Source: Nonomuraea angiospora
GTDB lineage: Bacteria; Actinomycetota; Actinomycetes; Streptosporangiales; Streptosporangiaceae
Direction of reading: 5' to 3'
Length of the DNA stretch: 64,000 nt
Assembly: GCF_014873145.1 (NCBI RefSeq)
Contig: NZ_JADBEK010000001.1
Location: 1,054,001 to 1,118,000, forward strand
Below the pieces are notes generated by a model that had not been told where the DNA came from, made no database searches, and saw only the letters and a program-made list of their open reading frames with translations. The position numbers and the translations under genes are program-made. Of this stretch, positions 1-64,000 are shown piece after piece. Positions within the stretch are counted from its first letter, which is position 1; each line of letters begins with the position of its first letter.

Positions 1-5
1 TCCCG

Positions 6-655
6 TCATGGGGCGAACAGGACGCGGGATTCAAGATCGAGGCGGGTGGCGGGAGCGGCCGGAGCGTTGATATTGAGGATCCAGTTGCCGAACCGGCGAA
101 TCGTCACCACATCGTCGCGGACCCCGGCCCGCACCGTGTGCAGCAGGCTGACGATCAGCGTCAGCCCCTTGTCCTGGTCCAGCACCTTGCGCAGATCCGC
201 GACCTCGGTCACCAGTGCCTCGCCCGCGAAGTGCGCGACCTTCCCCGGCGGCACATCCGCCAGCCAGGCCTCGGCCGGGCCAAGCGCCTCCAGGTGCCGC
301 AGGAGCGCCAGACGTCCCTTGAACTTGCCCAGCGACGCAGCCTGCGCCACGTCCGTCAACCGGTCGTAGTCACTGCGCGCGTGACCGGATCGACCACCAG
401 CAACGTGGCCGGCCTCACGCGAGCAGCAATATCGACCCGGCCCGCCACGAGCGTGAGGAATTCGCGGTTCACCTCGGTACGGATCGTCTCGGTCAGCTCG
501 TCGTGTAGCCGGGCAACTCGCATCGCGCCCGGACCAGGTCCTCCAACGCCACGTTGATCAGATCGGCTGGGTTGTCCCTGGCCTGGGCCGCCTTGCGGGT
601 CGTCTTGCGTCCTACCGTGGGCCCACTCCACCTCATCGGCCGTGGGAGTGAACAC
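6..655 (-). pseudogene. Tn3-family transposase remnant (copy 1)
   Basis: Remnant of a Tn3 TnpA, the DDE enzyme of replicative transposition. Pieces in different frames must be joined: EVEWAHGRTQD near 620-655, DNPADLINVALEDLV near 510-580, VNREFLTLVAGRVD near 370-480, and LGKFKGRLALLRHLEALGP through LLHTVRAGVRDD near 95-355. The last three align with the fuller copy at 36186-39253. There is an internal deletion after the first piece and at least two frameshifts. The catalytic C-terminal part is absent: near 95 the frame runs into unrelated codons (FGNWILNINAPA) and stops. Family assignment is firm; exact break points are estimates. Confidence 0.8.
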
Positions 656-1369
656 CTCGGCCGGTTCCCGCGCCCCGATAGTTCGCGCGAACCTCCGGAA
701 ACCATCACCAACCGGCGTGAATGCGGAAGATGCCGCCATCGCCCTCGTAGTTGTGCCAGGTGGTGACGTTCCAGCGCACCGTGGGGTGGCCTCCCGAGCC
801 GTCCGGTTGCACGCCGTCCCAGAGCGCGTCGGAGGCGCCGATGTCGGACTTGCAGAAGTTGATGCCGCACTTGGCCGCCGGCGGCAAGGCGGAGAGCGAT
901 GGTGAGCCGCACGCGAAGCCGGGTGCGTTTGCGGGGATGCTGATCAGGGTTGAAGCCTTCGATGACGATGTCGGAGAAGTGCGGCGCGAGTTGCTGGTCG
1001 GCCTGAGTGCGCGCAGTCCCGCGGGACAGTCGGCCGGCATTGATGGTCTGGCGGAGCCGGTCGCGCTCGGTGGCGGGGATGGGGCGGCGTCCGAGCCAGT
1101 CGGGCCAGCCGTCAGGCCGTGTGGGTGAGAGGGGCGGCACGGGGTCGGCGTTCCCTTCGGCTGGCGTGGTGCTGCCTTTGGTGACGTGACGCCTTGCGCG
1201 GTGGCGGGAACGGCTGTTGATCAGTTACTTACCGCCTTTGCTGGCGGTCCGGACAGGCCTGCCAAGCTTGCGATTCCTGCATGGGGGCGGTTTCGAACTC
1301 GAACCTCGTCTCCTGTTCGTCCTGCCGCATGGTCCCGGTTGCGCGCCGACGATCAGCGTGCTGCCCGCT
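656..1369. other. Decayed stretch without an intact gene
   Basis: I see no supportable gene here. On the minus strand, roughly 705-870, an open stretch with GVQPDGSGGHP and WHNYEGDGG could be a scrap of a secreted glycosidase-like protein. It has no start and no complete domain, so I do not assign it. The stretch separates a transposase remnant from a recombinase remnant and is probably debris from transposon turnover. Confidence 0.5.
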
Positions 1370-1988
1370 CACGCCGTTGGTGGATGTCGATCTCGACCCC
1401 GGCCTGCGCGCAGTAGGTCTGCCAGCGGTGGTGGGCGGCGTCGTAGGACAGCGGCCCACCACGACCGTTGATCGAGGCGCGAAACAGCGGCCCGGCGCGG
1501 TAGCCAGCCGGCGCGGGCCAGCTACAGCTTGAGCAGGGCGACGTAGCCGCGATCGTCCAGCAGCACCGTGCGCACGCTGCCGCCCTTGCCGTGGATGCGC
1601 ACGTGTTCGTCGTCCAGGCGCAAGCCGAGGTCTTCGACGTGCAGGCCGCACACCTCCGAGGCGCGGGCGCCGCAGCGGTCCATCGGGTCAGCCTGCAGCA
1701 AGTCGTGGCGGAGCGCCCACTTGCAGAAGGAGGCGACGGCGGAGCGCTTGCGCTTGCGGGTCGACGGCGCGAGTCCGGCGATCTCGGCGAGGAACGCGCG
1801 GACCGGCGCGGCGGTCAGCTCGCCGACCGGGTCGCCGTGGTGGCCGGCGAACTGCAGCAGGTCCCCGCGCGATAGGCGCGCCGGGTGTGCGCGGAGGCGC
1901 CGGCATTGGTCAGGTCAGTGAGGAAGTCGTCCAGGGGCGCCGCCGGCGGGTGCGCGCGGCCGAACTGCTCGCTGATGACCGGATCCAT
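1370..1988 (-). pseudogene. Tyrosine recombinase (phage integrase family) remnant
   Basis: Broken site-specific tyrosine recombinase. The N-terminal SAM-like DNA-binding domain starts at ATG 1988 and shifts frame near 1870 (reading on as GDLLQFAGHHGDPV, then STRKRKRSAVASFCKWALR). About 60 residues that normally carry the first catalytic Arg are deleted between DLLQADPMDR and GARASEVCGLHVEDL. A stop follows VALLKL near 1530. A further frame continues with GPLFRASINGRGGPLS and YDAAHHRWQTYCAQAG and ends at EIDIHQ, just before the catalytic HxxR block. The enzyme cannot be active. It may have been the resolution or integration enzyme of the element whose transposase remnant lies beside it. Confidence 0.8.
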
Positions 1989-2163
1989 GCCGCCTGCCCT
2001 CCGACGTCTCGGCCCCGATCGGCGAAGTTGCCAGACAACCGGGAAACGAAGCGTCCGCGCGAGAGGCCGGCCGCCCAGGTCGTGCCCGGCCTGTGATCGC
2101 TATCTTGCCAGATAACGTAGATCGTCTAAGAACTGGTCACGTCCCAAGGTGATCCGGAAATCG

Positions 2164-2190
2164 TGAACCTTCTTGGCTTCTCGCCCGACT
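2164..2190 (+). promoter_or_regulatory. Candidate ECF-type promoter for the sigma/ABC operon
   Basis: A TGAACC -35-like element (2164-2169) is followed after 16 bases by CGACT (2186-2190), the usual spacing for ECF sigma promoters. It lies 24 bases upstream of the sigma-factor start, so autoregulation is possible. This is a pattern match only. Confidence 0.3.
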
Positions 2191-2213
2191 GTGCAAGATG
2201 ACGGGAGGGCGAG

Positions 2214-2738
2214 ATGACCGATGAGCTGCTGGTGGTGCGCGCTCAGCTGGGCGAGCGCGCGGCGCTGGCCGAGTTGCTGGCTCAGTGGCGGGTGCCGGTG
2301 TGGACGTACGTGCGCCGCATGCTGGATGCAGACCGGGCCGACGACGTGACCCAGGAGATTTGGCTGGCCGTAGTCCGCGGCCTGCCCCGGCTCAGGGAAC
2401 CCGACCGGTTCGCGCCGTGGCTGTTCACGATCGCCCGGCGCTCGGTCACCGACCGGCTGCGCGGCGAGTATGCCCGCGAGCAGGAGACGCTCGCGGGCGA
2501 CGACGTGGCCACCGAGGACCCGGTCGAGGCCATGGTGGATCGCGCCGCGCTGATGAACGTGCTGTCGGAGCTGCCGGTGCTGGAGCGGGAGATCCTCGTG
2601 CTGTTCTACCTGGAGGACCTGACGGTCGAGGAGTGCGCGTACATCTGTCGGATCCCGGCCGGGACAGTCAAGTCCCGACTCAGCCGCGCCCGTCGTCTGC
2701 TGCGTGAGCACCTCAAGGAGAAGGGATACCGGCCATGA
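2214..2738 (+). CDS. RNA polymerase ECF-type sigma factor
   Basis: A 174-residue sigma-70 family protein with only regions 2 and 4, the ECF layout. Region 2 spans about residues 20-85, with the core-binding/-10-recognition segment DDVTQEIWLAV near 41-51. Region 4.2 carries the helix-turn-helix (EECAYICRIPAGTVKSRL) near 137-155 for -35 recognition. The start is ATG 2214, preceded by GGGAGGGCGAG. Its end overlaps the next gene by 4 bases (ATGA), so it heads a five-gene operon with an ABC exporter. No classical zinc anti-sigma gene is present. The membrane protein encoded next may take that role, which is inference. Target genes cannot be read from the window. Confidence 0.9.
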   Translation: MTDELLVVRAQLGERAALAELLAQWRVPVWTYVRRMLDADRADDVTQEIWLAVVRGLPRLREPDRFAPWLFTIARRSVTDRLRGEYAREQETLAGDDVATEDPVEAMVDRAALMNVLSELPVLEREILVLFYLEDLTVEECAYICRIPAGTVKSRLSRARRLLREHLKEKGYRP

Positions 2739-3217
2739 CAGAAGAGCCTCGTCTGTCGGCGCAGGACATGATCGATCGACTGGCGCCGGTGTTGTCGCCC
2801 AGGGTCCGGATCCGGGCGGTGGCGGCACTGCTGGCCGGCGTCGGCGGCACGGTGTTCGTGGGCACGTTGTGGTGGTCGGAGCCAGGACCGCTGCCAGGGC
2901 GCACGCATCTGGCGTTCGCGTTGTTCACCGTGTTCTGCCTGGCCTGGGCGACGTACGGCGGGTGGCTGCTGACGCGCCGGGTTCCGCTGTTCGCCACCGA
3001 TCGGGTGATCGCCGCCTGGATCGGCCTGGCCGCCTCGCTGGCCACCACGGCGGTCGTGACCGTCGTGGCCGTGCAGCGCGGCACCGGGGCGGGGCTTGCC
3101 CTGGCGGTCGGGGGCCTGTTCGTCGCTGTGGCCCTGGCGCTGGCGGTGCGCGCCCATGCCCGGCGCGCAGCGCTGCTGCGCCGCATGCACGAGCTGACCG
3201 GCCGGGAGGAGCGGTGA
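2735..3217 (+). CDS. Four-helix membrane protein of the sigma/ABC operon
   Basis: A 160-residue integral membrane protein of unrecognised family. Hydrophobic segments lie at about residues 25-47, 58-80, 90-112 and 117-139, with a cytosolic Arg-rich C-terminus (RAHARRAALLRRM). There is no zinc-binding HxxxCxxC motif, so it is not a standard ZAS anti-sigma factor. It overlaps the sigma gene at its 5' end and the ABC ATPase at its 3' end by 4 bases each, implying tight translational coupling. It could tether or inhibit the sigma factor at the membrane or be an accessory part of the exporter. Both are guesses from context. Confidence 0.75.
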   Translation: MTEEPRLSAQDMIDRLAPVLSPRVRIRAVAALLAGVGGTVFVGTLWWSEPGPLPGRTHLAFALFTVFCLAWATYGGWLLTRRVPLFATDRVIAAWIGLAASLATTAVVTVVAVQRGTGAGLALAVGGLFVAVALALAVRAHARRAALLRRMHELTGREER

Positions 3218-3909
3218 ACGCGCTGCGGACCAGTGGCCTGGGCAAGCGTTACCGGCAGCGGTGGGCGCTGCGCGAGGCCACCATCGCGGTGCCCGCCGGG
3301 GCCAGGGCCGCGTTGGTCGGGCCGAACGGGGCAGGCAAGTCCACGCTGCTGAACCTGGCGGCGGGCCTGCTGACGCCCACCACGGGACGTGCGGAGGTCT
3401 TCGGCCGGCCGCTGGAGACGGCCGCGGTCGCGTTCGTCGCCCAGGACAAGCCTCTGTATCGCCGGTGGAGCGTCGCCGACCTGCTGCGCTTCGGCTCCGC
3501 GACCAACCCCCGCTGGGATCGCGCGGCTGCGCAGGCTCTGCTGTCCGGGCACGACATCAGCCTGCGCGAGCGGGTGGACCGATTGTCCGGCGGCCAGCGC
3601 ACGCTCCTCGCGCTCGCGCTGGCCGTCGGCAAGCGCGCCGATCTGGTGGTGCTGGACGAGCCGCTGGCCGAGCTCGATCCGCTGGCCCGCCTGCAGGTGA
3701 TGAGCGTGGTACGCGAGCTGGAGGCCACCGTGCTGCTGTCCTCCCACATCCTGGCCGACCTGGCCGAGGTGTGCGATCACCTGATCCTGCTCGGCGCCGG
3801 CCGGGTTGGGCTGTGCGGCAGCTTCGCCGACCTGCTGAGCAGCCACTCCGCCACCGATCTGGAGGACCTCGTACTGCACTATCTCCGCAACCCCGAGGCG
3901 GTTCGATGA
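3214..3909 (+). CDS. ABC transporter ATP-binding protein
   Basis: A 231-residue ABC-2-type ATPase that powers the neighbouring permease. Visible motifs are Walker A GPNGAGKS (residues 36-43), the Q-loop VAQDKPLY, signature LSGGQ (124-128), Walker B VVLDEP near 147-152 and the switch His in SSHILADL. The start is GTG 3214, overlapping the previous stop, and its own stop overlaps the permease ATG. The small size and the lack of a fused membrane domain fit drug, lantibiotic or stress-signal exporters. The substrate is unknown. Co-transcription with an ECF sigma factor suggests a cell-envelope stress role. Confidence 0.9.
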   Translation: MNALRTSGLGKRYRQRWALREATIAVPAGARAALVGPNGAGKSTLLNLAAGLLTPTTGRAEVFGRPLETAAVAFVAQDKPLYRRWSVADLLRFGSATNPRWDRAAAQALLSGHDISLRERVDRLSGGQRTLLALALAVGKRADLVVLDEPLAELDPLARLQVMSVVRELEATVLLSSHILADLAEVCDHLILLGAGRVGLCGSFADLLSSHSATDLEDLVLHYLRNPEAVR

Positions 3910-4544
3910 GCGGCCCGCTGTGGGTGGCCTGGCGCGGACAGCGCGCCCAGGCCGCCGCCATCGCCGCGCTGCTCCTGCTCTACGGTGCCGCCGCCGCGGC
4001 CGAGCGGCTGGACCCGGGCCTGAGCGGACTCACCTTCCAACTGGCCGGCTTCCTGGCCGGCGCAATCTGCCTGATCTGGGGCGCTCCCCTCATCGCCCGG
4101 GAGTTCGAGGCCGGCACTCACAAACTTGCCTGGACCCAGAGCCTGTCGCGGGGCCGCTGGCTGGCCGCCGTCCTCGCCATCGCGGCGGCCGGCGCCCTGA
4201 CCGCGACCGCCGCCCTCGCCGCGGTGCTGACCTGGGCCCTGCCGGGCACCGAGGGTAACCCGATGGCCTGGCCGTACTACGAAAGCCACGGCCTGGTTCC
4301 GTACGCCAGGGCGCTGTGGGCGCTGACCCTCGGCGTCGCACTCGGTGCGGTGACCCGGCACACCCGCATCGCCATGCCGCTATCGGTACTCCTGGTCGGT
4401 GCCGGTCAACTCGCCGCTCGGGCCCTGCGCGGGCGATTCGATCTGTCCTTCTGGGCCATGCAGCGGACCGAAACGGCCGTCTACCTGGCGTTCACCCTTG
4501 CCCTGACCGGAATCGCCTACTTGGCGATACGACGCCGAGCCTGA
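3906..4544 (+). CDS. ABC-2-type transporter permease
   Basis: A 212-residue membrane protein with about six hydrophobic segments (for example AAAIAALLLLYGAAAAA near 15-31, LAAVLAIAAAGALTATAALA near 95-115 and a C-terminal AFTLALTGIAYLAI). The REFEAGTHKLAWTQSLSR stretch after the second helix is the conserved cytosolic element of ABC-2 permeases and contacts the ATPase. It overlaps the ATPase gene by 4 bases. With that ATPase it should form a homodimeric exporter. Substrate not determinable. Confidence 0.85.
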   Translation: MSGPLWVAWRGQRAQAAAIAALLLLYGAAAAAERLDPGLSGLTFQLAGFLAGAICLIWGAPLIAREFEAGTHKLAWTQSLSRGRWLAAVLAIAAAGALTATAALAAVLTWALPGTEGNPMAWPYYESHGLVPYARALWALTLGVALGAVTRHTRIAMPLSVLLVGAGQLAARALRGRFDLSFWAMQRTETAVYLAFTLALTGIAYLAIRRRA

Positions 4545-4561
4545 CCATGAAGGAGATCACG

Positions 4562-4675
4562 ATGGCCCACAACCCGAAATTCGTCCGCCGACGCCTTGGC
4601 ACGACAGCCCTGGTCGTGGTGACCGTGCTCGTCGCCGCGGTGCTCCTGGCCGGCGTGATCACACTGCTGGGCTGA
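4562..4675 (+). CDS. 37-residue single-pass membrane peptide
   Basis: A short gene whose ATG (4562) follows an AAGGAGATCACG ribosome binding site 17 bases after the permease stop. The peptide has a basic N-terminus (HNPKFVRRRLG) and one hydrophobic helix (LVVVTVLVAAVLLAGVITLL). An in-frame upstream ATG at 4547 lacks a good ribosome site. The strong RBS and operon position argue that it is translated. Small membrane peptides of this kind often modulate a transporter or a sensor, and here the exporter encoded just upstream is the obvious partner. No family is recognised. Confidence 0.65.
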   Translation: MAHNPKFVRRRLGTTALVVVTVLVAAVLLAGVITLLG

Positions 4676-4944
4676 AGCGCCTGCGTGGTGAGCCGGCATC
4701 GCCCCCCGGCTGCTCTGCGGCGCCCGGCGGCGGCGGCGGCCGGATCCGTCGCGGGTGCGTGAGTTGCTGCACCAGGTCGGGTTGGCCGGGCGGGAGGGGT
4801 GGCGCCCGGCGACGGGATACCGGTGGCGTCGGTGATCAGAGGGTGCTCGCTGCCGACCCGTCCGCGATCGACCGCGGACGGGCCGGTCTGCGGCAGGTGC
4901 TCCCAGGCGATCCCGGGCGCTCTTTGGAGTGATACCCGTGAGAG
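4676..4944. other. Intergenic region, no gene seen
   Basis: GC-rich non-coding stretch. On the plus strand near 4745-4800 a short open run (RVRELLHQVGLAGR) resembles the helical part of an ABC ATPase, but it has neither start nor Walker motifs and is at most a scrap. No promoter stands out. Confidence 0.4.
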
Positions 4945-4989
4945 ACGTCGAAGGGTGTACCCAGAGCATCTGGACACACCCTTCGACGT
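4945..4989 (-). terminator. Hairpin terminator of the esterase gene
   Basis: Perfect 14-bp inverted repeat: ACGTCGAAGGGTGT (4945-4958) and ACACCCTTCGACGT (4976-4989) with a 17-base loop. It begins 5 bases past the esterase stop codon. No U-tract follows, which is common for actinomycete terminators. It also faces the sigma/ABC operon and may act in both directions. Confidence 0.75.
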
Positions 4990-4994
4990 GGCCG

Positions 4995-6455
4995 TCAGGT
5001 CGGGCAGCCGCTGTCGGCGATGACGAAATATCCGGCAGACCTTTCCTCAAGGGTGTGACCGGTGTAGAGGTTCCAGAGGCCCATCTGCTGGTTGGAACCG
5101 TTGGCGTAGACGTAGCCGCCGCTCTGATGGGCGCGACCGGCCGCGACGTGGTTGTAGTTGCTGGCAGTGAAACACTGCGGGGTGTAGCTGCTCGTCGTGG
5201 CGTTGACGGCAGCGGACTGGGAGCCGACCGCTCCGGCGCCGTCGACGGCGGCCACCGTGTAGCTGTAGGACGTGCCGCTGGCCAGGCCCGTGTCCGTGTA
5301 AGCGGTGGAGGTGACTGCGGAAGTGTTGATCTTCGTACCGTTGCGGTAGACGTTGTATCCGGCCGCCCCGGAGACCGGATACCAGGTCAGGGAGGCCGAG
5401 GTGTCGGTGGTTCCCGTCACCGAGAGACCGCTCGGTGCCGCAGGACCCGTCTGGTCGAGGCCGAAGAACGTGGCTGTGTAGTAGCTGGAGCAGATGTACT
5501 TCAGATAATAGGTGCTGGAGGTTCCGCACTGATCGGCGCCGGAGCCGGGGTTGACGGCCAGGCCATGGCCCATGCCGGAGATCGAGTAGGTGACCACGGC
5601 AGGCTTGCCGTTGGCGTCGTTGTAGACGTTCTCGGTAGTGCCGCCGGTCAACGACCGGGTGCTGGAGGGGGTCTGGCTGATACCCCAGACGTTGGTCCAG
5701 CCGTCTCTGCTGTAGGTCAGCTGGGCCGGGTTGACGGTGTAGTCGGAGCTGCCGTGCCAGATCGCCACGCGCGGGTACGGTCCGCTGTAGCCGGAGTACG
5801 CGTTGCGGATGAGGTCGCCCCACTGTTTGGGAGTTCGGCTGGTCGTGCCTGAAAGGCAATTGGTGTTGGTGATTCCGGTGGTGGAACAGTAGGCGGCGGG
5901 ACCGGAGTGTATGGAGCCCGCGGCGAACACGTCCGGATAAGCGGCGAGCAGGTCGGCGGCCATGCCACCACCGGCGGACAGGCCGGTCACGTAGATGCGG
6001 CTGGGGTTGACGTGGTAGTTGGCCTTCGCGTACTGAACCATCTGGTAGATGGACAGCACCTGGCCCTTGCCCCGGGTGATGTTGGACGAGGTGCCCCAGT
6101 CGAAGCAATAGTTGATGGGGCTTATCAACGAGGGCTGCTCTGGGAAGACGAGGGCGAACCCGTACAGGTCCGCATACTTGGGCCAGCCGGATTTGGCGTA
6201 GTAGTCGCTGGCGCTCTGAGTGCAGCCGTGCAGGGCGACCACGAGCGGCGCGTTGTCCGGCAGGCCGGCCGGAAGGTAGCTGTACATGTTCAGGCTGCCG
6301 GGATTGGAGCCGAAATCGCTGATCTTCGTAAGCGCGGCAGCGCTCGCGGGAGCCGCCGTGACCATGCTTCCGATGAGCAGCGCTCCGGCCACGAGGACCG
6401 ACCAGAGCCGGGCGAGACGGGCCTTGATGTGATGTGGTGTCGGTGAATTCTCCAT
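4995..6455 (-). CDS. Secreted PHB-depolymerase-like esterase with FN3 and C-terminal domain
   Basis: A 486-residue extracellular polyester or acetylxylan esterase of the PHB-depolymerase (Esterase_phd) family. A Sec signal peptide ends near APASA (residue 39). The alpha/beta-hydrolase domain has an oxyanion segment HGCTQSASDYY, nucleophile Ser160 in GLSAGG, probable Asp238 (HGSSDYTVNPAQ) and His297 (GMGHG). An FN3 linker spans about 330-415. A roughly 60-residue terminal domain starts with CFTASNYNHVAAGRA and ends with CP. The start ATG 6455 has AGGAGTGCACG in front; a longer N-terminus would have no signal peptide. It ends at a strong hairpin. Substrate is likely a polyester or esterified polysaccharide. 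The terminal domain recurs at the N-terminus of the serine hydrolase at 18341-20035. Confidence 0.88.
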   Translation of the reverse strand: MENSPTPHHIKARLARLWSVLVAGALLIGSMVTAAPASAAALTKISDFGSNPGSLNMYSYLPAGLPDNAPLVVALHGCTQSASDYYAKSGWPKYADLYGFALVFPEQPSLISPINYCFDWGTSSNITRGKGQVLSIYQMVQYAKANYHVNPSRIYVTGLSAGGGMAADLLAAYPDVFAAGSIHSGPAAYCSTTGITNTNCLSGTTSRTPKQWGDLIRNAYSGYSGPYPRVAIWHGSSDYTVNPAQLTYSRDGWTNVWGISQTPSSTRSLTGGTTENVYNDANGKPAVVTYSISGMGHGLAVNPGSGADQCGTSSTYYLKYICSSYYTATFFGLDQTGPAAPSGLSVTGTTDTSASLTWYPVSGAAGYNVYRNGTKINTSAVTSTAYTDTGLASGTSYSYTVAAVDGAGAVGSQSAAVNATTSSYTPQCFTASNYNHVAAGRAHQSGGYVYANGSNQQMGLWNLYTGHTLEERSAGYFVIADSGCPT

Positions 6456-6855
6456 CGTGCACTCCTGGGGGGTGGGAGATGAGCACCGGCTGTCAAACCG
6501 CCCACGCTCCCTCGAACACGGCCCTGCCATCGGAGTACGTGACGGCGGTCACAGACCTTTTGGGTATCCTCCGTCTCGCTAGCTCCTGCTGATATGTGTG
6601 CATGATCCCCTGTTCACATCGGCTTCGTATGAGCCGCGACCACAAGCGTCCGAGGCTGGAACCGGGAACGCGAACGGCAGCGCGTTCCAGGCGTTGAGGA
6701 TGCTCTGTGGTTTGCGGCGATGTGGCAAGGATCAAGATCGGCGGCTCCGCCTCGCCGGGAGGAGGCGGCGATTGCAGGGCCGCATGCTTAATCAGGCTGT
6801 CAGCGCCTTGGCGAGATGAGTTTCCCGGTCCCGGCCCGGTCCTCAGTTCCGCGGA
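6456..6855. other. Intergenic region upstream of the esterase and downstream of the P450
   Basis: About 400 bases without a credible gene. Short open frames here lack ribosome sites and family features. The esterase promoter must lie near 6456-6600, and I could not identify convincing -10/-35 elements. The 3' end of the P450 operon shows no strong terminator hairpin. Confidence 0.4.
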
Positions 6856-8130
6856 TCAGGTCAGGGTGACTTCGACGGGGAGCTTCTTGATGCCGTTGAC
6901 GAAGTTGGAGCGGACGCGGGGCACGTCACCGGCGAGCCTGATCGAGGACAGGCGGGGGATGAGCTCCTCGAACATGATGCGGATCTCCGTACGGGCGAGG
7001 AGGTTGCCCAGGCAGAGGTGCGGGCTGCCTTTTCCGAAGGTGATGTGGTCGTTGTCCTGGCGGGCGACGTCGAAGTCGTAGGGGTCGGTGAAGACCTCCT
7101 CGTCCCGGTTGCCGGAGGCGTACCACATCACGACCTTGTCGCCTTCGCGGATGAGCTTGCCGCCGAGTTCGACGTCGCGGGTGGCGGTGCGGCGGAAGTG
7201 GTAGACCGGCGAGGCCCAGCGCAGGAACTCCTCGACCGCGGTCGGGATGAGGGACGGCTCCTCCTGGAGGCGTGCCAGCTGCTCGGGGTGCTGGATGAGC
7301 GCCAGCATCGAGTGGCTGATGGTGTGGCGGGTGGTCTCGTTGCCCGCGACGACCAGGAGCAGGAAGTAGTTGTCGAAGTCCTGCGAGGACAGGGGGACTC
7401 CGTCGCGCGGGGTCTCGTTGACGAGCTTGGAGATGAGGTCCGCGCCGGTGCCGCCGCGCCGCTGCCGGGCCAGTTCCCGGCCGTATTCGAAGACCTCCAG
7501 GGAGGCGGGCGAGCGGAACGGCAGGTCGCGGTATCGCTCGCTCTCCTCGCTGTGCAGGAGGACGTCGGCGTAGTCGGGGTCGGTGTTGCCGATGATGCGG
7601 TTGCCCCAGTCGATGAGTTTCTGGTTGTCCCCTGGCGGGACGTCGAGGAGCCGGGCCAGGACGTTGATGGGAAAGTCGGCGGAGACGTCGGCGACGAAGT
7701 CGAAGGAGCCCTTGGCGAGGGCGGCATCGAGCGTCTTGGCGGTGAGGCCGCGAAGGAAGTCGGTGTAGGAGCTGATCACGGAGTTGCCGAACTGGCGCTG
7801 GAGCAGGCTGCGCAGCGCGCGGTGCCGGACGCCGTCGAGCTCCAGGATGGAGGCACGCTTGGCGATCTGGTCGTCGTCGAGCTCTTCCAGGTTGACGAAC
7901 TTGGTGGAGGTGAAGGTCTCCGCGTCGCGGTCGACCCGGGCGACGTCGGCGTGCCGCGTGACGGCCCAGAAACCCGAGTTCGGGGAGGCTTCAGGCGTCC
8001 AGTGGACGGGGTCCTGGTGCCGCAGGGTGTGGAACATGCGCCACGGGGTGACGCCGTCGGTGAAGCGGTCAAGGTCGGAGAGGTCGACCTCATCCAGCGG
8101 AAGTGGCTCGGAAAGTGCGTCTTTGATCAC
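6856..8130 (-). CDS. Cytochrome P450 monooxygenase
   Basis: A 424-residue bacterial class I P450. The I-helix oxygen-activation motif is AGNETTRH, the K-helix ExxR is EFLR in EEFLRWASP, and the haem loop is FGKGSPHLCLG with the thiolate ligand Cys373. It inserts one atom of O2 into a substrate using electrons from a ferredoxin, and the ferredoxin and reductase genes lie just across the divergent promoter (9793-11210). The sequence is closest in style to the CYP124/125/142 or linalool-hydroxylase groups, but substrate cannot be assigned. The start is GTG 8130 with AAGGAACCCTC. It follows the GS-like gene by 16 bases in one operon, suggesting that it oxidises a gamma-glutamylated intermediate. 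Confidence 0.92.
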   Translation of the reverse strand: MIKDALSEPLPLDEVDLSDLDRFTDGVTPWRMFHTLRHQDPVHWTPEASPNSGFWAVTRHADVARVDRDAETFTSTKFVNLEELDDDQIAKRASILELDGVRHRALRSLLQRQFGNSVISSYTDFLRGLTAKTLDAALAKGSFDFVADVSADFPINVLARLLDVPPGDNQKLIDWGNRIIGNTDPDYADVLLHSEESERYRDLPFRSPASLEVFEYGRELARQRRGGTGADLISKLVNETPRDGVPLSSQDFDNYFLLLVVAGNETTRHTISHSMLALIQHPEQLARLQEEPSLIPTAVEEFLRWASPVYHFRRTATRDVELGGKLIREGDKVVMWYASGNRDEEVFTDPYDFDVARQDNDHITFGKGSPHLCLGNLLARTEIRIMFEELIPRLSSIRLAGDVPRVRSNFVNGIKKLPVEVTLT

Positions 8131-8146
8131 GAGGGTTCCTTCGGCG

Positions 8147-9502
8147 TCACAGGTGGTAGGCGTATTCGGTGAACTCCCAGTCGGTGACGTGCCGTTGGAA
8201 GCGTGCGACCTCTTCGCGTTTGTAGGAGAGGAAGGCGGCGACGGCGTCCACGCCGATGACGTCGGCGAGCAGGGCGTCGGCCTCCAGCGCGTCGAGCGCG
8301 GCGGGAAGGTTCATGGGGAGGACCGCGGCCTTGGCGGTGTCGTAGCCGTAGCCTTCGAGCGGGGCGGGAGGTTCCTCACCCGCCAGGACGCCCAGCAGCG
8401 CGGCGGCGGCCGTCCCCGCGATCAAGAGGTACGGGTTGGCTCCGGCGTCGGCCAGGCGCAGCTCGAAGCGGGCGCCTGGGCCGCGTTCCGGAGGGACGCG
8501 GAGCATGGCGCTGCGGTTGTCGAGGCCCCAGTCGATCAGCCAGGGCGCGAGGGTGTCGGGCCCGAACCGTTTGTAGGAATTGATGCTCGGGTTGAGCAGG
8601 GCGGCGAGTGCCGGCGCGTGGGCGAGGACTCCGGCGACCGCGTGACGGGCCGTGGCCGACAGTCCGTAGGGGGCCGCAGGGTCGTCGAAGGTGTTGGTGC
8701 CGTCGCCGTCCTCGCAGGAGAAATGCAGGTGGAAGCCAGATCCGCCGGCGTCGTTGAACGGCTTGGCCATGAACGTGGCGAGCTTTCCCTCCTGCCGGGC
8801 GAGCTCCTTGACGGCCGCTTTGAAACGGAAGGCGCGGTCGGCGGCGTCGAGCGCGGTGGAGTGGGTCAGATTGATCTCGATCTGGCCTCCGTCGAACTCG
8901 TGGTTGCCGCTGGTGACGCCGATGCCGAGGTCACGCAGCATCCGCAGGGTGCGCAGCAGGTGATTGTCGGGATCGGCGCGCAGGCCCGCCGTGTACACGG
9001 CGCCGGAGACCTCGCTGTAGCGGCGCCATCCGGCCGGCGAGGCCGGGTCGGGCTCGCACAGGAAGTACTCCAGTTCCGGCCCGACCACCGGGTGCAGTCC
9101 GTGTTCCGCGCAGCGGGCCAGAACGGTGCGCAGCAGGTCGCGCGGTGACTCCGGCGCGGGCGACCCGGTGCGGGGGTCCTCGACCTCTCCGAGGCACGAC
9201 GCGACGCCCGGCTCCCACGGCAGGCTGACGAGGGTGTCCAGGTCAGGGCGGACGATGACGTCCGGCAGTCCCGCGTCGAGCCCGCCCGCCACCGGGACCA
9301 CGTCGCCCTGGGGAGTGGTGTGGTAGACCGCCCGGCAGAAGGCGAGGCCATGCCGGAGAGCGGTGGGCAACTGGTCGACCAGGACGTCCCGGGCGCGGTC
9401 GACGCCGATCAGGTCGGGATAGGTCACCCGGACCACGTCGATGCCCTCGGCGGTGAGTCGTTCCAGGTGCTGTCTGACGTCGGGGTTCTCTGGTGCGCTC
9501 AC
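8147..9502 (-). CDS. Glutamine-synthetase-like gamma-glutamyl-amine ligase
   Basis: A 451-residue GS-superfamily enzyme of the GlnA3/GlnA4/PuuA/AtdA1 type, which couples glutamate to an amine with ATP. Visible motifs are GPELEYFL (metal/glutamate site), NHEFDGGQIEIN, KPFNDAGGSGFHLHFS (ATP/glutamate site), NSYKRFGP and the ERGPGARFELRLAD block with the glutamate-binding Arg. The start is GTG 9502 with TAGGAGACCCG. Upstream extension has no ribosome site. It is first in an operon with the P450 and is preceded by operator A. The neighbourhood of PuuC- and PuuD-like genes argues for gamma-glutamylation of a catabolic amine rather than ammonia assimilation. Canonical GS could only be excluded by structure or assay. 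Confidence 0.88.
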   Translation of the reverse strand: MSAPENPDVRQHLERLTAEGIDVVRVTYPDLIGVDRARDVLVDQLPTALRHGLAFCRAVYHTTPQGDVVPVAGGLDAGLPDVIVRPDLDTLVSLPWEPGVASCLGEVEDPRTGSPAPESPRDLLRTVLARCAEHGLHPVVGPELEYFLCEPDPASPAGWRRYSEVSGAVYTAGLRADPDNHLLRTLRMLRDLGIGVTSGNHEFDGGQIEINLTHSTALDAADRAFRFKAAVKELARQEGKLATFMAKPFNDAGGSGFHLHFSCEDGDGTNTFDDPAAPYGLSATARHAVAGVLAHAPALAALLNPSINSYKRFGPDTLAPWLIDWGLDNRSAMLRVPPERGPGARFELRLADAGANPYLLIAGTAAAALLGVLAGEEPPAPLEGYGYDTAKAAVLPMNLPAALDALEADALLADVIGVDAVAAFLSYKREEVARFQRHVTDWEFTEYAYHL

Positions 9503-9570
9503 CGGGTCTCCTAGGCGGATGTATGGGGGAGACGCCAGCCGGACGTGGAGACGAGCGTCGGTCCGACAGG

Positions 9571-9588
9571 ACGTTTGAAGCCAAACGT
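9571..9588 (-). promoter_or_regulatory. MarR-type operator A (GS/P450 promoter)
   Basis: Perfect inverted repeat ACGTTTG-AAGC-CAAACGT. It overlaps a candidate minus-strand -10 (TAACGT, 9585-9590) placed 17 bases from a TTGCGA -35 (9608-9613). It lies 69 bases upstream of the GS-like start. Four similar sites occur in the island. Confidence 0.65.
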
Positions 9589-9613
9589 TAAAGATGATGA
9601 CCCTCCTTCGCAA
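9585..9613 (-). promoter_or_regulatory. Candidate promoter of the GS-P450 operon
   Basis: On the minus strand TTGCGA (9613-9608) and TAACGT (9590-9585) are separated by 17 bases. The -10 lies inside operator A, the normal position for repression. Confidence 0.4.
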
Positions 9614-9649
9614 GGGGAGGGATACAGAAAATCTATCCATCCGGACGTC

Positions 9650-9678
9650 TTGACCCGGTGTCGGGTCCTCCTTATCTT
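9650..9678 (+). promoter_or_regulatory. Candidate promoter of the ferredoxin operon
   Basis: TTGACC (9650-9655) and TATCTT (9673-9678) with exactly 17 bases between them. Operator B starts at 9677 and overlaps the end of the -10. Confidence 0.55.
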
Positions 9679-9694
9679 ATTTGGAGTCAAACGA
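9677..9694 (+). promoter_or_regulatory. MarR-type operator B (ferredoxin operon promoter)
   Basis: TTATTTG-GAGT-CAAACGA, an imperfect copy of operator A overlapping the -10 of the ferredoxin promoter. Its outer bases match operator E upstream of the marR gene almost exactly (TTATcTG ... CAAACGA). Confidence 0.65.
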
Positions 9695-9792
9695 GTTTGG
9701 GGTCGAGTCGCCCCGGTGGCCAGGGCCCGGTCCCGGCAATGTCCGCGGGCGGGCCCTTCTCCATTTCTCTCGCCCCTTGGGAAGGACCGGCA

Positions 9793-9981
9793 ATGAGGGT
9801 CATCGTCGACATGAGCAAGTGCCAGGACCACGGACAGTGCGTCTTCGCCGCTCCCGACGTCTTCCGGATGGACGCGAACGGTCGGCTGGCCTACGTCAGC
9901 GATCCCCATGACGCGCTGCGCGAAGAGGTCGAGGAGGCGGCGGATGTCTGCCCCCTCCAAGCCATCCGGATCGAGGACTGA
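9793..9981 (+). CDS. 3Fe-4S ferredoxin, P450 electron donor
   Basis: A 62-residue small ferredoxin of the type paired with actinobacterial P450s. Cys10 and Cys16 (CQDHGQC) and the C-terminal VCP Cys are present, while the fourth ligand of 4Fe-4S proteins is missing, which predicts a 3Fe-4S cluster. ATG 9793 follows GAAGGACCGGCA. It is the first gene of the six-gene plus-strand operon, 5 bases from the reductase gene, and should pass electrons from that reductase to the P450 encoded divergently. Confidence 0.93.
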   Translation: MRVIVDMSKCQDHGQCVFAAPDVFRMDANGRLAYVSDPHDALREEVEEAADVCPLQAIRIED

Positions 9982-9986
9982 CCACG

Positions 9987-11210
9987 ATGAGTGGCCGGAT
10001 CGTCATCGCTGGAGCCTCTCTGGGAGGCCTGCGCGCCGCCGAGCAGCTGCGCGCCGCGGGCTGGGCCGGAATGATCACCGTTGTGGGGGACGAACCCCAC
10101 ATGCCCTACAACCGGCCGCCCCTGTCCAAGGAGGTCCTGGCCGGAAAGGCGGGCTTCGACTCCCTCGCGTTCACCCCGAAGGCCGGCGTCGCCGATGTGG
10201 AGTGGCGCCTCGGCACCGCCGTCACCGCGGCCCGGCTGGAGGAGGGCGTCGTCGTGCTCGATACCGGCGCGGAACTCACCTTCGACGGGCTGGTGATCGC
10301 CACCGGCATGCGACCCCGGCGGTTGGCCTGCCCGGGGCCTCGCGACGGCCGCCACACGGTGCGGACGCTCGACGACGCCCAGGCATTGCGCGCCGAACTG
10401 ATGCGCCCGGGAGCCATGGTCGTGGTGATCGGCGGCGGGTTCATCGGCTGCGAGGTGGCCGCCACGGCGGCCGGCCTCGGCGCCGCGGAGGTGACGGTCG
10501 TCGACCCGCTGCCACTGCCCATGGCCGGACCTCTGGGCGAGCTCCTGGGAGACGCCCTGCTCCGTCGGCATACCGATCGTGGGGTCCGTTTCCTGCTCGG
10601 CCGGGGCGTCGACGGCTTCCAGGGCGACGCCCGTGCCGAGGCGGTGGTCCTGGACGACGGCACGGTACTCGCCGCCGATGTGATCGTGGAGGCGGTCGGA
10701 TCCGTCGCGAACACCGAGTGGCTCGACGGGAACGGTCTCGATCTCACCGACGGAGTCCTCACCGACGACCGGCTGCGAGTCGGTGGTCTGCCGCACGTCG
10801 TAGCGGTCGGCGATGTCGCCCGTCACCCCAACGCCCGCTACGACGCCGTAGCACGGCGTGTCGAGCACTGGTCCATGCCGACTGAGACCGCCAAGCACGC
10901 CGCGAAGGCTCTCGTCGCCCAGCTGACCGGCGCGGTGCCGTTCCCCGGTCCGTTCGCGCCGCTGCCCACGTTCTGGAGCGATCAGCACGACTTCCGGCTC
11001 CAGTCCTTCGGCCTGCCGGTGCTGGGCAGGGACGACGTGCGGGTCCTGGAGGGCACTCCGGACGGCGACTTCGTCGCCGGTTACCACCGCGACGGCGGTC
11101 TGGTCGGCGTGGTGGCGCTCGGCGGCGCTCCTGCCGCCCTGGCCGCCTCCCGATACCGCGCCCAACTGCTCGGACAGCTCGTTCTCACCGCTCATGGAGT
11201 CCCCCGATGA
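9987..11210 (+). CDS. FAD-dependent ferredoxin reductase
   Basis: A 407-residue NAD(P)H:ferredoxin reductase of the putidaredoxin-reductase type. The N-terminal FAD Rossmann motif is IAGASLGGLRAAE, the NAD(P)H-binding motif is VVIGGGFIGCE near residue 147, and the FAD-binding C-terminal motif is HVVAVGDVA. A C-terminal reductase domain (FWSDQHDFRLQSFG) completes the fold. It lies directly after the ferredoxin gene and overlaps the next gene by 4 bases. Its expected role is delivering electrons NAD(P)H-FAD-ferredoxin-P450, which completes a class I P450 system inside one regulated divergent unit. Confidence 0.92.
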   Translation: MSGRIVIAGASLGGLRAAEQLRAAGWAGMITVVGDEPHMPYNRPPLSKEVLAGKAGFDSLAFTPKAGVADVEWRLGTAVTAARLEEGVVVLDTGAELTFDGLVIATGMRPRRLACPGPRDGRHTVRTLDDAQALRAELMRPGAMVVVIGGGFIGCEVAATAAGLGAAEVTVVDPLPLPMAGPLGELLGDALLRRHTDRGVRFLLGRGVDGFQGDARAEAVVLDDGTVLAADVIVEAVGSVANTEWLDGNGLDLTDGVLTDDRLRVGGLPHVVAVGDVARHPNARYDAVARRVEHWSMPTETAKHAAKALVAQLTGAVPFPGPFAPLPTFWSDQHDFRLQSFGLPVLGRDDVRVLEGTPDGDFVAGYHRDGGLVGVVALGGAPAALAASRYRAQLLGQLVLTAHGVPR

Positions 11211-12013
11211 CCGCCCTGCGTGGCTATTTCCATCCCAAGTCGGCGAGCGGCGGCTCGTCGCTGATCCCCTCGCCGCCCTGGCTGTACTCCGGTGACCTGC
11301 TCACCGTCGAGTACCGTACCGACCCCGATCGGGTGCGCGAGCTGCTGCCCGCGCCGCTGGAGCCGGCCGAGGACGACCCTGGGGCCGTCGCGCTGATCTG
11401 GGCCGACTGGCAGTCCTGCTCGACCGGCGGAACGGAACTGCTCGATCCGGTGCGTTCCCAGTACAAGGAGGCGTTCGTCGTCGTGCGCTGCTCCTATCAG
11501 GGGCGGACGTACTCACGCTGCGTCTACATCTGGGTCGACAAGGACTTCGCGATCGCACGGGGCCTGCACCAGGGTTACCCGAAGAAGCTCGGCTCGATCC
11601 ACCAGACCCGCCCCCACCCCTACGGGCCCGCACCGCGTATCGAGGCAGGAGCCCGGTTCGGCGCGACCCTCGCGGCGGCCGACCGGCGGCTGGCCCAGAC
11701 GGTGGTCACCCTGCGGGAACCCGCCGAGACCAACGGGTTCGTCAACGGCCACCCCATGGCCCACCACCGCTGGCTGCCGTCTGTCGAGAAGGGCAGGGGA
11801 CTGGCCCTCGACGAGCTGATCGAGTCGGGCGCCGCCTCCTTCGAGGGCGGCCGGCCATGGGTCGGCGACGCCGAGCTGGAACTGTTCGACGCGCCCACCG
11901 AGGAACTGTCCCGGCTGGAGATCCGTGAGCCCATCGCCGCCTACTACAGGCAGGTCGGCGTCGTCTGGGACGGCGGCCGGCTGCTGGCGTCCGGAACCTC
12001 CGGAGCCGAGTGA
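11207..12013 (+). CDS. Acetoacetate-decarboxylase-family protein
   Basis: A 268-residue protein of the ADC family. The Schiff-base lysine region GYPKKLGSI is intact. Family members decarboxylate beta-keto acids, but many homologues are hydratase-aldolases or have other Schiff-base chemistry. Location between a P450 electron chain and a ring-cleavage module suggests that it handles a keto-acid produced after ring opening or side-chain oxidation. It is translationally coupled to the reductase (ATGA overlap at 11207) and is followed by a 40-base gap to the ALDH. Exact reaction cannot be inferred. Confidence 0.8.
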   Translation: MTALRGYFHPKSASGGSSLIPSPPWLYSGDLLTVEYRTDPDRVRELLPAPLEPAEDDPGAVALIWADWQSCSTGGTELLDPVRSQYKEAFVVVRCSYQGRTYSRCVYIWVDKDFAIARGLHQGYPKKLGSIHQTRPHPYGPAPRIEAGARFGATLAAADRRLAQTVVTLREPAETNGFVNGHPMAHHRWLPSVEKGRGLALDELIESGAASFEGGRPWVGDAELELFDAPTEELSRLEIREPIAAYYRQVGVVWDGGRLLASGTSGAE

Positions 12014-12053
12014 CCGTGCGCTTCAACATGCTTTTCATCAACAGGAGGGTGGC

Positions 12054-13526
12054 ATGACCGACCACATCACCACGGTCGCCGGGGTCGCGGTCGACACCCG
12101 GCACTGGATCGGCGGCGCACGCGTCGCCTCCGAGGAGACCTTCACCGACGTCTCGCCCATCGACGGCAGCGTCCTGGGTGAGATCGCTCGCGGCACGGCG
12201 ACGGAGGCCACGGCCGCGGTCGCCGCCGCCACGGCGGCCTTCCCCGGCTGGGCAGCGACGCCCCGCGCCGAGCGGGCGCGCCTCCTGCACGCGATCGCCG
12301 ACGGCGTCGAGAAACGCCTCGAGGAGTTCGCGATCGTCGAGACCTCCGACAACGGCGCTCTGCTGCGCTCCCACCGCCGGGGCGTCATGCCGCGGGTCGC
12401 CCACAACTTCCGCTTCTTCGCCGACCGGCTGCTCGACCTCGGCCACGACGACTTCGAGACCCGAGGGCACACCAACCACGTCAGCTGGGACCCCGCCGGA
12501 CCGTGCGTGCTCATCACGCCGTGGAACGCACCGCTCATGCTGGCCACCTGGAAGATCGCCCCCGCCCTCGCGGCGGGGAACACCGTGATCCTCAAGCCCG
12601 CCGAGTGGACGCCGCTCACCGCCTCGCTGCTCGCGGACGTCACCGCCGAGGCCGGGCTGCCCGCCGGAGTTCTCAACATCGTGCAGGGCTACGGGGCCGA
12701 GGTGGGCGAGGCGCTCGTCACGCATGCCGACGTACGCCGCATCAGCTTCACAGGGTCGGTGCCGACCGCCCGGCGCATCGCCGTCGCGGCCGGAGACCAC
12801 CTCACCCCGCTGAGCCTGGAGCTCGGCGGCAAGTCGCCGTTGCTGGTCTTCGCCGACGCCGATCTCGACCTGGCCGTCGATCTGGCCGTCGAGCAGTACG
12901 ACAACGCCGGACAGGTCTGCCTGGCGGCCACCCGGATCCTCGTGGAGGAGACGATCGCGGAGGAGTTCACCCGCCGCTTCACCGCTAAGGCGGCCGCCTT
13001 GACCCAGGGCGACCCTCGCGACCCGGCCACCGACATCGGCCCCAACATCCACCCCCGCCAGGTGGAGAAGATCGACGGATTTGTACGGCGTGCCCTGAAC
13101 GCCGGAGCCCGCGCGATCATCGGCGGCGGCCCGAAGACCGACCTCGGCGGCCTCTACTACCGCCCCACGCTCCTGACCGACGTCGCCCAGGACAGCGAGA
13201 TCGTCCAGGAGGAGGTCTTCGGCCCGGTCCTGACCCTGCAGACCTTCGCCTCCGAGGACGAAGCGGTCGCCCTGGCCAACGACACCCGCTTCGGACTGGC
13301 GGCCACGCTGGCCACCGGCGACCCCGAGCGCGCCGAGCGGGTCTCCGCCCGGCTCGTGGCGGGCACCGTATGGGTGAACTGCTTCTTCGTCCGCGACCTT
13401 CGGGCACCTTTCGGCGGCGCCCGCCAGTCCGGCGTCGGCCGCGAGGGCGGAACCTGGAGCTTCGACTTCTACTGCGACCTCAAGAACACCGTGACCGCAC
13501 CGACCGAGGGGGTTCGGCATGGGTGA
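12054..13526 (+). CDS. Aldehyde dehydrogenase (HpaE-like)
   Basis: A 490-residue NAD(P)-dependent aldehyde dehydrogenase. The NAD-binding region is PWNAPLMLATWKIAPAL, the general base Glu sits in LELGGKS and the catalytic Cys in NAGQVCLAATR. EEVFGPVL and the PFGGARQSGVGREGG C-terminal signature are present. Position immediately before a class III extradiol dioxygenase and an FAH-family gene fits a semialdehyde dehydrogenase that oxidises the meta-cleavage product, as 5-carboxymethyl-2-hydroxymuconate semialdehyde dehydrogenase does in homoprotocatechuate breakdown. ATG 12054 follows CAGGAGGGTGGC. It overlaps the dioxygenase gene by 8 bases. Confidence 0.88.
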   Translation: MTDHITTVAGVAVDTRHWIGGARVASEETFTDVSPIDGSVLGEIARGTATEATAAVAAATAAFPGWAATPRAERARLLHAIADGVEKRLEEFAIVETSDNGALLRSHRRGVMPRVAHNFRFFADRLLDLGHDDFETRGHTNHVSWDPAGPCVLITPWNAPLMLATWKIAPALAAGNTVILKPAEWTPLTASLLADVTAEAGLPAGVLNIVQGYGAEVGEALVTHADVRRISFTGSVPTARRIAVAAGDHLTPLSLELGGKSPLLVFADADLDLAVDLAVEQYDNAGQVCLAATRILVEETIAEEFTRRFTAKAAALTQGDPRDPATDIGPNIHPRQVEKIDGFVRRALNAGARAIIGGGPKTDLGGLYYRPTLLTDVAQDSEIVQEEVFGPVLTLQTFASEDEAVALANDTRFGLAATLATGDPERAERVSARLVAGTVWVNCFFVRDLRAPFGGARQSGVGREGGTWSFDFYCDLKNTVTAPTEGVRHG

Positions 13527-14427
13527 GATCGTCGGCGCAGGCCTGCTGGCCCACGTCCCCACCATCGTGCTGCCCGAGGCCGATCGCCTGGAACTCAACG
13601 GGGGCAAGGAGATCACCCTCGTCACCGGGCTGCACCGGTTGCGCGCCGAGGTCTTCGACCGGGACGACTACGACACCGTCGTCGTACTCGACTCCCACTG
13701 GGCCACCACCGTCGAATTCGTCGTCACCGCCCAGGACCGGCGCGCCGGCCTGTTCACATCGGAGGAGCTGCCGCGCGGCATGTGCCGCATGCCCTACGAC
13801 TTCCCCGGTGACCCTGAGCTCGCCCGCAACATCGCCTCCTTCGGCGCTGAACGCGGCACCTGGATCACCCCCATCGACGACCCCTACCTGCCGATCTACT
13901 ACGCGACGATCAACCTCTGGAAGTTCCTCGGCGAGGGGCTCCCGGACAAGCGGTGGGTGACCATCGGCGTCTGCCAGACCGGCGACCTCGAAGACCACCT
14001 GCGCCTTGGCCGCGCCCTGGCCGACGGCATCGCCGCCACCCCCGGCCGCCGTGTCCTGCTCGTCGCCTCCGGCGCGCTCTCGCACACCTTCTGGCCGCTG
14101 CGCGAGCTGCGCGCCCACGAGGCGAGCGACCCCGCGCACATCTTCACCCCCGAGGCGCGCGAGGCCGACCACCAGCGCATCGCCTGGTTCAAGGAGGGCC
14201 GCCACGACCGGGTCCTCCAGACCATGGACGAGTTCTGGAAGTACAGGCCCGAGGCGAAGTTCTTCCACTACCTGATGCTCGCCGGTGCTCTCGGGGAGGG
14301 GGCATGCACCGCGCCCGCCCGCCAGTACGGGGAGTACGAGAACTCCATCGGCACCGGCCAGGCCCATCTCTGGTTCGACCGTCCAGCCGGCGGCTGGACC
14401 GCTCCCCGCCACACCCAGGAGGTCTGA
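13519..14427 (+). CDS. Class III extradiol ring-cleavage dioxygenase (LigB superfamily, HpaD-like)
   Basis: A 302-residue non-haem Fe(II) dioxygenase of the LigB/HpaD/DHPP-dioxygenase group, which splits a catechol next to a hydroxyl. Candidate metal and acid/base residues are His in LLAHVPT, His in VVLDSHWAT and His in SGALSHTFWP. The C-terminal HYLMLAGALG segment is typical for the family. It overlaps the ALDH gene by 8 bases and is followed by the FAH-family gene 1 base later. The expected product is a hydroxymuconate semialdehyde that the ALDH oxidises. The catechol substrate is unknown; homoprotocatechuate is the nearest precedent. Confidence 0.88.
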   Translation: MGEIVGAGLLAHVPTIVLPEADRLELNGGKEITLVTGLHRLRAEVFDRDDYDTVVVLDSHWATTVEFVVTAQDRRAGLFTSEELPRGMCRMPYDFPGDPELARNIASFGAERGTWITPIDDPYLPIYYATINLWKFLGEGLPDKRWVTIGVCQTGDLEDHLRLGRALADGIAATPGRRVLLVASGALSHTFWPLRELRAHEASDPAHIFTPEAREADHQRIAWFKEGRHDRVLQTMDEFWKYRPEAKFFHYLMLAGALGEGACTAPARQYGEYENSIGTGQAHLWFDRPAGGWTAPRHTQEV

Positions 14428-14428
14428 C

Positions 14429-15274
14429 ATGCCTGAATACCGCCGCATCCTGCTTGACGGCGTCGTCGTCGAGACGGTCCGGGAGGGGGAGGAACTCGTT
14501 GCCGGGGACGGTCGCCGGATCAAGGTCGAGGAGGCCCGCCATCTGCCGCCGGTCGTTCCGTCGAAGATCATCGCGGTGCATCTGAACCACCGAAGCCGGG
14601 TCGAGGAGTTCCAGATCAAGCTCGGGGGCACCCCGACCTACTTCCACAAGCCCACCTCGTCCCTCAACGCCCACGGTGGCGCGATCGTGCGGCCCGACGG
14701 CTGCAAGTGGCTGAACTACGAGGGGGAGGTGGCGATCGTCATCGGGAAGACCGCGCGGAACATCGCACCGGACGACGCGGGGGAGTACATCGCCGGCTAC
14801 ACCGTGGCCAACGACTTCGGCCTGCACGACTTCCGCGACACCGACGCCGGGTCGATGCTCCGCGTGAAGGGCTCCGACACGCTCTGCCCGCTCGGCCCGG
14901 GGCTCGTCACCGACTGGGACTTCCGCGGCAGGAGCCTGCGCACCCTTGTCAACGGGAAGGTGGTCCAGGACGGCTCCACCGACGAGATGACCTGGGACAT
15001 GCACTACCTCGTCGCCGACATCGCCCGCACCATCACCCTGTACCCGGGAGACGTGCTCCTGTCGGGCACCCCGGCCAACTCCCGTCCCGTCCGGCCCGGC
15101 GACGTCGTCGAGGTCGAGGTCGAGGGGCTCGGCAGGCTGACCAATCACGTGGTGGCCGGGCCGGCCGCCGTCCGCACCGACGTCGGCGCTCAGCCGACGG
15201 AGTCCGAGGAGGTCCTTTCGACGGCGCTCGGCGGCGACTGGGAGTTCCGCGGGATTCGTCCTCCGCGCCGGTAG
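14429..15274 (+). CDS. Fumarylacetoacetate-hydrolase-family protein
   Basis: A 281-residue FAH-fold enzyme acting on acylpyruvate-type ring-cleavage products (hydrolase, decarboxylase or isomerase such as HpaG). The metal site is visible as YFHKPTSSL, NYEGEVAIVIGK (Glu ligands) and NDFGLHDFRDTDAG. The C-terminal GDVLLSGTPANS is the family signature. ATG 14429 follows AGGAGGTCTGAC. It is the last gene of the plus-strand operon that starts with the ferredoxin at 9793 and ends close to the convergent amidotransferase gene. It should act after the dioxygenase and the aldehyde dehydrogenase. Confidence 0.88.
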   Translation: MPEYRRILLDGVVVETVREGEELVAGDGRRIKVEEARHLPPVVPSKIIAVHLNHRSRVEEFQIKLGGTPTYFHKPTSSLNAHGGAIVRPDGCKWLNYEGEVAIVIGKTARNIAPDDAGEYIAGYTVANDFGLHDFRDTDAGSMLRVKGSDTLCPLGPGLVTDWDFRGRSLRTLVNGKVVQDGSTDEMTWDMHYLVADIARTITLYPGDVLLSGTPANSRPVRPGDVVEVEVEGLGRLTNHVVAGPAAVRTDVGAQPTESEEVLSTALGGDWEFRGIRPPRR

Positions 15275-15281
15275 CGCCTGG

Positions 15282-15992
15282 TCAGCCGACGGGCAAGGCT
15301 ATCCGGTCGAGGAAGGCGTCGACCAGCTCGGCGGTCCTGGCCAGGGCCTGGGGCCGCTCCGCCAAGGTGCGCGACACCAGTTCGTCGGGGTCGATGCCGA
15401 GCCGGGCGCAGAGGGTCCCGCCGTCCAGGTCGAGCCAGGCCCGCAGGACCGGCGCGGTGATCTCTGGATGGAACTGGACGCCGAGGCTGCGTCCGGCGAC
15501 GAACGCCTGGAGGCCGGCCACGTTCCGGGCGATCTCCACCGCTCCGGGCGGCAGGACGCACCGGTCGTAGTGCCACTGGAACCACGGACCGGATGAGACG
15601 AGGTCGGGGATGTCGCTCTGGACGTCGGTCCAGCCGAGCTCCGGGAATGGCGCGGGCTCCACCGATCCGCCGAACGCCGTGGCAAGGGCCTGCGCGCCGA
15701 AGCAGATGCCCAGAACGGGAACGCCGAGATCGCGCGCCTCGCGCAGCAGGGCGAGTTCGCCCGCGATCCAGGTTCCGATCGTCTCCTCGTCGTACACGGA
15801 CCAGGGCGCGCCGAGGGAGACGACCAGATCCCACTCGGCGGCCGACGGGAACGCGAATGTCACGTCAGGTGAGTGGAAGCGCTCCTCCGGAACGACGGTC
15901 AGCGTGGTGAGGTCGTACCCGCGCTCGATGAGCCGGTCGCCGACCAGTCCGGGCTGTGAGGCGTGATCGTGCCGCAGGACGAGCGCACGCAT
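15282..15992 (-). CDS. Class-I glutamine amidotransferase-like hydrolase
   Basis: A 236-residue GATase1 protein of the GuaA-like/AtdA2-like group. The nucleophile elbow GICFGAQ, the GVQFHPE His-Glu pair and an SLGAPWSVYDEE substrate-side region are visible, giving a Cys-His-Glu triad. It stands alone, without a synthase domain, so it probably hydrolyses or transfers a gamma-glutamyl group. ATG 15992 is preceded by AAGGAGACCGCC. It is transcribed divergently from the ALDH at 16087 across operator C. In aniline pathways a free GATase-like protein accompanies the GS-like ligase, which makes that comparison attractive. Confidence 0.82.
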   Translation of the reverse strand: MRALVLRHDHASQPGLVGDRLIERGYDLTTLTVVPEERFHSPDVTFAFPSAAEWDLVVSLGAPWSVYDEETIGTWIAGELALLREARDLGVPVLGICFGAQALATAFGGSVEPAPFPELGWTDVQSDIPDLVSSGPWFQWHYDRCVLPPGAVEIARNVAGLQAFVAGRSLGVQFHPEITAPVLRAWLDLDGGTLCARLGIDPDELVSRTLAERPQALARTAELVDAFLDRIALPVG

Positions 15993-16044
15993 GGCGGTCT
16001 CCTTCCGAGGTCGTTGGACGGGGCGGGGGAGACTCGATGATATG

Positions 16045-16062
16045 TCATTTGGAGCCAAACAT
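16045..16062 (+). promoter_or_regulatory. MarR-type operator C (amidotransferase/ALDH divergent promoter)
   Basis: TCATTTG-GAGC-CAAACAT, located between the divergent starts at 15992 and 16087. It sits just downstream of a possible plus-strand TTGGAC/TGATAT promoter (16014-16019, 16038-16043). Confidence 0.65.
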
Positions 16063-16086
16063 GACTAGGTGGTCGGGAGGCCCCAC

Positions 16087-17577
16087 ATGCTGGAGATGAC
16101 CCATGAGCACTGGTCGAAGCGCGCCGAAGGTCTCAATCCCGGCGGTGCGCATCTGATCGGCGGCTCCGAGGAAGCGGGCTCGGGCGGCGCGTTTCCCGTC
16201 GTCGCGCCGCGTGACGGCAGGGTGCTGACGCACGTGGCCGATGCCGGAGCCGCCGAAGTGGACGCGGCCGTCGCCGCCGCGCGCCGCGCCTTCGACTCCG
16301 GCCCCTGGCCGAGGCTGGCGCCCGCCGAGCGCGGCCGGATCCTCATCCGTCTCGCCGATCTGCTGGAGGAACACCGCGAAGAGCTCGCCCTCACCATCAG
16401 CCTGGAAATGGGCAAGCCGATCACCGATGCCTACGCCATCGAGCTGCGCGCCGTCATCGCCACCTTCCGCTGGTACGGGCAGCTCGCCGACAAGGTCGCC
16501 GACGAGTCCCCCCACACCCCTGCGGACGCGCTCGCGCTGGTCACCAGGGAACCCGCCGGGGTGGTGGGCGCGGTCGTCCCATGGAACTTCCCGCTGACGC
16601 TCGCCGGATGGAAGATCGCGCCCGCGCTGGCGGCGGGGTGCACGGTCATCCTCAAGCCCTCGGAGTGGTCGCCGCTGTCGGCGCTGCTGCTGGGCCGGCT
16701 CGCCGGTGAGGCCGGGCTGCCGCCGGGCGTGCTGAACGTGGTGAACGGCGCCGGGCCGGTGGCGGGCCGGGCACTGGGGCTGCACCCGGACGTGGATGTC
16801 GTCGCCTTCACCGGCTCCACCGCTGTGGGACGCCACTTCCTGCGGTATGCGGCCGACTCCAATCTCAAACGGGTCTGGCTGGAGCTGGGCGGCAAGTCGC
16901 CCAACATCATCCTCCCGGACGCCCCCGACCTGGACAAGGCGGCGGCCACCGCCGCGTGGGGGATCTTCTTCAACCAGGGCGAGATGTGCACCGCGCCGTC
17001 GCGGCTCCTCGTCCACCGGTCCGTCGCCGATCAGGTCACCGAGGCCATCGTGCGACGCGCCGGTCAGCTGCGGGTCGGCGACCCGCTCGACCCGGCCACC
17101 GAGATGGGTGCGCTCGTCGGGGAGACCCATCTGGAGCGGGTGCTCGGTCACATCAGCGCGGGGGTGCGGGAGGGGGCCAGGCTGCGGACGGGCGGCGGTC
17201 GCGCGCGACCCGTGCCCGGGGGCAGCTACCTGGAGCCCACTGTCTTCGACCAGGTCGACCCGGGGCAGCGGCTCGCCCGAGAGGAGATCTTCGGCCCGGT
17301 GCTGTCCGTGCTGGCCTTCGACGACCTCGACGAGGCCGTGGCGCTGGCCAACGCCACCGAGTACGGCCTCGCGGCCGGCCTGTGGACGTCCGACCTGTCG
17401 ACCGCACACCGCGTCTCGCGTGCTCTGCGGGCGGGGACGGTCTGGGTCAACTGCTACGAGGAGGGCGACCTGACCGTGCCCTTCGGCGGGATGAAGCAGT
17501 CGGGCAACGGGCGTGACAAGTCCGTCCACGCCCTGGAGAAGTACACCGAACTCAAGACCACCTGGATCCAGCTGTGA
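16087..17577 (+). CDS. Aldehyde dehydrogenase (PuuC-like)
   Basis: A 496-residue aldehyde dehydrogenase. The key motifs are PWNFPLTLAGWKIAPAL, the Glu in LELGGKS, the catalytic Cys in NQGEMCTAPSR, EEIFGPVL and PFGGMKQSGNGRD. The sequence style and the coupled PuuD-like gene suggest gamma-glutamyl-aminoaldehyde dehydrogenase activity, as PuuC performs in the putrescine pathway. The ATG at 16087 was chosen because GGGAGGCCCCAC sits in front; a GTG at 16069 is in frame but poorly placed. The stop overlaps the next start by 4 bases. It is controlled from operator C. Confidence 0.87.
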   Translation: MLEMTHEHWSKRAEGLNPGGAHLIGGSEEAGSGGAFPVVAPRDGRVLTHVADAGAAEVDAAVAAARRAFDSGPWPRLAPAERGRILIRLADLLEEHREELALTISLEMGKPITDAYAIELRAVIATFRWYGQLADKVADESPHTPADALALVTREPAGVVGAVVPWNFPLTLAGWKIAPALAAGCTVILKPSEWSPLSALLLGRLAGEAGLPPGVLNVVNGAGPVAGRALGLHPDVDVVAFTGSTAVGRHFLRYAADSNLKRVWLELGGKSPNIILPDAPDLDKAAATAAWGIFFNQGEMCTAPSRLLVHRSVADQVTEAIVRRAGQLRVGDPLDPATEMGALVGETHLERVLGHISAGVREGARLRTGGGRARPVPGGSYLEPTVFDQVDPGQRLAREEIFGPVLSVLAFDDLDEAVALANATEYGLAAGLWTSDLSTAHRVSRALRAGTVWVNCYEEGDLTVPFGGMKQSGNGRDKSVHALEKYTELKTTWIQL

Positions 17578-18287
17578 CCCGTCCCCTGATAGCGATCCCC
17601 GCCCGCTTCTCCGCCTCCGCATCAGCCCTGCGGTACTCCGCGGAGGTCACCGCCCGCGCGCTGGTCGAGGCCGTCTGGCGGGCGGGCGGAGAGCCGGTCT
17701 CCCTCCATCCCGACGCGCCTGGAGGCGTCGCCGACCCGGCCGAGGTCGCGTTCCGGCTCGCCCGGTTCGACGGAGTACTGCTGCCCGGCGGCGGAGACCT
17801 CGCCCCTCGCCGCTACGGGGCCGTCGATACGCATGAGAGCGTCTACGACGTGGACGACGTACAGGACGGATTCGATCTCGAAGTGGCACGGCAGGCCCTG
17901 ACGGCGGGCGTGCCCCTGCTGGCCGTCTGCCGCGGCCTCCAGGTCGTCAACGTCGCCCTGGGTGGCAGCCTCGACCAGGACATGGGCGGACCCGGTCGGG
18001 AACACCGTCACGTCGTCCAGCCCGTCGTCGTGGCCGGCGGTTCCCTGCTGTCGCGGGCTGTCGGATCAGACAAGGTGGCCGCTTCCTGTTATCACCACCA
18101 GCGGGTGGACCGGCTGGGGGAGGGCCTGGTGGCGACCGCCTGGGCCGCCGACGGCACCGTCGAGGCCCTCGAGCTCCCAGGCCGCGCCTGGTTCGCCGCC
18201 GTGCAGTGGCATCCGGAGGACAGGGCGCACGAGGACCCGACCCAGCAAGCGATCTTCGACGCGCTGGTGGAAGCGGCTGGCCGCTGA
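17574..18287 (+). CDS. PuuD-like gamma-glutamyl hydrolase (class-I amidotransferase fold)
   Basis: A 237-residue peptidase C26 family hydrolase that removes gamma-glutamyl groups, as gamma-glutamyl-GABA hydrolase PuuD does. Visible features are LLPGGGDLAPRRYG, nucleophile Cys in AVCRGLQVVN and His-Glu in AVQWHPED. GTG 17574 overlaps the ALDH stop, so the two are coupled. It would release the product carboxylate and glutamate after aldehyde oxidation. Together with the GS-like ligase it closes a gamma-glutamyl protection cycle. A PuuB-type oxidase is not present in the window. Confidence 0.87.
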   Translation: MTRPLIAIPARFSASASALRYSAEVTARALVEAVWRAGGEPVSLHPDAPGGVADPAEVAFRLARFDGVLLPGGGDLAPRRYGAVDTHESVYDVDDVQDGFDLEVARQALTAGVPLLAVCRGLQVVNVALGGSLDQDMGGPGREHRHVVQPVVVAGGSLLSRAVGSDKVAASCYHHQRVDRLGEGLVATAWAADGTVEALELPGRAWFAAVQWHPEDRAHEDPTQQAIFDALVEAAGR

Positions 18288-18340
18288 CGCATGGTCATCC
18301 CGCGGCGAGCGGCCGGAGGTCCATCAGCGGAGACTCGAGG

Positions 18341-20035
18341 TCACTCGACCACGCCGCACACCTTGTTGGTGAACTGTGGCGCGATCACGTTCTTCATGAG
18401 GTTCTGCACCGCTGTGTAGTTCGGTGCGGCATCCGGCACGTTGCCCGTCAGGGTCAGGACGAAGTTGTTGTTCCTGCAGATGAAGGTGTCCTGGTTCCCC
18501 CAGCCGCGGAAGGCCGTCAGGTGGCTCAGGCCGTACTCCGACTGGTCCTCGATCCACATCTGGAAGCCGTACCAGCTCGGCGTCGTCGCCGGGATCGTGG
18601 AATCGGCGGGGAATCCACGCGCGTAGAGCTGCTGCACGTGCTTGGTCGTCATCAACTTGAGGAAGTCCGCCGGCACCAGCTGGGACCCGTTCCAGTTGCC
18701 CTTGTTCAGGACCAGCCGGCCGAGCTTGTGGAAGTCGGCAGGTGTGAAGTAGGACTCGCGCCCGCCCTCGTTGATGCCGTCACCGAGGGTACGGTTGCCG
18801 CCGTTGGCTTCTTCACGGTGCACCGACCACTTGAAGTCGCTGATGCCCATCGGCGTCAGGATCTTCTGCTTGATGAACTCCGCCGTCGCCCCCACGGTGC
18901 CACCGGTGTTGTGGTGGATGATGGCGGACAGCAGGTGGGCGTTGCCGGTGTTGTAGAAGAACTGCCCCAGCGGTTTCTGCTTGGTGGGGCGGCTCGGCCG
19001 GCTCAGGATGTAGGCGACGCTGTCGGTCACGCCGTCCATCTCCTCGAAGTCGGACTTGCCGGTGCCTGTGTTGATGCCGTCGTTCCAGGACAGACCGCTG
19101 GACATCGTCAGCACGTTCTCGAGGGTGATGTCGGCCTTGTTGACGTTGCCGTTGTTGGTGAACAGCGAAGCGTACGAGGCCGGCAGCAGATCCTTCAGCT
19201 TGGTCTGGTACGGGTTCGTCTGGTCGAACAGTTCGGGCTTGGCCTTGATCAGGGCGCCGATGCCCAGGGCGGTGATGGTCTTCGTCGCCGACTGCATTTC
19301 GTGCTGAACGTTGGCGCCGCCACGGAAGTACCGGTCCGCGATGGTCTCACCGCAGTACGTCATGGTGTAGCTGTCCAGACCGGTGGCGTTGGCCTGGATC
19401 CAGGAGATGGCGCTGGTGCTCAGTGCCGTGCGCTGCGCCGAGGTCAGCGGGCTGCAGCCGCCGGACGCCGGGATGGTGAACGTCGTGGTCTGTGTCGCGC
19501 TCTCCCGGCCCTGCGCGTCGACCGCCTTGGCGGTGACGGAGTAGCTTCCGTTCGCCAACCCGGAAAGGATGGTCGACCAGCTGCCGCTCGCGTCGACGGT
19601 GGCAGTCACCGGGGCGTTGCTGCCCAGTCGGACGACGACCTTGGCCAGATCTCCGTCGGCGTCGGAGGCGGTGCCGGTGACGGTCGCGTTCACGCCGCTG
19701 ACCGCGACGCTCATGCTGTTCAGGGTGGGGGGATGGGCCGCTGCGGGGCACAGGTTGTTGGTGTCGAGGAACCAGAACGTGGAATCCCAGGAGTTCAGCC
19801 CCTTGAGGAGCGTCGTCGTCGCGTTGCCGTCGTACCCCAGGTAGTCGCCGCCGGTGGTGATGAAGTAGCCATAGTTGTTGGCACGGCCCGCGGTGACATG
19901 GCTGCTGTTGGTCCCGGTGGCACAGGTCGGCGTTACGGCATGGGCCGCTGACGGAGTTGCGATTCCCAGCAGGCCGGAAACCAGCAGGCATGCCGCGCCT
20001 AAAACTCCAGGGCGCCTTCTTCTGGCCTTTCTCAT
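18341..20035 (-). CDS. Secreted beta-lactamase-fold serine hydrolase (6-aminohexanoate-hydrolase-like)
   Basis: A 564-residue secreted protein. A Sec signal ends near SAAHA (residue 33). A roughly 60-residue Cys-bounded domain follows (residues 38-96, SSHVTAGRA in the middle), then a Big/FN3-like linker at about 105-190. The class C beta-lactamase/NylB-like catalytic domain starts near 200, with SATK (249-252), Tyr361 in FFYNTGN and FRGWGNQD as the third motif. It probably cleaves an amide or ester outside the cell. ATG 20035 has AAAGGAG 9 bases upstream. It lies 25 bases after the MBL gene in one operon preceded by operator D. The N-terminal domain matches the C-terminal domain of the esterase at 4995-6455. 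Confidence 0.87.
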   Translation of the reverse strand: MRKARRRRPGVLGAACLLVSGLLGIATPSAAHAVTPTCATGTNSSHVTAGRANNYGYFITTGGDYLGYDGNATTTLLKGLNSWDSTFWFLDTNNLCPAAAHPPTLNSMSVAVSGVNATVTGTASDADGDLAKVVVRLGSNAPVTATVDASGSWSTILSGLANGSYSVTAKAVDAQGRESATQTTTFTIPASGGCSPLTSAQRTALSTSAISWIQANATGLDSYTMTYCGETIADRYFRGGANVQHEMQSATKTITALGIGALIKAKPELFDQTNPYQTKLKDLLPASYASLFTNNGNVNKADITLENVLTMSSGLSWNDGINTGTGKSDFEEMDGVTDSVAYILSRPSRPTKQKPLGQFFYNTGNAHLLSAIIHHNTGGTVGATAEFIKQKILTPMGISDFKWSVHREEANGGNRTLGDGINEGGRESYFTPADFHKLGRLVLNKGNWNGSQLVPADFLKLMTTKHVQQLYARGFPADSTIPATTPSWYGFQMWIEDQSEYGLSHLTAFRGWGNQDTFICRNNNFVLTLTGNVPDAAPNYTAVQNLMKNVIAPQFTNKVCGVVE

Positions 20036-20060
20036 ACTGCGTTTCTCCTTTCGAGAGAAC

Positions 20061-20990
20061 TCAGGACATGTGATTGATCAGACTCCAGTGGAGGAAAAAG
20101 TCTGCCTCCTTGTAATCCGGGTAGAGCGCCGTGATCCGGGCGGTGGCGTCATCGATGTTCTTGGCGCTCCTGACGATCCGCAGGTAGTTGTCGAAATAGC
20201 CGATCTGCTCGTTGAGCATCGACAGGTCACCCGGGTCGCCGTGGCCCGGATAGACGACCGGGTTCAGCGATCGATATCTGTCGCGGAGGTTTCCCAGTTC
20301 TTCTCGCCAGACGGCCACGCGGTCGAGCGTGATGTCGTCGCCCATCCACGGATGGACCTTGTTGTAGGCGAGGTCGGAGAGGAACAGGGCGTTGTTCGAC
20401 GGGCAGTAGACCGTCGTCATGTAGTGCGCCTCGGTCGCCGGGTAGTCCGTCTCCACCTCGCAGCTGCCGCCGCCCTGGAGGTGGAGCTTCTTCCCGCCGA
20501 GCAGCTTGATGTCATGCTCGTAGTCGAAGCCCTGAGGGAAGGAGCGAGACTTCGGCCGCAGGGATTCGTCCAGCGCGCCGAGGCCGTCCATGTAAACGGC
20601 GTAGTCCTTGATGTCGCGACGAATGTTCTTGTTGGCGGCGAGGATGCGTGCCTGCGGGAACTGGTCTCGGAAGAGGGGCATTCCCGCGAAGTGGTCGGTG
20701 TGGCCGTGTGTGATCAGCACCTGCCGCAGCGGAAGGCCGAGCCTCCGCACCTGGTCTGCCAGCTTCTGGGCTTCCGCTTTCGTGCGCTGGACGTCGATGA
20801 CGGTCAGCGACCGGCCGTTCGACAGGATGTAGGAGTTGACCGTCGCGAACCCGCCTTTGTGGACGGTCACGCTGATCTTGACCTTCTCCGAGGTTCCCTT
20901 CCTCTCGGACGCGTTCGCCGGTGTGGCCGAGGGCGCCAGGGTCAGGACCGCGAGCCCCGCTCCCAATGTCATCAGATTTCTTCTTTTCAC
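20061..20990 (-). CDS. Secreted metallo-beta-lactamase-fold hydrolase
   Basis: A 309-residue MBL-fold enzyme with a signal peptide (KRRNLMTLGAGLAVLTLAP, then ATPANA). The zinc motif HGHTDH is complete, followed by an AHYMTT His, SDLAYNKVHP with the bridging Asp and a C-terminal YPGHGDPG His. I prefer GTG 20990, which has AAGGAG 7 bases upstream. An ATG 6 bases earlier would leave only 1 base of spacing. It is first in an operon with the serine hydrolase, under operator D (21033-21050). It may hydrolyse a lactone, thioester or amide in the periphery of the cell. Substrate unknown. Confidence 0.82.
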   Translation of the reverse strand: MKRRNLMTLGAGLAVLTLAPSATPANASERKGTSEKVKISVTVHKGGFATVNSYILSNGRSLTVIDVQRTKAEAQKLADQVRRLGLPLRQVLITHGHTDHFAGMPLFRDQFPQARILAANKNIRRDIKDYAVYMDGLGALDESLRPKSRSFPQGFDYEHDIKLLGGKKLHLQGGGSCEVETDYPATEAHYMTTVYCPSNNALFLSDLAYNKVHPWMGDDITLDRVAVWREELGNLRDRYRSLNPVVYPGHGDPGDLSMLNEQIGYFDNYLRIVRSAKNIDDATARITALYPDYKEADFFLHWSLINHMS

Positions 20991-21032
20991 TCGCATACTC
21001 CTTAAAGGGCGCATCCGTGGTTTTGTGGTGCC

Positions 21033-21050
21033 TCGTTTGTGTCCAAACAG
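21033..21050 (-). promoter_or_regulatory. MarR-type operator D (MBL/serine hydrolase operon)
   Basis: TCGTTTG-TGTC-CAAACAG, 43 bases upstream of the MBL start. It shares the TTTG-N4-CAAA core with the other four sites. Confidence 0.6.
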
Positions 21051-21157
21051 TATGCGTCTGTGAACGGGAGTGCAAGGCCTCGGGACGCCTCGATTTCGCC
21101 TCGTTATTTCTCCGGCTGACCGGGAAAGGCCGCGAGACAAAGCCGAAAGGAAATGCG

Positions 21158-21198
21158 GAGACCCCGGGAGACGCGAATAGATCGGAACCCGGGGTCTC
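21158..21198 (-). terminator. Hairpin terminator of the transporter/amidohydrolase operon
   Basis: Perfect 11-bp stem GAGACCCCGGG (21158-21168) / CCCGGGGTCTC (21188-21198) with a 19-base loop, 32 bases past the stop of the UlaG-like gene. It is followed on the minus strand by a pyrimidine-rich stretch. It marks the end of the long minus-strand operon beginning at 28296. Confidence 0.7.
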
Positions 21199-21229
21199 GG
21201 TAGCGCATTGCGCGCGGAAAGGCGCGGTA

Positions 21230-21997
21230 TCAGTCGGCGAGCAGACTGGTCAGTCCGGCCGCGGCGAAGGCGGCGTCGAATTCGGCACGCCCTTCGGTGA
21301 AGTGGCCCCAGCTGTCGACGTGGGCGACGACCACCCGACGGGCGCCGAGGATGCCGGCGGCCTGAGCCGCCATCGCGCCGTCGATGGTCAGGAGCGCACC
21401 GTCGAACAGGGGAGTGCGTACCGCCCCGGCGAAGAGCAGCGCGGTGTCGACCGGGCCGAATCGTTCGGCGATCGCCTCGACCGGTTCCAGTGCGGCATTG
21501 TCGCCGCTGACGTAGACGGTGGGCAGGTCAGGGGCGGTGAGGACGAACCCGATCACATCGCCGGTGAAGGGCTCGCAGCCCTCGGGGCCGTGCCGTGCGG
21601 GGACGCCGGTGATCGTCAGCGTGCCGCCGTCCGGGCGGGACAGCTGGGCGGACTGCCAGGGGGCCAGGCCGCGGGCATTGCCGCCCAACCGCTGGGCGCC
21701 GCTCTCGGTGACGAACACCACCGGGACGGTGCCCAGCAGCGCGCGCCCGGAGGTGTCGAGGTTGTCGGGGTGCTCGTCGTGCGACAGCAGTACAGCGTCC
21801 ACCGGGCCGAGCTCGGCAGGGGCGGCGGCCGGGCCGGCCGTCTTGGTGAGGAACTGGCCGGGCCCCACTTCGTACTGCCCTGGAGCGTCGAAGGTGGGGT
21901 CGGTCAGCAGCCGCAGGCCCCCGATCTCGATCAGCGCGGTCGGGCCGCCGAGGACCCGGACTCGAGCGGCGCCGGCGGGGGTTTTGGTGTTGACCAC
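21230..21997 (-). CDS. Cytosolic MBL-fold protein (UlaG-like)
   Basis: A 255-residue metallo-beta-lactamase-superfamily protein of the UlaG-like/lactonase branch. The metal motif is SHDEHPDNLD (HxxEHxD-type) instead of HxHxDH, with later candidate ligands in PARHGPEG, YVSGDNAAL and VVAHVDSWGHF. It has no signal peptide. The start is GTG 21997 with GAGGATGAT. It is 78 bases downstream of the ACMSD-like amidohydrolase and is probably the last gene of the transporter operon, before the terminator at 21158-21198. It could open a lactone or cyclic amide after import. That is inference. Confidence 0.75.
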   Translation of the reverse strand: MVNTKTPAGAARVRVLGGPTALIEIGGLRLLTDPTFDAPGQYEVGPGQFLTKTAGPAAAPAELGPVDAVLLSHDEHPDNLDTSGRALLGTVPVVFVTESGAQRLGGNARGLAPWQSAQLSRPDGGTLTITGVPARHGPEGCEPFTGDVIGFVLTAPDLPTVYVSGDNAALEPVEAIAERFGPVDTALLFAGAVRTPLFDGALLTIDGAMAAQAAGILGARRVVVAHVDSWGHFTEGRAEFDAAFAAAGLTSLLAD

Positions 21998-22075
21998 ATC
22001 ATCCTCATGTCAAAGTTGAGGTTTCTCCGTGAGGCGGCATTTGGCCTTCCTCGCGGAATGGACGGATTCTTGCCG

Positions 22076-22930
22076 TTAGACAACCCTCGGTTCGAGCCCG
22101 AAGACCCGGGCCGCGTTGTCGTGCAGGACCTTCCCCAGCACGTCGTCGGGCAGGCCGAACCCGTGGTAGCGGTCCACGATCTCCGGCAGCGGGCAGTAGG
22201 GATAGTTGCTCGCGAACAGGAAGCGGTCCTGGAGGTAGGTCCGCATGGCCAGCAGGTAGTCATGCTCCCCGGGCAGCCCGGGGAAGTAGACATCGGGCAT
22301 CATCCACACATTGCGGCGGCGGAACGCCACCCCGAGAGCCTCCTGCACGAAGGGCCAGCCACCGTGCACATAGATGATGTCGAGCCGCGGGAACCGGATC
22401 GCGACCCGCTCGTGCCTGAGCGGATCGCTGTAGGACAGGTCGGGTCCTGTCTCACCGCCCCCCATCAGGAGCAGGGGGAGACCCGCGGACTGGCAGGCGT
22501 CGTAGACGGGATCGACGACGGGGTCATCGAGGTGTACGGGGGTGCCGGCGAGTCCGGGCTCGACGACGATCCCGCGCGCGCCGCGGGCCCGGAGCCGGGC
22601 GATGGTGACCTCGGGATCCGGGTCGAAGGCGTCGACGGCACCGCAGGCGTGGAAGAACTCCGGCCTGTCCTCGACCGCCGCGAACACGGGGTCGTTCCCC
22701 TGGCCGCCCCACAGATCGTTCGGAACACGAGCGGCGAGACCGGCCTGCCGCACTCCCGCGGCGGCGCAGTCGCTCAGATAGGCGTCCATGGACGGTGCCG
22801 CCATCGACGGAGGCACCGTCCATCCACGCTCGCGCACGCCCCGCAGGGTGCCCTGGAGATCGGCCCAGGTCCGGTCGTTGACGAAGGCCTCGATCGGAGG
22901 GCACACGCGGGCGTCGATGATGTTGTCCAT
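22076..22930 (-). CDS. Amidohydrolase_2 (ACMSD-like) family protein lacking the HxH motif
   Basis: A 284-residue TIM-barrel protein of the amidohydrolase-related/ACMSD family. The N-terminal strand reads IIDARVCPP where active relatives have DxHxH, and the late motif is FASNYPY where relatives have ASDYPH. The His of IIYVHGGWPFV is kept. Two of the metal-binding elements are therefore altered, so it may be metal-free, differently active or a binding protein. It begins 3 bases after the amidohydrolase_3 stop. Start ATG 22930. Confidence 0.75.
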   Translation of the reverse strand: MDNIIDARVCPPIEAFVNDRTWADLQGTLRGVRERGWTVPPSMAAPSMDAYLSDCAAAGVRQAGLAARVPNDLWGGQGNDPVFAAVEDRPEFFHACGAVDAFDPDPEVTIARLRARGARGIVVEPGLAGTPVHLDDPVVDPVYDACQSAGLPLLLMGGGETGPDLSYSDPLRHERVAIRFPRLDIIYVHGGWPFVQEALGVAFRRRNVWMMPDVYFPGLPGEHDYLLAMRTYLQDRFLFASNYPYCPLPEIVDRYHGFGLPDDVLGKVLHDNAARVFGLEPRVV

Positions 22931-22933
22931 GGA

Positions 22934-24625
22934 TCAGCTCTCGCGCTCGTGGATCACCCGGCCGCCGAGGACGGTCATCCGTACCGTGGCCCGCGGGATG
23001 TCATGCGGATCCAGGGACAGCAGGTCCTGATCGAGCAGGCACAGGTCGGCGACCTTGCCCGGTTCCAGGGTGCCCTTCCAGTCCTCGGCGAAGTCCTGCC
23101 ACGCACCGGCGGCCGTGTAGGTGCGCAGTGCCTCGGTCAGGGTGATGCACTGGTCCGCGCCGCTGACCTTGCCGCTCGCCTTGGACTCGCGCAGCATCAT
23201 GGTCGAGACGCCCTGCAACCAGTCCGGTGCGGTGACCGGGGCGTCCGAGCCGCTGGCCACGTTGATGCCGGCGTCGATCGCGTCGCGGTAGGGCCACTCG
23301 TACGCGGCGCGTTCCGCGCCGACGAACTGCTCCTCCAGGTCGGCGATGGTCCACTTGATGGTCGGGTTCATGTTCACCCCGAAGCCGTACTCCGCGCAGA
23401 TGCGCATGCTTCGCGCGGTCAGGAAATCGCCGTGGATGACGTAGTGACGGGAGTCCTGGCGCGGATGCTCGTTCACAGCCGCGGCGAAGGCGTCGACCAC
23501 GGCGTCGATCCCGCGGTCGCCGGTGATGTGCACACCGGCCTGGTAGCCGGCCCGGTGTGCGTGCGCGATCATCTGGTTGAGCTGGGCGACCCGCTCCTCG
23601 TCGGTCTCACCGGCGACGGTCAGCTCACCGCAGCCACCACTCACGTAGTGGTCGTGCATCCAGGCGGTCTTGTTCGGCGGGATGCCGTCGGCGAGGATCT
23701 TCACGCCGACCACGTTGACCATGCGAGGGTCCTTGGCCGGCGGCACCGTCATCGCGTCGAGCTCGGCTGCGAAGTCCGCGTAGGAGCTGGACATGGACAC
23801 CGGCAGCAGCAGGGCGGTGACGCGAGCGTTGAGGCGTCCTTCCTCCAGCAGCCGATGGTAGGTGGCCAGCCCGCCCTCTCCCATGCCGCCGCTCTTGTCG
23901 CCGGGGCCGAGACCCGGCTCGGTGAAGCTGGTGATGCCGAGCGCGTTGAGCTCGGCGACCGCCGACAGCACGGCGGCCTCGCGCACCTCGTCGTCCAGGG
24001 GTGGCAGCAGCGCGGCGATCGCGTGCTGGGCACCCTCGCTGAGGACGCCGGTGGGCCGCCCGCCGTCATCGGTGAGGATGGTCGAGCCGGGCGGCGGCAC
24101 GGTGTTCTCGTCGATCCCGGCCAGCTCCAGGGCCCTGCTGTTCACCCAGATCGTGTGGTAGGAGAAATCCTGCAGATGGACGGGGTTGTCGGGGCTGACC
24201 GCGTCCAGGTCATGCCGGGTCGGCATGCGGTCCGGATTCTCGCGGCACTCTTCGAGATATCCGAGATCCCAGCCCGCGCCGACGATCCACTGCCCGGGCT
24301 CGGCCTGGGCAACCGCGTCGGCGACGACCCTGGTGATGTCGGCGATCGACGTGACGGCCGGATAGCTCACGTCGAGGCTGAGCGGCGGGCGGGTGAGTCC
24401 CCAGCTGATGGCGTGCAGGTGAGAGTCGTTGATGCCGGGCAGAAGGGTGCCGCCGCGCATGTCCACGACGCGGGTGTCCGGACCGGCGAGCCGCTCGATC
24501 TCGTGGCGCTCGCCGACCGCGAGGATCTCGTCGCCGGCGATGGCGAGTCCCTCCGCCACCGTGGAGTTCTCATCGATCGTCAGGACCCTGCCGTTGACAT
24601 AGATGATGTCCGCGTATTGCTTCAT
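22934..24625 (-). CDS. Amidohydrolase family 3 (YtcJ-like) hydrolase
   Basis: A 563-residue metal-dependent hydrolase of the amidohydrolase_3 family. The metal motif SHLHAISW, a GVHITGDRGID block, the YVIHGD His and the ASGSDAPV Asp are all visible, so the active site looks complete. Relatives hydrolyse N-acyl, formamide and cyclic amide bonds. ATG 24625 follows AAGGAGACCAC. It is 20 bases downstream of the OppF-type ATPase, so import and hydrolysis genes are co-transcribed. It is the best candidate for the first cytosolic cleavage of the imported compound. Confidence 0.85.
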   Translation of the reverse strand: MKQYADIIYVNGRVLTIDENSTVAEGLAIAGDEILAVGERHEIERLAGPDTRVVDMRGGTLLPGINDSHLHAISWGLTRPPLSLDVSYPAVTSIADITRVVADAVAQAEPGQWIVGAGWDLGYLEECRENPDRMPTRHDLDAVSPDNPVHLQDFSYHTIWVNSRALELAGIDENTVPPPGSTILTDDGGRPTGVLSEGAQHAIAALLPPLDDEVREAAVLSAVAELNALGITSFTEPGLGPGDKSGGMGEGGLATYHRLLEEGRLNARVTALLLPVSMSSSYADFAAELDAMTVPPAKDPRMVNVVGVKILADGIPPNKTAWMHDHYVSGGCGELTVAGETDEERVAQLNQMIAHAHRAGYQAGVHITGDRGIDAVVDAFAAAVNEHPRQDSRHYVIHGDFLTARSMRICAEYGFGVNMNPTIKWTIADLEEQFVGAERAAYEWPYRDAIDAGINVASGSDAPVTAPDWLQGVSTMMLRESKASGKVSGADQCITLTEALRTYTAAGAWQDFAEDWKGTLEPGKVADLCLLDQDLLSLDPHDIPRATVRMTVLGGRVIHERES

Positions 24626-24645
24626 GTGGTCTCCTTGCCTGCGGG

Positions 24646-25512
24646 TCAGGTGGCCTGCGGGCGGCTCTCGGCAGCGCGCCGTTCGGGGCGCCAGCCGGGC
24701 CGTGGTGCCGCGGCCCTGAGCATCTGGGTGTAGGGGTGTTGGGGGTCGTCGAACACCTTGGCGGTCTGGCCGCGTTCGACGATCGTGCCGTCGCGCATGA
24801 CGATCACGCGGTCGGCGAGCTGGCGGATCACCGAGAGGTCGTGCGAGATGAAGATGTACGACATCCCGGTTTCGGCCTGGAGGTCGGCCAGCAGGTTGAG
24901 GACCTGGGCCTGGATGGACACGTCGAGTCCGGACACGGCCTCGTCGAGGATGATCACATCCGGTTCGGCGGCCAGGGCCCGGGCGATGCCGATGCGCTGG
25001 CGCTGCCCGCCCGAGAGGTTGATCGGCAGCGCGTGGCGGCGGCGCGTGTCCAGACCGACGGAGTCGAGCAGCTCGCCGGCCCGCTTCTCGCGCCGCGCCC
25101 CGCTGAGCTCGCCGAAGTGCAGCCGCAGCACCTCCATGACCGCCTGGTGCGCGCTCTGCCGCGGGTCGAGGGAGGTGTACGGGTCCTGGAAGACGATCTG
25201 CGTCTCGCGGGCCCGCCGCCGCCGTTCCCGCGCCTTGGTCACCCCGTGGTCGCGTGGTCGGCCGTTGACGGTGATGCGGCCGGCGTCGGGCCGTTCGATG
25301 CCCAGCAGCAGCTTGGCGACCGTGGTCTTGCCGGAGCCCGATTCGCCGACGAGGCCGAGGCACTCGCCGCGCAGGACGTCGAAGGAGACGTTGTCGACCG
25401 CGACGAACTCCCGGTGGTCGAGCCGGAACGTCTTCCGCAGGCCGGTCGCCTCGACGACCGCGGTCCCGGTCGCCCGCGGCTCGTTCGCGTGGTGCGTCTG
25501 CTGCACGGTCAT
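24646..25512 (-). CDS. Dpp/Opp-type ABC transporter ATP-binding protein (DppF/OppF-like)
   Basis: A 288-residue ATPase of peptide/nickel-type importers. It has Walker A GESGSGKT, signature LSGGQRQRIG, Walker B VIILDEAVSGLD and the switch His in FISHDLSV, plus the C-terminal HPYTQMLRAA motif of the OppF branch. ATG 25512 overlaps the preceding stop (25509). It forms a heterodimer with the DppD-like protein. The imported compound is probably an oligopeptide-like, amide or glycosidic molecule. Confidence 0.92.
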   Translation of the reverse strand: MTVQQTHHANEPRATGTAVVEATGLRKTFRLDHREFVAVDNVSFDVLRGECLGLVGESGSGKTTVAKLLLGIERPDAGRITVNGRPRDHGVTKARERRRRARETQIVFQDPYTSLDPRQSAHQAVMEVLRLHFGELSGARREKRAGELLDSVGLDTRRRHALPINLSGGQRQRIGIARALAAEPDVIILDEAVSGLDVSIQAQVLNLLADLQAETGMSYIFISHDLSVIRQLADRVIVMRDGTIVERGQTAKVFDDPQHPYTQMLRAAAPRPGWRPERRAAESRPQAT

Positions 25513-26495
25513 GCGGTCCACCTGCGTCCGGATACGAGAGTCTCGGCGAGCTCCACGGAGCGGTGGCAGCGCACTCGTCCCTCCGCTTCGGCCGTCAGGT
25601 CGGGCAGTTCCAGGCGGCACAGGTCCACCGCGTGGGAACACCGGTCGTTGAAGGAGCAGCCGTTCGGCGCGGTGGCGGCGGACACCGGGTTGCCGGGGAT
25701 CGAGGCGAGCCTGTCGACGCGCTCGTCCACCGCGGGGCGGCAGCCGATCAGCGCGGCGGTGTACGGGTGCCGGGGCTGGTCGTACAGCTGTACCGCGGGA
25801 CGGTCCTCGACGACGCGGCCCGCGTACATCACCGCGATGCGATCGCAGATCGCGACGGCCAAGTCGAGGTCATGGGTGATGAACAGCAGTGCCAGGTCGT
25901 TTTCTCTGCGCAGTTCGTCGAGCAGCAGGACAACTTCGGCCTGGATGCTCACGTCCAGGGCGGTGGTCGGCTCGTCCGCGAGGATCAGCCGGGCGCCGGA
26001 CCCGAGGGCGCTGGCGATCATCACGCGCTGCAGCATGCCGCCCGAGAACTCATGAGGGAAATGGCGCAGCCGGGTGCGGGCGCGGCTGATGCCGACGGAG
26101 TCCAAGAGCTGGACGGCCCGTTCCTCGGCGGCCCGCCGGTTCAGGCCTTGGGACATCCGCAGGCCCTCGGCCAGGAAGTCGCCGATGCTGCGCAACGGGT
26201 TGATGGCCGCGAAGGGGTCCTGGAAGATCATCGCCACCTGGGTGCGGCGGTAACGCTGGAGCGCGGAGGCGTCCATGTCCAGCACGGAGTCGCCGTCGAA
26301 GGTAACCCGGCCGCTGACCTGGCTGTTGTTCGGGAAGACCTTGAGGATGGCGCGGGCGGTGAGCGACTTGCCCGAACCGGACTCGCCCACCAGGCCGAGT
26401 GCCTCGCCACTGTCGACCGTCAGGGTGATGCGTTCGAGGAGGGGACGCCGGCGCCCGGCGGACACCGCGAGGTCATGGAGTTCCAGAAGGGCCAT
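25509..26495 (-). CDS. Dpp/Opp-type ABC transporter ATP-binding protein (DppD/OppD-like)
   Basis: A 328-residue ATPase. Motifs are Walker A GESGSGKS, FSGGMLQRVMIA as signature, Walker B LILADEPTTALD and FITHDLDLA. The C-terminal oligopeptide domain contains Cys ligands (NGCSFNDRC, DLCRLELP, RCHRS), which in OppD relatives bind a 4Fe-4S cluster. ATG 26495 has AAGGAGGACTGACC. It lies 2 bases after the permease. Confidence 0.92.
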   Translation of the reverse strand: MALLELHDLAVSAGRRRPLLERITLTVDSGEALGLVGESGSGKSLTARAILKVFPNNSQVSGRVTFDGDSVLDMDASALQRYRRTQVAMIFQDPFAAINPLRSIGDFLAEGLRMSQGLNRRAAEERAVQLLDSVGISRARTRLRHFPHEFSGGMLQRVMIASALGSGARLILADEPTTALDVSIQAEVVLLLDELRRENDLALLFITHDLDLAVAICDRIAVMYAGRVVEDRPAVQLYDQPRHPYTAALIGCRPAVDERVDRLASIPGNPVSAATAPNGCSFNDRCSHAVDLCRLELPDLTAEAEGRVRCHRSVELAETLVSGRRWTA

Positions 26496-26497
26496 GG

Positions 26498-27355
26498 TCA
26501 GTCCTCCTTGTCCGGGTCGGAGATCGTGTTGCCCAGGAAGGTGAAGGCGAGGCCGAGCAGCACGATGCACATCCCGGCCGCGAGGGGCCCGTTGTAATTG
26601 CCCTGGACGATGCTGGTGGTGTCACCGACCATGACGCCCCAGTCGGGCGCGGGCGGATCGATGCCCAGCCCCACGAAGGAGAGCATCGCGAGGTCGACCA
26701 AGGCGAAACCGAAGGAGATGGTCGCCTGGGCGGTGATCATCCGCGCCAGGTTGGGCAGCAGATGGCGCAGCGCGATGCTCAGCGCCGACTGGCCTTGGAC
26801 GTAACAGGCGACGATGTACGGCTTGGATCGCTCGCGCAGCGCGGCGGTGCGCGTGATGCGGGCGGTCCACGGGATGTACGCGATCGCGATGGCGGCGACC
26901 GCGGCGGTCAGGCCGCGGCCGGCGACCACCACGATGAGCGCGGCGACCAGGACCGAGGGGAAGCAGAACACCAGGTCCAGCCCCCTGCCGATGACGCGGT
27001 CCACCCAGCCGCCCTTCCAGGCGGAGGCCAGCGCGAGCGGCACGCCGGCCAGCAGGGACAGCAGGACCACGAACAGCGGTCCGAGCAGGCTGGGGCGGGC
27101 ACCGTGGAGCAACCGCGACAGGATGTCGTTGCCGGCCGCGTCCGTACCGAGCGGATGGCTCGCGCTCATCGGCAACGACTGGTCGAGGATGTCGCCGCCG
27201 GTGGGGCTGTGCGGTGCCAGCAGCGGGGCGAACAGCGCGCCGAGCACGGCGACGGCGATCACCGCGATCGCGGCCCAGGTCAGCGGCGGCAGCCGGCGGA
27301 GGCGTCGGGTCGCGGTCCGCCCGGTGTTCGAGGGTGCCTCCAGGGTGATGCTCAC
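26498..27355 (-). CDS. Dpp/Opp-type ABC transporter permease (DppC-like)
   Basis: A 285-residue inner-membrane permease. A cytosolic basic N-terminus precedes the first helix (LTWAAIAVIAVAVLGALFAPLLAP). The GTDAAGNDILSRLLHGAR motif is diagnostic of DppC, and the EAA-like loop is ALSIALRHLLPNL. GTG 27355 overlaps the DppB-like stop by 4 bases. Confidence 0.9.
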   Translation of the reverse strand: MSITLEAPSNTGRTATRRLRRLPPLTWAAIAVIAVAVLGALFAPLLAPHSPTGGDILDQSLPMSASHPLGTDAAGNDILSRLLHGARPSLLGPLFVVLLSLLAGVPLALASAWKGGWVDRVIGRGLDLVFCFPSVLVAALIVVVAGRGLTAAVAAIAIAYIPWTARITRTAALRERSKPYIVACYVQGQSALSIALRHLLPNLARMITAQATISFGFALVDLAMLSFVGLGIDPPAPDWGVMVGDTTSIVQGNYNGPLAAGMCIVLLGLAFTFLGNTISDPDKED

Positions 27356-28296
27356 GATCTCGCTCCGATTTTGACGCGGGGGTCGAGCATTCCCTGCAGG
27401 ATGTCCACGACCACCGCGGTGATCACCGTGACCAGGACGATCAGCAGGGCGATCGTTTGTACGACGGGGTAGTCATGGGCGTTGGCGCCGTTGAGCAGCA
27501 GCGAGCCCAATCCGCTGAGGCCGAAGGCCTGCTCGACGATGACAGAGCCGGCGATCATGGCGGGGATCTGCAGGCCGACGACGGCGAGCATCGGCGGGGC
27601 GGCGTTGCGCAGGACATGACGCCGGAAGACCCGCCCGTACGGGACGCCGCGTGCCGTCTCGGTGAGCGTGTGCGGGCTTTCCATCTCCTCGCGCATCGCG
27701 GCTCTGCCGATCCGGGCCAGCATCGCGGAGGAGACGATCGCCAAGGCGATGGCGGGCAGCGTCAGGTGCCACAACCGGTCGACGAATCCGCTTCCCGCGC
27801 CGGTCGCGGGGAAGATGCGGAAGTGCACGGTGAAGACGGTGGAGAGCAGGACTGCGGTGACGAACGTCGGAATGGTGGCTCCGACGGTGGTGCCCAGCGC
27901 GACGATCGCATCCGGCACACCCTTGAAGCGGGCGGCGACCGCGGCGGCCGTCGTGCCGATGATGATCACCAGCAGCTGCGAGTAGACGATCAGCCAGAGG
28001 GTGACGGGCGCGGCGGAGCGCAGCAGGCCCGAGACGCCGGTCTGGGCGGAGATCGAGGTGCCGAAGTCGCCTTGCAGAGCGTTGCCGAGCCACAGCCAGT
28101 ACCGCTCGAGGAATGGCTGGTCCAGGTGGTACTGGGCGCGGAGCTGGGCGACGCGTTGCGGGTCGGGTGTTCGGTTGCCGAGCAGCGAGCTGAGCGGGTC
28201 TCCGGGGGCCAGATAGACAAGAGCGAAGATCAGCACGCTCGCCACGAACAGCAGGATGACGAGCGTCGCGGCTTGTTTGCCTAGGTAGCGAAGCAT
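27352..28296 (-). CDS. Dpp/Opp-type ABC transporter permease (DppB-like)
   Basis: A 314-residue permease with an N-terminal helix (TLVILLFVASVLIFALVYL) followed by the APGDPL motif and a large periplasmic loop, the DppB signature. The C-terminal LLNGANAHDYPVVQ segment also matches. ATG 28296 follows GAAGGAATCACC. It is the first gene of the minus-strand operon (28296 to 21230) and is divergent from the binding-protein gene. Confidence 0.9.
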   Translation of the reverse strand: MLRYLGKQAATLVILLFVASVLIFALVYLAPGDPLSSLLGNRTPDPQRVAQLRAQYHLDQPFLERYWLWLGNALQGDFGTSISAQTGVSGLLRSAAPVTLWLIVYSQLLVIIIGTTAAAVAARFKGVPDAIVALGTTVGATIPTFVTAVLLSTVFTVHFRIFPATGAGSGFVDRLWHLTLPAIALAIVSSAMLARIGRAAMREEMESPHTLTETARGVPYGRVFRRHVLRNAAPPMLAVVGLQIPAMIAGSVIVEQAFGLSGLGSLLLNGANAHDYPVVQTIALLIVLVTVITAVVVDILQGMLDPRVKIGARS

Positions 28297-28526
28297 GGTG
28301 ATTCCTTCGCTGGGAGCGGTTCAGAGGAGTTCATTGACAGCTCCGGAGGGAGTGCCGATACTAACGGGATCGTAAGACCCCAAACGGTAGCAGTCGACCG
28401 CCACCAGCACCAGAGTCGTCAAAAGGGAATCCCCGAGCGCACGACTGCCCACCGATTCCGTGATCGCGGACGTCGAATCGCCAATTCCGACGTCGCGCCA
28501 AGCGCCCATATGAGGAAGGCATTGGC
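28297..28526. promoter_or_regulatory. Divergent promoter region of the importer
   Basis: About 230 bases between the DppB-like and binding-protein starts. It must carry both promoters. A weak, mismatched copy of the island's operator (TCGTAAG-ACCC-CAAACGG) lies at 28370-28387; only the right half is convincing. Confidence 0.35.
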
Positions 28527-30173
28527 ATGCCCAAGATGCACAGACGGAGGACGGCTGTCGCCGCGGCATTGCTGCTCGGCGTGACGGCCGGATGCGGCGG
28601 CGGTCAGACCGGCCAGGCACTGAAGGTCGAACAGAACGGCAGCAAGGTCTATCGCGCGGGGACGCCCACCAAGCCCCTCGACCAGGTCAAGTGGTACACC
28701 TTCTACCGGCCGGTGCTCGGGCTGGTCTCGGCGGCCTTCAACGACTACCCGGAGCTGATGGTCAACGCGAATCTCTGTGAGAGCGTGGTCCGACTCGACC
28801 CGGACTATTCGATCAAGCCCGGCTTGACGACCTTCACCGTCAATCCCGACAGCACGGTTTTCACCTACAAGATCCGTCCGGGCGCGAAATTCTGGGATGG
28901 CTCACCGGTCACGACCGGCGACGTCATCTACAGCATCACTGCCAATACGACAGGGTCGACCGGCGCGCAGAACGCCACCATCGGCAACGAGATCAAGTCG
29001 ATGGTGGCGACCGCGCCCGACACGGTCACCATCACGCTCAAGGCCCCGGACATCATCTTCAACGACCAGCTCGCCGGCAGCGCCGGCAAGGTCTACCAGA
29101 AGAAGCAGGCCCAGGCGGCCGGCCAGAACTGGGGCCTGCCCGCCGCAGGGGTCATGTGCACCGGCCCGTACAGGACCGGAAAATGGGATCCGGCGAGTTC
29201 GCTGGAGATCGTCCGGAACGACGACTACTGGGGGCCCGACTTCAAGCCGCTGGTGCGGTCGGTCGTCTTCTCCTGGCCGCAGGACCCCACCACGCTCGCC
29301 AACGCCTTCCGCGGTGGCACCCTGGACGGCGGCTGGAACATCCCGCCGTCCATCGTCCCGACCCTGCAGCGCTCCGGCAAGGGGACGATGATCGTCGGCA
29401 GCTCCGACAACGCGGTACAGATGTACGGGCTGGTCGTCAGCAACACCACCAAGGGCAGCCTGGCCGATCCGAAGGTACGGCAGGCACTCTCGAAGTCGAT
29501 CGACCGCGACGCCATCGCGGCCAAGATCTACAACGGCGCGGCGGACCCCCTGGCCGGTCTGATCCCGCCGGGTTCCATCGGCGATGACAGCACCTCGTTG
29601 AAGAACGCCACCGCCCGGATCTCCACCGCACAGGACGTCGCGGGCGCCAAGCAGCTCATCACCGAGACCGGAAAGCCCGCCCCGACACTGACGCTCGCGC
29701 TCCCCGCGGCTGACGCGCTGGCCAATCCGACCGCGGTCGCCGTCCAGAGCCAGGCGGCGGCGGCCGGTTTCAAGATCACTCTGAAACCGATGGAGCCGAA
29801 CCAGTACGCCCAGCTCTTCGCGGACCCGGCGGCCCGCAAGGGCGTCGACCTCTTCTTCACGGTGTACGCGCCGATCGTGCACGACCCGATCGTCTACCTC
29901 AACGACCTGATCGCCGCCGACGGGGTCTACAACTTCAACGGCTATGACAACCCCATGGTCCAGCGCGCGCTGGCGGATGTCCGCGCCCAGACCGACCCGG
30001 CCAAGCGCGCGGACGGTCTCCTCCGTGCACAGGACCAGTTCCTGAAGGACCTGCCGCTGCTCCCGCTGACGGCTCCCCGCGTCACCGTCTGGGAAGGACC
30101 CGGCCTCACGGGATCGCCGACCACCTTCACCTATGTGCAGTCGCCGTGGGCGGCACTGCTGGGCGGCAAGTGA
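28527..30173 (+). CDS. ABC transporter substrate-binding lipoprotein, family 5 (DppA/OppA-like)
   Basis: A 548-residue extracytoplasmic binding protein. A lipoprotein signal with lipobox VTAGC puts the lipidated Cys near residue 23. The family-5 core region around [20 protein letters not shown] is clear. It captures the substrate for the Dpp-type permease encoded divergently. ATG 28527 follows a GAGGAAGG site; an ATG 9 bases downstream is also possible. The SDR gene follows within 45 bases, so the two probably share a transcript. Confidence 0.9.
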
Positions 30174-30217
30174 GCACGCCGACGATGATCGATACGGAAA
30201 GAGCAGGAGAACACCCC

Positions 30218-31033
30218 ATGGGACGACTCGCAGGCAAGACCGCGTTCATCACCGGCGCGGCGGGCGGACTCGGGCGCAGCCATGTGCGCCGGCTGGCGGA
30301 GGAGGGGGCGGACATCGTCGCGGTGGACATCTGCCGTTCGATCGACACCGTGCCCTACCCGCTGTCCACACCGGCGGAGCTCCAGTCGACGGTGGAGGAG
30401 GTCGAGGTCCTCGGGCGGCGCATCATCGCCCGCGAGGCCGACGTCCGCGACCGCCAGGCGCTGCAGGCGGCCTTCGACGAGGGCGTGAAGGAGTTCGGCG
30501 GCATCGACGTCGTGGTCGCCAACGCGGGCATCGCGCCGATGCTCATCGAGGACCGGCCACAGGCGTGGCAGGACGTCATCGACGTCAACCTGACCGGCAC
30601 CTTCAACACGGTCGAGGTCGCCATCCCCTCGATGATCGAGCGCGATCACGGTGGTTCCGTCATCATCATCAGCTCGACCGCCGGCCTCACCGGCATCGGC
30701 GGCTCCAGCAACGGCGGCCTCGGGTACTCCGCCTCCAAGCATGGTGTGGTCGGGCTGATGCGCTCGTACGCCAACAACCTGGCCGAGCACAGCATCCGGG
30801 TCAACTCCGTGCACCCGACGGGGGTCTCGACCCGGATGGTGACCGACCCCGCCATCCTGGAGTTCGTCGCTCAGGACGCCGGAGCGCAGCGCATGCCGCC
30901 GAACGCGCTGCCGGTGGAGGCGGTCGAACCGGTCGACGTCTCCAACGCGGTCCTGTGGCTGGCTTCCGACGAGGCGCGGTACGTGACCGGGATCATGCTG
31001 CCGGTGGATGCCGGGTTCACCAACCGGCGGTGA
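30218..31033 (+). CDS. Mycofactocin-type short-chain dehydrogenase (SDR)
   Basis: A 271-residue SDR. The cofactor motif is [11 protein letters not shown] is in VVANAGIAP, catalytic Ser in ISSTAG and Tyr-Lys in YSASKHG. A roughly 30-residue insert after the second strand ([16 protein letters not shown]...) is characteristic of the mycofactocin-coupled SDR subfamily, in which NAD is bound tightly and reoxidised by mycofactocin. It likely oxidises an alcohol made by the P450 or by side-chain cleavage. ATG 30218 has AGGAGAACACCCC. No mycofactocin biosynthesis genes are in the window. Confidence 0.85.
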
Positions 31034-31123
31034 CTCCCGGGCGCTCAAGAAAGTTCCGGCCCCCCGGTCTCGTTCCTGCCCGGATGCGGCGCGGGGGCGA
31101 GGCCGGGGGCGGCGGCCGCGTCC

Positions 31124-31717
31124 TCAGCTCCTGGCTCGCCGGCCACTGCGCCGCGGCGCGAGGTCCTTGCCGTTCAAGAGCTCTCCGCGGCGCTCTTCGC
31201 CGTTCTCCTCGAGTTGCCGGACGACCTTGCGCAGCGATTCCGCAGCGGACTTGCACTCCTGCGAATCGAGCAGTGCCGTCACGAAAGCCTCCTCGGCGTG
31301 GAAGGCGGGGAACAGAGTCTGCATCAGTTCCTCTCCTTCGCGCGTGAGCCTGACGAGCACCAGCCGCCCGTCGGTCGGGTGGTCGGCGCGGCTGAGCAGC
31401 CCTCGCTCTTCCAGCGTACGGGCGACGCCGGTCAGGGTGCCCTTGGAAATGCCGGCCTCCTCGGCAACGTGCCGGGTCTCCGACTCCCCCCAGATCCACA
31501 CCACCCACAGCACCACGAAACCTGTCCAGGTGAGGTTCAACGGTCGCAGCACCGAGTTCTCCACGTGCTGGCGAATGCTGGCCGCGGCGCGGTAGATATT
31601 CGCCACCATGGCCATACGCTCCTGCTGGATCTCGAGCCCGCCCAGCCTCGCCTGGACCAGTTTCTCGGTTTCGTTGATAGACCCCGGGCCGGTCGTCTTC
31701 GGACCTTCGATTGCCAT
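31124..31717 (-). CDS. MarR-family transcriptional regulator of the catabolic island
   Basis: A 197-residue MarR-type winged-helix protein. The DNA-binding part covers about residues 70-135 (SETRHVAEEAGISKGTLTG, then the wing LVRLTREGEEL), flanked by dimerisation helices. ATG 31717 is preceded by CGGAGG 11 bases away; GTG 31741 is in frame as an alternative. Operator E lies at 31745-31762, directly upstream, so it is probably autoregulated. Four similar sites occur in the island promoters. The simplest model is repression relieved by an aromatic or amine ligand. It is convergent with the SDR gene. Confidence 0.88.
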   Translation of the reverse strand: MAIEGPKTTGPGSINETEKLVQARLGGLEIQQERMAMVANIYRAAASIRQHVENSVLRPLNLTWTGFVVLWVVWIWGESETRHVAEEAGISKGTLTGVARTLEERGLLSRADHPTDGRLVLVRLTREGEELMQTLFPAFHAEEAFVTALLDSQECKSAAESLRKVVRQLEENGEERRGELLNGKDLAPRRSGRRARS

Positions 31718-31744
31718 GTGATCAGCGTCCTCCGAACTCACATC

Positions 31745-31762
31745 TTATCTGGGCCCAAACGA
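31745..31762 (-). promoter_or_regulatory. MarR-type operator E (marR autoregulation)
   Basis: TTATCTG-GGCC-CAAACGA. It lies 28 bases upstream of the marR ATG and overlaps a TAAGAT -10-like element (minus strand, 31747-31742). It matches operator B at 14 of 18 positions. Confidence 0.6.
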
Positions 31763-31949
31763 TCTGCTGCGGGTGAGCATACCTGCGATCCATGCCGCGG
31801 GCGGCTCTGGGCGGTGGTGAGGCGCGGCATGGTCGATGTCGTCGGGTACGCAGACCTCCGTATACCCAGGTCTTTTCAGGGACGCGGAGTAGTCCAGCGG
31901 CGCATTGACCCGGCGCCACTGCTCAAAACAGGTTGGGCGATGCGATAGT

Positions 31950-32428
31950 GCCGCGCCGGGAGCTGAAGGAGGCGGTGGCCGCGGTGACCGGCATGGTGCC
32001 GCCGCCGGACGCCGACGCCGGACGCCGACGCCGATGGGCAGATGCGGGCGCTGCTGGCCGAGCGGATCGCCACCGTGTCGGGATTCCTCAAGACGCTGAC
32101 CACGGTGATCGAGTTCGGCGCGAACGCCGAGGCGCAGCGGCTGCCGGCCGCGATGAAGACGCTGCCGCGGCTGCTGGACGGCCGCAAGAAGGTGACCGAG
32201 GCCGACATCGACGTCACGCTGGTGAGCGGGTCGTGGAAGCGGCTGGTGTTGCGGGCCGGATCGCACGGCAGCACGGTGGACGAGAACGCCTGCACCATGT
32301 GCGTGCTGACCCAGTTCCACCGCCATCTCAAGCGATGTCTATGCCGAGGCCTCGGCGCGCTGCCCGATCTCGGCCCCGGGGGCGTGCGGGAGCTGCGAAA
32401 CCCGGACGAGCCCGAGTGGGACGACTGA
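31950..32428 (+). pseudogene. Tn3-family transposase fragment (copy 2)
   Basis: Internal segment of a Tn3 transposase: ELKEAVAAVTGMVPPPDAD, then ALLAERIATVSGFLKTL, FGANAEAQRLPAAMK, LLDGRKKVTEADIDVTL and LTQFHRHLKR. A 13-bp tandem duplication (CCGGACGCCGACG at 32005-32017 and 32018-32030) breaks the frame, and a second shift occurs near 32335. Neither the N-terminus nor the DDE core is present. It differs in subfamily from the copy at 36186-39253, so it derives from another element. Confidence 0.75.
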
Positions 32429-32573
32429 CGTTGACGTCAACGATCGCGCGGTGGTCCGGGCACTCTGAGGCGGCGCGGCACGACCAGTTGCCCAGCCTGC
32501 CTGGGCCTGCACGGCGCTCCAGGTGGGGGCGTCAGGCCCGCGTGTCGCGCTTCCACCGGTTCACGGGTCGGCC

Positions 32574-32798
32574 TCAGCGGTTGTCGGGGCGCCAGGGCGC
32601 GTCGGGGTCCACTGGACGGGCTTGGCCGCTGACGCGCAGGGCGTAGGTGGGCTGCTGGCGGTTCCGGAGCGGGCCGAGGTAGGTGTGGCCGGTCAGATGG
32701 CACCAAGCGGGCAGGTCGAGAGGCGCGGCCGGGTCGGTGGCGATGATGTGCACGAGTGTGCCGGGCTCTGCGTTGGCGATGGCGGCGCGCAGGCGCAC
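32574..32798 (-). CDS. TusA/SirA-like sulfurtransferase-family protein, probably 5'-truncated
   Basis: A 74-residue protein of the TusA-like family recognisable from LRAAIANAEPGTLVHII, ATDPAAPLDLPAWCHLTGH and TYLG. Members carry sulfur relay or small regulatory functions. The reading frame continues upstream (TGLLCITLLV) to a stop at about 32839 without a normal start, so either GTG 32798 is used or the original N-terminus was lost. The usual N-terminal Cys-Pro motif is not seen. It lies next to the reductase gene on the same strand. Confidence 0.6.
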   Translation of the reverse strand: MRLRAAIANAEPGTLVHIIATDPAAPLDLPAWCHLTGHTYLGPLRNRQQPTYALRVSGQARPVDPDAPWRPDNR

Positions 32799-32840
32799 CA
32801 GGAGGGTGATGCAGAGCAGGCCGGTCCGTGGCCGATCGGC

Positions 32841-33404
32841 TCAGCGGCGGACGCGGTAGCGGATGTGGGTGGCCTCTGGGGTGTCGATCACCTGAATGAT
32901 CTCCAACTCGATCTCCGACGGCAGGACGTCGAACAACCGGCGCCCTGCGCCCAGGAGTACTGGAATGTGATGGATCTGCACTTCATCCAGCACCCCGGCC
33001 TGGAGGGCCTGCTGCACCGTGTACGCACCGCCACGAATCTGGACGTCCCGTTCCCCGGCGGCGGCCTTCGCCTGCGCCATCGCGCTTTCGATCCCGTCGT
33101 TCACGTAGGTCACCAGCGGATAGCCCCACCGGGCGGCCGGGCCGGGCGGCCGGTGACTGGGGACGAAGATCGGCAGACCGCCGTGAGAGCCGCCCCAGTG
33201 GTCCATGAGCTCAGCGGTCCGCCGTCCCGCGAGGATCGCACCAGCCCCGTTCCATTCGTCTTGGAACTGCTTGACCGGCCCGGGATGCTGGTCCGAGTCA
33301 GCCCACTTGTGCAGCCGCTCGCCATCGTCGCCACCGAGAAAGTCGTTGGGATCGGCGATGTACCCGTCGAGGGACATCGACATGTCGAGCACTGATTTGG
33401 ACAT
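32841..33404 (-). CDS. Dihydrofolate-reductase-family (RibD C-terminal-like) reductase
   Basis: A 187-residue RibD_C/DHFR-like protein: LDMSMSLDGYIADPNDF at the N-terminus, AGRRTAELMDHWGG in the middle, and the C-terminal block VLDEVQIHHIPVLLGAGRRLF. Such proteins reduce pteridine- or pyrimidine-like compounds with NADPH, and many are resistance determinants. ATG 33404 has AAGGAGTGGGCC. It is divergent from the TetR gene at 33534, with a palindrome between them. TetR-DHFR-like pairs of this layout are frequent in actinomycetes. Confidence 0.85.
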   Translation of the reverse strand: MSKSVLDMSMSLDGYIADPNDFLGGDDGERLHKWADSDQHPGPVKQFQDEWNGAGAILAGRRTAELMDHWGGSHGGLPIFVPSHRPPGPAARWGYPLVTYVNDGIESAMAQAKAAAGERDVQIRGGAYTVQQALQAGVLDEVQIHHIPVLLGAGRRLFDVLPSEIELEIIQVIDTPEATHIRYRVRR

Positions 33405-33472
33405 GGCCCACTCCTTGTCTTCAACGGCGTGGCCCCTCGGCCACCGCCCGCTCCCTAGTTCGGAGATTAACT

Positions 33473-33487
33473 GTGTCCCCAGGACAC
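33473..33487. promoter_or_regulatory. Palindrome between divergent reductase and tetR genes
   Basis: GTGTCC-CCA-GGACAC, perfect 6-bp arms, inside the 129-base divergent intergenic region. An outer AACTGT ... ACAGTT pair surrounds it. Likely operator of the neighbouring TetR. Confidence 0.5.
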
Positions 33488-33533
33488 TGTGTACGCTAGA
33501 GACAGTTTTGACGGATGGCAAGTGGGAGGCGAC

Positions 33534-34280
33534 ATGTCGGCCAACGAAGATCCAAGGGCACTGGCCGAACTGTTGTGGGGCCTGCGGAAGCCGCACACCA
33601 GAGGCCCCAGGCCTGCCTTCGACCTCGCCCGGCTGGCCGACACCGCCGTCAAGGTCGCCGATACCGAGGGCCTGGAGGCGGTCTCCATGCACCGGGTCGC
33701 CGCCGAGCTCGGCCTCACCAAGATGGCCCTGTACCGCTACGTCAAAGGCAAGACAGAGCTGATGGCCATCATGATCGAGGCGGCGGTCGGCACACCCCCC
33801 GACCTGAGCGGGGCGGCCGGCTGGCGGGCCAAGCTGGAGGAGTACGCCCGCGGACTGTCCGCCGCCTGGCGGCGCCACCCCTGGCTGCCGTCGATCACCG
33901 TGGGCGACCGCGTCATGGGACCACGTGAGACCGCATGGTCCGAAAGAGCCCTCAGCGCCCTCACTGACGCCCCCCTGACCGAACGCGAACGGCTCGACGC
34001 GGTCATGATGGTGTCCCACCACATCCGCGCCACCCACCTGGCCGCCACCCAAGGCACCCAGACCTGGACGGACGGCAGCGCCGCCCCCATTATGCGCGAC
34101 CTGCTACTCCTCAACGCCAGCCGTTTCCCGCTGCTGGCCACCGCCGTGGCCATCCCCTCGACCACCACCACCCGGGAGTTCGGCCTCCTCGCCCTCCTTG
34201 ACGGTCTCGAACGCACCATCACTCAACGCATCCACAACAACGGCGATGAACAAGCGGCTTCGCCCCCAGATCCTCCGTAA
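33534..34280 (+). CDS. TetR-family regulator (TetR_C_1-type)
   Basis: A 248-residue repressor. The N-terminal HTH spans about residues 30-75 (EGLEAVSMHRVAAELGLTK, then MALYRYVKGKTEL). The long C-terminal ligand domain (RHPWLPSITVGDR, VMMVSHHIRATHLA) is of the tetracycline-repressor type. ATG 33534 follows GGGAGGCGAC. It probably represses itself and the divergent reductase gene through the palindrome at 33473-33487. Confidence 0.87.
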   Translation: MSANEDPRALAELLWGLRKPHTRGPRPAFDLARLADTAVKVADTEGLEAVSMHRVAAELGLTKMALYRYVKGKTELMAIMIEAAVGTPPDLSGAAGWRAKLEEYARGLSAAWRRHPWLPSITVGDRVMGPRETAWSERALSALTDAPLTERERLDAVMMVSHHIRATHLAATQGTQTWTDGSAAPIMRDLLLLNASRFPLLATAVAIPSTTTTREFGLLALLDGLERTITQRIHNNGDEQAASPPDPP

Positions 34281-34474
34281 GCGGCGACCACCAGCGGGCC
34301 CCCGAACAGGACCTGCCCATCGACGGCCGGCACCTCGGTTCCGACGGGTGGACCCGCCCAAGGTCGCGCCCGACCACACCAAGGAGATGGTGTCACCGGG
34401 CTGGAACAGACCAGGCCGGCACGGGGTGTCCCGCCCGGACGAAGCTTGCGCCTTCCGGATCCACTTTGCAGCTC

Positions 34475-34860
34475 GGCGGGACGCGCCAGCATGAACACCC
34501 GGACGGGCAGCGAACGGCAAGGTTCCCGACCTCCCAGGCACCGAATACTCCACGGTGAAACCGGCCCGCTCGATCTCCGCCAGGGTGTCGCGGCCGGTGT
34601 GGCAGCCGCCGGCCAGGTGCGGCCAGATAGTGGCGTCCAGCACCGCCTGCACCCGGGCCAGGCCGCGCGTGTCAGCGCGTCCGTGCTCCAGGAACCGCAC
34701 CTGCCCGCCGGGTTTGAGCACGCGCCGTGCCTCGGCCAGCGCCGCCGGGACGTCGGGCAGGGAGCACAGCACCAGGCAGAACACCACCGTGTCCACGCTG
34801 CGATCAGCGGCTGGGAGCCGCTCGGCCAGCCCCGGCAGCACCTCGACGGCGACCGCGGCA
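34475..34860 (-). pseudogene. SAM-dependent methyltransferase, C-terminal fragment
   Basis: The C-terminal half of a class I methyltransferase: LPAADRSVDTVVFCLVLC, LPDVPAALAEARRVLKPGG, FLEHGRAD and LDATIWPHLAGGC. The SAM-binding N-terminal motif I is missing. A frameshift near 34535 is needed to reach the C-terminus (VFMLARPA). Upstream it abuts the broken P450 at about 34870. Not functional. Confidence 0.75.
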
Positions 34861-34879
34861 TCGGCGGCGGCCGCCCTCG

Positions 34880-35735
34880 TCCAGGGCGCGGGCCATCGCC
34901 GGATACATCCGGCCGAAGACCGGCCGTCGCAGGTTCGTCCTCTGCTCGGGGTGGGCCAGCAGCCACAGCGCGCCCTCGTCGATCGCGGCGACCGTGGTCT
35001 CGTGCCCGGCGAACAGCAGGAACATGCCCATCGCGGCGGCCTCGTCGTCGCTCACCCCATCGGTGGCGGCCAGCCGGGAGATCACATCGGCGTCCGGGTC
35101 ACCGCCGGCGCGCTTACGTGCCACGAGCTGCTGGCCGTAGAAAACAGCTCGGTCAGGCCCTGCTCGGAGCGGGCGCGGTCGGTGACGTCGCCGGCGGCCT
35201 GGGTCCAGGCCCGGAACTGCGCGCGGTCCTCGAACGGCACGCCGAGCAGCTCGCAGATGACCGCGATCGGCAGAGGCAGCGCCAGCGCGGCGTGCAGGTC
35301 GGCGGGCGGCCCGGCCTCAACCAACTCGTCCAGCAGACCCGTGGTGAGCGTCTCGACCCGGGCGCGCAGCGCGCGCATGCGCTTGGGCGAGAAGTGCGGC
35401 TGCAGCAGCGCGTGCATCCGCCGGTGGTCGGCCTGCTCGGTGCCGAAGTCGCCCAGCGGGCCGCCGAACATCGCCGACTCGCCGGTGCGGGAGGCCTTGT
35501 CCGGCTCGCGGTGGGCGCGGCCGAGCCGGTCGTCGTCGAGTAGCTGGCGTACTTCCTCGTATCCGGTCACCTGCCAGCCGGGATCGCCGACCGCGGTGGC
35601 GGATGGCGTGAATCGGAATGCGCGCCTGCAGCTCGCGCAGCAGCGGCGCGGGCCGCATCGGGTCGGGCTGCTCATACGGCAGCTGGACGGGAGCGTGCGC
35701 CAGGAGGACCTCCAAAAGGTAGACGAGCATTTGTA
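34880..35735 (-). pseudogene. Broken cytochrome P450
   Basis: P450 remnant on the minus strand. The N-terminal part (MRPAPLLRELQARIPI) shifts frame near 35640 into DPGWQVTGYEEVRQLLDDD, GDFGTEQADHRRMHALL and LLGVPFEDRAQFRAWTQ, then shifts again near 35130 into MFLLFAGHETTVAA (I-helix). The sequence stops after HPEQRTNL, so the ExxR and haem-Cys regions are lost and a methyltransferase fragment follows. It is divergent from a broken tetR gene that may once have controlled it. Confidence 0.8.
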
Positions 35736-35741
35736 TCGGCC

Positions 35742-36185
35742 ACACGCGCCTTCGCCCATGCCGGATACGCCGCCACCGATCTGGACGACATCGCCGCCGA
35801 GGCCGAGCTGACCCGGGCGATGCTGTATCGGGCCGTGCTCGATCGGGCCTGCGTCCGGCTGGCCGAGGCCACCGGCGCCGACGACTTCGGCGACGACGCC
35901 ATCCCCGCCCTGCTGCGCGCCGCCGCGGCCGACCCCGACGGGTTCCGGCTGCTGTTCCGTTACGCGGCCCGCGAGCCCGACTTCCGCGACCTGATCGACT
36001 CCATCACCGCCGCCTCCCGCGAGGTCGGCCGCCGCAACCTGGCCCGCGTCATCCCGGAAGGGCCGTGGCTGGACTGGGCCGCCAACCCTGCTCCCCGGCT
36101 TCACCCTGGAGGCCGTCATCGCGTGGCTGGACGCCGACCGGCCCGACCCCGACCAGGCGGCCGAGCGGATCAGCCAGGCCGTGCA
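35742..36185 (+). pseudogene. Broken TetR-family regulator
   Basis: TetR remnant: AFAHAGYAATDLDDIAAEAEL forms most of the HTH and is followed by TRAMLYRAVLDRACVRL. The segment normally between LYR and YRAVL (about a dozen residues, HFxxKxxL type) is missing, consistent with deletion between repeated TAYR/LYR codons. The C-terminal part shifts frame near 36085 to LLPGFTLEAVIAWLDAD and runs into the Tn3 transposase. The N-terminus is also absent. Family clear, product non-functional. Confidence 0.7.
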
Positions 36186-39100
36186 CGGTTCAGCGGCTGG
36201 GTCGTTTCGCCAAGGCTCGTGAGGTGCCGCCCGTGGTGGTGGAGCATGTACGGCGGTGCCTGGAGGTGGGTGAGGATGTGGCGCCGGTGTATGCCTCGCC
36301 GCGTACGGCAGAGTCGCATCGGGTGCTGGTGCGGCGCCGGGAGGGGGTGGCGTGCGCGCCGGGCAAGGCTCGCAAGATCGCGGCCAAGGCGTTGACCCGG
36401 GCGGCGTGGGTGAAGAACCACCCGCCAGACCTGATCAACGTGGCATTGGAGCGGCTGACGCAGGCGCAGCTGGAGCTGCCGGCGTTCTCCACCCTGGACA
36501 CTATGGAGTCGACGATCCGCGGCCAGGTCAACGGGCAGATCTTCCAGACGATCTGGCGGCGGCTGGGCGCTGAGGGCCGCGCCCGGATCGAGGCGTTGCT
36601 GGTGGTCGGGCCGGGCGGCAAGAGTGATCTGGACCGGCTGAAGAAGCCGGCGCGGCGGGCGAGCTGGTCGAAGTTCAAGGCCCAGGCTGCCCACCTGGCC
36701 TGGGTGGCGGGGCTGGGCGATACCGAGATGGTGCTGGAGGGCATCGCCGCCTCGAAGATCGCCGATTTCGCCGGGGAGGCCGAGGCGGCCGACGCCGATG
36801 TGCTGGCCCGGTCCTACACGGTCGACGCCAAGCGGGTCGCGTTGCTGGTGTGCCTGGTGCACACCGCTCAGGCGCGGGCGCGTGATGATCTCGCCGAGAT
36901 GTTGTGCAAGCGGACGGCGGCCACGAACAAGAAGGCCAAGGCCAAACTGGAGGAGATCCACTTGCGGCAGCGGCAGGTGGTGGAAGGCTTGATCGGCACC
37001 TACCGGGGGGTGCTGCAGGGCCTGGTGCCGGGCGGGCCGGTGGAGGCGGCCGAGGTCGCGGCCGCGCAGATGGTGATGATGGCCCTGGCCGCGCTGACCG
37101 GCCCAGCCGGGGACGCGGACGCCGGCAGCGAGGCCAGCGCCGAGACCGGCAGCGTGGCGGGCCGGGAGGCCGGCGAGGAAAACGCCGAGCCAGATCCGCG
37201 GACCGGTCTGGAGACCGCGGTCGAGGCGCTGGTCAAGGCGGTGCGGATGCAGGCCGCGGGGATGGGGTCGGTCCGCCAGGTGGTGGAGCGGGCCGGCGGC
37301 GCGAGCGCGCAGCTGGCCGACATCGAAGAGGTCACCGCCTACCAGCACGACAACCACGAGCTGCTCATCCAGCAGTTCTTCAAGGCCGACCGGTCCACCA
37401 TGCTCGCCCTGACCGGCGTGTTGCGGTTCAAGGCGACCTCCGCCGACCGCAGCGTGCTGAAGGCTCTGGAGCACGCTTTGACCTACTGGGGCAAGACCCG
37501 CGACTTCATCCCCGCTCGCGGCACCGATGGCCGCCTACTGGATCTGGGGTTCGCCTCGGCCAACTGGCTGCGCGCGATCCGGGATCGCAAGCATCCGGGC
37601 ATGCTGGTCAAACGGCACTTCGAGGCGATGGTGTTCGCCTACCTGGCCGAGGAGGTACGCACCGGGGACATCGCGGTGGCCGGGGCGGCGGAGTACGGCG
37701 ACTGGAGCGCCCACCTGCTGAGCTTCTACCAGTGCCGGCCCCTGCTGGCGGCCTACTGCGCCGAGGCGGGCCTGCCGGGATCCGCGGCCGAGTTCGTGGC
37801 CGAGCTGAAGGAACGCCACCGTCAGGCCGCCGAGCACCTGGACGCCGGCTACGCCGACAACGAGGACTTGACGTTCGCCAAGGACGGCACCCCGACGCTC
37901 AAGCGGCTGGCCGGGCTCGGCACCACCGCGACCGCGGCCAAGCTGGGGGCGGAGATCAAGGCGCGGATGCCCGAGCGCACGCTGATCGAGATTGTGTCGC
38001 GCACCGCGTACTGGCTGGGCTGGCACCGGCACTTCGGGCCCGCCTCCGGCCACGACCCGAAGCTGAAGAAGCCGCAGGACCGCTACGTTTTGACCACGTT
38101 CGCGTCGGGTCGAACATGGGCCCGGCCGAGGCGGCCCGGCACATCGAGGGGATCACCGCGCACGAGATCTCGCTGGCCAAGAACCGGCACATCAGCCTGG
38201 CCAAGCTGAACAAGGCGATCACCGACGTGGTCAACGCCTTCGCCCAGCTGGACGTGGTCAAGGCGTGGGGCGATGGCAGCAGCGTGGGCACCGACGGCAC
38301 CCAGGTCGACACCTACATCGACAACCTGCTCGCCGAGACTTCGATCAGATATGGGGGTTTTGGTGGTATTGCCTACCATTACGCATCTGATAACTATATT
38401 GCGTTGTTTTCCCGTTTTGTTCCTTGTGGGGCGTGGGAGGCGATCTACATCATCGATGGGCTGCTGGCGAACGCCTCCGAGGTCCAGCCCAAGACGGTGC
38501 ACGCCGATACCCAGGGCCAATCGTTCCCCGTCTTTACCCTCGCGCATTTGTTCGGGTTCGATCTGATGCCGCGCATCCGCAACTGGAAGGGCCTGACCTT
38601 CTTCCAGCACGCCGACCACGTCACCTACCGCCACATCGACGCCTTGTTCCGCAGCGAGAACGGCGCCCGAATCGTGATCGATTGGGGGACTGGTGGAGAA
38701 GATGTGGCCCGATCTCATGCGGGTGGCGATTTCGATCCGCGAGGGTAGGCTCAACTCGGTCACCTTGTTGCGCCGGCTCGGCTCCCACTCCCGCAAGAAC
38801 GAGATCTACCGGGCGTTCCGGGAGGTCGGCCGCAGTGTGCGCACCGTGGCGCTGCTGCGCTTCCTGGCCGATCCCGCGCTGCGCAGGCGCGTCACCGCGG
38901 TCACCAACAAGGTGGAGGGGTTCAACGGCTTCTCTGGCTGGCTGCGGTTCGGCAACGACGGCGTCATCGCCGTCAACGACCCGGCCGAGCAGGAGAAGAT
39001 GATCAAGTTCAACTCCCTGCTGGCCAACTGCGTGATCTTCCATACAGCGCTGGACATGATGGAGGTGATGCGCCGACTGCTGGCCGAGGGCTGGGAGATC

Positions 39101-39253
39101 AGCGCCGAGGACGTCGCGCAGCTCTCGCCCTACCTGACCGCGCACATCAGCCGGTTCGGCCTGTACGCCACCGATGTGCTGCGGCTGCGGCCTGATGACT
39201 TCGACCCTGACCTGCCCGAGATCGACTTCACCACTCTGGCGGAGGCGGCGTAG
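36186..39253 (+). pseudogene. Nearly full-length Tn3-family transposase with two frameshifts (copy 3)
   Basis: A long TnpA covering about 1020 codons. It starts inside the family N-terminus (RLGRFAKAREVPPVVVEHVR), so the first roughly 70 residues are gone where it joins the broken tetR. Frame 1 runs to 38095 (KKPQDRYVLTTFA), frame 2 runs from SNMGPAEAARHIEGIT to about 38690, and frame 3 ends at 39253. DDE elements are present: GTDGTQVDTY, VHADTQGQSFPVF and NKVEGFNGFSGW. A patch at 38340-38440 is strikingly AT-rich against the rest. No terminal inverted repeat was recognised. Catalytic residues survive, but the frameshifts should inactivate it unless they are assembly errors. Confidence 0.85.
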
Positions 39254-39416
39254 CACTCCATCCAGATCTCGCTCGCACCAGGATGGCAGTCGAATTGTCG
39301 GCGTTGGTGTGGCGGGTCATAGGTATGTCTAGTGGCAGATGTGGCGGGAGATCGGTGTGCCTAATCTGTGAGGTCATCTGCGGCGCTCGCCGCACCATCT
39401 CCTGTTGGAGGATTCG

Positions 39417-40859
39417 ATGACCCGGCCACGATCGGTTTTGCTTGCCGTGCCCCTCGTGATGACGATGGGAGCGTACGCTCCAGCCGCCTCCGCCTCATCC
39501 AGCGGAGCGCCCGCGCCGCCCCTGACCTGGTCCGCCTGCGGGGGGAAGATCTCGGCCGAGCTGCAGTGCGCCACCTTGACCGTGCCCGTCGACTGGTCGA
39601 AGCCCGGCGGGAAGACGATCGCCCTCACGGTGGGCAGGGCGCCGGCGACCGGCGCGGCGGCCGCGGGCACCGTCCTGTTCAGCCCTGGCGGCCCCGGTGG
39701 CGCCGGCGTCCAGGAGCTGTCCCGGGCGCTGCCCCACTTCGCCGGGCTGCGCACCCGCATGGACGTCGTCACCTGGAACCCGCGCGGCGGGGTGAGCGGC
39801 GAGCACATCCCACTCGCCGCGTGCGCGGCCGGTCCCGCCTTCGCCACGCCGGACAGCCGGCGCGAGTACGACCAGGCGCTCAAGGCGAACGCCGCCGGGA
39901 TCGCCCCCTGCAGGGACGCCGTGCCCGACCTGTTCGCCCACCTGGACTCCGCCACCCAGGCCCGCGACATGGACGCGATCCGCGCCGCCCTCGGCGAGCA
40001 GAAGATCTCCTTCCTCGGCAACTCCTACGGCGGGGTGCTCGGAGCCTCCTACGCGCGGCTGTTCCCCCAGCGGCTGCGCGCGATGGCGGTGGACAGCGTG
40101 CCCGACCACGTGGACCCGCTGGCGAAGTCGGAGCGACTGCAATACGAGGGGCTGGAGGCGGGGTTCCAGCGGTTCGTCCGCTGGTGCGCCGACGCTTCCG
40201 ACTGCGCGCTGCGGGGCACCGACGTGGAGAAGACCTGGCAGGCCGTCGTCCGGCGGGCCGAGCGCCGTCCCCTGACCGGTGCCGCTGCCGCCGGTGAGCG
40301 CCGCTACGACGGCGACGACCTGAAATTCCTGGCCTACGGCCTGGTCGACAGCACGGCGGAGTGGCCCGCGCTGGCCAAGGCCATCGCGAGCGCCGCCAAG
40401 GGCGACGCGTCCGGCTTCGACCCCCAAGGCCGCGGCCTGCCGCCGCGGGTCACCGCCATGCTCGCGGTCAACTGCGCCGACGGGTTCCGCTACGACGGCT
40501 ACCACGCCTACCGCGCGGCCGTGCGGCGCTCGGTGAAGGTGTCACCGAACTTCTCCGGCATGCGGGAGAACGCCTGGCTCGCCTGCTCGCCGTGGGCGCC
40601 CAAGGCCACCAACCCGCCGGCGCCGCTACCGGCCCGCAAGCTGCCGCCGCTGCTCGGCATCGGCCCGGTCTACGAGTACCCCTCCGTCCGCGCCATCACC
40701 GACCAGGTCCCCGGCTCGGTCACGGTCAAGTACGACGACATCGGCCACGGCCGCTACCTCAACGCCGGCGACCCCTGTGTCACCGGCCACGTGAACCGCT
40801 ACCTCATCGACGGCAAGCTGCCCGCCCCCGGCACCACGTGCCCCGCCTGGCCGGCGTGA
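39417..40859 (+). CDS. Secreted alpha/beta-hydrolase (tripeptidyl-aminopeptidase SlpD/TAP-like)
   Basis: A 480-residue secreted hydrolase of the SlpD/TAP group. The signal peptide ends near PAASA. The oxyanion segment is LFSPGGPGGAG, the nucleophile Ser is in GNSYGG, and a C-terminal TAP-like domain includes the His of DDIGHG. Cys pairs (WSACGG, LQCATL, CADASDC) suggest disulfides in the mature protein. ATG 39417 has GGAGG 5 bases upstream; an ATG at 39405 is worse placed. Typical activity is cleavage of N-terminal tripeptides or small esters outside the cell. The sensor kinase gene follows 10 bases later, so it may be co-transcribed. Confidence 0.87.
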   Translation: MTRPRSVLLAVPLVMTMGAYAPAASASSSGAPAPPLTWSACGGKISAELQCATLTVPVDWSKPGGKTIALTVGRAPATGAAAAGTVLFSPGGPGGAGVQELSRALPHFAGLRTRMDVVTWNPRGGVSGEHIPLAACAAGPAFATPDSRREYDQALKANAAGIAPCRDAVPDLFAHLDSATQARDMDAIRAALGEQKISFLGNSYGGVLGASYARLFPQRLRAMAVDSVPDHVDPLAKSERLQYEGLEAGFQRFVRWCADASDCALRGTDVEKTWQAVVRRAERRPLTGAAAAGERRYDGDDLKFLAYGLVDSTAEWPALAKAIASAAKGDASGFDPQGRGLPPRVTAMLAVNCADGFRYDGYHAYRAAVRRSVKVSPNFSGMRENAWLACSPWAPKATNPPAPLPARKLPPLLGIGPVYEYPSVRAITDQVPGSVTVKYDDIGHGRYLNAGDPCVTGHVNRYLIDGKLPAPGTTCPAWPA

Positions 40860-40869
40860 TACTGATCGC

Positions 40870-42162
40870 GTGAGACGACTAGCGGCTTTGTGCCCCTTTC
40901 CGGCCGGCGTCTGGCGACGTATACCGCTCATGGGCCGCGACGCCCTGCTCGCCTGCGCCGTGGCGATCATCGCCCTGACCGTCTCGGCACTGGACGCATG
41001 GTGGCGCGGTCAGCCCGCCGAGATCACCGATGCGGGCGCGGCGTGGGCGGCGCCGATCCTAGCCGTCTGCGCGCCGCTGGCGCTGCGCAGGCGGCTGCCG
41101 CTGACGGCAGTGGTCGCGTCCGCGACGGTGATGCTGGCGCTCGGCCTCGCGCTGGAGCGCGACGCCGGGATCTGGGTCCTGGGCCTGATCGTCGCCTCGG
41201 CGGCCTACCACCGCCATCGGCTGCGCTCGGTGCTCCTGATCGGCTCGGCCGCCTGGGCGGTGGCGGCAGGCCTCGGGGGCGGGTCCGTGCCGGACCTCGC
41301 CACCGTGTCCGTCTACGCGGCAGCCGGCGCGATGCCGGTCGCCGCCGGCTACGCGCTGCGGCTGCGAGCCGACCGTGCCGTGCAGGCCGCGCGGCTGCAG
41401 CGTGCCAGGGAGGAGCAGGCACGCTCGCAGGAGGCCGCGCGGATCGCCCGGGAGGTGCATGACGTCGTCGGGCATCACCTCAGCGCGATCAGGCTTCAGG
41501 CGGTCGGTGCCCGGCGGGCGCTGGCCGGTCACGACTGCGAGGCCGACCGCGCGCTGGCCGGGATCGCCGGTCTGTCGGCCGAGGCGCTGGCCGAGATCCG
41601 GGCGCTGCTCGCGACCTTGGTGCGCTCGGGCCGCGAGGACCACGCTCACAGCGGAGGTCTCGCCGGCCTGCCCGCGCTGGCGGAACGCAGCGGCGGCCCG
41701 GGACTGGTCGTCTCCCTGAAGGTCGACCCTCGCCTCGAGAGCACCGTCCACCCTGAGACGGCGGCCTGCGCCTACCGGATCGTGCAGGAGGCGCTGACCA
41801 ACGTGGCGCGGCACTCCACCACCGCGCTGGCCTCGGTCACGGTCCGTGCGGTGAGCAGCCAGGTGGTCGTCACCATCGACGATCCAGGCCCGCCCCGGCT
41901 GCCGGCCGACGGCGGCGCCCCAAGGGGTGGGCGCCGCGATGGGCAGGGCCTGGCGGGCATACGCGAGCGGGTGGCGGCGCTCGGAGGACAGTGCCACATC
42001 GGTCCACACGGCAGAAACGGCTGGCGGGTGCGCGCCAGCCTGCCCGCCCTTCCTCCACATGCGCGTGACGACAGATCGGCGGAAACGGCCGGCGGCACAG
42101 AACCCGGCCCTTGCACGATGTCCTCAGCGTACGGTCATCCGGCCCGGAAGGTGCTCCCGTGA
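40870..42162 (+). CDS. Two-component sensor histidine kinase (NarL/DesK-type)
   Basis: A 430-residue HisKA_3 kinase. Five or so N-terminal membrane helices (from about LLACAVAIIALTVSALDAW to AAGAMPVAAGYALRL) are followed by a dimerisation helix with the phospho-acceptor His in REVHDVVGHHL. The HATPase domain contains EALTNVARHS (N box) and GQGLAGIRERV (G box). It senses an unknown membrane or envelope signal and phosphorylates the regulator encoded next, whose GTG overlaps its stop. The start GTG 40870 is close to the previous stop; ATG 40930 is an alternative. Confidence 0.9.
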   Translation: MRRLAALCPFPAGVWRRIPLMGRDALLACAVAIIALTVSALDAWWRGQPAEITDAGAAWAAPILAVCAPLALRRRLPLTAVVASATVMLALGLALERDAGIWVLGLIVASAAYHRHRLRSVLLIGSAAWAVAAGLGGGSVPDLATVSVYAAAGAMPVAAGYALRLRADRAVQAARLQRAREEQARSQEAARIAREVHDVVGHHLSAIRLQAVGARRALAGHDCEADRALAGIAGLSAEALAEIRALLATLVRSGREDHAHSGGLAGLPALAERSGGPGLVVSLKVDPRLESTVHPETAACAYRIVQEALTNVARHSTTALASVTVRAVSSQVVVTIDDPGPPRLPADGGAPRGGRRDGQGLAGIRERVAALGGQCHIGPHGRNGWRVRASLPALPPHARDDRSAETAGGTEPGPCTMSSAYGHPARKVLP

Positions 42163-42806
42163 TCCGGCTGCTGATCGCCGACGACCAGCAGCTCGCCCGC
42201 GAGGGACTGCGGCAGCTGCTCAGCCATGAGCCCGACATCGCCTTCCTCGGTGCCGCGAGCGACGGAGCCGAGCTGATCAGCATGGCGCGCGAGCACCAGC
42301 CGGACGTCATCCTCACCGACCTGCGAATGCCGGGCACCGACGGCATCACGGCGATCCGGCGGCTGACGGCACGGGCACCGGACAGGCCGATCATCGCACT
42401 GACCACGTTCGACACCGACGAATACCTCTTCGGGGCACTCGAAGCGGGTGCCGTGGGCTTTCTGCTCAAGGACGGCGACCCCGACCTCTATCTGGCAGCG
42501 ATACGCGCGGCCCACCGAGGGCAGGGACTGATCGACCCGCAAGTCACCCGCAGGCTCGTCCGCCGCTTCGCCACCCCACCGGTGCGAGGCCATGGCCTGG
42601 AGTTGACGATCCGGGAAACGGAGGTCCTCCGCCTGGTCGCGCTGGGCCGCACCAACGCCGAGATCGCCGGACATCTGCGCATCGCCGCAGGCACCGTCAA
42701 GATCCACGTGTCGCGTGTCCTGACCAAGATCGGCGTGCGCACCCGTGTCCAAGCCGCGATCCACGCCTACCGCTCAGGATTGGTGTCCTCGCATGAGGAG
42801 GAGTGA
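42159..42806 (+). CDS. LuxR/NarL-type response regulator
   Basis: A 215-residue regulator. The receiver domain has an acidic pocket (LLIADDQQLAREG) and phospho-acceptor Asp in ILTDLRMPG. The C-terminal LuxR HTH reads LTIRETEVLRLVALGRTN and IAAGTVKIHVSRVL. GTG 42159 overlaps the kinase stop by 4 bases. Possible targets are the flanking secreted hydrolase and metalloprotease genes, by position only. Confidence 0.92.
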   Translation: MIRLLIADDQQLAREGLRQLLSHEPDIAFLGAASDGAELISMAREHQPDVILTDLRMPGTDGITAIRRLTARAPDRPIIALTTFDTDEYLFGALEAGAVGFLLKDGDPDLYLAAIRAAHRGQGLIDPQVTRRLVRRFATPPVRGHGLELTIRETEVLRLVALGRTNAEIAGHLRIAAGTVKIHVSRVLTKIGVRTRVQAAIHAYRSGLVSSHEEE

Positions 42807-42933
42807 AAGTCCTCTCGGCACCGCCGCTCGGCCCGCGCGGCCGCTTGCCGGGTGTCCAACCCAGGTCCGCAGCACCCAGCAACCCGTCCAACGAAGCTGC
42901 ACGATGCGGAACGTCATCATATGGAGTGGTGTG

Positions 42934-43698
42934 ATGAGTCGAAGGCGCACAACGTGGCGGTGGCTGCTGGCCACAGCCGCAGGGCTGGTCGTGGCCGTGG
43001 TGGCCGGTGTCGTGGTGGCCTTTCCATCGGTCGCCGCCACGACCTGCCCTGGCTGCTACGGCATGAAACAGGCCAGGCCCGGCCTGTATCTGGAGCCGGG
43101 GCTGCCGCCAGCACGGGAGCGGCAGGTGACCGAGGTGATCGAAGCGGCCAACCGCCGGGTGTCAGACTTCTACGGCGGACGCCGGAGCTCTCCCGACATC
43201 CTGGCCTGCGTGACCACCACGTGCTACCGAAAGATCGGCGGTGGCGGGGAGCGTGGGATCGCCGTGCTGAACCGCGCGGTCATGCTGTCACCGAAGGGCC
43301 TCGATGCGGTGATCGCCTCACACGAGATGTCACACGTCGAACTGCACGCCCGTCTAGGATCCGACGCCGGGCCCATCCCGCAATGGTTCGACGAAGGACT
43401 GGCCGTCGTGGTCTCCGATGACCCGCGCTACCTCAAGCCCGAGGGCACCGGTGACCGGTGCCGGGTGTCCACGCCGGGAGCCCTGCCCCGAACACTTGAC
43501 GACTGGCTGCGCACCGCGCAAGCGGACCAGGACACCTACGCCAAGGCCGCCTGCCGGGCGAGCCAGTGGCTCCAGGCGAACGGTGGTTCCAAGGCCGTCC
43601 TCGAACTGATCGAACACATGGCCGCTGGGAGTGCCCTGCCCGCCTCCGTGGCAGCCGCCACGCGTGAAGCTCCTTCGACAGCGGCACCGGCTGGGTGA
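42934..43698 (+). CDS. Membrane-anchored or secreted HExxH zinc metalloprotease-like protein
   Basis: A 254-residue protein with a Tat/Sec-like N-terminus (MSRRRTTWRW followed by a hydrophobic helix ending near VAATT). The zinc motif HEMSHVELH (HExxH) is followed about 20 residues later by WFDEGLA, whose Glu is a typical third ligand of gluzincins. CPGC and two further Cys near the middle (LACVTTTC) suggest disulfides. ATG 42934 has GGAG 6 bases in front. It lies downstream of the two-component genes and upstream of a hairpin. No known peptidase family is identified beyond the motif. Confidence 0.7.
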   Translation: MSRRRTTWRWLLATAAGLVVAVVAGVVVAFPSVAATTCPGCYGMKQARPGLYLEPGLPPARERQVTEVIEAANRRVSDFYGGRRSSPDILACVTTTCYRKIGGGGERGIAVLNRAVMLSPKGLDAVIASHEMSHVELHARLGSDAGPIPQWFDEGLAVVVSDDPRYLKPEGTGDRCRVSTPGALPRTLDDWLRTAQADQDTYAKAACRASQWLQANGGSKAVLELIEHMAAGSALPASVAAATREAPSTAAPAG

Positions 43699-43711
43699 CA
43701 GCGTTGCGATC

Positions 43712-43726
43712 GCCCTCCAGGAGGGC
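43712..43726 (+). terminator. Short hairpin after the metalloprotease gene
   Basis: GCCCTCC-A-GGAGGGC, perfect arms, 13 bases past the stop codon. The tight loop means that the real stem is about 5 bp. A plausible weak terminator. Confidence 0.4.
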
Positions 43727-43923
43727 TCTGACGACAGGCCATCTTCAGCACGCCCCAGCGGTAGCTCTGAGCTATCGCACTAGAAATAACCTCACTGGGT
43801 TCTGCGACCAGCCCAAAGTAGCTCCCTGTGATCGACACTACGGTCAGTCACGTTAGGGCCCGGCAGGTTCCGACTTTCGCGACTAACCGTCCTGACGTCG
43901 GTGTGGACACACCGGGGCCTCGT

Positions 43924-44444
43924 TTAAACGATGAGGTCCACGGCGCGGGGAAAGGTCGCGGCGGCGGCTTCCATGCCTGTGAGGGCATTACGCCGGTCTG
44001 CGGTCTTGTCTTCGCCCACGTCGACGTAGTTCTGTTCGCAGAACTCGCGTGCGAACTCGCCGACGTGCTCGGCGGTCTCGGCCAGCTTTTCAGTTACCAT
44101 TCCGACGCTCATCCCGCCGGTGAAGGCGATATGGAACCGGTAGAGCAGCAGCGGGAGGTCGGCGGCTGCGGTGGCCATACAACGTGGCCTGCCGCTCGAT
44201 CTCGTTGTTGATGTTGGTCAGGCTCGCGCGCCATCCGCTGTCGATCAGTTCCACGGCCGGAACAAGCCCGTCGTTGACCGCCGACTCCAGGTAGTTGCGG
44301 GCGTCGGGGCAAGGAGCCCTCGCGTTCCTCGTCGGTCAGTTTCTCCCACGTCGGCACAAACGTGCAGTCGTGGGCGAACTGCTGGCGGGCCCTGGCCAGG
44401 GCCAGGACGCGCGGGTCGTCGAGCGGAATCTGCGGCAGTGGCAC
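43924..44444 (-). pseudogene. Frameshifted conserved hypothetical gene
   Basis: Three frames together make one protein: GTG 44444 (GAGGAGCACGCC in front) LPQIPLDDPRVLALARARQ and FVPTWEKLTDEERE, then PDARNYLESAVNDGLVPAVE and LIDSGWRASLTNINNEIE, then LLLYRFHIAFTGGMSVG to the end. At least two frameshifts (near 44315 and 44180) inactivate it. The family is not recognised. It sits 10 bases from the serine recombinase and is probably cargo of the same element. Confidence 0.55.
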
Positions 44445-44454
44445 GGCGTGCTCC

Positions 44455-45207
44455 TCAGGGAATCGGGAGCTGGTCAGCGGGGTTGCCCTCGGCAGCGGCT
44501 GCGAGGGTTTTATGAACGACGCCAACGGAGACCTTCACCCCGGCGGCGATGGTGCGGATGGATTCCCCGCGCCGGCGACGGTCGAGGATCGCGACGCGCT
44601 TGTCGTCGTCGACCACGGGGCGGCGGCCGCCGACCTTGCCTTGCTTTCGGGCCGTCTCCAGGCCGTTCTTGGTCTTGCGGACGATGTCGCGGCGACGGTC
44701 CTCAGCCAGAGCGAGGGCCAGGTCGAGGATGAAGGAGCGTTCGGTGTGCTCGCCGGCGCCGATGCCCTCCAGCACCTTGACGCCGACGCCCTGCTGGAAC
44801 AGGTCGTTGAGGACGATCAGTCCTTCCAGGAGATTGCGGCCGAGCCGGTCGACTTCCTGGACGGTCAGCAGGTCGCCCTCGCGGATGTAGGACAGCGCGG
44901 TGAGGAGGTCGGGCCGGTCACTGGTGGCGAGCTTGCCGCTGGCCTTCTCCTCGATGACCTTCAGACAAACCGGATCGAGAGCGTCATGCTGCCGCTGGGT
45001 CTTCTGCTTGTCGGTGCTAACCCGGACCAGTCCGATGAGCGCCTGCGCTGTAGACGAACCGACGTCGGCGGGGACTCGTACCCATCCTCCGCCCGAGGGG
45101 TCTGAGCGGCGTCCCGAGCAGGGATGAGGAAACTGATTAGCAACCTCATAAGCCGCAGCCCTGCCCAGCGTTGGCACCGATGATTGGGCTGCCTGCCTCA
45201 AGATCAT
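44455..45207 (-). CDS. Serine recombinase (resolvase/invertase family)
   Basis: A resolvase-type recombinase. The catalytic domain has IGLVRVSTDKQKTQRQ with the nucleophile Ser in VST, LTVQEVDRLGRNLLEG, and the E-helix region ERSFILDLALALAEDRRRDI. The C-terminal HTH contains IRTIAAGVKVSVGVVHKTL. The start is uncertain: codons just before ALIGLVRVST are not starts, so ATG 45207 gives about 40 extra residues. That may mean that the original start was lost. It cuts and rejoins DNA at a res or inversion site by a phosphoserine intermediate. Confidence 0.8.
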   Translation of the reverse strand: MILRQAAQSSVPTLGRAAAYEVANQFPHPCSGRRSDPSGGGWVRVPADVGSSTAQALIGLVRVSTDKQKTQRQHDALDPVCLKVIEEKASGKLATSDRPDLLTALSYIREGDLLTVQEVDRLGRNLLEGLIVLNDLFQQGVGVKVLEGIGAGEHTERSFILDLALALAEDRRRDIVRKTKNGLETARKQGKVGGRRPVVDDDKRVAILDRRRRGESIRTIAAGVKVSVGVVHKTLAAAAEGNPADQLPIP

Positions 45208-45252
45208 CCCAATGTGGGTTTTGCGCTTATGTGGGTTGACTCCCTGTGAGGC

Positions 45253-45700
45253 ATGACGACGGTGACCTGGGAGCGCGAGCCCGGGGAGAAGGTCGAGGAG
45301 TTCGTCGCGGCGCTGCTGCTGCTCAAGTACCCGCACGGCAATCAGCCCACCCCGTCCAAGGGAGATCGCGGCGTCGACGTACGCGTGGAGAATCCCGACG
45401 GCTTCGACATCTACCAGGTCAAGCGCTACAGCCGCCCGCTGACGGCCGGCCAGGCACGCAAGATCGAAGCCTCCTGGAACACCTTCGTCAGCCAGACGCT
45501 GCCGGTGCGCTCCTGGACCCTGGTGACGCCGTGGCAGCCCACCAACCCGCGGCTGGACTGGCTGGCCGGAGACGGCGGGCAGCGCCTGGCACGGCTGATG
45601 GCCGAGGCACTGCAGGGCGGCCGCGAGGTGCCCCCGGCGTCCCGGCCGAGGACCTGCTGGACGCCCGTCGTGCCCTTCTGCACAGTCACGACATCGACGG
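45253..45700 (+). pseudogene. Mrr-like restriction-endonuclease-domain protein, frameshifted
   Basis: N-terminal part of a PD-(D/E)xK nuclease-like protein: EKVEEFVAALLLLKYPHG, the catalytic pattern GDRGVDVRVENPDG and IYQVKRYSRPL (D ... QxK). It could cut foreign or modified DNA. The frame breaks at a C-run near 45632-45636; the other frame continues PAEDLLDARRALLHSHDID and then runs into an unrelated oxidoreductase tail. ATG 45253. The single-base nature of the shift leaves open a sequencing error, but the missing C-terminus does not. Confidence 0.6.
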
Positions 45701-46001
45701 CCTCTTCGACCACGACCAGACCACAGCAGAACTCGCCGCCGAAACCCTCCTCAACCGAGCCCGATGCATGTTCCCGGACGCCGGCCACATCACTCCACGG
45801 CGGATCACCCGAGGCCCGCGACCGACACCAGCCGATGGCAGGCCGGCCATAGGCGAAAGCGCAAGCCTCCCCGGCTACTACGAACTCTCCGCACACAGCG
45901 GGATCACCCTCGCACCACTCCTGGGCCGGCTGCTCGCAACGGAGATCCTTACCGAGAGCCGTGACCCCATCCTCTCTTCCTTCCGACCAGACCGTCCTTG
46001 A
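45700..46001 (+). pseudogene. FAD-dependent oxidoreductase (DAO family), C-terminal fragment
   Basis: Only the last roughly 90 residues of a DAO-type flavin oxidase remain: ETLLNRARCMFPDAG, RPTPADGRPAIG, and the FAD-site motif YYELSAHSGITLAPLLGR, ending FRPDRP. The FAD-binding N-terminus is absent. It is fused by deletion to the Mrr-like gene and runs up to the convergent soxR stop. Confidence 0.7.
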
Positions 46002-46006
46002 CATCG

Positions 46007-46501
46007 TCATCGCCGCCTCTGATCATGTGGTGGTTCGTCCGGAAAGGTGGCGTCAGGCTCCTGGAGTCGTACCGGCCCCGGACCCCGTCCGCGGAGGGCG
46101 TCGTCAGGGTTGAGCAGCAGGCAGGCCTTCATCGACAGGCAGCCGCAGCCGATGCAGCCCGTGAGCTCCTGCTCGAGGGCTTCGATGGCGCGACGGCGTT
46201 CCTCGAGCTGTTTCTTCCACGCACGGGAGACTCGCTGCCAGTCTCTGTGGGTGGGGGCATGATCGGTGGGCAGGGTGGCGAAGACCTCGGCGACGTCCGA
46301 CAGCGGGATATGCAGGCGCTTGGCCACGATGATCAAGGAAATCCTTCGGAGCATGTGCCGGGAGAAGATCCGCTGGTTGCCGCTGCCGCGTTCGCTGAAG
46401 ATCAGGCCCTTGCGTTCGTAGAAGTGCAGGGCGGAGGCGGGCACGCCGGTCCGGCGGATGATCTCACCGATCGTGAGGTGATCGTCCGGGCTGGCGCGCA
46501 C
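46007..46501 (-). CDS. soxR: Redox-sensitive MerR-family activator SoxR
   Basis: A 164-residue MerR-family regulator. The HTH is LTIGEIIRRTGVPASALHFY, the linker helix is the dimer coiled coil, and the cluster motif CIGCGCLSMKAC binds the 2Fe-2S sensor. In actinomycetes SoxR responds mainly to redox-active secondary metabolites. GTG 46501 is preceded by AAGGAGAGATGCC. It lies 32 bases downstream of an MFS exporter, and a perfect SoxR box precedes that exporter, so both are likely induced by a redox-cycling drug. Confidence 0.93.
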   Translation of the reverse strand: MRASPDDHLTIGEIIRRTGVPASALHFYERKGLIFSERGSGNQRIFSRHMLRRISLIIVAKRLHIPLSDVAEVFATLPTDHAPTHRDWQRVSRAWKKQLEERRRAIEALEQELTGCIGCGCLSMKACLLLNPDDALRGRGPGPVRLQEPDATFPDEPPHDQRRR

Positions 46502-46533
46502 GGCATCTCTCCTTGTTGTGCTCGGGACAGTGG

Positions 46534-48021
46534 TCAGGTGGCGCGGCGCGAAGCCGGGGCTCGGCCGTGGATCAGGGCGGCCACGACGATCGACAGCATG
46601 AGGCACAGTAGTCCGACGCCGAGCTGGGTCAGGTGCCAGGACCAGGTGAAGGCGTCCAGCTCCGCGGCCTCGGCTCCGGTGGTGAGGCGTCCGGCGCCGA
46701 CAGCGGCGGCGCGGGTCGTGTCGCCGAGCCTGGCCGTGAGGAGGCCGATGAGGGAGGCACTGAACGCGGCGATCACAAGAGCCTCGGCGGCCCCGCGCAG
46801 CGTGTTGAGGAATCCGGCCGCCATGCCTACGGCATTGGCCGACACCAGAGCCATGGCCTGGCCGTCCGTGATGCCGAACGACGCGCCCATACCGACGCCG
46901 ATCATCACCAGCGGGGCCGCGACGGACGCGACCGCGTGGTCGGCGTTCAGCATCACCAGCCACAGGTTCCCCGCCACCACCAGGAGTAGCGCGATCATGA
47001 TCAGCAGGCGGGCCGGAACCCCCTTGTTCACCAGGGTCACGGCGGCCATGGGCATGATCAGCACTGGCGCGGTCAGCAGTAGCATCGCCGCCCCCGCCGA
47101 CGCGGGGGACAGTCCTGCCGCCGCCTGCAGGTAGGTGGGCAGGAAGACCAGGACGCCGAGGAACCCTATCGAGGTGGTCAGGGTCGCCAGACTCCAGCCC
47201 AGGAAGCCGCGGTTGGCGACCAGGGCGGGGGCCAGGACCGGGGCGGGGCTGCGCCGCTGGACGAAGCCGAAGATGACCAGGGCGACCAGTCCGGCGATCC
47301 CGGTGATGAGGATGACCGGGTGGGTCCAGCCGAGCGTGGGCGCCTCCAGGAGCGCGAACATGAGCAGTGCCAGCGCGACGACGAACAGTGCGGCGCCTGC
47401 CCAGTCGACCGGGCCGCCGTCGCTCGCGCGGGACTCGCGGGCACGGGTCGCGCCCAGAGCCACCAGCAGGCCGATGATGGTGAAGACCGCGAAGCTTCCC
47501 CGCCACCCGGTGGCGATGATCAGCAGCCCTGACAGGGTGGGGCCGATGGCGATGCCGATCCCGGCCATGGTGCCCATCAGGGCGAAGGCCCGATTGCAGG
47601 CCGCACCGTCGTAGCTGGAGGCCAGGATGGCGCCGCCCGCGGCCATGATCCCCGCGCCACCGGCGCCGGAGACGATGCGGGCGATGTCGGTGACGAGGAT
47701 CGCCGGGCTCAGTGCCGTGGCGAGGAATCCGGCCGCGAAGACCAGCGCCGCGAGGATGAACACCCTCCGGCGGCCGATCCGGTCGGCCGTCGATCCCGCG
47801 ATGAGCGTCATGGCCGCGAAGGCCAGGTTGTAACCTGCGACGACCCAGTTCAACGGGGATCCGGAGGCGTCGAGCTCGCGGCCGATGCTCGGCAGCGCGA
47901 CCGCGGTCCCCGAAATGGACATCGCCACCAGGACGACGCCGACCAGGACTACCGGCAGGGTCAAGGGAGACGCCCGGTCCACCGTGGCCGGGGGATGGGA
48001 CGAATCTGTAGTGATGTCCAT
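46534..48021 (-). CDS. MFS drug exporter (DHA2-like), SoxR-controlled
   Basis: A 495-residue exporter with about 14 hydrophobic helices. The MFS motif A (GSTADRIGRRRVF) follows helix 2. DHA2-like proteins expel cationic or redox-active drugs by proton antiport. ATG 48021. The SoxR box at 48068-48085 sits 47 bases upstream, in the usual promoter position, and soxR follows in the same orientation. Inducer and substrate are unknown. Confidence 0.9.
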   Translation of the reverse strand: MDITTDSSHPPATVDRASPLTLPVVLVGVVLVAMSISGTAVALPSIGRELDASGSPLNWVVAGYNLAFAAMTLIAGSTADRIGRRRVFILAALVFAAGFLATALSPAILVTDIARIVSGAGGAGIMAAGGAILASSYDGAACNRAFALMGTMAGIGIAIGPTLSGLLIIATGWRGSFAVFTIIGLLVALGATRARESRASDGGPVDWAGAALFVVALALLMFALLEAPTLGWTHPVILITGIAGLVALVIFGFVQRRSPAPVLAPALVANRGFLGWSLATLTTSIGFLGVLVFLPTYLQAAAGLSPASAGAAMLLLTAPVLIMPMAAVTLVNKGVPARLLIMIALLLVVAGNLWLVMLNADHAVASVAAPLVMIGVGMGASFGITDGQAMALVSANAVGMAAGFLNTLRGAAEALVIAAFSASLIGLLTARLGDTTRAAAVGAGRLTTGAEAAELDAFTWSWHLTQLGVGLLCLMLSIVVAALIHGRAPASRRAT

Positions 48022-48067
48022 TCTGCCCGCCTTCTCTGGTCCTCAGACTTCGGCGAACAGCTCATCA

Positions 48068-48085
48068 GCTCAACCGAAGTTGAGG
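48068..48085 (-). promoter_or_regulatory. SoxR box
   Basis: GCTCAACCGAAGTTGAGG, with perfect CTCAAC/GTTGAG arms around CGAA. It differs at one end base from the CCTCAA-type consensus. It lies upstream of the MFS-soxR operon. Confidence 0.85.
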
Positions 48086-48482
48086 TCAAGTGCGCAGGTC
48101 AGCGCCGCTACGCGGGCGGCTGCACGGCCTGGTTGGGATCTCTGGGGCCCCGCTCGGAGCCCGATGTGGTCGCGTGGCAGCGGCGCTGGCCTACTTCTGC
48201 GATCCGGCCAGTCCTTTCAGCGCGGCTCCAACGAGAAGCATCTGCCGCGATCCGAGGACGGCGATCAGCCGGCCCAGCTGAGGACCGGGTACTGCTGTTG
48301 GGCAGTACCGTCACAGAATCCGGACCGAGTTACTGGAACGCGGGGAGCCTGTAAGACTGCTGTCACCCGGTACACGCGATTGCGTTAGAGCAGGTCAGGC
48401 TCCCTGTGTCGAGACGGAAACGCCCGACCTTGCGGTAGGTCGCCAGGCAGCAGCCGGGGGGCCGGGGAGCCGATGCGATGGG
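48086..48482. other. Intergenic region, no gene seen
   Basis: About 400 bases without a supportable gene or RNA. Short open frames lack ribosome sites. It lies between the SoxR promoter and a recombinase fragment and is probably insertion debris. Confidence 0.4.
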
Positions 48483-48764
48483 TCAGGCTCGCCCGCGGCC
48501 GCCGCGCCGGAGGGGGTCTCGTGCTGCGACGTGGTCGGCGACGGCGTCGACGCCGGGGCGGGCGTAGCGCTCCAGGGAACGGACGGAGGCGTGCCGGGAG
48601 CGGGCCAGCAAGGTGGGGGTGTTGGTGCCGTCTTCCGCTTCGTGGGTCAGGGAGGAATGCCGCAATTGGTGCGGGGTCCACCCCCCGCGTGCGCTGGGGC
48701 GACCCGGTGCTGCCGGGCGCGGGTCGTCACGGCGTGAAGCGCCACCCTGGGAGTTGTTCCGCAT
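48483..48764 (-). pseudogene. Tyrosine recombinase C-terminal fragment
   Basis: Only the catalytic end of a phage-type integrase remains: WTPHQLRHSSLTH carries the HxxR pair, SRHASVRSLERYARPG the late His and the Tyr nucleophile. The N-terminal DNA-binding domain and the first Arg are missing. The open frame starts just behind the SpoIIM-like gene. Not functional alone. Confidence 0.7.
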
Positions 48765-48767
48765 CGC

Positions 48768-49385
48768 TCAGCCCTCCGTGAGCAGGGGGACCAGGTAGAT
48801 CAGCGAGAACGACTCGTGGATCGCCCCGACGACGAGCAACGCCAGGGCGGGCAGGCTCAGTCGGCCGAGCTGCCGCAGCCCGCGGACATACCCCTGACGC
48901 CGGTTCACGGCGTCGACGGTCCGGGGCCGGATCCACGCCCGCCCGAGGAGGTAGGCGCCGAGCGCGAGCAGCACGAACGCCTGGAACTCGATCAGGATGG
49001 TCAGCGAGTGCGGGATGAGGGCCAGCCAGGCGGCCTCGTTGGCCGGCGCGAGGGTCACACCGACCGTGTACTGGCTGTAGGCGAACCAGGGGATGCCCGC
49101 GAACGGCACGATCATCGATGGCAGGACGAGGATGAGCAGGCCGGCCCGCAGCGCGTTGTTGGCGAGGATCGCGAGGGCGAACAGCCAGGGGTTCTCGAGC
49201 AGCGACTGCACCAGGTCCCCCGTGCCACTGCTCTTCATGGACTCCACCTGCGCGGCGGCCAGGCTGGGGAAGAGCAGACCCACCCCGAAGCCGACGAGAA
49301 CCGGGCCGTACACGATCGCGTTCAGGACGAGGTAGGCACTGCGGTTCGCTCGGATGGTCTGGATCACGTGACGAAGGAATCGCAT
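48768..49385 (-). CDS. Stage II sporulation protein M (SpoIIM/DUF95) family membrane protein
   Basis: A 205-residue membrane protein with about five helices, for example AYLVLNAIVYGPVLVGFGVG, LFALAILANNALRAGLLIL and a C-terminal SLPALALLVVGAIHES. The NNALRAG and PHSLTILIEFQAF stretches are family hallmarks. I choose ATG 49385 (AGGGGGCCTGAAG upstream) because the alternative ATG 49418 lies inside the operator palindrome. It is divergent from a TetR gene. The biochemical role of the family is not established; in this context it is probably a TetR-controlled membrane function. Confidence 0.75.
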   Translation of the reverse strand: MRFLRHVIQTIRANRSAYLVLNAIVYGPVLVGFGVGLLFPSLAAAQVESMKSSGTGDLVQSLLENPWLFALAILANNALRAGLLILVLPSMIVPFAGIPWFAYSQYTVGVTLAPANEAAWLALIPHSLTILIEFQAFVLLALGAYLLGRAWIRPRTVDAVNRRQGYVRGLRQLGRLSLPALALLVVGAIHESFSLIYLVPLLTEG

Positions 49386-49401
49386 CTTCAGGCCCCCTGA
49401 T

Positions 49402-49445
49402 TTATTTAGCGCTGGCATGCCAAATAAGCTAGCACGGCCATGCTA
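49402..49445. promoter_or_regulatory. Divergent operator region of spoIIM-like and tetR genes
   Basis: Two inverted repeats lie side by side: TGGCATGCCA (49413-49422) and TAGCA-CGGCCA-TGCTA (49430-49445). TTATTT/AAATAA arms at 49402-49427 enclose the first. They fill the short gap between the divergent genes, as expected for TetR operators. Confidence 0.5.
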
Positions 49446-49468
49446 AAACGTGGGTTAGGATGGTTGCC

Positions 49469-50116
49469 ATGCCCAAGCGAGTCGACCCGGATGCCCGCCG
49501 GGAACAGGTCGCCGACGCCGTGATCGACGAGATCGCCGAGCACGGGCTCCGCTCGGTGACTCTCGCCCGGATCGCCACTCGCACTGGCTTGGCCATCGGG
49601 AGCATCCGGCACTACTTCGGCGACCACGTCCGCGAGGTCATGCGCTTCACGCTGAGCGTGCTCATGCAGCGCGCCGCGGGCCGCGCCACGACGATGTCCG
49701 ACGACCCGGTGACGCGGATCGCGGACGTGGTCACCTTCGCCACGCCGACCAGTGAGCAGGAGCGCAAGGAGAACGCCGCCATTGTCGAGTACCGCGTCAT
49801 GGCACGCACGGACCCGGAGTTCGCGGCCGACAGCGCTGCGATGTCACTCGCAGCCGCCGGGGTGATCCGCTCGCTGCTGCGCCAGGCGCTGGCCGACCGC
49901 GTCGTCGACGAGGAGTCGCTGCACCGCGAGGCGCTCCTGCTGTTCACCCTGATCGAGGGCTTCTCGTTCAGCGCGGCACTGCTCTCCGCCCCGCTGCGCG
50001 AGGCGGACGTCCGTGCCGTCGTGACGGCGACCATGGAACGCCTGCGCGACGCCTACCCGCCCGCCGAGAACGACGTCGGGGCGGCGGCCGGGGTGCCCGA
50101 GGTGGCCGGAGGGTGA
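49469..50116 (+). CDS. TetR-family regulator
   Basis: A 215-residue TetR protein. The HTH region is DEIAEHGLRSVTLARIATRT followed by IGSIRHYFGDH. The C-terminal domain is of the BetI/TetR_C_6 type (ERKENAAIVEYRVMARTDPE). Start ATG 49469 has AGGA 8 bases upstream; ATG 49460 is in frame. It is expected to repress the divergent SpoIIM-like gene and itself. Confidence 0.85.
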   Translation: MPKRVDPDARREQVADAVIDEIAEHGLRSVTLARIATRTGLAIGSIRHYFGDHVREVMRFTLSVLMQRAAGRATTMSDDPVTRIADVVTFATPTSEQERKENAAIVEYRVMARTDPEFAADSAAMSLAAAGVIRSLLRQALADRVVDEESLHREALLLFTLIEGFSFSAALLSAPLREADVRAVVTATMERLRDAYPPAENDVGAAAGVPEVAGG

Positions 50117-50126
50117 GCCGCAGGCC

Positions 50127-50197
50127 CCGAGTCAGTCGCGTGGTCCGACCGAGTGGCTGACTCGACGGTGCTGGGCCGCCGAGTCAGTCGAGTGGTC
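50127..50197. repeat. Direct and inverted repeats downstream of tetR
   Basis: CCGAGTCAGTCGCGTGGTC (50127-50145) recurs as CCGAGTCAGTCGAGTGGTC (50179-50197), 18 of 19 identical. CTGACTCG at 50157-50164 pairs perfectly with CGAGTCAG at 50128-50135 and again at 50180-50187. The pairing could form alternative hairpins, possibly a terminator for tetR. Confidence 0.55.
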
Positions 50198-50226
50198 GGC
50201 GGACCTGCCGACGCTCCTATGGTTCG

Positions 50227-50325
50227 TCAAGCTGTGACAGGTGGGTTCTCGAGGCGGCGGTAGAGGTCGCGGGCGATGTAGCGCTTGAGGCAGCGGCGGA
50301 TTTTTCGGGTGTCTTGCCCTCGGAG
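50227..50325 (-). pseudogene. Transposase C-terminal scrap (IS110-like)
   Basis: About 30 codons on the minus strand (RKIRRCLKRYIARDLYRRL) ending at a stop resemble the end of IS110-type transposases. No other part of the element is present. Confidence 0.35.
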
Positions 50326-50458
50326 TTCGACTTCGAGAACCAGACGGCCGACGCCCAGAGCAAGCGGTTCGGCTACAACTGCGACTTCGTGACCGTGTTC
50401 CCGATCGGGGTTGAGGAACCTGCGGACAGCCGTTGGCGGTACCCGCGAGTAACTTAGC
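50319..50458 (+). pseudogene. 3' fragment of an unidentified gene (PhoX-like?)
   Basis: An open frame without a start ends at TAG 50456-50458: EFDFENQTADAQSKRFGYN, then CDFVTVFPI. The FGYNxDF pattern loosely recalls PhoX/DUF839 phosphatases. Too short to assign; it is a leftover of a rearrangement. Confidence 0.3.
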
Positions 50459-50945
50459 CGGACGCTTCTGCGGGGCCCTCGGTCGGGATGAGCACGGGCA
50501 GACCCGGCTGGCCGGGCAGTAGCCCGGTCAGCGCAGTTCGGATGGCGGCCCGGCTCACTCCATGCGCACGGGCGAGAGCCGCGATCGAGGTGCCGTGGTC
50601 GGTGAACGCCGAACGCACCTCTTCAAGCTGGGCGCCGGCCAGCGCGGGTGGCCGGCCGCGGTAGCGGCCTTCGGCTTCGGCGGCGGCGATCCCTTCGGCG
50701 GTCAGCTCGTTTTGCAGGTCGCGCTGGAACTGCCCGACTGCGGTGATCACGTTGATGAGCAGCGCTGTCGTGGCGTCGTCGGCCGCGAGGCCATGGAAGT
50801 TCGACAGCGGTCCCGACAGGACGCGCAGGGCGACGCCGCGGGCCTGGCACCAGTCGCGGACGGCGTGGATGTCGATCAGGTCACGGCACAGCCGGAACAG
50901 CTCCGACACTGTCAGGACGTCGCCGGGGTGCGCGGCGGCGGCGTC
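50454..50945 (-). pseudogene. Serine recombinase lacking its catalytic N-terminus
   Basis: Resolvase-family remnant: GDVLTVSELFRLCRDLIDIH, ARGVALRVLSGPLSN, TAVGQFQRDLQNELTAEGI, and the C-terminal HTH IAALARAHGVSRAAIRTAL. The N-terminal segment with the catalytic Ser is missing. The break lies at about 50945, exactly where the truncated LivH-LivM gene begins on the other strand, so one rearrangement damaged both. Confidence 0.75.
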
Positions 50946-50948
50946 GGA

Positions 50949-52916
50949 GTGGCCGAACAGGTGCTGCTGTGGAACGACGTCGCCTTGGTCTGGCTGGACG
51001 GCGCGATCCTGGTGGTCCTGCTGATCGACGCGCTACTGACCCGCCGGGTCCTGGGACGGAGTGCGGACAATGGCGAGAGCGGCGGCTGGACGCTGGTCGC
51101 CGTCGATACGGGCTGGCCCGCGCCGTACAGATCGATGCGGTCGGTTCGAGCCCTGCGGACGATCATCGGTGGTGGACTCGTCGTCCTGGTGGCAGCCGTT
51201 CCGTGGTTCTCCTCCCAGGTCACCGTGCAGGCGCTGACCGCTGGGTGCGGGTTCGCGCTGGCGTGCCTGTCGGTCTACGTGCTCGCTGGGATCTCCGGCC
51301 AGCTCTCGCTGGGACAGTTCGCGATCGCCGGGATCGGCGCTGTCACGTCGGTGCTCGTCCTCGCCTGGACCGGGATCTTCCCCCTGTCCCTGCTGGCCGG
51401 GCTCGCAGCCGGCGCGGCGGCGGCTTCGCTGGCCGGCGTTCTGGCGACACGTCGGCCGGGCACCGCGCTGGCGGCACTCACCCTTACCGCCGCGGGGCTG
51501 GTGCCGACCGTGGTGCTGGCGCCGGAGTGGGGTTTCGGCACCGGCCGCACACCGGGGCTACCGCTGATCGGCGGACAAGCACCCGGCCCGACCGCGATAT
51601 ACCTGGCATGCCTGGCCGTGTTGCTGGGCTCGGTTCTTGCGGTACACCGGCTGCGTCACGGGAGGACCGGCCGGGCGATGCTCGCCGTACGGGACAACCC
51701 GACACTGGCGCGGGCGTTCGGCGTGCGGATCGGCCGGACGCGGATGTTCGGCTTCGTTCTCGCCGGCGCGTTCGCGTCCCTGGCCGGGATCCTGCTCGCG
51801 CACAGTTCCACTGTGGTCACACCGGGCCAGTTCGCTCAGGATCTATCGGTCAAGGTCGTGCTCGCTGTCGTGGTCGGCGGGATCGCCAGTCTGGGTGGCG
51901 CGCTGATCGGCAGCCTGTGGCTGTTCACCGTGCCGCAGCTGTTCCCCGGCTCAGGCCTGGCGACCTCGGCGACTTCGGTCGGCGGTCTGCTCCTGTTGCT
52001 GTACTTCCCCGGAGGCATAGGTCCTGCCCTGATCAGTGGCCGCAACTACCTGCTTGGCCTGCTCACCGCGGTCCGGGAGCGGCGAGCCCCGGTCGCGGCG
52101 GCCGAGCCACCCGTGTCCGCAACCGTGACACGGCCGAAGGTCTCGGTTGTCCCGCCACCTCAGCATCGGGAAGGACCGGTACTCGAGGTGAGCGGGATGG
52201 GCAAACAGTTCGGTGGTCTGGCCGCTGTGTCCAACCTGACCCTGTCGGTTCAGGCGGGGGAGATCCTGGCGCTGATCGGGCCGAACGGCGCGGGCAAGAC
52301 CACGGTGTTCGATCTGATCAGCGGTTTCGAACCGGTGACCACCGGGACGGTGCGCTTCGACGGCGAGGACATTACGCGGCTGGCTCCGGATCAGCGGGCC
52401 AGGCGCGGGCTGATCCACTCGTTCCAGGAACCGTTGCTGTTTCCGACGATGACCGTCAGCGACGTGCTGTCGGTCGCGGCCGAGGCCCGGCTGCCGAGCC
52501 GCCGGGCCCGCCTCGCCGCGGTCGAAACCGCGCTGGACTACTACGGTCTCGGCAGGTATCGCGACCACCGGGCGCGGGAACTGTCCATCGGCACGCGACG
52601 GATCGTCGAACTGGCGGCGATGCACACGCTGCGCCCGAAGGTGCTGCTGCTGGACGAACCCTCGTCCGGCATCGCCCAGCGCGAGACCGAGGCGCTGGCC
52701 GGTGTCCTGCAGCGGATGCGGGCCGATCTCGACCTCACCATCGTGCTGATCGAACACGACCTGCCGCTGGCCTTCGGCATCGCGGACCAGGTGGCGGTGC
52801 TTCTCCAGGGTGAGCTCCTCACCCAGGGCACCCCGGACCAGGTACGGACAGATCCGGCGGTCGTGGACGCCTACCTCGGCGCGCGGTTCGAGCAGTCCGC
52901 CACGTCACCGGCCTAG
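50949..52916 (+). CDS. Branched-chain-type ABC transporter LivM-LivG fusion, LivH part lost
   Basis: The 655-codon frame encodes, in order: a short C-terminal tail of a LivH-like permease ([20 protein letters not shown]), a LivM-like permease (about residues 65-370, with [16 protein letters not shown]), and a LivG-like ATPase (from about 415; Walker A GPNGAGKT, Walker [19 protein letters not shown]). Tripartite LivH-LivM-LivG fusions occur in actinomycetes, and this one has lost nearly all of LivH at the recombinase junction. The start is uncertain: GTG 50949 at the junction or ATG 51135 before LivM. Without LivH it may not transport, unless another LivH partner exists. A LivF ATPase is also not in the window. 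Confidence 0.8.
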
Positions 52917-52938
52917 ACGACACAAGGGAGCAATGCAC

Positions 52939-55900
52939 ATGGCTGGACGCCTGTACAAGGACAGCAGAAGCGTGCTGGCCTTCGCCCGCGCGGCCGGGCA
53001 GGAGGTTGTGACCGTCCTGCTGCTCGCCTGCGACGGCCGCGTCGAGGAGGTCGCCGACGTCGTCGCCGGAGCGGGTGGGACGGTGCTTCGCCGATACGAC
53101 CCGATCGGCTATCTGCGCGCCGCCGTGCCCCTGGACAGCGTCGAGTCGGTCGTCGACAGCCCGGCCGTACACACCGCCTCGGTGATGCACACCGAGGACG
53201 GCGCCGTGCGGCAGCCACAGATGCCGGACCCCGGGGCAGAGAGCCCATTGGCCGAGGATCGGGGACAGCGCCTGCCGCGGCTGGTGGATCCGATCGCGTC
53301 GCCCTACTCAGCCTTGCCGGATCTGGCGGCGCAGAGCTGGCGTGACCAGCACCCCACGTGGGATGGCCGGGGGGTGACCGTGGGGATCATCGACGGGTTC
53401 ATCGACCAATTGCTGCCGGAGTTCCAGACCGCGACGACCATCGACGGGGCTCCGGTGCGCAAGATCCTGGACAACGTCAACCCGATGGATCCGGCGATCG
53501 ACCGCGGGCCGGAATGGATTACCGACTGGCGCCGGGTGACCGCCGTGGACGGCGCTTTCACCGTCGACGGCCGGCGCTTCAACGCCCCTCGGGATGCAGA
53601 GTACGAGCTCGGCCACCTCGATGAGCGACTGCTGTACTTCGGCCGCAAGGATCTGCGACGCGACGGTAACCCGGAGGGGTCCAGCCCGCTGTTCGCGGTG
53701 CTGTGGGACCGGGCCGCCGGCCGGGTATGGGTGGATACCGATCAGGACGACGACTTCACCGACGAGCGCGAACTGGCCGATTACGCCGAACGCGGCGACA
53801 TCGGCACCTTCGGCGACCCCCACTCAGCGACCCCGATACGCGAGTCGACCATGTTCAGCGTCAAGATCCGTGCCGATCGGGATGCGGTGGCGATCAACAT
53901 TGGTGGCGGCGCACACGGAACCGGGATCGCCGGGGCGACCTTCGGAAGCCGGGGCGAGCACGGCAGGTACGACGGCATCGCCCCCGGAACCCAGATCGTC
54001 ATGATGTGCCCCTGCCCGGCCGACGCGCGCGGCACGCCGGCCACGTATCTCGAGGCGCTGATTGCCGCGATGAGCGACCCGCGAATAGACCTGGTGGTCT
54101 ACGAGTGGTCTTATTACACCACCGTCGGCTATCTGCCGAAGGACGGTGGGTCGATCGCCGCCGTGGTGGCGCAACGGCTGGTTGAGGTGTACGGCAAGCC
54201 GCTGTTCGTGCCGGCGTCCAACCGGGGGTGGCTCAACCAGATCAACGAGGAGGCCGCCGCGCGAGGCGTGATCGCCGTCGGCGGCTACCAGTCCCAGGAG
54301 TGCTACCGGATCAATGACGGTTTGCTGGTATCGGACAGCGACAACCTGCACTGGGCCTCATCGCACGGGCCCGCCGGCGACGGAGGGATGACCCCGCTGT
54401 TGCTGGCGCCGAGCGATCTGCTCTCCAGCCAGCTCGGGTACGAGACCGACCGGAGGGGCCCGCACCGGCTGCCGACCGGTTACATGATCGTCGGCGGGAC
54501 CTCAACCGCGACCCCGGCGGCGGCCGCCGCCACCGCGCTGCTCATCAGCGCAGCCAAGCAGCTGGGTGTCCCGTACGACACGGACCGCTTGCGGCGGGCG
54601 TTGTGCGGATCGGCCCGTTACCTGGACGAGGTGCCGGCACACACCCAAGGACATGGGCTGATCCAGGTGGAGGCCGCCTGGCGCCTGCTGACTGAGCTGG
54701 CCGCCGTGGACCCCGAGCGCGCGGCCGGCATGCGGCTGGACGTCGAGGCCGCGGTCCGCACCGCGGTGAGCGCCAACCTGACCACGCCGCATCGCGGTCG
54801 CGGTCTGTTCGAGCGGGAGGGCTGGCGGGCCGGCGACCGGCGAACCTCGGTGATCGCCGTGACCCGGACTGCCGGGCCTCCTGAGCCGCTGCCCGTGGAG
54901 CTGTCCTGGCTCGGCAACGATGGGACCTTCAGCTGCGCGAAGACCGCGACCCTTCCACGCGGCGAGCAGGTGGAGATCGCTGTGGAGGTCGCGCCGCCGG
55001 CGCCGGGAGTGCACAGCGCGGTGCTGGTGGTCAAGGATCCCAGAGACCCGCTGGCAGAGCAGCGGGTACTGGCCACCGTGGTGGTCCCGGACGTGAGCGA
55101 TCTCGGCGCGGTGCCCTCCGTCCACGCCGAGGTCGGCTACCGCATGGCCTGGCCTGGGGCGCGGTACATCGAGGTCCCGGAAGGGGCAGCCGCGATCCGC
55201 TTCGAGGGCTCGGACCTTGCGGTGAGTCTGCCGCACGGCGGGAGCCCGCTGACCGGTGAAGTCCCGGAGGACCGGACCGACCACGGCAAATGCGACAAGA
55301 CGTGGAGCCGGCCGGTCCCCGGAGTCTGGGAGGCGTGCTTCATCGCCCGCCCTGCGTGGAGCGAGAGGCACAGGCTGGTGGAGGAGAAGACCCGCAAAGG
55401 AAACCTTCTCGTCGAGCTGTACGGCGTGCAGCTGTCCCTGGCGGAACCACCGACCGCGCCGATGGCCGGGCGGTCGCAGGACATCGTGCTGAACCTTCAC
55501 AACCGTTTCGCCGGTTTCACCGGTGTTGTCCGCAGCCGTCCGCTCGGGACGGCGTGCACCGGCCGCTACCAGATCTCCGGTCGGCGGACGCGAGCGCACC
55601 ATATCGAGGTCGCCCCAGGCTCGGACCTGCTCCTGGTCGACGTGCGCACCGACACAGAAGACGCCGACCTCGACGTGTATCTCTACGACTGCACAGCCGC
55701 CAGTCCGCGGCTGGTAAAGAGGCAGACCGGAGATCCGGCCGGCGGTCCACTGTTCACGGAGAATCCGGCACCCGGCCGCTGGGTGGCGGTGGTGGATGCG
55801 CCCGATGTGTCATACGAGTATCTGGAGCTGTCCACCAACCCGGTACACGGGTGGCTCGGCGTCGCCGAGGCAGCCGCGGAACGGCCCGCCGGCGCGCGGT

Positions 55901-56121
55901 GGTCGACGACCGCTCACCTGTGGTTCGGCGCGACGGCGCACCAGGTCCACCGGCAGCAGGCCGCGCTGCTCTGGGTGGACAGCGACGACGTCCAGGCCCA
56001 GAGCTCCGCAACGAAAAAGAAAGCCTCTGCCGAGCGCGTGCCACTCGGCTGGGCTGCACTGCTCTTCTCGGATTCAGGTCCCCGGTGGATCGCCGGTGAC
56101 CGTCATCGGAGGTGTTCTTGA
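52939..56121 (+). CDS. Large subtilisin-like (S8) serine protease without signal peptide
   Basis: A 1060-residue subtilase. The catalytic triad is Asp152 (GIIDGFID), His326 (GGGAHGTGIAG) and Ser522 (GGTSTATPA), with oxyanion Asn428 (PASNRG). An insert of about 140 residues between Asp and His contains an Asp-rich VDTDQDDDFTDE loop, reminiscent of tripeptidyl-peptidase-II-like subtilases. About 500 further residues form beta-rich C-terminal domains. The N-terminus (MAGRLYKDSRSVLAFA) is not a Sec or Tat signal, so the enzyme appears cytosolic. The start is ATG 52939 (AAGGGAG 8 bases upstream) or 52933. It lies between transporter and binding-protein genes in one operon. Confidence 0.85.
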   Translation: MAGRLYKDSRSVLAFARAAGQEVVTVLLLACDGRVEEVADVVAGAGGTVLRRYDPIGYLRAAVPLDSVESVVDSPAVHTASVMHTEDGAVRQPQMPDPGAESPLAEDRGQRLPRLVDPIASPYSALPDLAAQSWRDQHPTWDGRGVTVGIIDGFIDQLLPEFQTATTIDGAPVRKILDNVNPMDPAIDRGPEWITDWRRVTAVDGAFTVDGRRFNAPRDAEYELGHLDERLLYFGRKDLRRDGNPEGSSPLFAVLWDRAAGRVWVDTDQDDDFTDERELADYAERGDIGTFGDPHSATPIRESTMFSVKIRADRDAVAINIGGGAHGTGIAGATFGSRGEHGRYDGIAPGTQIVMMCPCPADARGTPATYLEALIAAMSDPRIDLVVYEWSYYTTVGYLPKDGGSIAAVVAQRLVEVYGKPLFVPASNRGWLNQINEEAAARGVIAVGGYQSQECYRINDGLLVSDSDNLHWASSHGPAGDGGMTPLLLAPSDLLSSQLGYETDRRGPHRLPTGYMIVGGTSTATPAAAAATALLISAAKQLGVPYDTDRLRRALCGSARYLDEVPAHTQGHGLIQVEAAWRLLTELAAVDPERAAGMRLDVEAAVRTAVSANLTTPHRGRGLFEREGWRAGDRRTSVIAVTRTAGPPEPLPVELSWLGNDGTFSCAKTATLPRGEQVEIAVEVAPPAPGVHSAVLVVKDPRDPLAEQRVLATVVVPDVSDLGAVPSVHAEVGYRMAWPGARYIEVPEGAAAIRFEGSDLAVSLPHGGSPLTGEVPEDRTDHGKCDKTWSRPVPGVWEACFIARPAWSERHRLVEEKTRKGNLLVELYGVQLSLAEPPTAPMAGRSQDIVLNLHNRFAGFTGVVRSRPLGTACTGRYQISGRRTRAHHIEVAPGSDLLLVDVRTDTEDADLDVYLYDCTAASPRLVKRQTGDPAGGPLFTENPAPGRWVAVVDAPDVSYEYLELSTNPVHGWLGVAEAAAERPAGARWSTTAHLWFGATAHQVHRQQAALLWVDSDDVQAQSSATKKKASAERVPLGWAALLFSDSGPRWIAGDRHRRCS

Positions 56122-57440
56122 TGCGCATGCGAGGAATGTGGCCCGCGCTCGGGTTGGCGCTGGTGACAGCCCTGTCCGGCTGCCAGGCTACGACCCATCT
56201 GGCGGCTTCGGCCGGACCGGCGGTGTACCCGGACAAGGCCGGATCACCGGGAATCACCGACGCCACGCTCACCATCGCGGTCGCCGGGGTGACAAACCAG
56301 GACTCGACCCTGCGAGCGTCCTACGGTCCGGTCTTCGCGGCGCTGCAGAAGGTCGTTGAGCAGGTCAACGCCGAGGGAGGCGTGACCGGCAGGAAGCTGA
56401 CCATGGTCCCGATGTTCGACGCCGTCAAGGGCGATGAGAAGTCAGTCGCGGATGCCACCCGGGTCATCTGCGATCTCGCCGTCCGCCGTGAGCGCAGCTT
56501 CCTGATGCAGGGCCAACCGTCGTTCGGCTCGGTCAAGGAACTGGAGCAGGCCGGCTGCGTCGCCGGCACCCGCACTGTGAACGTGCTGCGCACCGGTTTG
56601 ATCAAGGCCGACGAATTGACGAAGTCGCCCGATGTCGTCGCGCCTTACGCGCTGGACGACGTGACCGCCGCACGGACCCTGGTCAGACGGCTCGCAGCGG
56701 AGAAGTTCTTCGACGGCGCGACCAAGGTCGGCGTGCTGAACCCCGGTGGCGGCTACGCCGCGACGATCAACGATGTGCTGGTCAAAGAGCTGGCGGTGCT
56801 GGGGATCAAAGACCCGTTCGTGCTGATCGGCAAGGGCGGCGCGGAAACCCAGGCCGACGCGAGCTCGAACGTGCTGAAGCTCAAAATGGCCAAGGTGGAC
56901 CGGATCGTATACCTCAACGACAGCCAGGGCGGCCTCCTGCTGCAGCGGGCGATGGTCGGCCAGAAGTTCACCCCACCGCTCGGAACCCTGAACAACGTCT
57001 ATCCAGAGGATCTGATCACGTACGCGAAATACCCTGCGCACAACGTATACGTGGTGTCCACGCTCGCGGGCTTCAGCACCTCCGACAACAACGGGGAGCT
57101 CCTGGGCTTGCCCAAGACACAGGCTTCAAGTCGCTGCCTCGGAGCCATCAACAAGACCGGGCAGAAGCTCGCCCCTGGAACGTCATTCCCGTTGCTCGCC
57201 GCCTGCGACGTGCTGGGGCTGACGGTGGAGGCGCTGCGGGCCGGCGGTGCCAAGGAGCCCTCAACGGCAGCCTTCTTCACAGGCCTGTCAAAACTGCCCA
57301 AGTTCGACTCGGCGTTCGGGATCCCGCTGGACTTCAGCCATGGTCGGGCCGGCGCCTCCCAGGTGTGGAGCCTCAAGGGAGACGACAGCTGCAGCTGTCT
57401 GAAGACCACCGGCGGCCCGTATCCGGTCGCGCGCGGCTGA
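56121..57440 (+). CDS. Branched-chain-type substrate-binding lipoprotein (LivK-like)
   Basis: A 439-residue periplasmic-binding-protein-like lipoprotein. The lipobox LSGC lies near residue 20. Peripla_BP_6 features follow: ITDATLTIAVAG, VEQVNAEGGVTGRKL and KVGVLNPGGGY. ATG 56121 overlaps the protease stop (TGATG) and has GGAGG 8 bases upstream. Its ligand may be a peptide, amino acid or amide that the protease also handles. It is the last gene of the operon. Confidence 0.88.
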   Translation: MRMRGMWPALGLALVTALSGCQATTHLAASAGPAVYPDKAGSPGITDATLTIAVAGVTNQDSTLRASYGPVFAALQKVVEQVNAEGGVTGRKLTMVPMFDAVKGDEKSVADATRVICDLAVRRERSFLMQGQPSFGSVKELEQAGCVAGTRTVNVLRTGLIKADELTKSPDVVAPYALDDVTAARTLVRRLAAEKFFDGATKVGVLNPGGGYAATINDVLVKELAVLGIKDPFVLIGKGGAETQADASSNVLKLKMAKVDRIVYLNDSQGGLLLQRAMVGQKFTPPLGTLNNVYPEDLITYAKYPAHNVYVVSTLAGFSTSDNNGELLGLPKTQASSRCLGAINKTGQKLAPGTSFPLLAACDVLGLTVEALRAGGAKEPSTAAFFTGLSKLPKFDSAFGIPLDFSHGRAGASQVWSLKGDDSCSCLKTTGGPYPVARG

Positions 57441-57787
57441 TCTTGGTTGTTGAAACGGCCAGGGGTTAAGGACACAGATCTCGGAGATATCGACCACGGT
57501 GAATGTTCTCCTCGCCATCCAGGCGTCCCTCGATCTCTTGGCGACTGGCCCTCTTTCGCGCGCCCAGCAGAGCAGGAGGTGAAGCCCCCTGTTAGCGTCC
57601 ACGGGAGTGGTGTACGGGTTTGAACCCGTTCGTCACCTTGATGCCCGTGAGGGAAGATCGACGTGACATGAGGGCGGCCACTCCGCGATCCTTCACAGCT
57701 GTCAGGGTGAGTGGTTCGACGAGACCCTCGCCACGGCGTCGCCCCGATGGCCACGATCGCACTCCGAAACCGGGCGTCACATTCCGC
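57441..57787. other. Intergenic region with a palindrome and a short candidate gene
   Basis: About 350 bases after livK. On the minus strand an ATG at 57667 opens a 25-codon frame (RRSSLTGIKVTNGF ...) ending near 57592, downstream of the Zur-like box. Its ribosome site is weak and the peptide is not recognised. No other gene is seen. Confidence 0.3.
57614..57629. repeat. 16-bp perfect palindrome
   Basis: ACGGGTT-TG-AACCCGT. It could be a short hairpin or an operator. It sits 173 bases after the livK stop. Confidence 0.5.
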
Positions 57788-57809
57788 TCAAGATCATTCT
57801 CAGTGTCAA
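57788..57809 (-). promoter_or_regulatory. Zur/Fur-like box in a minus-strand promoter
   Basis: Minus-strand TTGACA (57809-57804) is followed by TGAGAATGATCTTGA (57802-57788), which matches the TGA-N-AAT-N-ATT-N-TCA pattern of actinobacterial Zur sites at 10 of 12 fixed bases. CGGAAT follows 17 bases after TTGACA as a possible -10. The downstream gene is unclear. Confidence 0.35.
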
Positions 57810-58984
57810 CCGCTGTTCCTGGGTTCCTCAACCCCGGGCTCGCCAGGTTGGGGATGAGGGTCTACTGCGCGATCCGGCTCCTCCGGCGGCTGGGCGGATT
57901 CTCTCTGTTCGCGCAGTAGAGCGGTCGCTACCGCCGCCGCGGTTTCGGCCTGCCGACGTTCTCGCTGGACGGTCTCCAGCGTATTGGTGAGGCTTGCAAG
58001 TTCACCCCGCAGCCGTGCGACCTCGTCAGCGGCTGCCATGGTGGCCTGTTCGGCGGCAGTACGGGCCTGTTCGGCGGCAGTACGGGCCTGTTCGGCTACG
58101 GCGGCCGCGGTGGCGGCTTGTTCGCGCCGCTGTTGTTCGGCGGCCAGCGCCTGGCGTAGCCGGTCAGCTTCCTCGGCGCGTGCCGCGACGATGCCGCGGG
58201 TCAGGTCGCGCTCCTGCTCAGCCTTTCGGGTCCGAACTTCCTGCTCCTGCAGTTGGCGACGGAGGCGGGTGAGCTCCTGCTGCCGGTCGTCGGCCTGCTG
58301 CTCGAGTCCGGCGATGCGGGCGGTCGCTGTGGCGTGCGACTCGGTGAGCTCGGCGGTTCGTCGGCGGGCGGCGTCACGGTCGTGCTCGGCCCGACGCTGC
58401 CGGTCGGCGGCCTCGGCGGCGAGCTGCTCGGCTTGGGCGCGAGCGTTCTGGTGCTCGCCGACCTGCCGCCAGGCTTCCTGCTCGCGCTCCTCGGCGCGGT
58501 CGCGAGCGGTCTCCGCCTCGGCGCGGGCCTGTTCGGCGGCGGCGATCCGGGCCGCGGCGGTATTGGCCGCGGTGGTGGCGTGTTGCTCGGCCGCCGCGGC
58601 GGCGGCACGCGCCTCCTCGGCGGCCTGTTCCGCGGCCTCCACCTGGGTCAGCGCGCCGGTGCTCAGCTCGGCGAGCTGGGCGCGCAGGGCTTCCTGGGCA
58701 GCCTGCCATTGCTCGCCCGCGACCAGCAGCGGGGCAAGAAGATCGTGGGCGCGCAGCAGGGCGTTGGCCACGGGGGCGGCGTGCGCCGTGGTGCGCGCCC
58801 GGTAGGCGGCGGCCCGGCAGGCGTCGCTGCAGTACTTGGCGCGGCTGCTGCGCCCGGGCAGGGTCTTGACGCACCCGGGACCGGCGCATCGCGGCTCCGG
58901 CTCCGCCCCGGCGTTCTCTTTCCCGCCCGTCTCGCCGTTCTCGGCCGCGGTGTCCACCGCCACAGTTTCCTGATCGTCTGCCAC
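57806..58984 (-). CDS. Coiled-coil protein with N-terminal Cys-cluster (TnpT/KfrA-like candidate)
   Basis: A 392-residue protein. An N-terminal zinc-finger-like cluster (CAGPGC, then YCSDAC, residues about 33-56) is followed by a very long Ala/Glu/Arg/Gln-rich coiled coil from about residue 95 to 350. Heptad-like AEQARTA units are repeated. The start is GTG 58984 with a weak GGGA. It is transcribed away from the tyrosine recombinase at 59136. The gap holds CGTTCGC repeats and a 36-bp inverted repeat. In Tn4651-type transposons, a KfrA-like protein TnpT and the recombinase TnpS are divergent across the resolution site. The architecture matches, but homology is not proven. Confidence 0.65.
   Translation of the reverse strand: MADDQETVAVDTAAENGETGGKENAGAEPEPRCAGPGCVKTLPGRSSRAKYCSDACRAAAYRARTTAHAAPVANALLRAHDLLAPLLVAGEQWQAAQEALRAQLAELSTGALTQVEAAEQAAEEARAAAAAAEQHATTAANTAAARIAAAEQARAEAETARDRAEEREQEAWRQVGEHQNARAQAEQLAAEAADRQRRAEHDRDAARRRTAELTESHATATARIAGLEQQADDRQQELTRLRRQLQEQEVRTRKAEQERDLTRGIVAARAEEADRLRQALAAEQQRREQAATAAAVAEQARTAAEQARTAAEQATMAAADEVARLRGELASLTNTLETVQRERRQAETAAAVATALLREQRESAQPPEEPDRAVDPHPQPGEPGVEEPRNSG
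58044..58096. repeat. 21-bp in-frame tandem repeat in the coiled-coil gene
   Basis: GCCTGTTCGGCGGCAGTACG plus G occurs at 58044-58064 and 58065-58085, identical, with a partial third copy to 58096. Each unit encodes seven residues (AEQARTA), one coiled-coil heptad, so copy-number change would alter rod length without a frameshift. Confidence 0.8.
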
Positions 58985-58999
58985 AGTCCCACAGACTAC

Positions 59000-59043
59000 C
59001 GTTCGCAGCGAACGAACGCAGCATTTCCGTACGTTCGCAAACG
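59000..59043. promoter_or_regulatory. CGTTCGC iteron-like repeats
   Basis: CGTTCG-CAG-CGAACG (59000-59014) is a perfect inverted repeat, followed by CGAACGCA (59012-59019) and CGTTCGCAAACG (59032-59043). They lie in front of the coiled-coil gene and may be its own DNA-binding sites. Confidence 0.5.
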
Positions 59044-59057
59044 GTCACAGAATAAAT

Positions 59058-59093
59058 CCTGACCCGTGATAACCTTCCTTATCGCGGGTCAGG
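59058..59093. repeat. 36-bp hyphenated inverted repeat, candidate recombination core
   Basis: CCTGACCCGTGATAA (59058-59072) and TTATCGCGGGTCAGG (59079-59093) match at 14 of 15 positions around CCTTCC. Arms with a 6-base central spacer are the shape of a tyrosine-recombinase crossover core. It lies 42 bases upstream of the recombinase start. Confidence 0.6.
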
Positions 59094-59135
59094 CGTGATC
59101 GCGCCGAGCGCTCCCAGAAAGGGGACAAAGCGGAC

Positions 59136-60173
59136 ATGGGCGAGGATGGGCAACTGGCGACGGCGGGAGAGCACCCGCTGATTTCCGCGGCTCCTGAAGC
59201 TGCCGGCGCCCACACCGCCGCCGACCACGCGCTCAGCGCCGACACCCGCCGCCTCATCGCCGACGGCGTACCCGCCAACACCCGCCGCGCTTACGCCCGC
59301 CAATGGGCCGCCTTCACCGCCTGGTGCACGACCCAGAGCCGCCTCGCTCTGCCCGCCACCGGCGCGACCCTGGCCGAATACACCGCCCAGCTGTGCGCCG
59401 CCGGACAGGCCCCCGCCAGCATCGAACAGGCCCTCGCCGCGGTGCGCACCATGCACCGCCTGTCCGGCCACCCCAATCAGCCCGCCACCGAGGCCGCCCG
59501 GCTCGCCCTGCGCGCCTACAAGCGCCACCGCGCCGAGAACGGCGGACGCGGGCAACGCGAGGCCCCGCCGATCACGATCGACGCGCTGCGCGCCATGGTC
59601 GCCGCCTGCGACCTGACCACCCCGATCGGGCTACGTGACCGGCTGCTGCTCGTGCTCGGCCTGGCGCTGATGGGCCGCCGCAGCGAGCTGGTGGCGCTCA
59701 ACCGGGAGGACGTACGGGAGGTCTCCGACGGCCTGGAGGTGGTCATCCGCACCTCCAAGACCGACAAGGACTCGACCGGCGAGACCATCGCCATCCCCCG
59801 GGGCAGTCACCCGCTCACCGACCCGGTCGCCGCCTGGCGCGACTGGCTGCACGTACTCGACCAGGCCGGAGACGCCACCCCAAGGCTGCTGCGCCGCGTC
59901 AACCGGCACGGCAGCATCGGCCCGTCACTCGGCGCCGACGCGGTCAACGTCATCGTCCGCGACCTGGCCGTCCGAGCCGGCGTGCCCAGCGCGGACACGA
60001 TCACCGCGCACAGCCTGCGCGCCGGCGGCGCCACCGTCGCCTACGCCGCCGGCGTCCCGGTCGCCATCATCGCCAAACACGGCCGTTGGGCCCCGACCTC
60101 ACCCGTCGTGCTGCGCTACATCCGCGCCGTCGACCGCTGGCGCGACAACGCCATGCGCAACGTCGGACTTTGA
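59136..60173 (+). CDS. Tyrosine recombinase (TnpS-like candidate)
   Basis: A 345-residue recombinase. The N-terminal SAM-like domain (about residues 45-140; NTRRAYARQWAAFTAWC) precedes the catalytic domain. The first Arg is in LMGRRSELVALN, Lys in IRTSKTDKD, HxxR in AHSLRAGGATV, the late His/Trp in HGRWAP and the nucleophile Tyr in VLRYIRAVD. All catalytic residues are present. ATG 59136 follows AAAGGGGACAAAGCGGAC. It is divergent from the coiled-coil gene, with a candidate core site between them. It could resolve cointegrates of a Tn3-type transposon or act as an integrase. Confidence 0.88.
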   Translation: MGEDGQLATAGEHPLISAAPEAAGAHTAADHALSADTRRLIADGVPANTRRAYARQWAAFTAWCTTQSRLALPATGATLAEYTAQLCAAGQAPASIEQALAAVRTMHRLSGHPNQPATEAARLALRAYKRHRAENGGRGQREAPPITIDALRAMVAACDLTTPIGLRDRLLLVLGLALMGRRSELVALNREDVREVSDGLEVVIRTSKTDKDSTGETIAIPRGSHPLTDPVAAWRDWLHVLDQAGDATPRLLRRVNRHGSIGPSLGADAVNVIVRDLAVRAGVPSADTITAHSLRAGGATVAYAAGVPVAIIAKHGRWAPTSPVVLRYIRAVDRWRDNAMRNVGL

Positions 60174-60209
60174 CGCGCCCCACGCCTGCCCGGGGGCATG
60201 CCGCCGTGT

Positions 60210-61076
60210 TCAGCGGTGCTCGGGCTCCACCGGGAGCCACAGTTCGGCGTCGGCCTCGGTCTTGTCCGGCGACAGGTGGGTGCGCAGGATCTCGGGGCCG
60301 GTGCGGGTGCGGTACGGATTCGACGGGAACCACTCGGTGAACACGTCCCGCCACAGCTCCTGGATCGCCTGTGGTGCCGGCCCGGAGGTGGTGAAGACCG
60401 CCCAGGTGCCGGCCGGGACGGCCAACGTGGTTGTGCCCTCAGGAGCGGCCGCGGAAGTGATCACGCCGTGGTAGTAGTCGAGTTCGGTGCCCTCGGCGCG
60501 GCTGGGGTCCATGTCGTCGCAGACCGCGACGATGCCGTGCGGCTCCTGGTCCGACAGCTTTTGCAGGCACTCCAGAGCCCGCGGGTCGGCCCCACGGACG
60601 AAGTCCATGATCGCCTGGTTCGGGCCCGCGTGCACCAGCGGTACCCGGGTCCTGAACCCGACGACGGTGAAGTCCGCCCTGTCCACGATGCGGTACCGCA
60701 TACTGCTGCTCCCTTCGATGGTGAGGCGGAAGGCCATCCGGGACTGGGAGTTGAGCGCGGCGCCGGTACGCCGGGCCTCGCCTGGTCCGATGCCGTGCAT
60801 GGCACGGAACGCCCGCGCGAACGCCTCACCGGAGCCGTAGCCATAGCGCACCGCGATCTCCAGCAGCGTCTCACGTCCCGCGAGCACTTCGGCGCCCGCG
60901 ACGGTGAGCCGGCGGCGCCGGACGTACTCCGACAGCGGCATGCCCGCGAGCGCGGAGAACATCCGGCGCAGGTGGTGCTCCGAGGTGGCCGCGATGCGTG
61001 CCAGCTCCTCCACCTCGACGGCCTGGTCGAGATGGAGCTCGATGTGCTCCATGGCCTGGTTCAGCCGCTCCAGCAT
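60210..61076 (-). CDS. AraC-family regulator with GyrI-like effector domain
   Basis: A 288-residue regulator. The N-terminal AraC HTH pair (VEVEELARIAATSEHHLRRM, then YGYGSGEAFARAF) is followed by a GyrI/AraC effector-binding domain from about 125 (YRIVDRADFTVVGFRTR to ELWLPVEP). Multidrug-binding domains of this type sense small hydrophobic molecules. I choose ATG 61076. GTG 61115 would put its first codons into the inverted repeat at 61103-61138. It lies downstream of the PhyH-family gene on the same strand. Confidence 0.82.
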   Translation of the reverse strand: MLERLNQAMEHIELHLDQAVEVEELARIAATSEHHLRRMFSALAGMPLSEYVRRRRLTVAGAEVLAGRETLLEIAVRYGYGSGEAFARAFRAMHGIGPGEARRTGAALNSQSRMAFRLTIEGSSSMRYRIVDRADFTVVGFRTRVPLVHAGPNQAIMDFVRGADPRALECLQKLSDQEPHGIVAVCDDMDPSRAEGTELDYYHGVITSAAAPEGTTTLAVPAGTWAVFTTSGPAPQAIQELWRDVFTEWFPSNPYRTRTGPEILRTHLSPDKTEADAELWLPVEPEHR

Positions 61077-61102
61077 GCCCGGCGGGCCCCCTTCCTCATC
61101 CC

Positions 61103-61138
61103 TCTTCACGACCACCTTGCCGACGATAGTCGTGAAGA
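61103..61138. promoter_or_regulatory. Inverted repeat upstream of the araC-type gene
   Basis: TCTTCACGAC (61103-61112) and GTCGTGAAGA (61129-61138), perfect 10-bp arms with 16 bases between them. Probable autoregulatory site, or less likely a hairpin after the PhyH gene. Confidence 0.5.
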
Positions 61139-61142
61139 AGGT

Positions 61143-61955
61143 CTACCCGGCGTTGTGGTCGGTGCCGTCCCCGTCCGGACCGGGGGTGTCCCATCCCAGG
61201 CCCCGGCGGATCGCGATCTCCACGGGGGAGTACGCGCCGTCGGCCCGCTCCAGCTCGTACGGCGCGGCCGGCATCAGCGGCGGCTGGGCCATGAAGCGCG
61301 GACGCACCCCATGGTGCGCCTGCGCCGCGTGCACCAGGAACGGATGGCACAGGAAGACGTCGCCCGGGGACCCGGTGGCAAGGGCGAGCGGTCGGTGGTC
61401 GGACGCCGCCACCAGATCGGGCGCGAGGGTCAGCCCGCTCGCCCCTTCCTCCCCGTACTTCTCCAGCACCTTCGGCACGTCGAGGTGTGAGCCGACCCGG
61501 ATCCGGGTCGGGGCGTCCTCCTCACCGACCTCGCTGAACAGGAACAGCATCAGCAGCGCCCGGCCCTGGGAGCGCAGATTCGTGAAGTACCAGCTCTCGC
61601 CCTCCGGCAGATAGCTCCCCTCGATGTGCCAGCCCGCGTCGTCCGGCTCCTCCTCGTGGGGGAAGCGCAGCGGGAACGTGCCCAGCGAGTAGCGCGGCTC
61701 CCAGCGTCCCGCGCCGACGAGCAGGTCGTACGCGTGCTGCAGGAACGGGGAGTTGGGCGCGGCGGCGAATGGTCCCTGCGCCATGCCGCCCACCCAGTGC
61801 ACGGGCTGCGTCCACGTCGACGGATCGTCCGGGTCGCAGCCCGTCTCCCGCCACAGCAGCCGCGCGCAGTCCGCGGCCACGCGCGGCGCGACGGCGCCCT
61901 CCAACTTCACGAAGCCGTCACGGAGGAAACGGGATACCAAGGTCGTGTCATCCAT
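61143..61955 (-). CDS. Phytanoyl-CoA-dioxygenase (PhyH) family oxygenase
   Basis: A 270-residue 2-oxoglutarate/Fe(II)-dependent oxygenase-like protein. The facial-triad elements appear as AGWHIEGSY (His with Glu at the usual Asp position) and FLCHPFLVHAAQAHHG, with the 2-oxoglutarate Arg in VRPRFMAQ. Bacterial members hydroxylate natural products, halogenated or small aliphatic substrates. ATG 61955; GTG 61976 is an alternative. It may be the target of the AraC-type regulator encoded next. Confidence 0.8.
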   Translation of the reverse strand: MDDTTLVSRFLRDGFVKLEGAVAPRVAADCARLLWRETGCDPDDPSTWTQPVHWVGGMAQGPFAAAPNSPFLQHAYDLLVGAGRWEPRYSLGTFPLRFPHEEEPDDAGWHIEGSYLPEGESWYFTNLRSQGRALLMLFLFSEVGEEDAPTRIRVGSHLDVPKVLEKYGEEGASGLTLAPDLVAASDHRPLALATGSPGDVFLCHPFLVHAAQAHHGVRPRFMAQPPLMPAAPYELERADGAYSPVEIAIRRGLGWDTPGPDGDGTDHNAG

Positions 61956-62084
61956 GCCCCTATCGTGCGACGACACCGGCCCCGATCACCCGACATTCTC
62001 CGTACCGCCTTTGTCGGGTATGAGGATGGGTGTGGTCCCTGGTCACACCGCCCGCTTGAGCACGTGCCCGGAAGAGGGCGGTGC

Positions 62085-62200
62085 GTCGGCCGCCAGCCGT
62101 TCGTCGTCGACGGGGACCCTGTCCTGCTGAGCCGGCTCGTCACCAACCTCCTCGACAACGCGGTCCGCTACAACCGTCCCGGCGGACAGGAGGAACAGCG
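62085..62200 (+). pseudogene. Sensor-kinase HATPase fragment
   Basis: An open run without a start encodes VDGDPVLLSRLVTNLLDNAV followed by RYNRPGG, the N-box region of a histidine kinase ATPase domain. No other kinase domain is present. Leftover of a deleted two-component gene. Confidence 0.6.
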
Positions 62201-62339
62201 GAGTGATACATGTGACACGGAGGGGCCGGGGCTGCTCGTCCGAGTCGGCGGTGCAGGGGAGAACGGCTGCGCCACCGGCGCGTACCACGTGCGCAATCCC
62301 GAGAAGCCGTCGCGCATGGAGCGGGGAAACCGCCGTGAG

Positions 62340-62366
62340 CGCCTGAGGCCGGGACGGCCTCAGGCG
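62340..62366 (-). terminator. Hairpin terminator of the marR-type gene at 62360-62818
   Basis: Perfect 11-bp stem CGCCTGAGGCC (62340-62350) / GGCCTCAGGCG (62356-62366) with loop GGGAC. It overlaps the stop codon of the MarR gene. Confidence 0.65.
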
Positions 62367-62818
62367 TGTTTGTCGCCGTGATGGGTGACGAGGCGGGTGA
62401 GCAGGTCGATCAGGTTGCGCCGGTCGGCCGCGGGCAGAGGGGCGAGGAACTCGTCTTGGGCGGCGGCGAGTAGCCGGTCGAGGTCGGTGAGTTGGCTGCG
62501 GCCTGCCGCGGTGATGGTGATGATGTTGCGCCGGCGGTCGTCCGGGTCGGGCGCGCGCTCGAGAAGTCGCCGTTCGGCGAGGTCGTTGACGGTCGCCACC
62601 ATGTCGCTGCGGTCGATGCCGGTGCGGCGGCCGAGGGCGGCCTGGCTGGCGGGGCCGTACTCCTCCAGGGCGGCGAGCAGGGCGTAGTGGTAGCGCCGGA
62701 CGCCGGCTTGGCCGAGCGCTTGGTCCACGAACCGGTTGGCGGTCTGCGCCGCCTGGTTGGTCAACCTGCTCGGCAGCGTACGCAGCCGCTGGGGCGGCGG
62801 TCCCTCTGGCGTGTCCAC
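62360..62818 (-). CDS. MarR-family regulator
   Basis: A 152-residue MarR protein. The winged helix covers about residues 55-110 (QAALGRRTGIDRSDMVATV, wing RRRNIITITAAG). GTG 62818. Its divergent promoter contains three GTTGG-N5-CCAAC-type sites (62838-62895), so it probably represses itself and the flavin oxidoreductase at 63117. It ends in a hairpin that overlaps its stop. Confidence 0.85.
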   Translation of the reverse strand: MDTPEGPPPQRLRTLPSRLTNQAAQTANRFVDQALGQAGVRRYHYALLAALEEYGPASQAALGRRTGIDRSDMVATVNDLAERRLLERAPDPDDRRRNIITITAAGRSQLTDLDRLLAAAQDEFLAPLPAADRRNLIDLLTRLVTHHGDKHA

Positions 62819-62837
62819 GGGGACAATCTAGCAAATT

Positions 62838-62895
62838 GTTGGCCGCACCCACGATTAGGTGTACTGTTGGCCGCACCAACGTTGGCCTGTCCAAC
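62838..62895. promoter_or_regulatory. Triple operator array of the MarR/oxidoreductase promoter
   Basis: GTTGGCCGCACC (62838-62849), GTTGGCCGCACCAAC (62866-62880) and GTTGGCCTGTCCAAC (62881-62895). The last two are perfect GTTGG/CCAAC inverted repeats placed back to back. Typical arrangement for cooperative MarR binding. Confidence 0.7.
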
Positions 62896-63116
62896 ATTAT
62901 CGGTTCATGCAGGGGTGATCTCTCATGCGCATCAATGACGTGGCCGGCGGCCAGACGACCCCCTGGAGGATCGCCGGCTCCATGGGGCGCTGACCCGGGT
63001 CGGTGGCCCGTCCGGCTCGCCGGCGCCATCGCGGCCGCGACCCTGCTGACCAGCTCTCCACCGCCCACGGGGGGCGGACGACCAGACAAAGTCCTTCGAG
63101 AAAGCGGATAACTGAC
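62896..63116. other. Leader region with a 22-codon open frame
   Basis: An ATG at 62925 opens a 22-codon frame (RINDVAGGQTTPWRI ...) that ends at 62993, with AGGGG 10 bases upstream. It may be a leader peptide or the dead start of another gene. The rest, to 63116, shows no gene. Confidence 0.3.
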
Positions 63117-64000
63117 ATGCCGATGACGAAGCTCGCGGCCGACGCGCTCCAGACCCCCGTGGGAGTCTGGACCGGCCTGACGCAGCACGACGATCAGACC
63201 GGCTCCTTCACCATCTCGTTCGCGCCTGACGGAACAGTCGCGCTGCGCACTCCTCGCAGCGTGGGCACCGGCGTCTGGCGCGCGGACCGGCCCGGCCGGT
63301 TCTCCTACGAGCTCACCGAGCTTTTCCCGCACTCGCGCCGCCGGCAGATCAACGTCGAGGCTCGCCTTGAGGGAGCCGGATATCACGGGACCGGCACCGT
63401 CACCACCTCGGCGAACCGCCTCGCCGACGGGCAGGCGGCCTGGCACGACGTGGTGAGCCTGGGCGCGCGGATCCGGGGGCGCACGCTGTTCCCCGGTGAC
63501 GAGGGCTTCGAGGAGGCCTGCTCCGGCTGGTTGCTGACGGTCGAGCACCGGCCCGCGGCGGTCGTGGTCGCCGCGGACGCCGATGACGTGGCCGCCGCCC
63601 TCCGGTTCGCGGCGCAGGCGGGACGCCCGGTCGCGGTGCAGTCGACCGGGCACGGCAAGTCGGTGCCCGCGGATGGAGCCGTGTTCATCGCCACCGGGGA
63701 GCTGCGCGAGCTGTCGGTGGACCCGCGTGCCGGCACCGCGCGGATCGGAGCCGGGCTGCGGTGGGGCGAGGTGCTCACCGCGGCGGCCGAGCACGGCCTC
63801 GCGCCGCTGTGCGGCTCCTCCGGCCAGGTCGGGGTGATGGGCTACCTGACCGGCGGCGGCCTCCCGCTGGCCGCTCGTACGTACGGCTTCGCCGCCGACC
63901 ACGTCCGCTCGCTCGACCTCGTCACCGCCGACGGCCTGCTCCGCACCGTCTCGCCGGCCCTGGAGCCCGACCTGTTCTGGGCGGTACGGGGTGGCAAGAG
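63117..64000 (+). CDS. FAD-binding (PCMH/BBE-type) oxidoreductase with extra N-terminal domain, partial
   Basis: The frame is open from ATG 63117 to the end of the window (294 codons). Residues about 10-110 form a beta-rich lipocalin-like domain (TPVGVWTGLTQHDDQTG, SVGTGVWRADRPGRF). The FAD-binding PCMH domain follows: RPAAVVVAADADDVAAALRF, QSTGHGKSVPADGAV (His is a possible covalent flavin site), GAGLRWGEVL and GYLTGGGLPLAARTYGFA. Such enzymes oxidise alcohols, sugars or natural-product intermediates with O2. The C-terminal substrate/BBE part lies outside. It is controlled from the MarR operator array upstream. Confidence 0.82.
   Translation, partial: MPMTKLAADALQTPVGVWTGLTQHDDQTGSFTISFAPDGTVALRTPRSVGTGVWRADRPGRFSYELTELFPHSRRRQINVEARLEGAGYHGTGTVTTSANRLADGQAAWHDVVSLGARIRGRTLFPGDEGFEEACSGWLLTVEHRPAAVVVAADADDVAAALRFAAQAGRPVAVQSTGHGKSVPADGAVFIATGELRELSVDPRAGTARIGAGLRWGEVLTAAAEHGLAPLCGSSGQVGVMGYLTGGGLPLAARTYGFAADHVRSLDLVTADGLLRTVSPALEPDLFWAVRGGK

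Follow-up and report, generated by a model that had tools for sequence, protein, structure and literature searches.

Organization of the locus

The window under study, a stretch of 64,000 nucleotides from the genome of Nonomuraea angiospora, harbours between positions 6856 and 18287 all the genes named in the original prediction, with the strands and coordinates claimed there, as judged by open reading frame and profile checks; an ADC-like gene, possibly the missing hydratase/aldolase, and a common operator had been omitted from that list. On the minus strand, a single operon carries a glutamine synthetase (GS)-like gene for a predicted amine:glutamate ligase (8147..9502; PF00120, 316 bits; GTG start chosen at 9502, with a frame readable from 9640), which ends 16 bp ahead of the start of a cytochrome P450 gene (6856..8130; GTG start; PF00067, 84 bits; heme-Cys and AGNETT motifs). 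The divergent plus-strand genes encode, in this order, a single-cluster ferredoxin (9793..9981; ATG at 9793; PF13370, 52 bits; CxxHxxC...CP motif), a FAD/NAD(P) ferredoxin reductase (FdR, 9987..11210; PF07992 and PF14759), an MppR-like protein of the ADC superfamily (11207..12013), an HpaE-like semialdehyde dehydrogenase (12054..13526), a LigB-type extradiol dioxygenase (13519..14427; PF02900, 76 bits) and a FAH-family protein (14429..15274; PF01557, 191 bits). Next to them lie a minus-strand gene for a class-I glutamine amidotransferase-like (GATase) hydrolase (15282..15992; PF00117, 56 bits; Cys and HPE motifs) and, on the plus strand, genes for a PuuC-like gamma-glutamyl-aminoaldehyde dehydrogenase (16087..17577, with a frame that may start at 16069) and a PuuD-like gamma-glutamyl hydrolase (17574..18287; PF07722, 159 bits; CRGLQ and HPE motifs). 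The original prediction also stated that the window holds neither a Rieske oxygenase nor a PuuB oxidase; neither is present among the cluster genes scanned.

A palindromic motif, predicted to be an operator, is common to both divergent promoters, where it lies upstream of GS-P450 (GTTTGAAGCCAAAC, 9573..9586) and upstream of the ferredoxin-to-FAH genes (ATTTGGAGTCAAAC, 9679..9692), to the region between the divergent GATase and PuuC-PuuD genes (ATTTGGAGCCAAAC, 16047..16060), and to a minus-strand gene for an MBL-fold metallohydrolase (20061..21014; PF00753, 45 bits; signal sequence likely, judged by eye), just upstream of which the fourth site is found (GTTTGTGTCCAAAC, 21035..21048). The pattern RTTTGNNNNCAAAY, derived from three of these four sites of the window itself, occurs at six places in the 13.09 Mb genome, four of them in the cluster locus, and three times in a backward control. 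Further along the window, a degenerate site (TCTGGGCCCAAACGA, at 31748) lies just ahead of the start of a minus-strand gene for a MarR-family regulator (31124..31741; PF01047), which is 56-70% identical to the MarR genes that adjoin PuuD in the related loci L050, L064, L094 and L096. This MarR-family protein is the probable regulator of the gene set, which it would control as a repressor through the GTTTGnnnnCAAAC operator.

Conservation of the gene set

The association goes beyond chance: among 150 genomes of the same family, the own one included, 14 contain the P450 at 64% identity or above, and in all 14 a GS gene is adjacent to it; of the next two P450s (51% and 46% identity), one is accompanied by a GS 37% alike and the other, on a short contig, has none. 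In total, 80 GS-anchored loci were collected, 72 of them with enough flank for gene counts. The ADC, HpaE, LigB and FAH genes are present in 71 of these 72, and the P450, ferredoxin and FdR genes in 67 each, being jointly missing from the same five. Both GS and P450 occur in 14 of the 21 LigB-anchored loci fetched. The ligase-P450 linkage, whose absence from homologous clusters would have spoken against the original prediction, is kept in most close and distant loci, the remaining five and seven either lacking it or being unable to show it. The inner form of the operator, TTTGNNNNCAAA, appears in the GS upstream region of 71 of the 72 loci, against an expectation of 0.0075 per region calculated from the remainder of these loci. 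Distant lineages retain the set at identities as low as 43% for GS and of about 60% for the P450. Of the 70 loci with the longest flank, 59 have an amino-acid-type permease. A PuuC more than 41% identical was found in none of the 21 LigB-anchored stretches, and the locus L199 shows LigB alone. Taken together, the GS-like ligase, the P450 and the meta-cleavage genes form one conserved unit under a common operator, and the original prediction is supported in part.

Some distant relatives carry accessory genes. Six of the 21 LigB-anchored loci have a gene for a group II PLP amino-acid decarboxylase, a candidate source of the amine, behind FdR, and L188 and L050 contain weaker homologs. A homology search over 116 loci detected this gene in only eight, with no hit in the 80 GS-anchored loci, and the window has no such gene; since the six loci come from two families, they represent few independent events. 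The best solved match of the decarboxylase is a DOPA decarboxylase, with which a decarboxylase of the desferrioxamine pathway ties in the PDB, and among NCBIfam families it scores best against L-2,4-diaminobutyrate decarboxylase (191 bits, cut-off 900), so the enzyme could serve an amino acid other than DOPA.

Family assignments of the encoded proteins

The ligase falls under the NCBIfam cut-offs for GlnA, type III GS and gamma-glutamylputrescine synthetase, reaching 247 bits against the PuuA-type model of the latter (NF045547, cut-off 650). In an alignment with five GS paralogs of the genome, with columns picked by eye and a loop around Asp50 that is hard to align, the flap glutamate (Glu327) is replaced by leucine, the equivalent of Tyr179 by valine, and the DGSS motif (Asp50/Ser53) is lost, so that none of these glutamine synthetase hallmarks is recovered. 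Given the roles of these residues in GS, as set out in passages of PMC6529630, the ligase would be devoid, by alignment, of the ammonium-handling residues. Two amine:glutamate ligases that lack the ammonium-site acids are described in the same passages, Streptomyces coelicolor GlnA4 and Pseudomonas aeruginosa PauA7, the latter said to be able to glutamylate aromatic monoamines. The protein studied here shares with them a GS fold with the same kind of change, but it is encoded in a ring-cleavage cluster, a link that those passages describe for neither enzyme.

In the case of the P450, the best solved-structure match is 8vxi (CYP125MRCA, 402 bits), followed by CYP124. The original prediction called a P450 acting on a gamma-glutamyl-amine an unfamiliar combination; the adjacency of a P450 and a GS-like gene is not wholly so: the PipA/MorA systems, whose P450s are named CYP151, have a GS-like gene nearby and are not known to contain a ring-cleavage dioxygenase set. 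Such systems act in Mycobacterium on piperidine, pyrrolidine and morpholine, and passages of PMC9477822 name both P450s and glutamine synthetase genes of neighbouring numbers in Gulosibacter. Both arrangements combine a P450, a ferredoxin and a reductase with an adjoining GS-like gene and an amine substrate, which in PipA/MorA is a saturated N-heterocycle, whereas here a ring-cleavage set is present; this likeness is one of gene arrangement.

The ring-cleavage proteins score below equivalog level, so that their names only suggest substrates. The best NCBIfam match of LigB is TIGR02298 HpaD_Fe (116 bits, cut-off 316) and its best solved match is 8iq8, a 3,4-dihydroxyphenylacetate 2,3-dioxygenase (69 bits), with 29ky, a DOPA dioxygenase, also among the matches. 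For the HpaE-like protein, TIGR02299 HpaE (523 bits, cut-off 638) is the best of 43 NCBIfam families, and the FAH protein matches PRK12764 (229 bits, cut-off 444) and then the HpaG C-terminal family (201 bits, cut-off 276). LigB and the HpaE-like protein are thus nearest to the homoprotocatechuate enzymes HpaD and HpaE. No match to the HpaH hydratase, the HpaI aldolase or HpaB was found among the cluster genes scanned, and in the place of the former two stands the ADC-like gene. Its product belongs to the ADC superfamily by PF06314 (201 bits) and by the Schiff-base lysine, the PK lysine of YPKK, which is aligned in its best solved match 4jm3 (MppR, 166 bits) and in the following 6eej, 4zbo and 5upb; against the narrower MppR equivalog TIGR04460 it reaches 178 bits (cut-off 380). 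MppR is a pyruvate aldolase. Passages of PMC7820114 report that phenol induces ADC-family proteins, which have been proposed as aldolases of an archaeal meta-pathway. Compared with these superfamily relatives (4jm3, 4zbo, 5upb), the protein shares sequence, the aligned lysine and possibly the pyruvate aldolase chemistry of MppR, but its gene lies inside a meta-cleavage operon, where it may stand in for the missing hydratase/aldolase and is proposed to run in the retro direction.

PuuC is the best NCBIfam match of the PuuC-like protein (568 bits, cut-off 850), and PRK11366 (PuuD) that of the PuuD-like one (69 bits, cut-off 266). The GATase, which recurs in distant clusters, scores 108 bits against PRK07053 (cut-off 250) and is a possible second gamma-glutamyl hydrolase.

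A proposed pathway and its alternatives

The reading that we favour, with a probability of roughly 55%, is that the cluster is a regulon for the gamma-glutamyl-masked catabolism of phenethylamine-type amines, most likely tyramine, or dopamine, the catechol of tyramine. In the first step, the GS-like ligase would link glutamate through its gamma-carboxyl to the amine. The P450, supplied by its own ferredoxin and reductase and presumably acting on the gamma-glutamyl rather than the free amine, is proposed to make the catechol, either by ring 3-hydroxylation or by demethylation, which for tyramine would give gamma-glutamyl-dopamine. The ring would then be opened adjacent to the hydroxyls by LigB, the semialdehyde oxidized by the HpaE-like enzyme, and the product isomerized and decarboxylated by the FAH protein, after which the ADC-like protein, as a hydratase-aldolase, would add water and split off pyruvate to leave gamma-glutamyl-4-aminobutanal. 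Finally, PuuC would oxidize this aldehyde to gamma-glutamyl-GABA, and PuuD, perhaps with the GATase, would release GABA and glutamate. The closeness of LigB and the HpaE-like protein to homoprotocatechuate enzymes, and of the ADC-like protein to a pyruvate aldolase, means that gamma-glutamyl-dopamine would yield precisely the PuuC substrate, and the atom balance from the former to gamma-glutamyl-4-aminobutanal, pyruvate and CO2 closes; benzylamine and noradrenaline skeletons balance as well. Throughout, the glutamyl cap would prevent the aldehyde intermediates from cyclizing onto a free amine.

Parts of this scheme are familiar. In the putrescine pathway of Escherichia coli (PuuA-PuuB-PuuC-PuuD), a gamma-glutamyl cap is likewise followed by an aldehyde dehydrogenase and a gamma-glutamyl hydrolase, and the last two intermediates would be identical if the substrate proposed here is right; there, however, the aldehyde comes from the PuuB oxidase, whereas here it would come from cleavage of an aromatic substrate. 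Arcos et al. reportedly described in 2010 a 3,4-dihydroxyphenylacetate catabolon for tyramine and dopamine in Pseudomonas putida U, in which the amine is said to be oxidized off first, giving phenylacetate, and a flavin hydroxylase and HpaH/HpaI to be used. The kind of substrate and the HpaD/HpaE/HpaG-type meta-cleavage chemistry would be the same, but here the amine would stay glutamate-capped through ring opening and exit as GABA, with a P450 instead of the flavin hydroxylase and the ADC-like protein instead of HpaH/HpaI.

A variant of this masked-amine route, unlikely but the strongest of the alternatives, keeps the ring opening and has the P450, elsewhere a Rieske or luciferase-like enzyme, remove methyl groups from phenethylamines or benzylamines that are methoxylated or N-methylated, for example 3-methoxytyramine, vanillylamine or N-methyltyramine, instead of hydroxylating tyramine. 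Demethylation rather than plain hydroxylation is hinted at by a formyltransferase-domain gene (PF00551), which we take to be formyl-THF deformylase-like, adjoining GS in L181, L185, L186 and L194, and by Rieske genes in four relatives: that of L050, where the P450 is fused to a VanB-like reductase, has a VanA C-terminal domain, and homologs 45-65% alike occur in L180, L187 and L191, each with a VanB-like reductase. Those four loci, however, are the only ones of 116 in which the formyltransferase gene was found, and the 80 GS-anchored loci yielded none; the decarboxylase loci point to amines derived from amino acids, although L181 and L186 hold both genes. Two pathways under one regulator, both induced by plant compounds, would be an improbable arrangement: a Puu-like aliphatic route (GS, PuuC, PuuD and permease) beside a homoprotocatechuate-like cleavage with its own P450. 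Such independence would suit L096, which keeps GS, permease, PuuC and PuuD and lacks the ring-cleavage genes and the pre-GS operator, as well as L190 and L191, with GS and ring genes and no P450, and L184, with P450 and ring genes and no GS in the stretch. Against it, GS and P450 share one operon, the ring-cleavage genes accompany GS in 71 of 72 loci, and the cluster genes offer no HpaB, HpaH or HpaI for a separate cleavage pathway; moreover, with no PuuB-like oxidase among them, an aliphatic amine would give no aldehyde, which ring cleavage would supply.

The aniline pathways (AtdA/TdnQ), invoked in the original prediction, employ a GS-like ligase with a GATase-like partner and a Rieske dioxygenase, with loss of the nitrogen. 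The ligase and GATase found here resemble the AtdA1/AtdA2 pair, and the P450 could in principle oxidize a gamma-glutamylanilide, with loss of the nitrogen, to a catechol for meta-cleavage. This comparison nevertheless fits poorly and the route is very improbable, as no Rieske dioxygenase is present among the cluster genes, PuuC and PuuD would be left without a role, and LigB and the HpaE-like protein are closest to the 4-alkylcatechol (Hpa) set; the enzymes point to an aminoalkyl side chain. Just as remote is a biosynthetic cluster that makes a precursor of a pigment or peptide. DOPA-derived products are formed by some LigB enzymes, the match 29ky being a DOPA dioxygenase, and MppR itself, by the name of its family model and passages of PMC7820114, belongs to enduracididine biosynthesis. 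The cluster genes identified include no NRPS or PKS, however, the permease, regulator, dehydrogenases and hydrolases are of catabolic type, and the cluster is widely conserved with one operator.

Significance

This widely conserved cluster of soil bacteria looks like an undescribed route for the degradation of aromatic amines, with tyramine and dopamine as likely examples. A broader claim, which we hold tentatively and at somewhat short of even odds, is that many Streptomyces and other actinobacteria would cap these amines before P450 hydroxylation and carry them capped through meta-cleavage to gamma-glutamyl-GABA, with an ADC-family aldolase replacing the classical hydratase and aldolase. If right, two textbook processes, gamma-glutamyl amine degradation and homoprotocatechuate meta-cleavage, would merge into a third pathway, which would explain the presence of a GS-like ligase, a P450 and PuuC/PuuD within one regulon, give MppR-like ADC proteins a catabolic role, and provide a function for a gene set present in many Streptomyces genomes.

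Gene content and enzyme affinities

Pfam and NCBIfam scans bear out in full the gene list that the original prediction had given for 6856-18287, with proteins identified as a P450, a GS catalytic domain (the GS-like amine:glutamate ligase, hereafter GS), a single-cluster ferredoxin, a ferredoxin reductase, an ADC-like (MppR-like) protein, an HpaE-like dehydrogenase, LigB, FAH, a GATase, and PuuC-like and PuuD-like proteins. The ADC-superfamily gene (11207-12013) was absent from the text of that prediction. Gene ends overlap or nearly touch within the operons (reductase/ADC, HpaE/LigB, LigB/FAH and PuuC/PuuD), GS and P450 lie 16 bp apart, and all motifs sought were found (heme cysteine, nucleophile cysteines, HPE and the YPKK lysine). 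The genome, of 13.09 Mb, is a single contig. Genes at 22076-31033, which separate the cluster from its MarR gene, include an Amidohydro_2 and an Amidohydro_3 amidohydrolase, an SDR, and a binding protein and other components of a family-5 ABC importer; an Amidohydro_3 gene 53% identical adjoins PuuD in one relative locus (L123), and another is found in L101.

Its residues set the ligase apart from glutamine synthetases: in the alignment (columns assigned by eye), Leu stands at the position of the flap glutamate and Val at that of Tyr179, and the DGSS motif gives way to a longer segment in which the exact alignment is uncertain. Excerpts of PMC6529630 describe comparable residue losses in GlnA4 and PauA7. 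As for the ring genes (ADC, HpaE, LigB and FAH), the nearest families are HpaD for LigB, HpaE for the HpaE-like protein, and PRK12764 followed by HpaG for FAH; the predicted structure of LigB (mean pLDDT 39, five sequences) was set aside. The ADC-like protein is a candidate for the otherwise missing hydratase/aldolase step. The solved structures 4zbo and 5upb are pyruvate aldolase-dehydratases. PMC7820114 describes MppR as an enzyme that joins pyruvate to an aldehyde, and it reports strong induction of ADC-family proteins in Saccharolobus on phenol and proposes them as aldolases.

Conservation of the linkage

The database check of ligase and P450 co-occurrence, which the original prediction had called for, shows a linkage that is mostly kept. 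Among 150 genomes of the same family (the window's own included), a P450 at least 64% identical occurs in 14, and GS adjoins it in all 14. With the GS protein as query, contigs representing one genome per species yielded 350 relatives, of which the best 80 were used, which biases the sample toward close relatives. Nearly all of the 80 belong to Streptomyces; three are Kitasatospora, one is Sphaerisporangium and one an actinomycete bin. In the 72 loci with at least 6.3 kb before and at least 1.6 kb after GS, the P450, the ferredoxin and the ferredoxin reductase are each present in 67, and the ring genes in 71, the exception being L096. The same five loci (L064, L073, L092, L096 and L123) lack all three of the former. 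Among close relatives, then, retention or loss affects the P450 together with both its electron carriers, and the other genes remain where these are gone. In L064 and L123, two of the loci that lack the P450, the DNA upstream of GS (about 9620-9850) resembles, by eye, a decayed ferredoxin start, which suggests a loss of the P450 module. For the 70 loci whose flank before GS spans 9.8 kb, the counts within the stretch are 59 for the permease, 65 for a TetR gene, 45 for PuuC and 12 each for PuuD and GATase, the edge often cutting PuuC or stopping before PuuD.

More distant loci were reached through LigB: a search of 394 genomes of the class returned 30 matches with E of 1e-50 or lower, the window's own included. 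Of the other 29, 21 were examined; six of the eight left out are 85-88% identical and belong to one genus. HpaE and FAH adjoin LigB in 20 of the 21 loci, L199 having neither, and a P450 is found in 16, a GS in 16 and both in 14. Three of the seven loci without P450 and/or GS lie on contigs shorter than 10 kb. GATase, PuuD, MarR and a luciferase-like protein recur in these lineages, and no PuuC above 41% identity was seen in the 21 stretches, where by analogy the HpaE-like enzyme might cover the PuuC step; in Acinetobacter, the homoprotocatechuate-pathway dehydrogenase also oxidises succinic semialdehyde, according to excerpts of PMC12718150.

The electron carriers are exchangeable in farther relatives (L180, L187 and L050). 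Both L180 and L187 have the P450 and, in place of ferredoxin and reductase, a VanB-like reductase. At 6899-10214, L050 encodes a 746-aa fusion of P450 and NAD-binding/2Fe-2S (VanB-like) reductase, next to which lies a Rieske protein whose C-terminal domain is of the VanA type; a stand-alone ferredoxin and reductase were not found in that stretch. A conserved protein of about 510-540 aa lies near the cluster in L195 (13593-15209), L192 (12537-14072) and L194 (12522-14063), with no Pfam match for the L195 and L192 copies and no NCBIfam match for that of L195. Another locus, L051, has at 1107-5235 a tandem of a P450 with 50% identity, a GS-like ligase with 37% and what looks by eye like a permease; no ring-cleavage genes were found on its 9 kb contig, and it is perhaps a related amine cluster of a different kind.

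A proposed gamma-glutamyl-masked route for phenethylamines

The sole difference of homoprotocatechuate from dopamine is CH2COOH in place of CH2CH2NH2. In the main reading, the catabolism of tyramine- or dopamine-type phenethylamines, the glutamyl cap would be retained through extradiol cleavage, oxidation, decarboxylation, hydration and pyruvate loss. The computed atom balance of this capped dopamine route leaves C9H16N2O4, that is, gamma-glutamyl-4-aminobutanal, which would be the substrate of PuuC. Benzylamine and noradrenaline skeletons also balance, but they yield amino acids other than GABA. The aniline-type route was rejected as main reading: it leaves PuuC and PuuD without a role, and there is no Rieske dioxygenase among the cluster genes.

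An independent clue to the substrate may come from a group II PLP decarboxylase gene on the same strand after the ferredoxin reductase in six loci of two families in the LigB search (L181, L186, L195, L196, L197 and L198), the aligned ends of the two genes lying 0 to about 330 bp apart. Among solved structures, the decarboxylase scores highest against a DOPA decarboxylase (199.3 bits), in a near-tie with a desferrioxamine-pathway decarboxylase (199.0), and its best NCBIfam match, diaminobutyrate decarboxylase, falls far under the cut-off. Weaker homologs lie behind FAH in L188 (36%) and in L050 (32%); no PF00282 match was found in the window, and the 13 Mb genome has six.

Several loci do not fit. 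A formyltransferase-domain gene (PF00551), presumably deformylase-like, adjoins GS in L181 (10148-11002), L185, L186 and L194, which hints that some lineages release a one-carbon unit. L050, L180, L187 and L191 have a Rieske gene together with a VanB-like reductase. Both kinds of gene suggest that methyl groups are removed in some lineages. In 14 of 70 loci (e.g. L054, 832-3422), FAH is followed, before the usual PuuC position and the stretch end, by a second P450 that has a ferredoxin of its own; in some of these loci, L054 included, PuuC was not seen within the stretch. An F420-type luciferase-like gene follows the second P450 in L054, and luciferase-like genes occur in 10 of the 70. L096 has GS, permease, PuuC and PuuD and lacks the ring genes; L184 has the P450 and ring genes, with GS absent from its 19.5 kb stretch. 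Because of these loci, the back half of the route is the firmer part, and its front end (a hydroxylase or a demethylase) the less certain one.

In the Pseudomonas route for these amines, deamination precedes the ring steps. That tyramine and dopamine are catabolised there via 3,4-dihydroxyphenylacetate is known, judging from a title cited in PMC10606097. Gamma-glutamylation in Streptomyces is already known for polyamines and ethanolamine (PMC6529630 among the sources, in part), as is a P450 adjoining GS in N-heterocycle degraders (PMC9477822, in part). In titles and abstract starts of the open-access literature, where absence is weak since subscription journals lie mostly outside, there was no report of the cluster or its combination, nor of a bacterium that cleaves the ring of gamma-glutamyl-tyramine or -dopamine.

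Operator and regulon

The palindrome RTTTGNNNNCAAAY has six sites genome-wide, compared to three for the pattern read backward, and four of the six are in the window (9573, 9679, 16047-16060 and 21035); the other two sit between ORFs without a visible pathway link. Since the pattern was drawn from the first three window sites, the independent evidence is the fourth site together with the relatives. At least one TTTGNNNNCAAA occurs between 450 bp before GS and its start in 71 of 72 loci, and two in 41, where 0.0075 per region would be expected at the rate of the rest of the same loci. Several loci (e.g. L053, L058, L072 and L086) have further operator sites where PuuC or the GATase begins. The reading of PuuC-PuuD as an unrelated neighbour behind the GATase was rejected, since that promoter region has the same operator (16047-16060).

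The MarR gene (31124-31741) has a degenerate operator copy just before its start, and relatives 50-69% identical occur in 20 of 95 loci, adjoining PuuD in L050, L064, L094 and L096 among others; we infer that MarR binds the operator. In Streptomyces, the TetR gene is a candidate alternative regulator; when the rest of the window's genome was searched for counterparts of the Streptomyces TetR and permease, only weak matches came up (best-scoring, 33% and 28% identical).

The same operator (21035-21048) precedes a gene for an MBL-fold hydrolase (20061-21014) with a signal sequence by eye, and the set thus extends to this hydrolase, perhaps beyond. The flanks of the 95 loci yielded no homolog of it. 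The enzyme is a possible secreted first step, which would release the amine from a conjugate.
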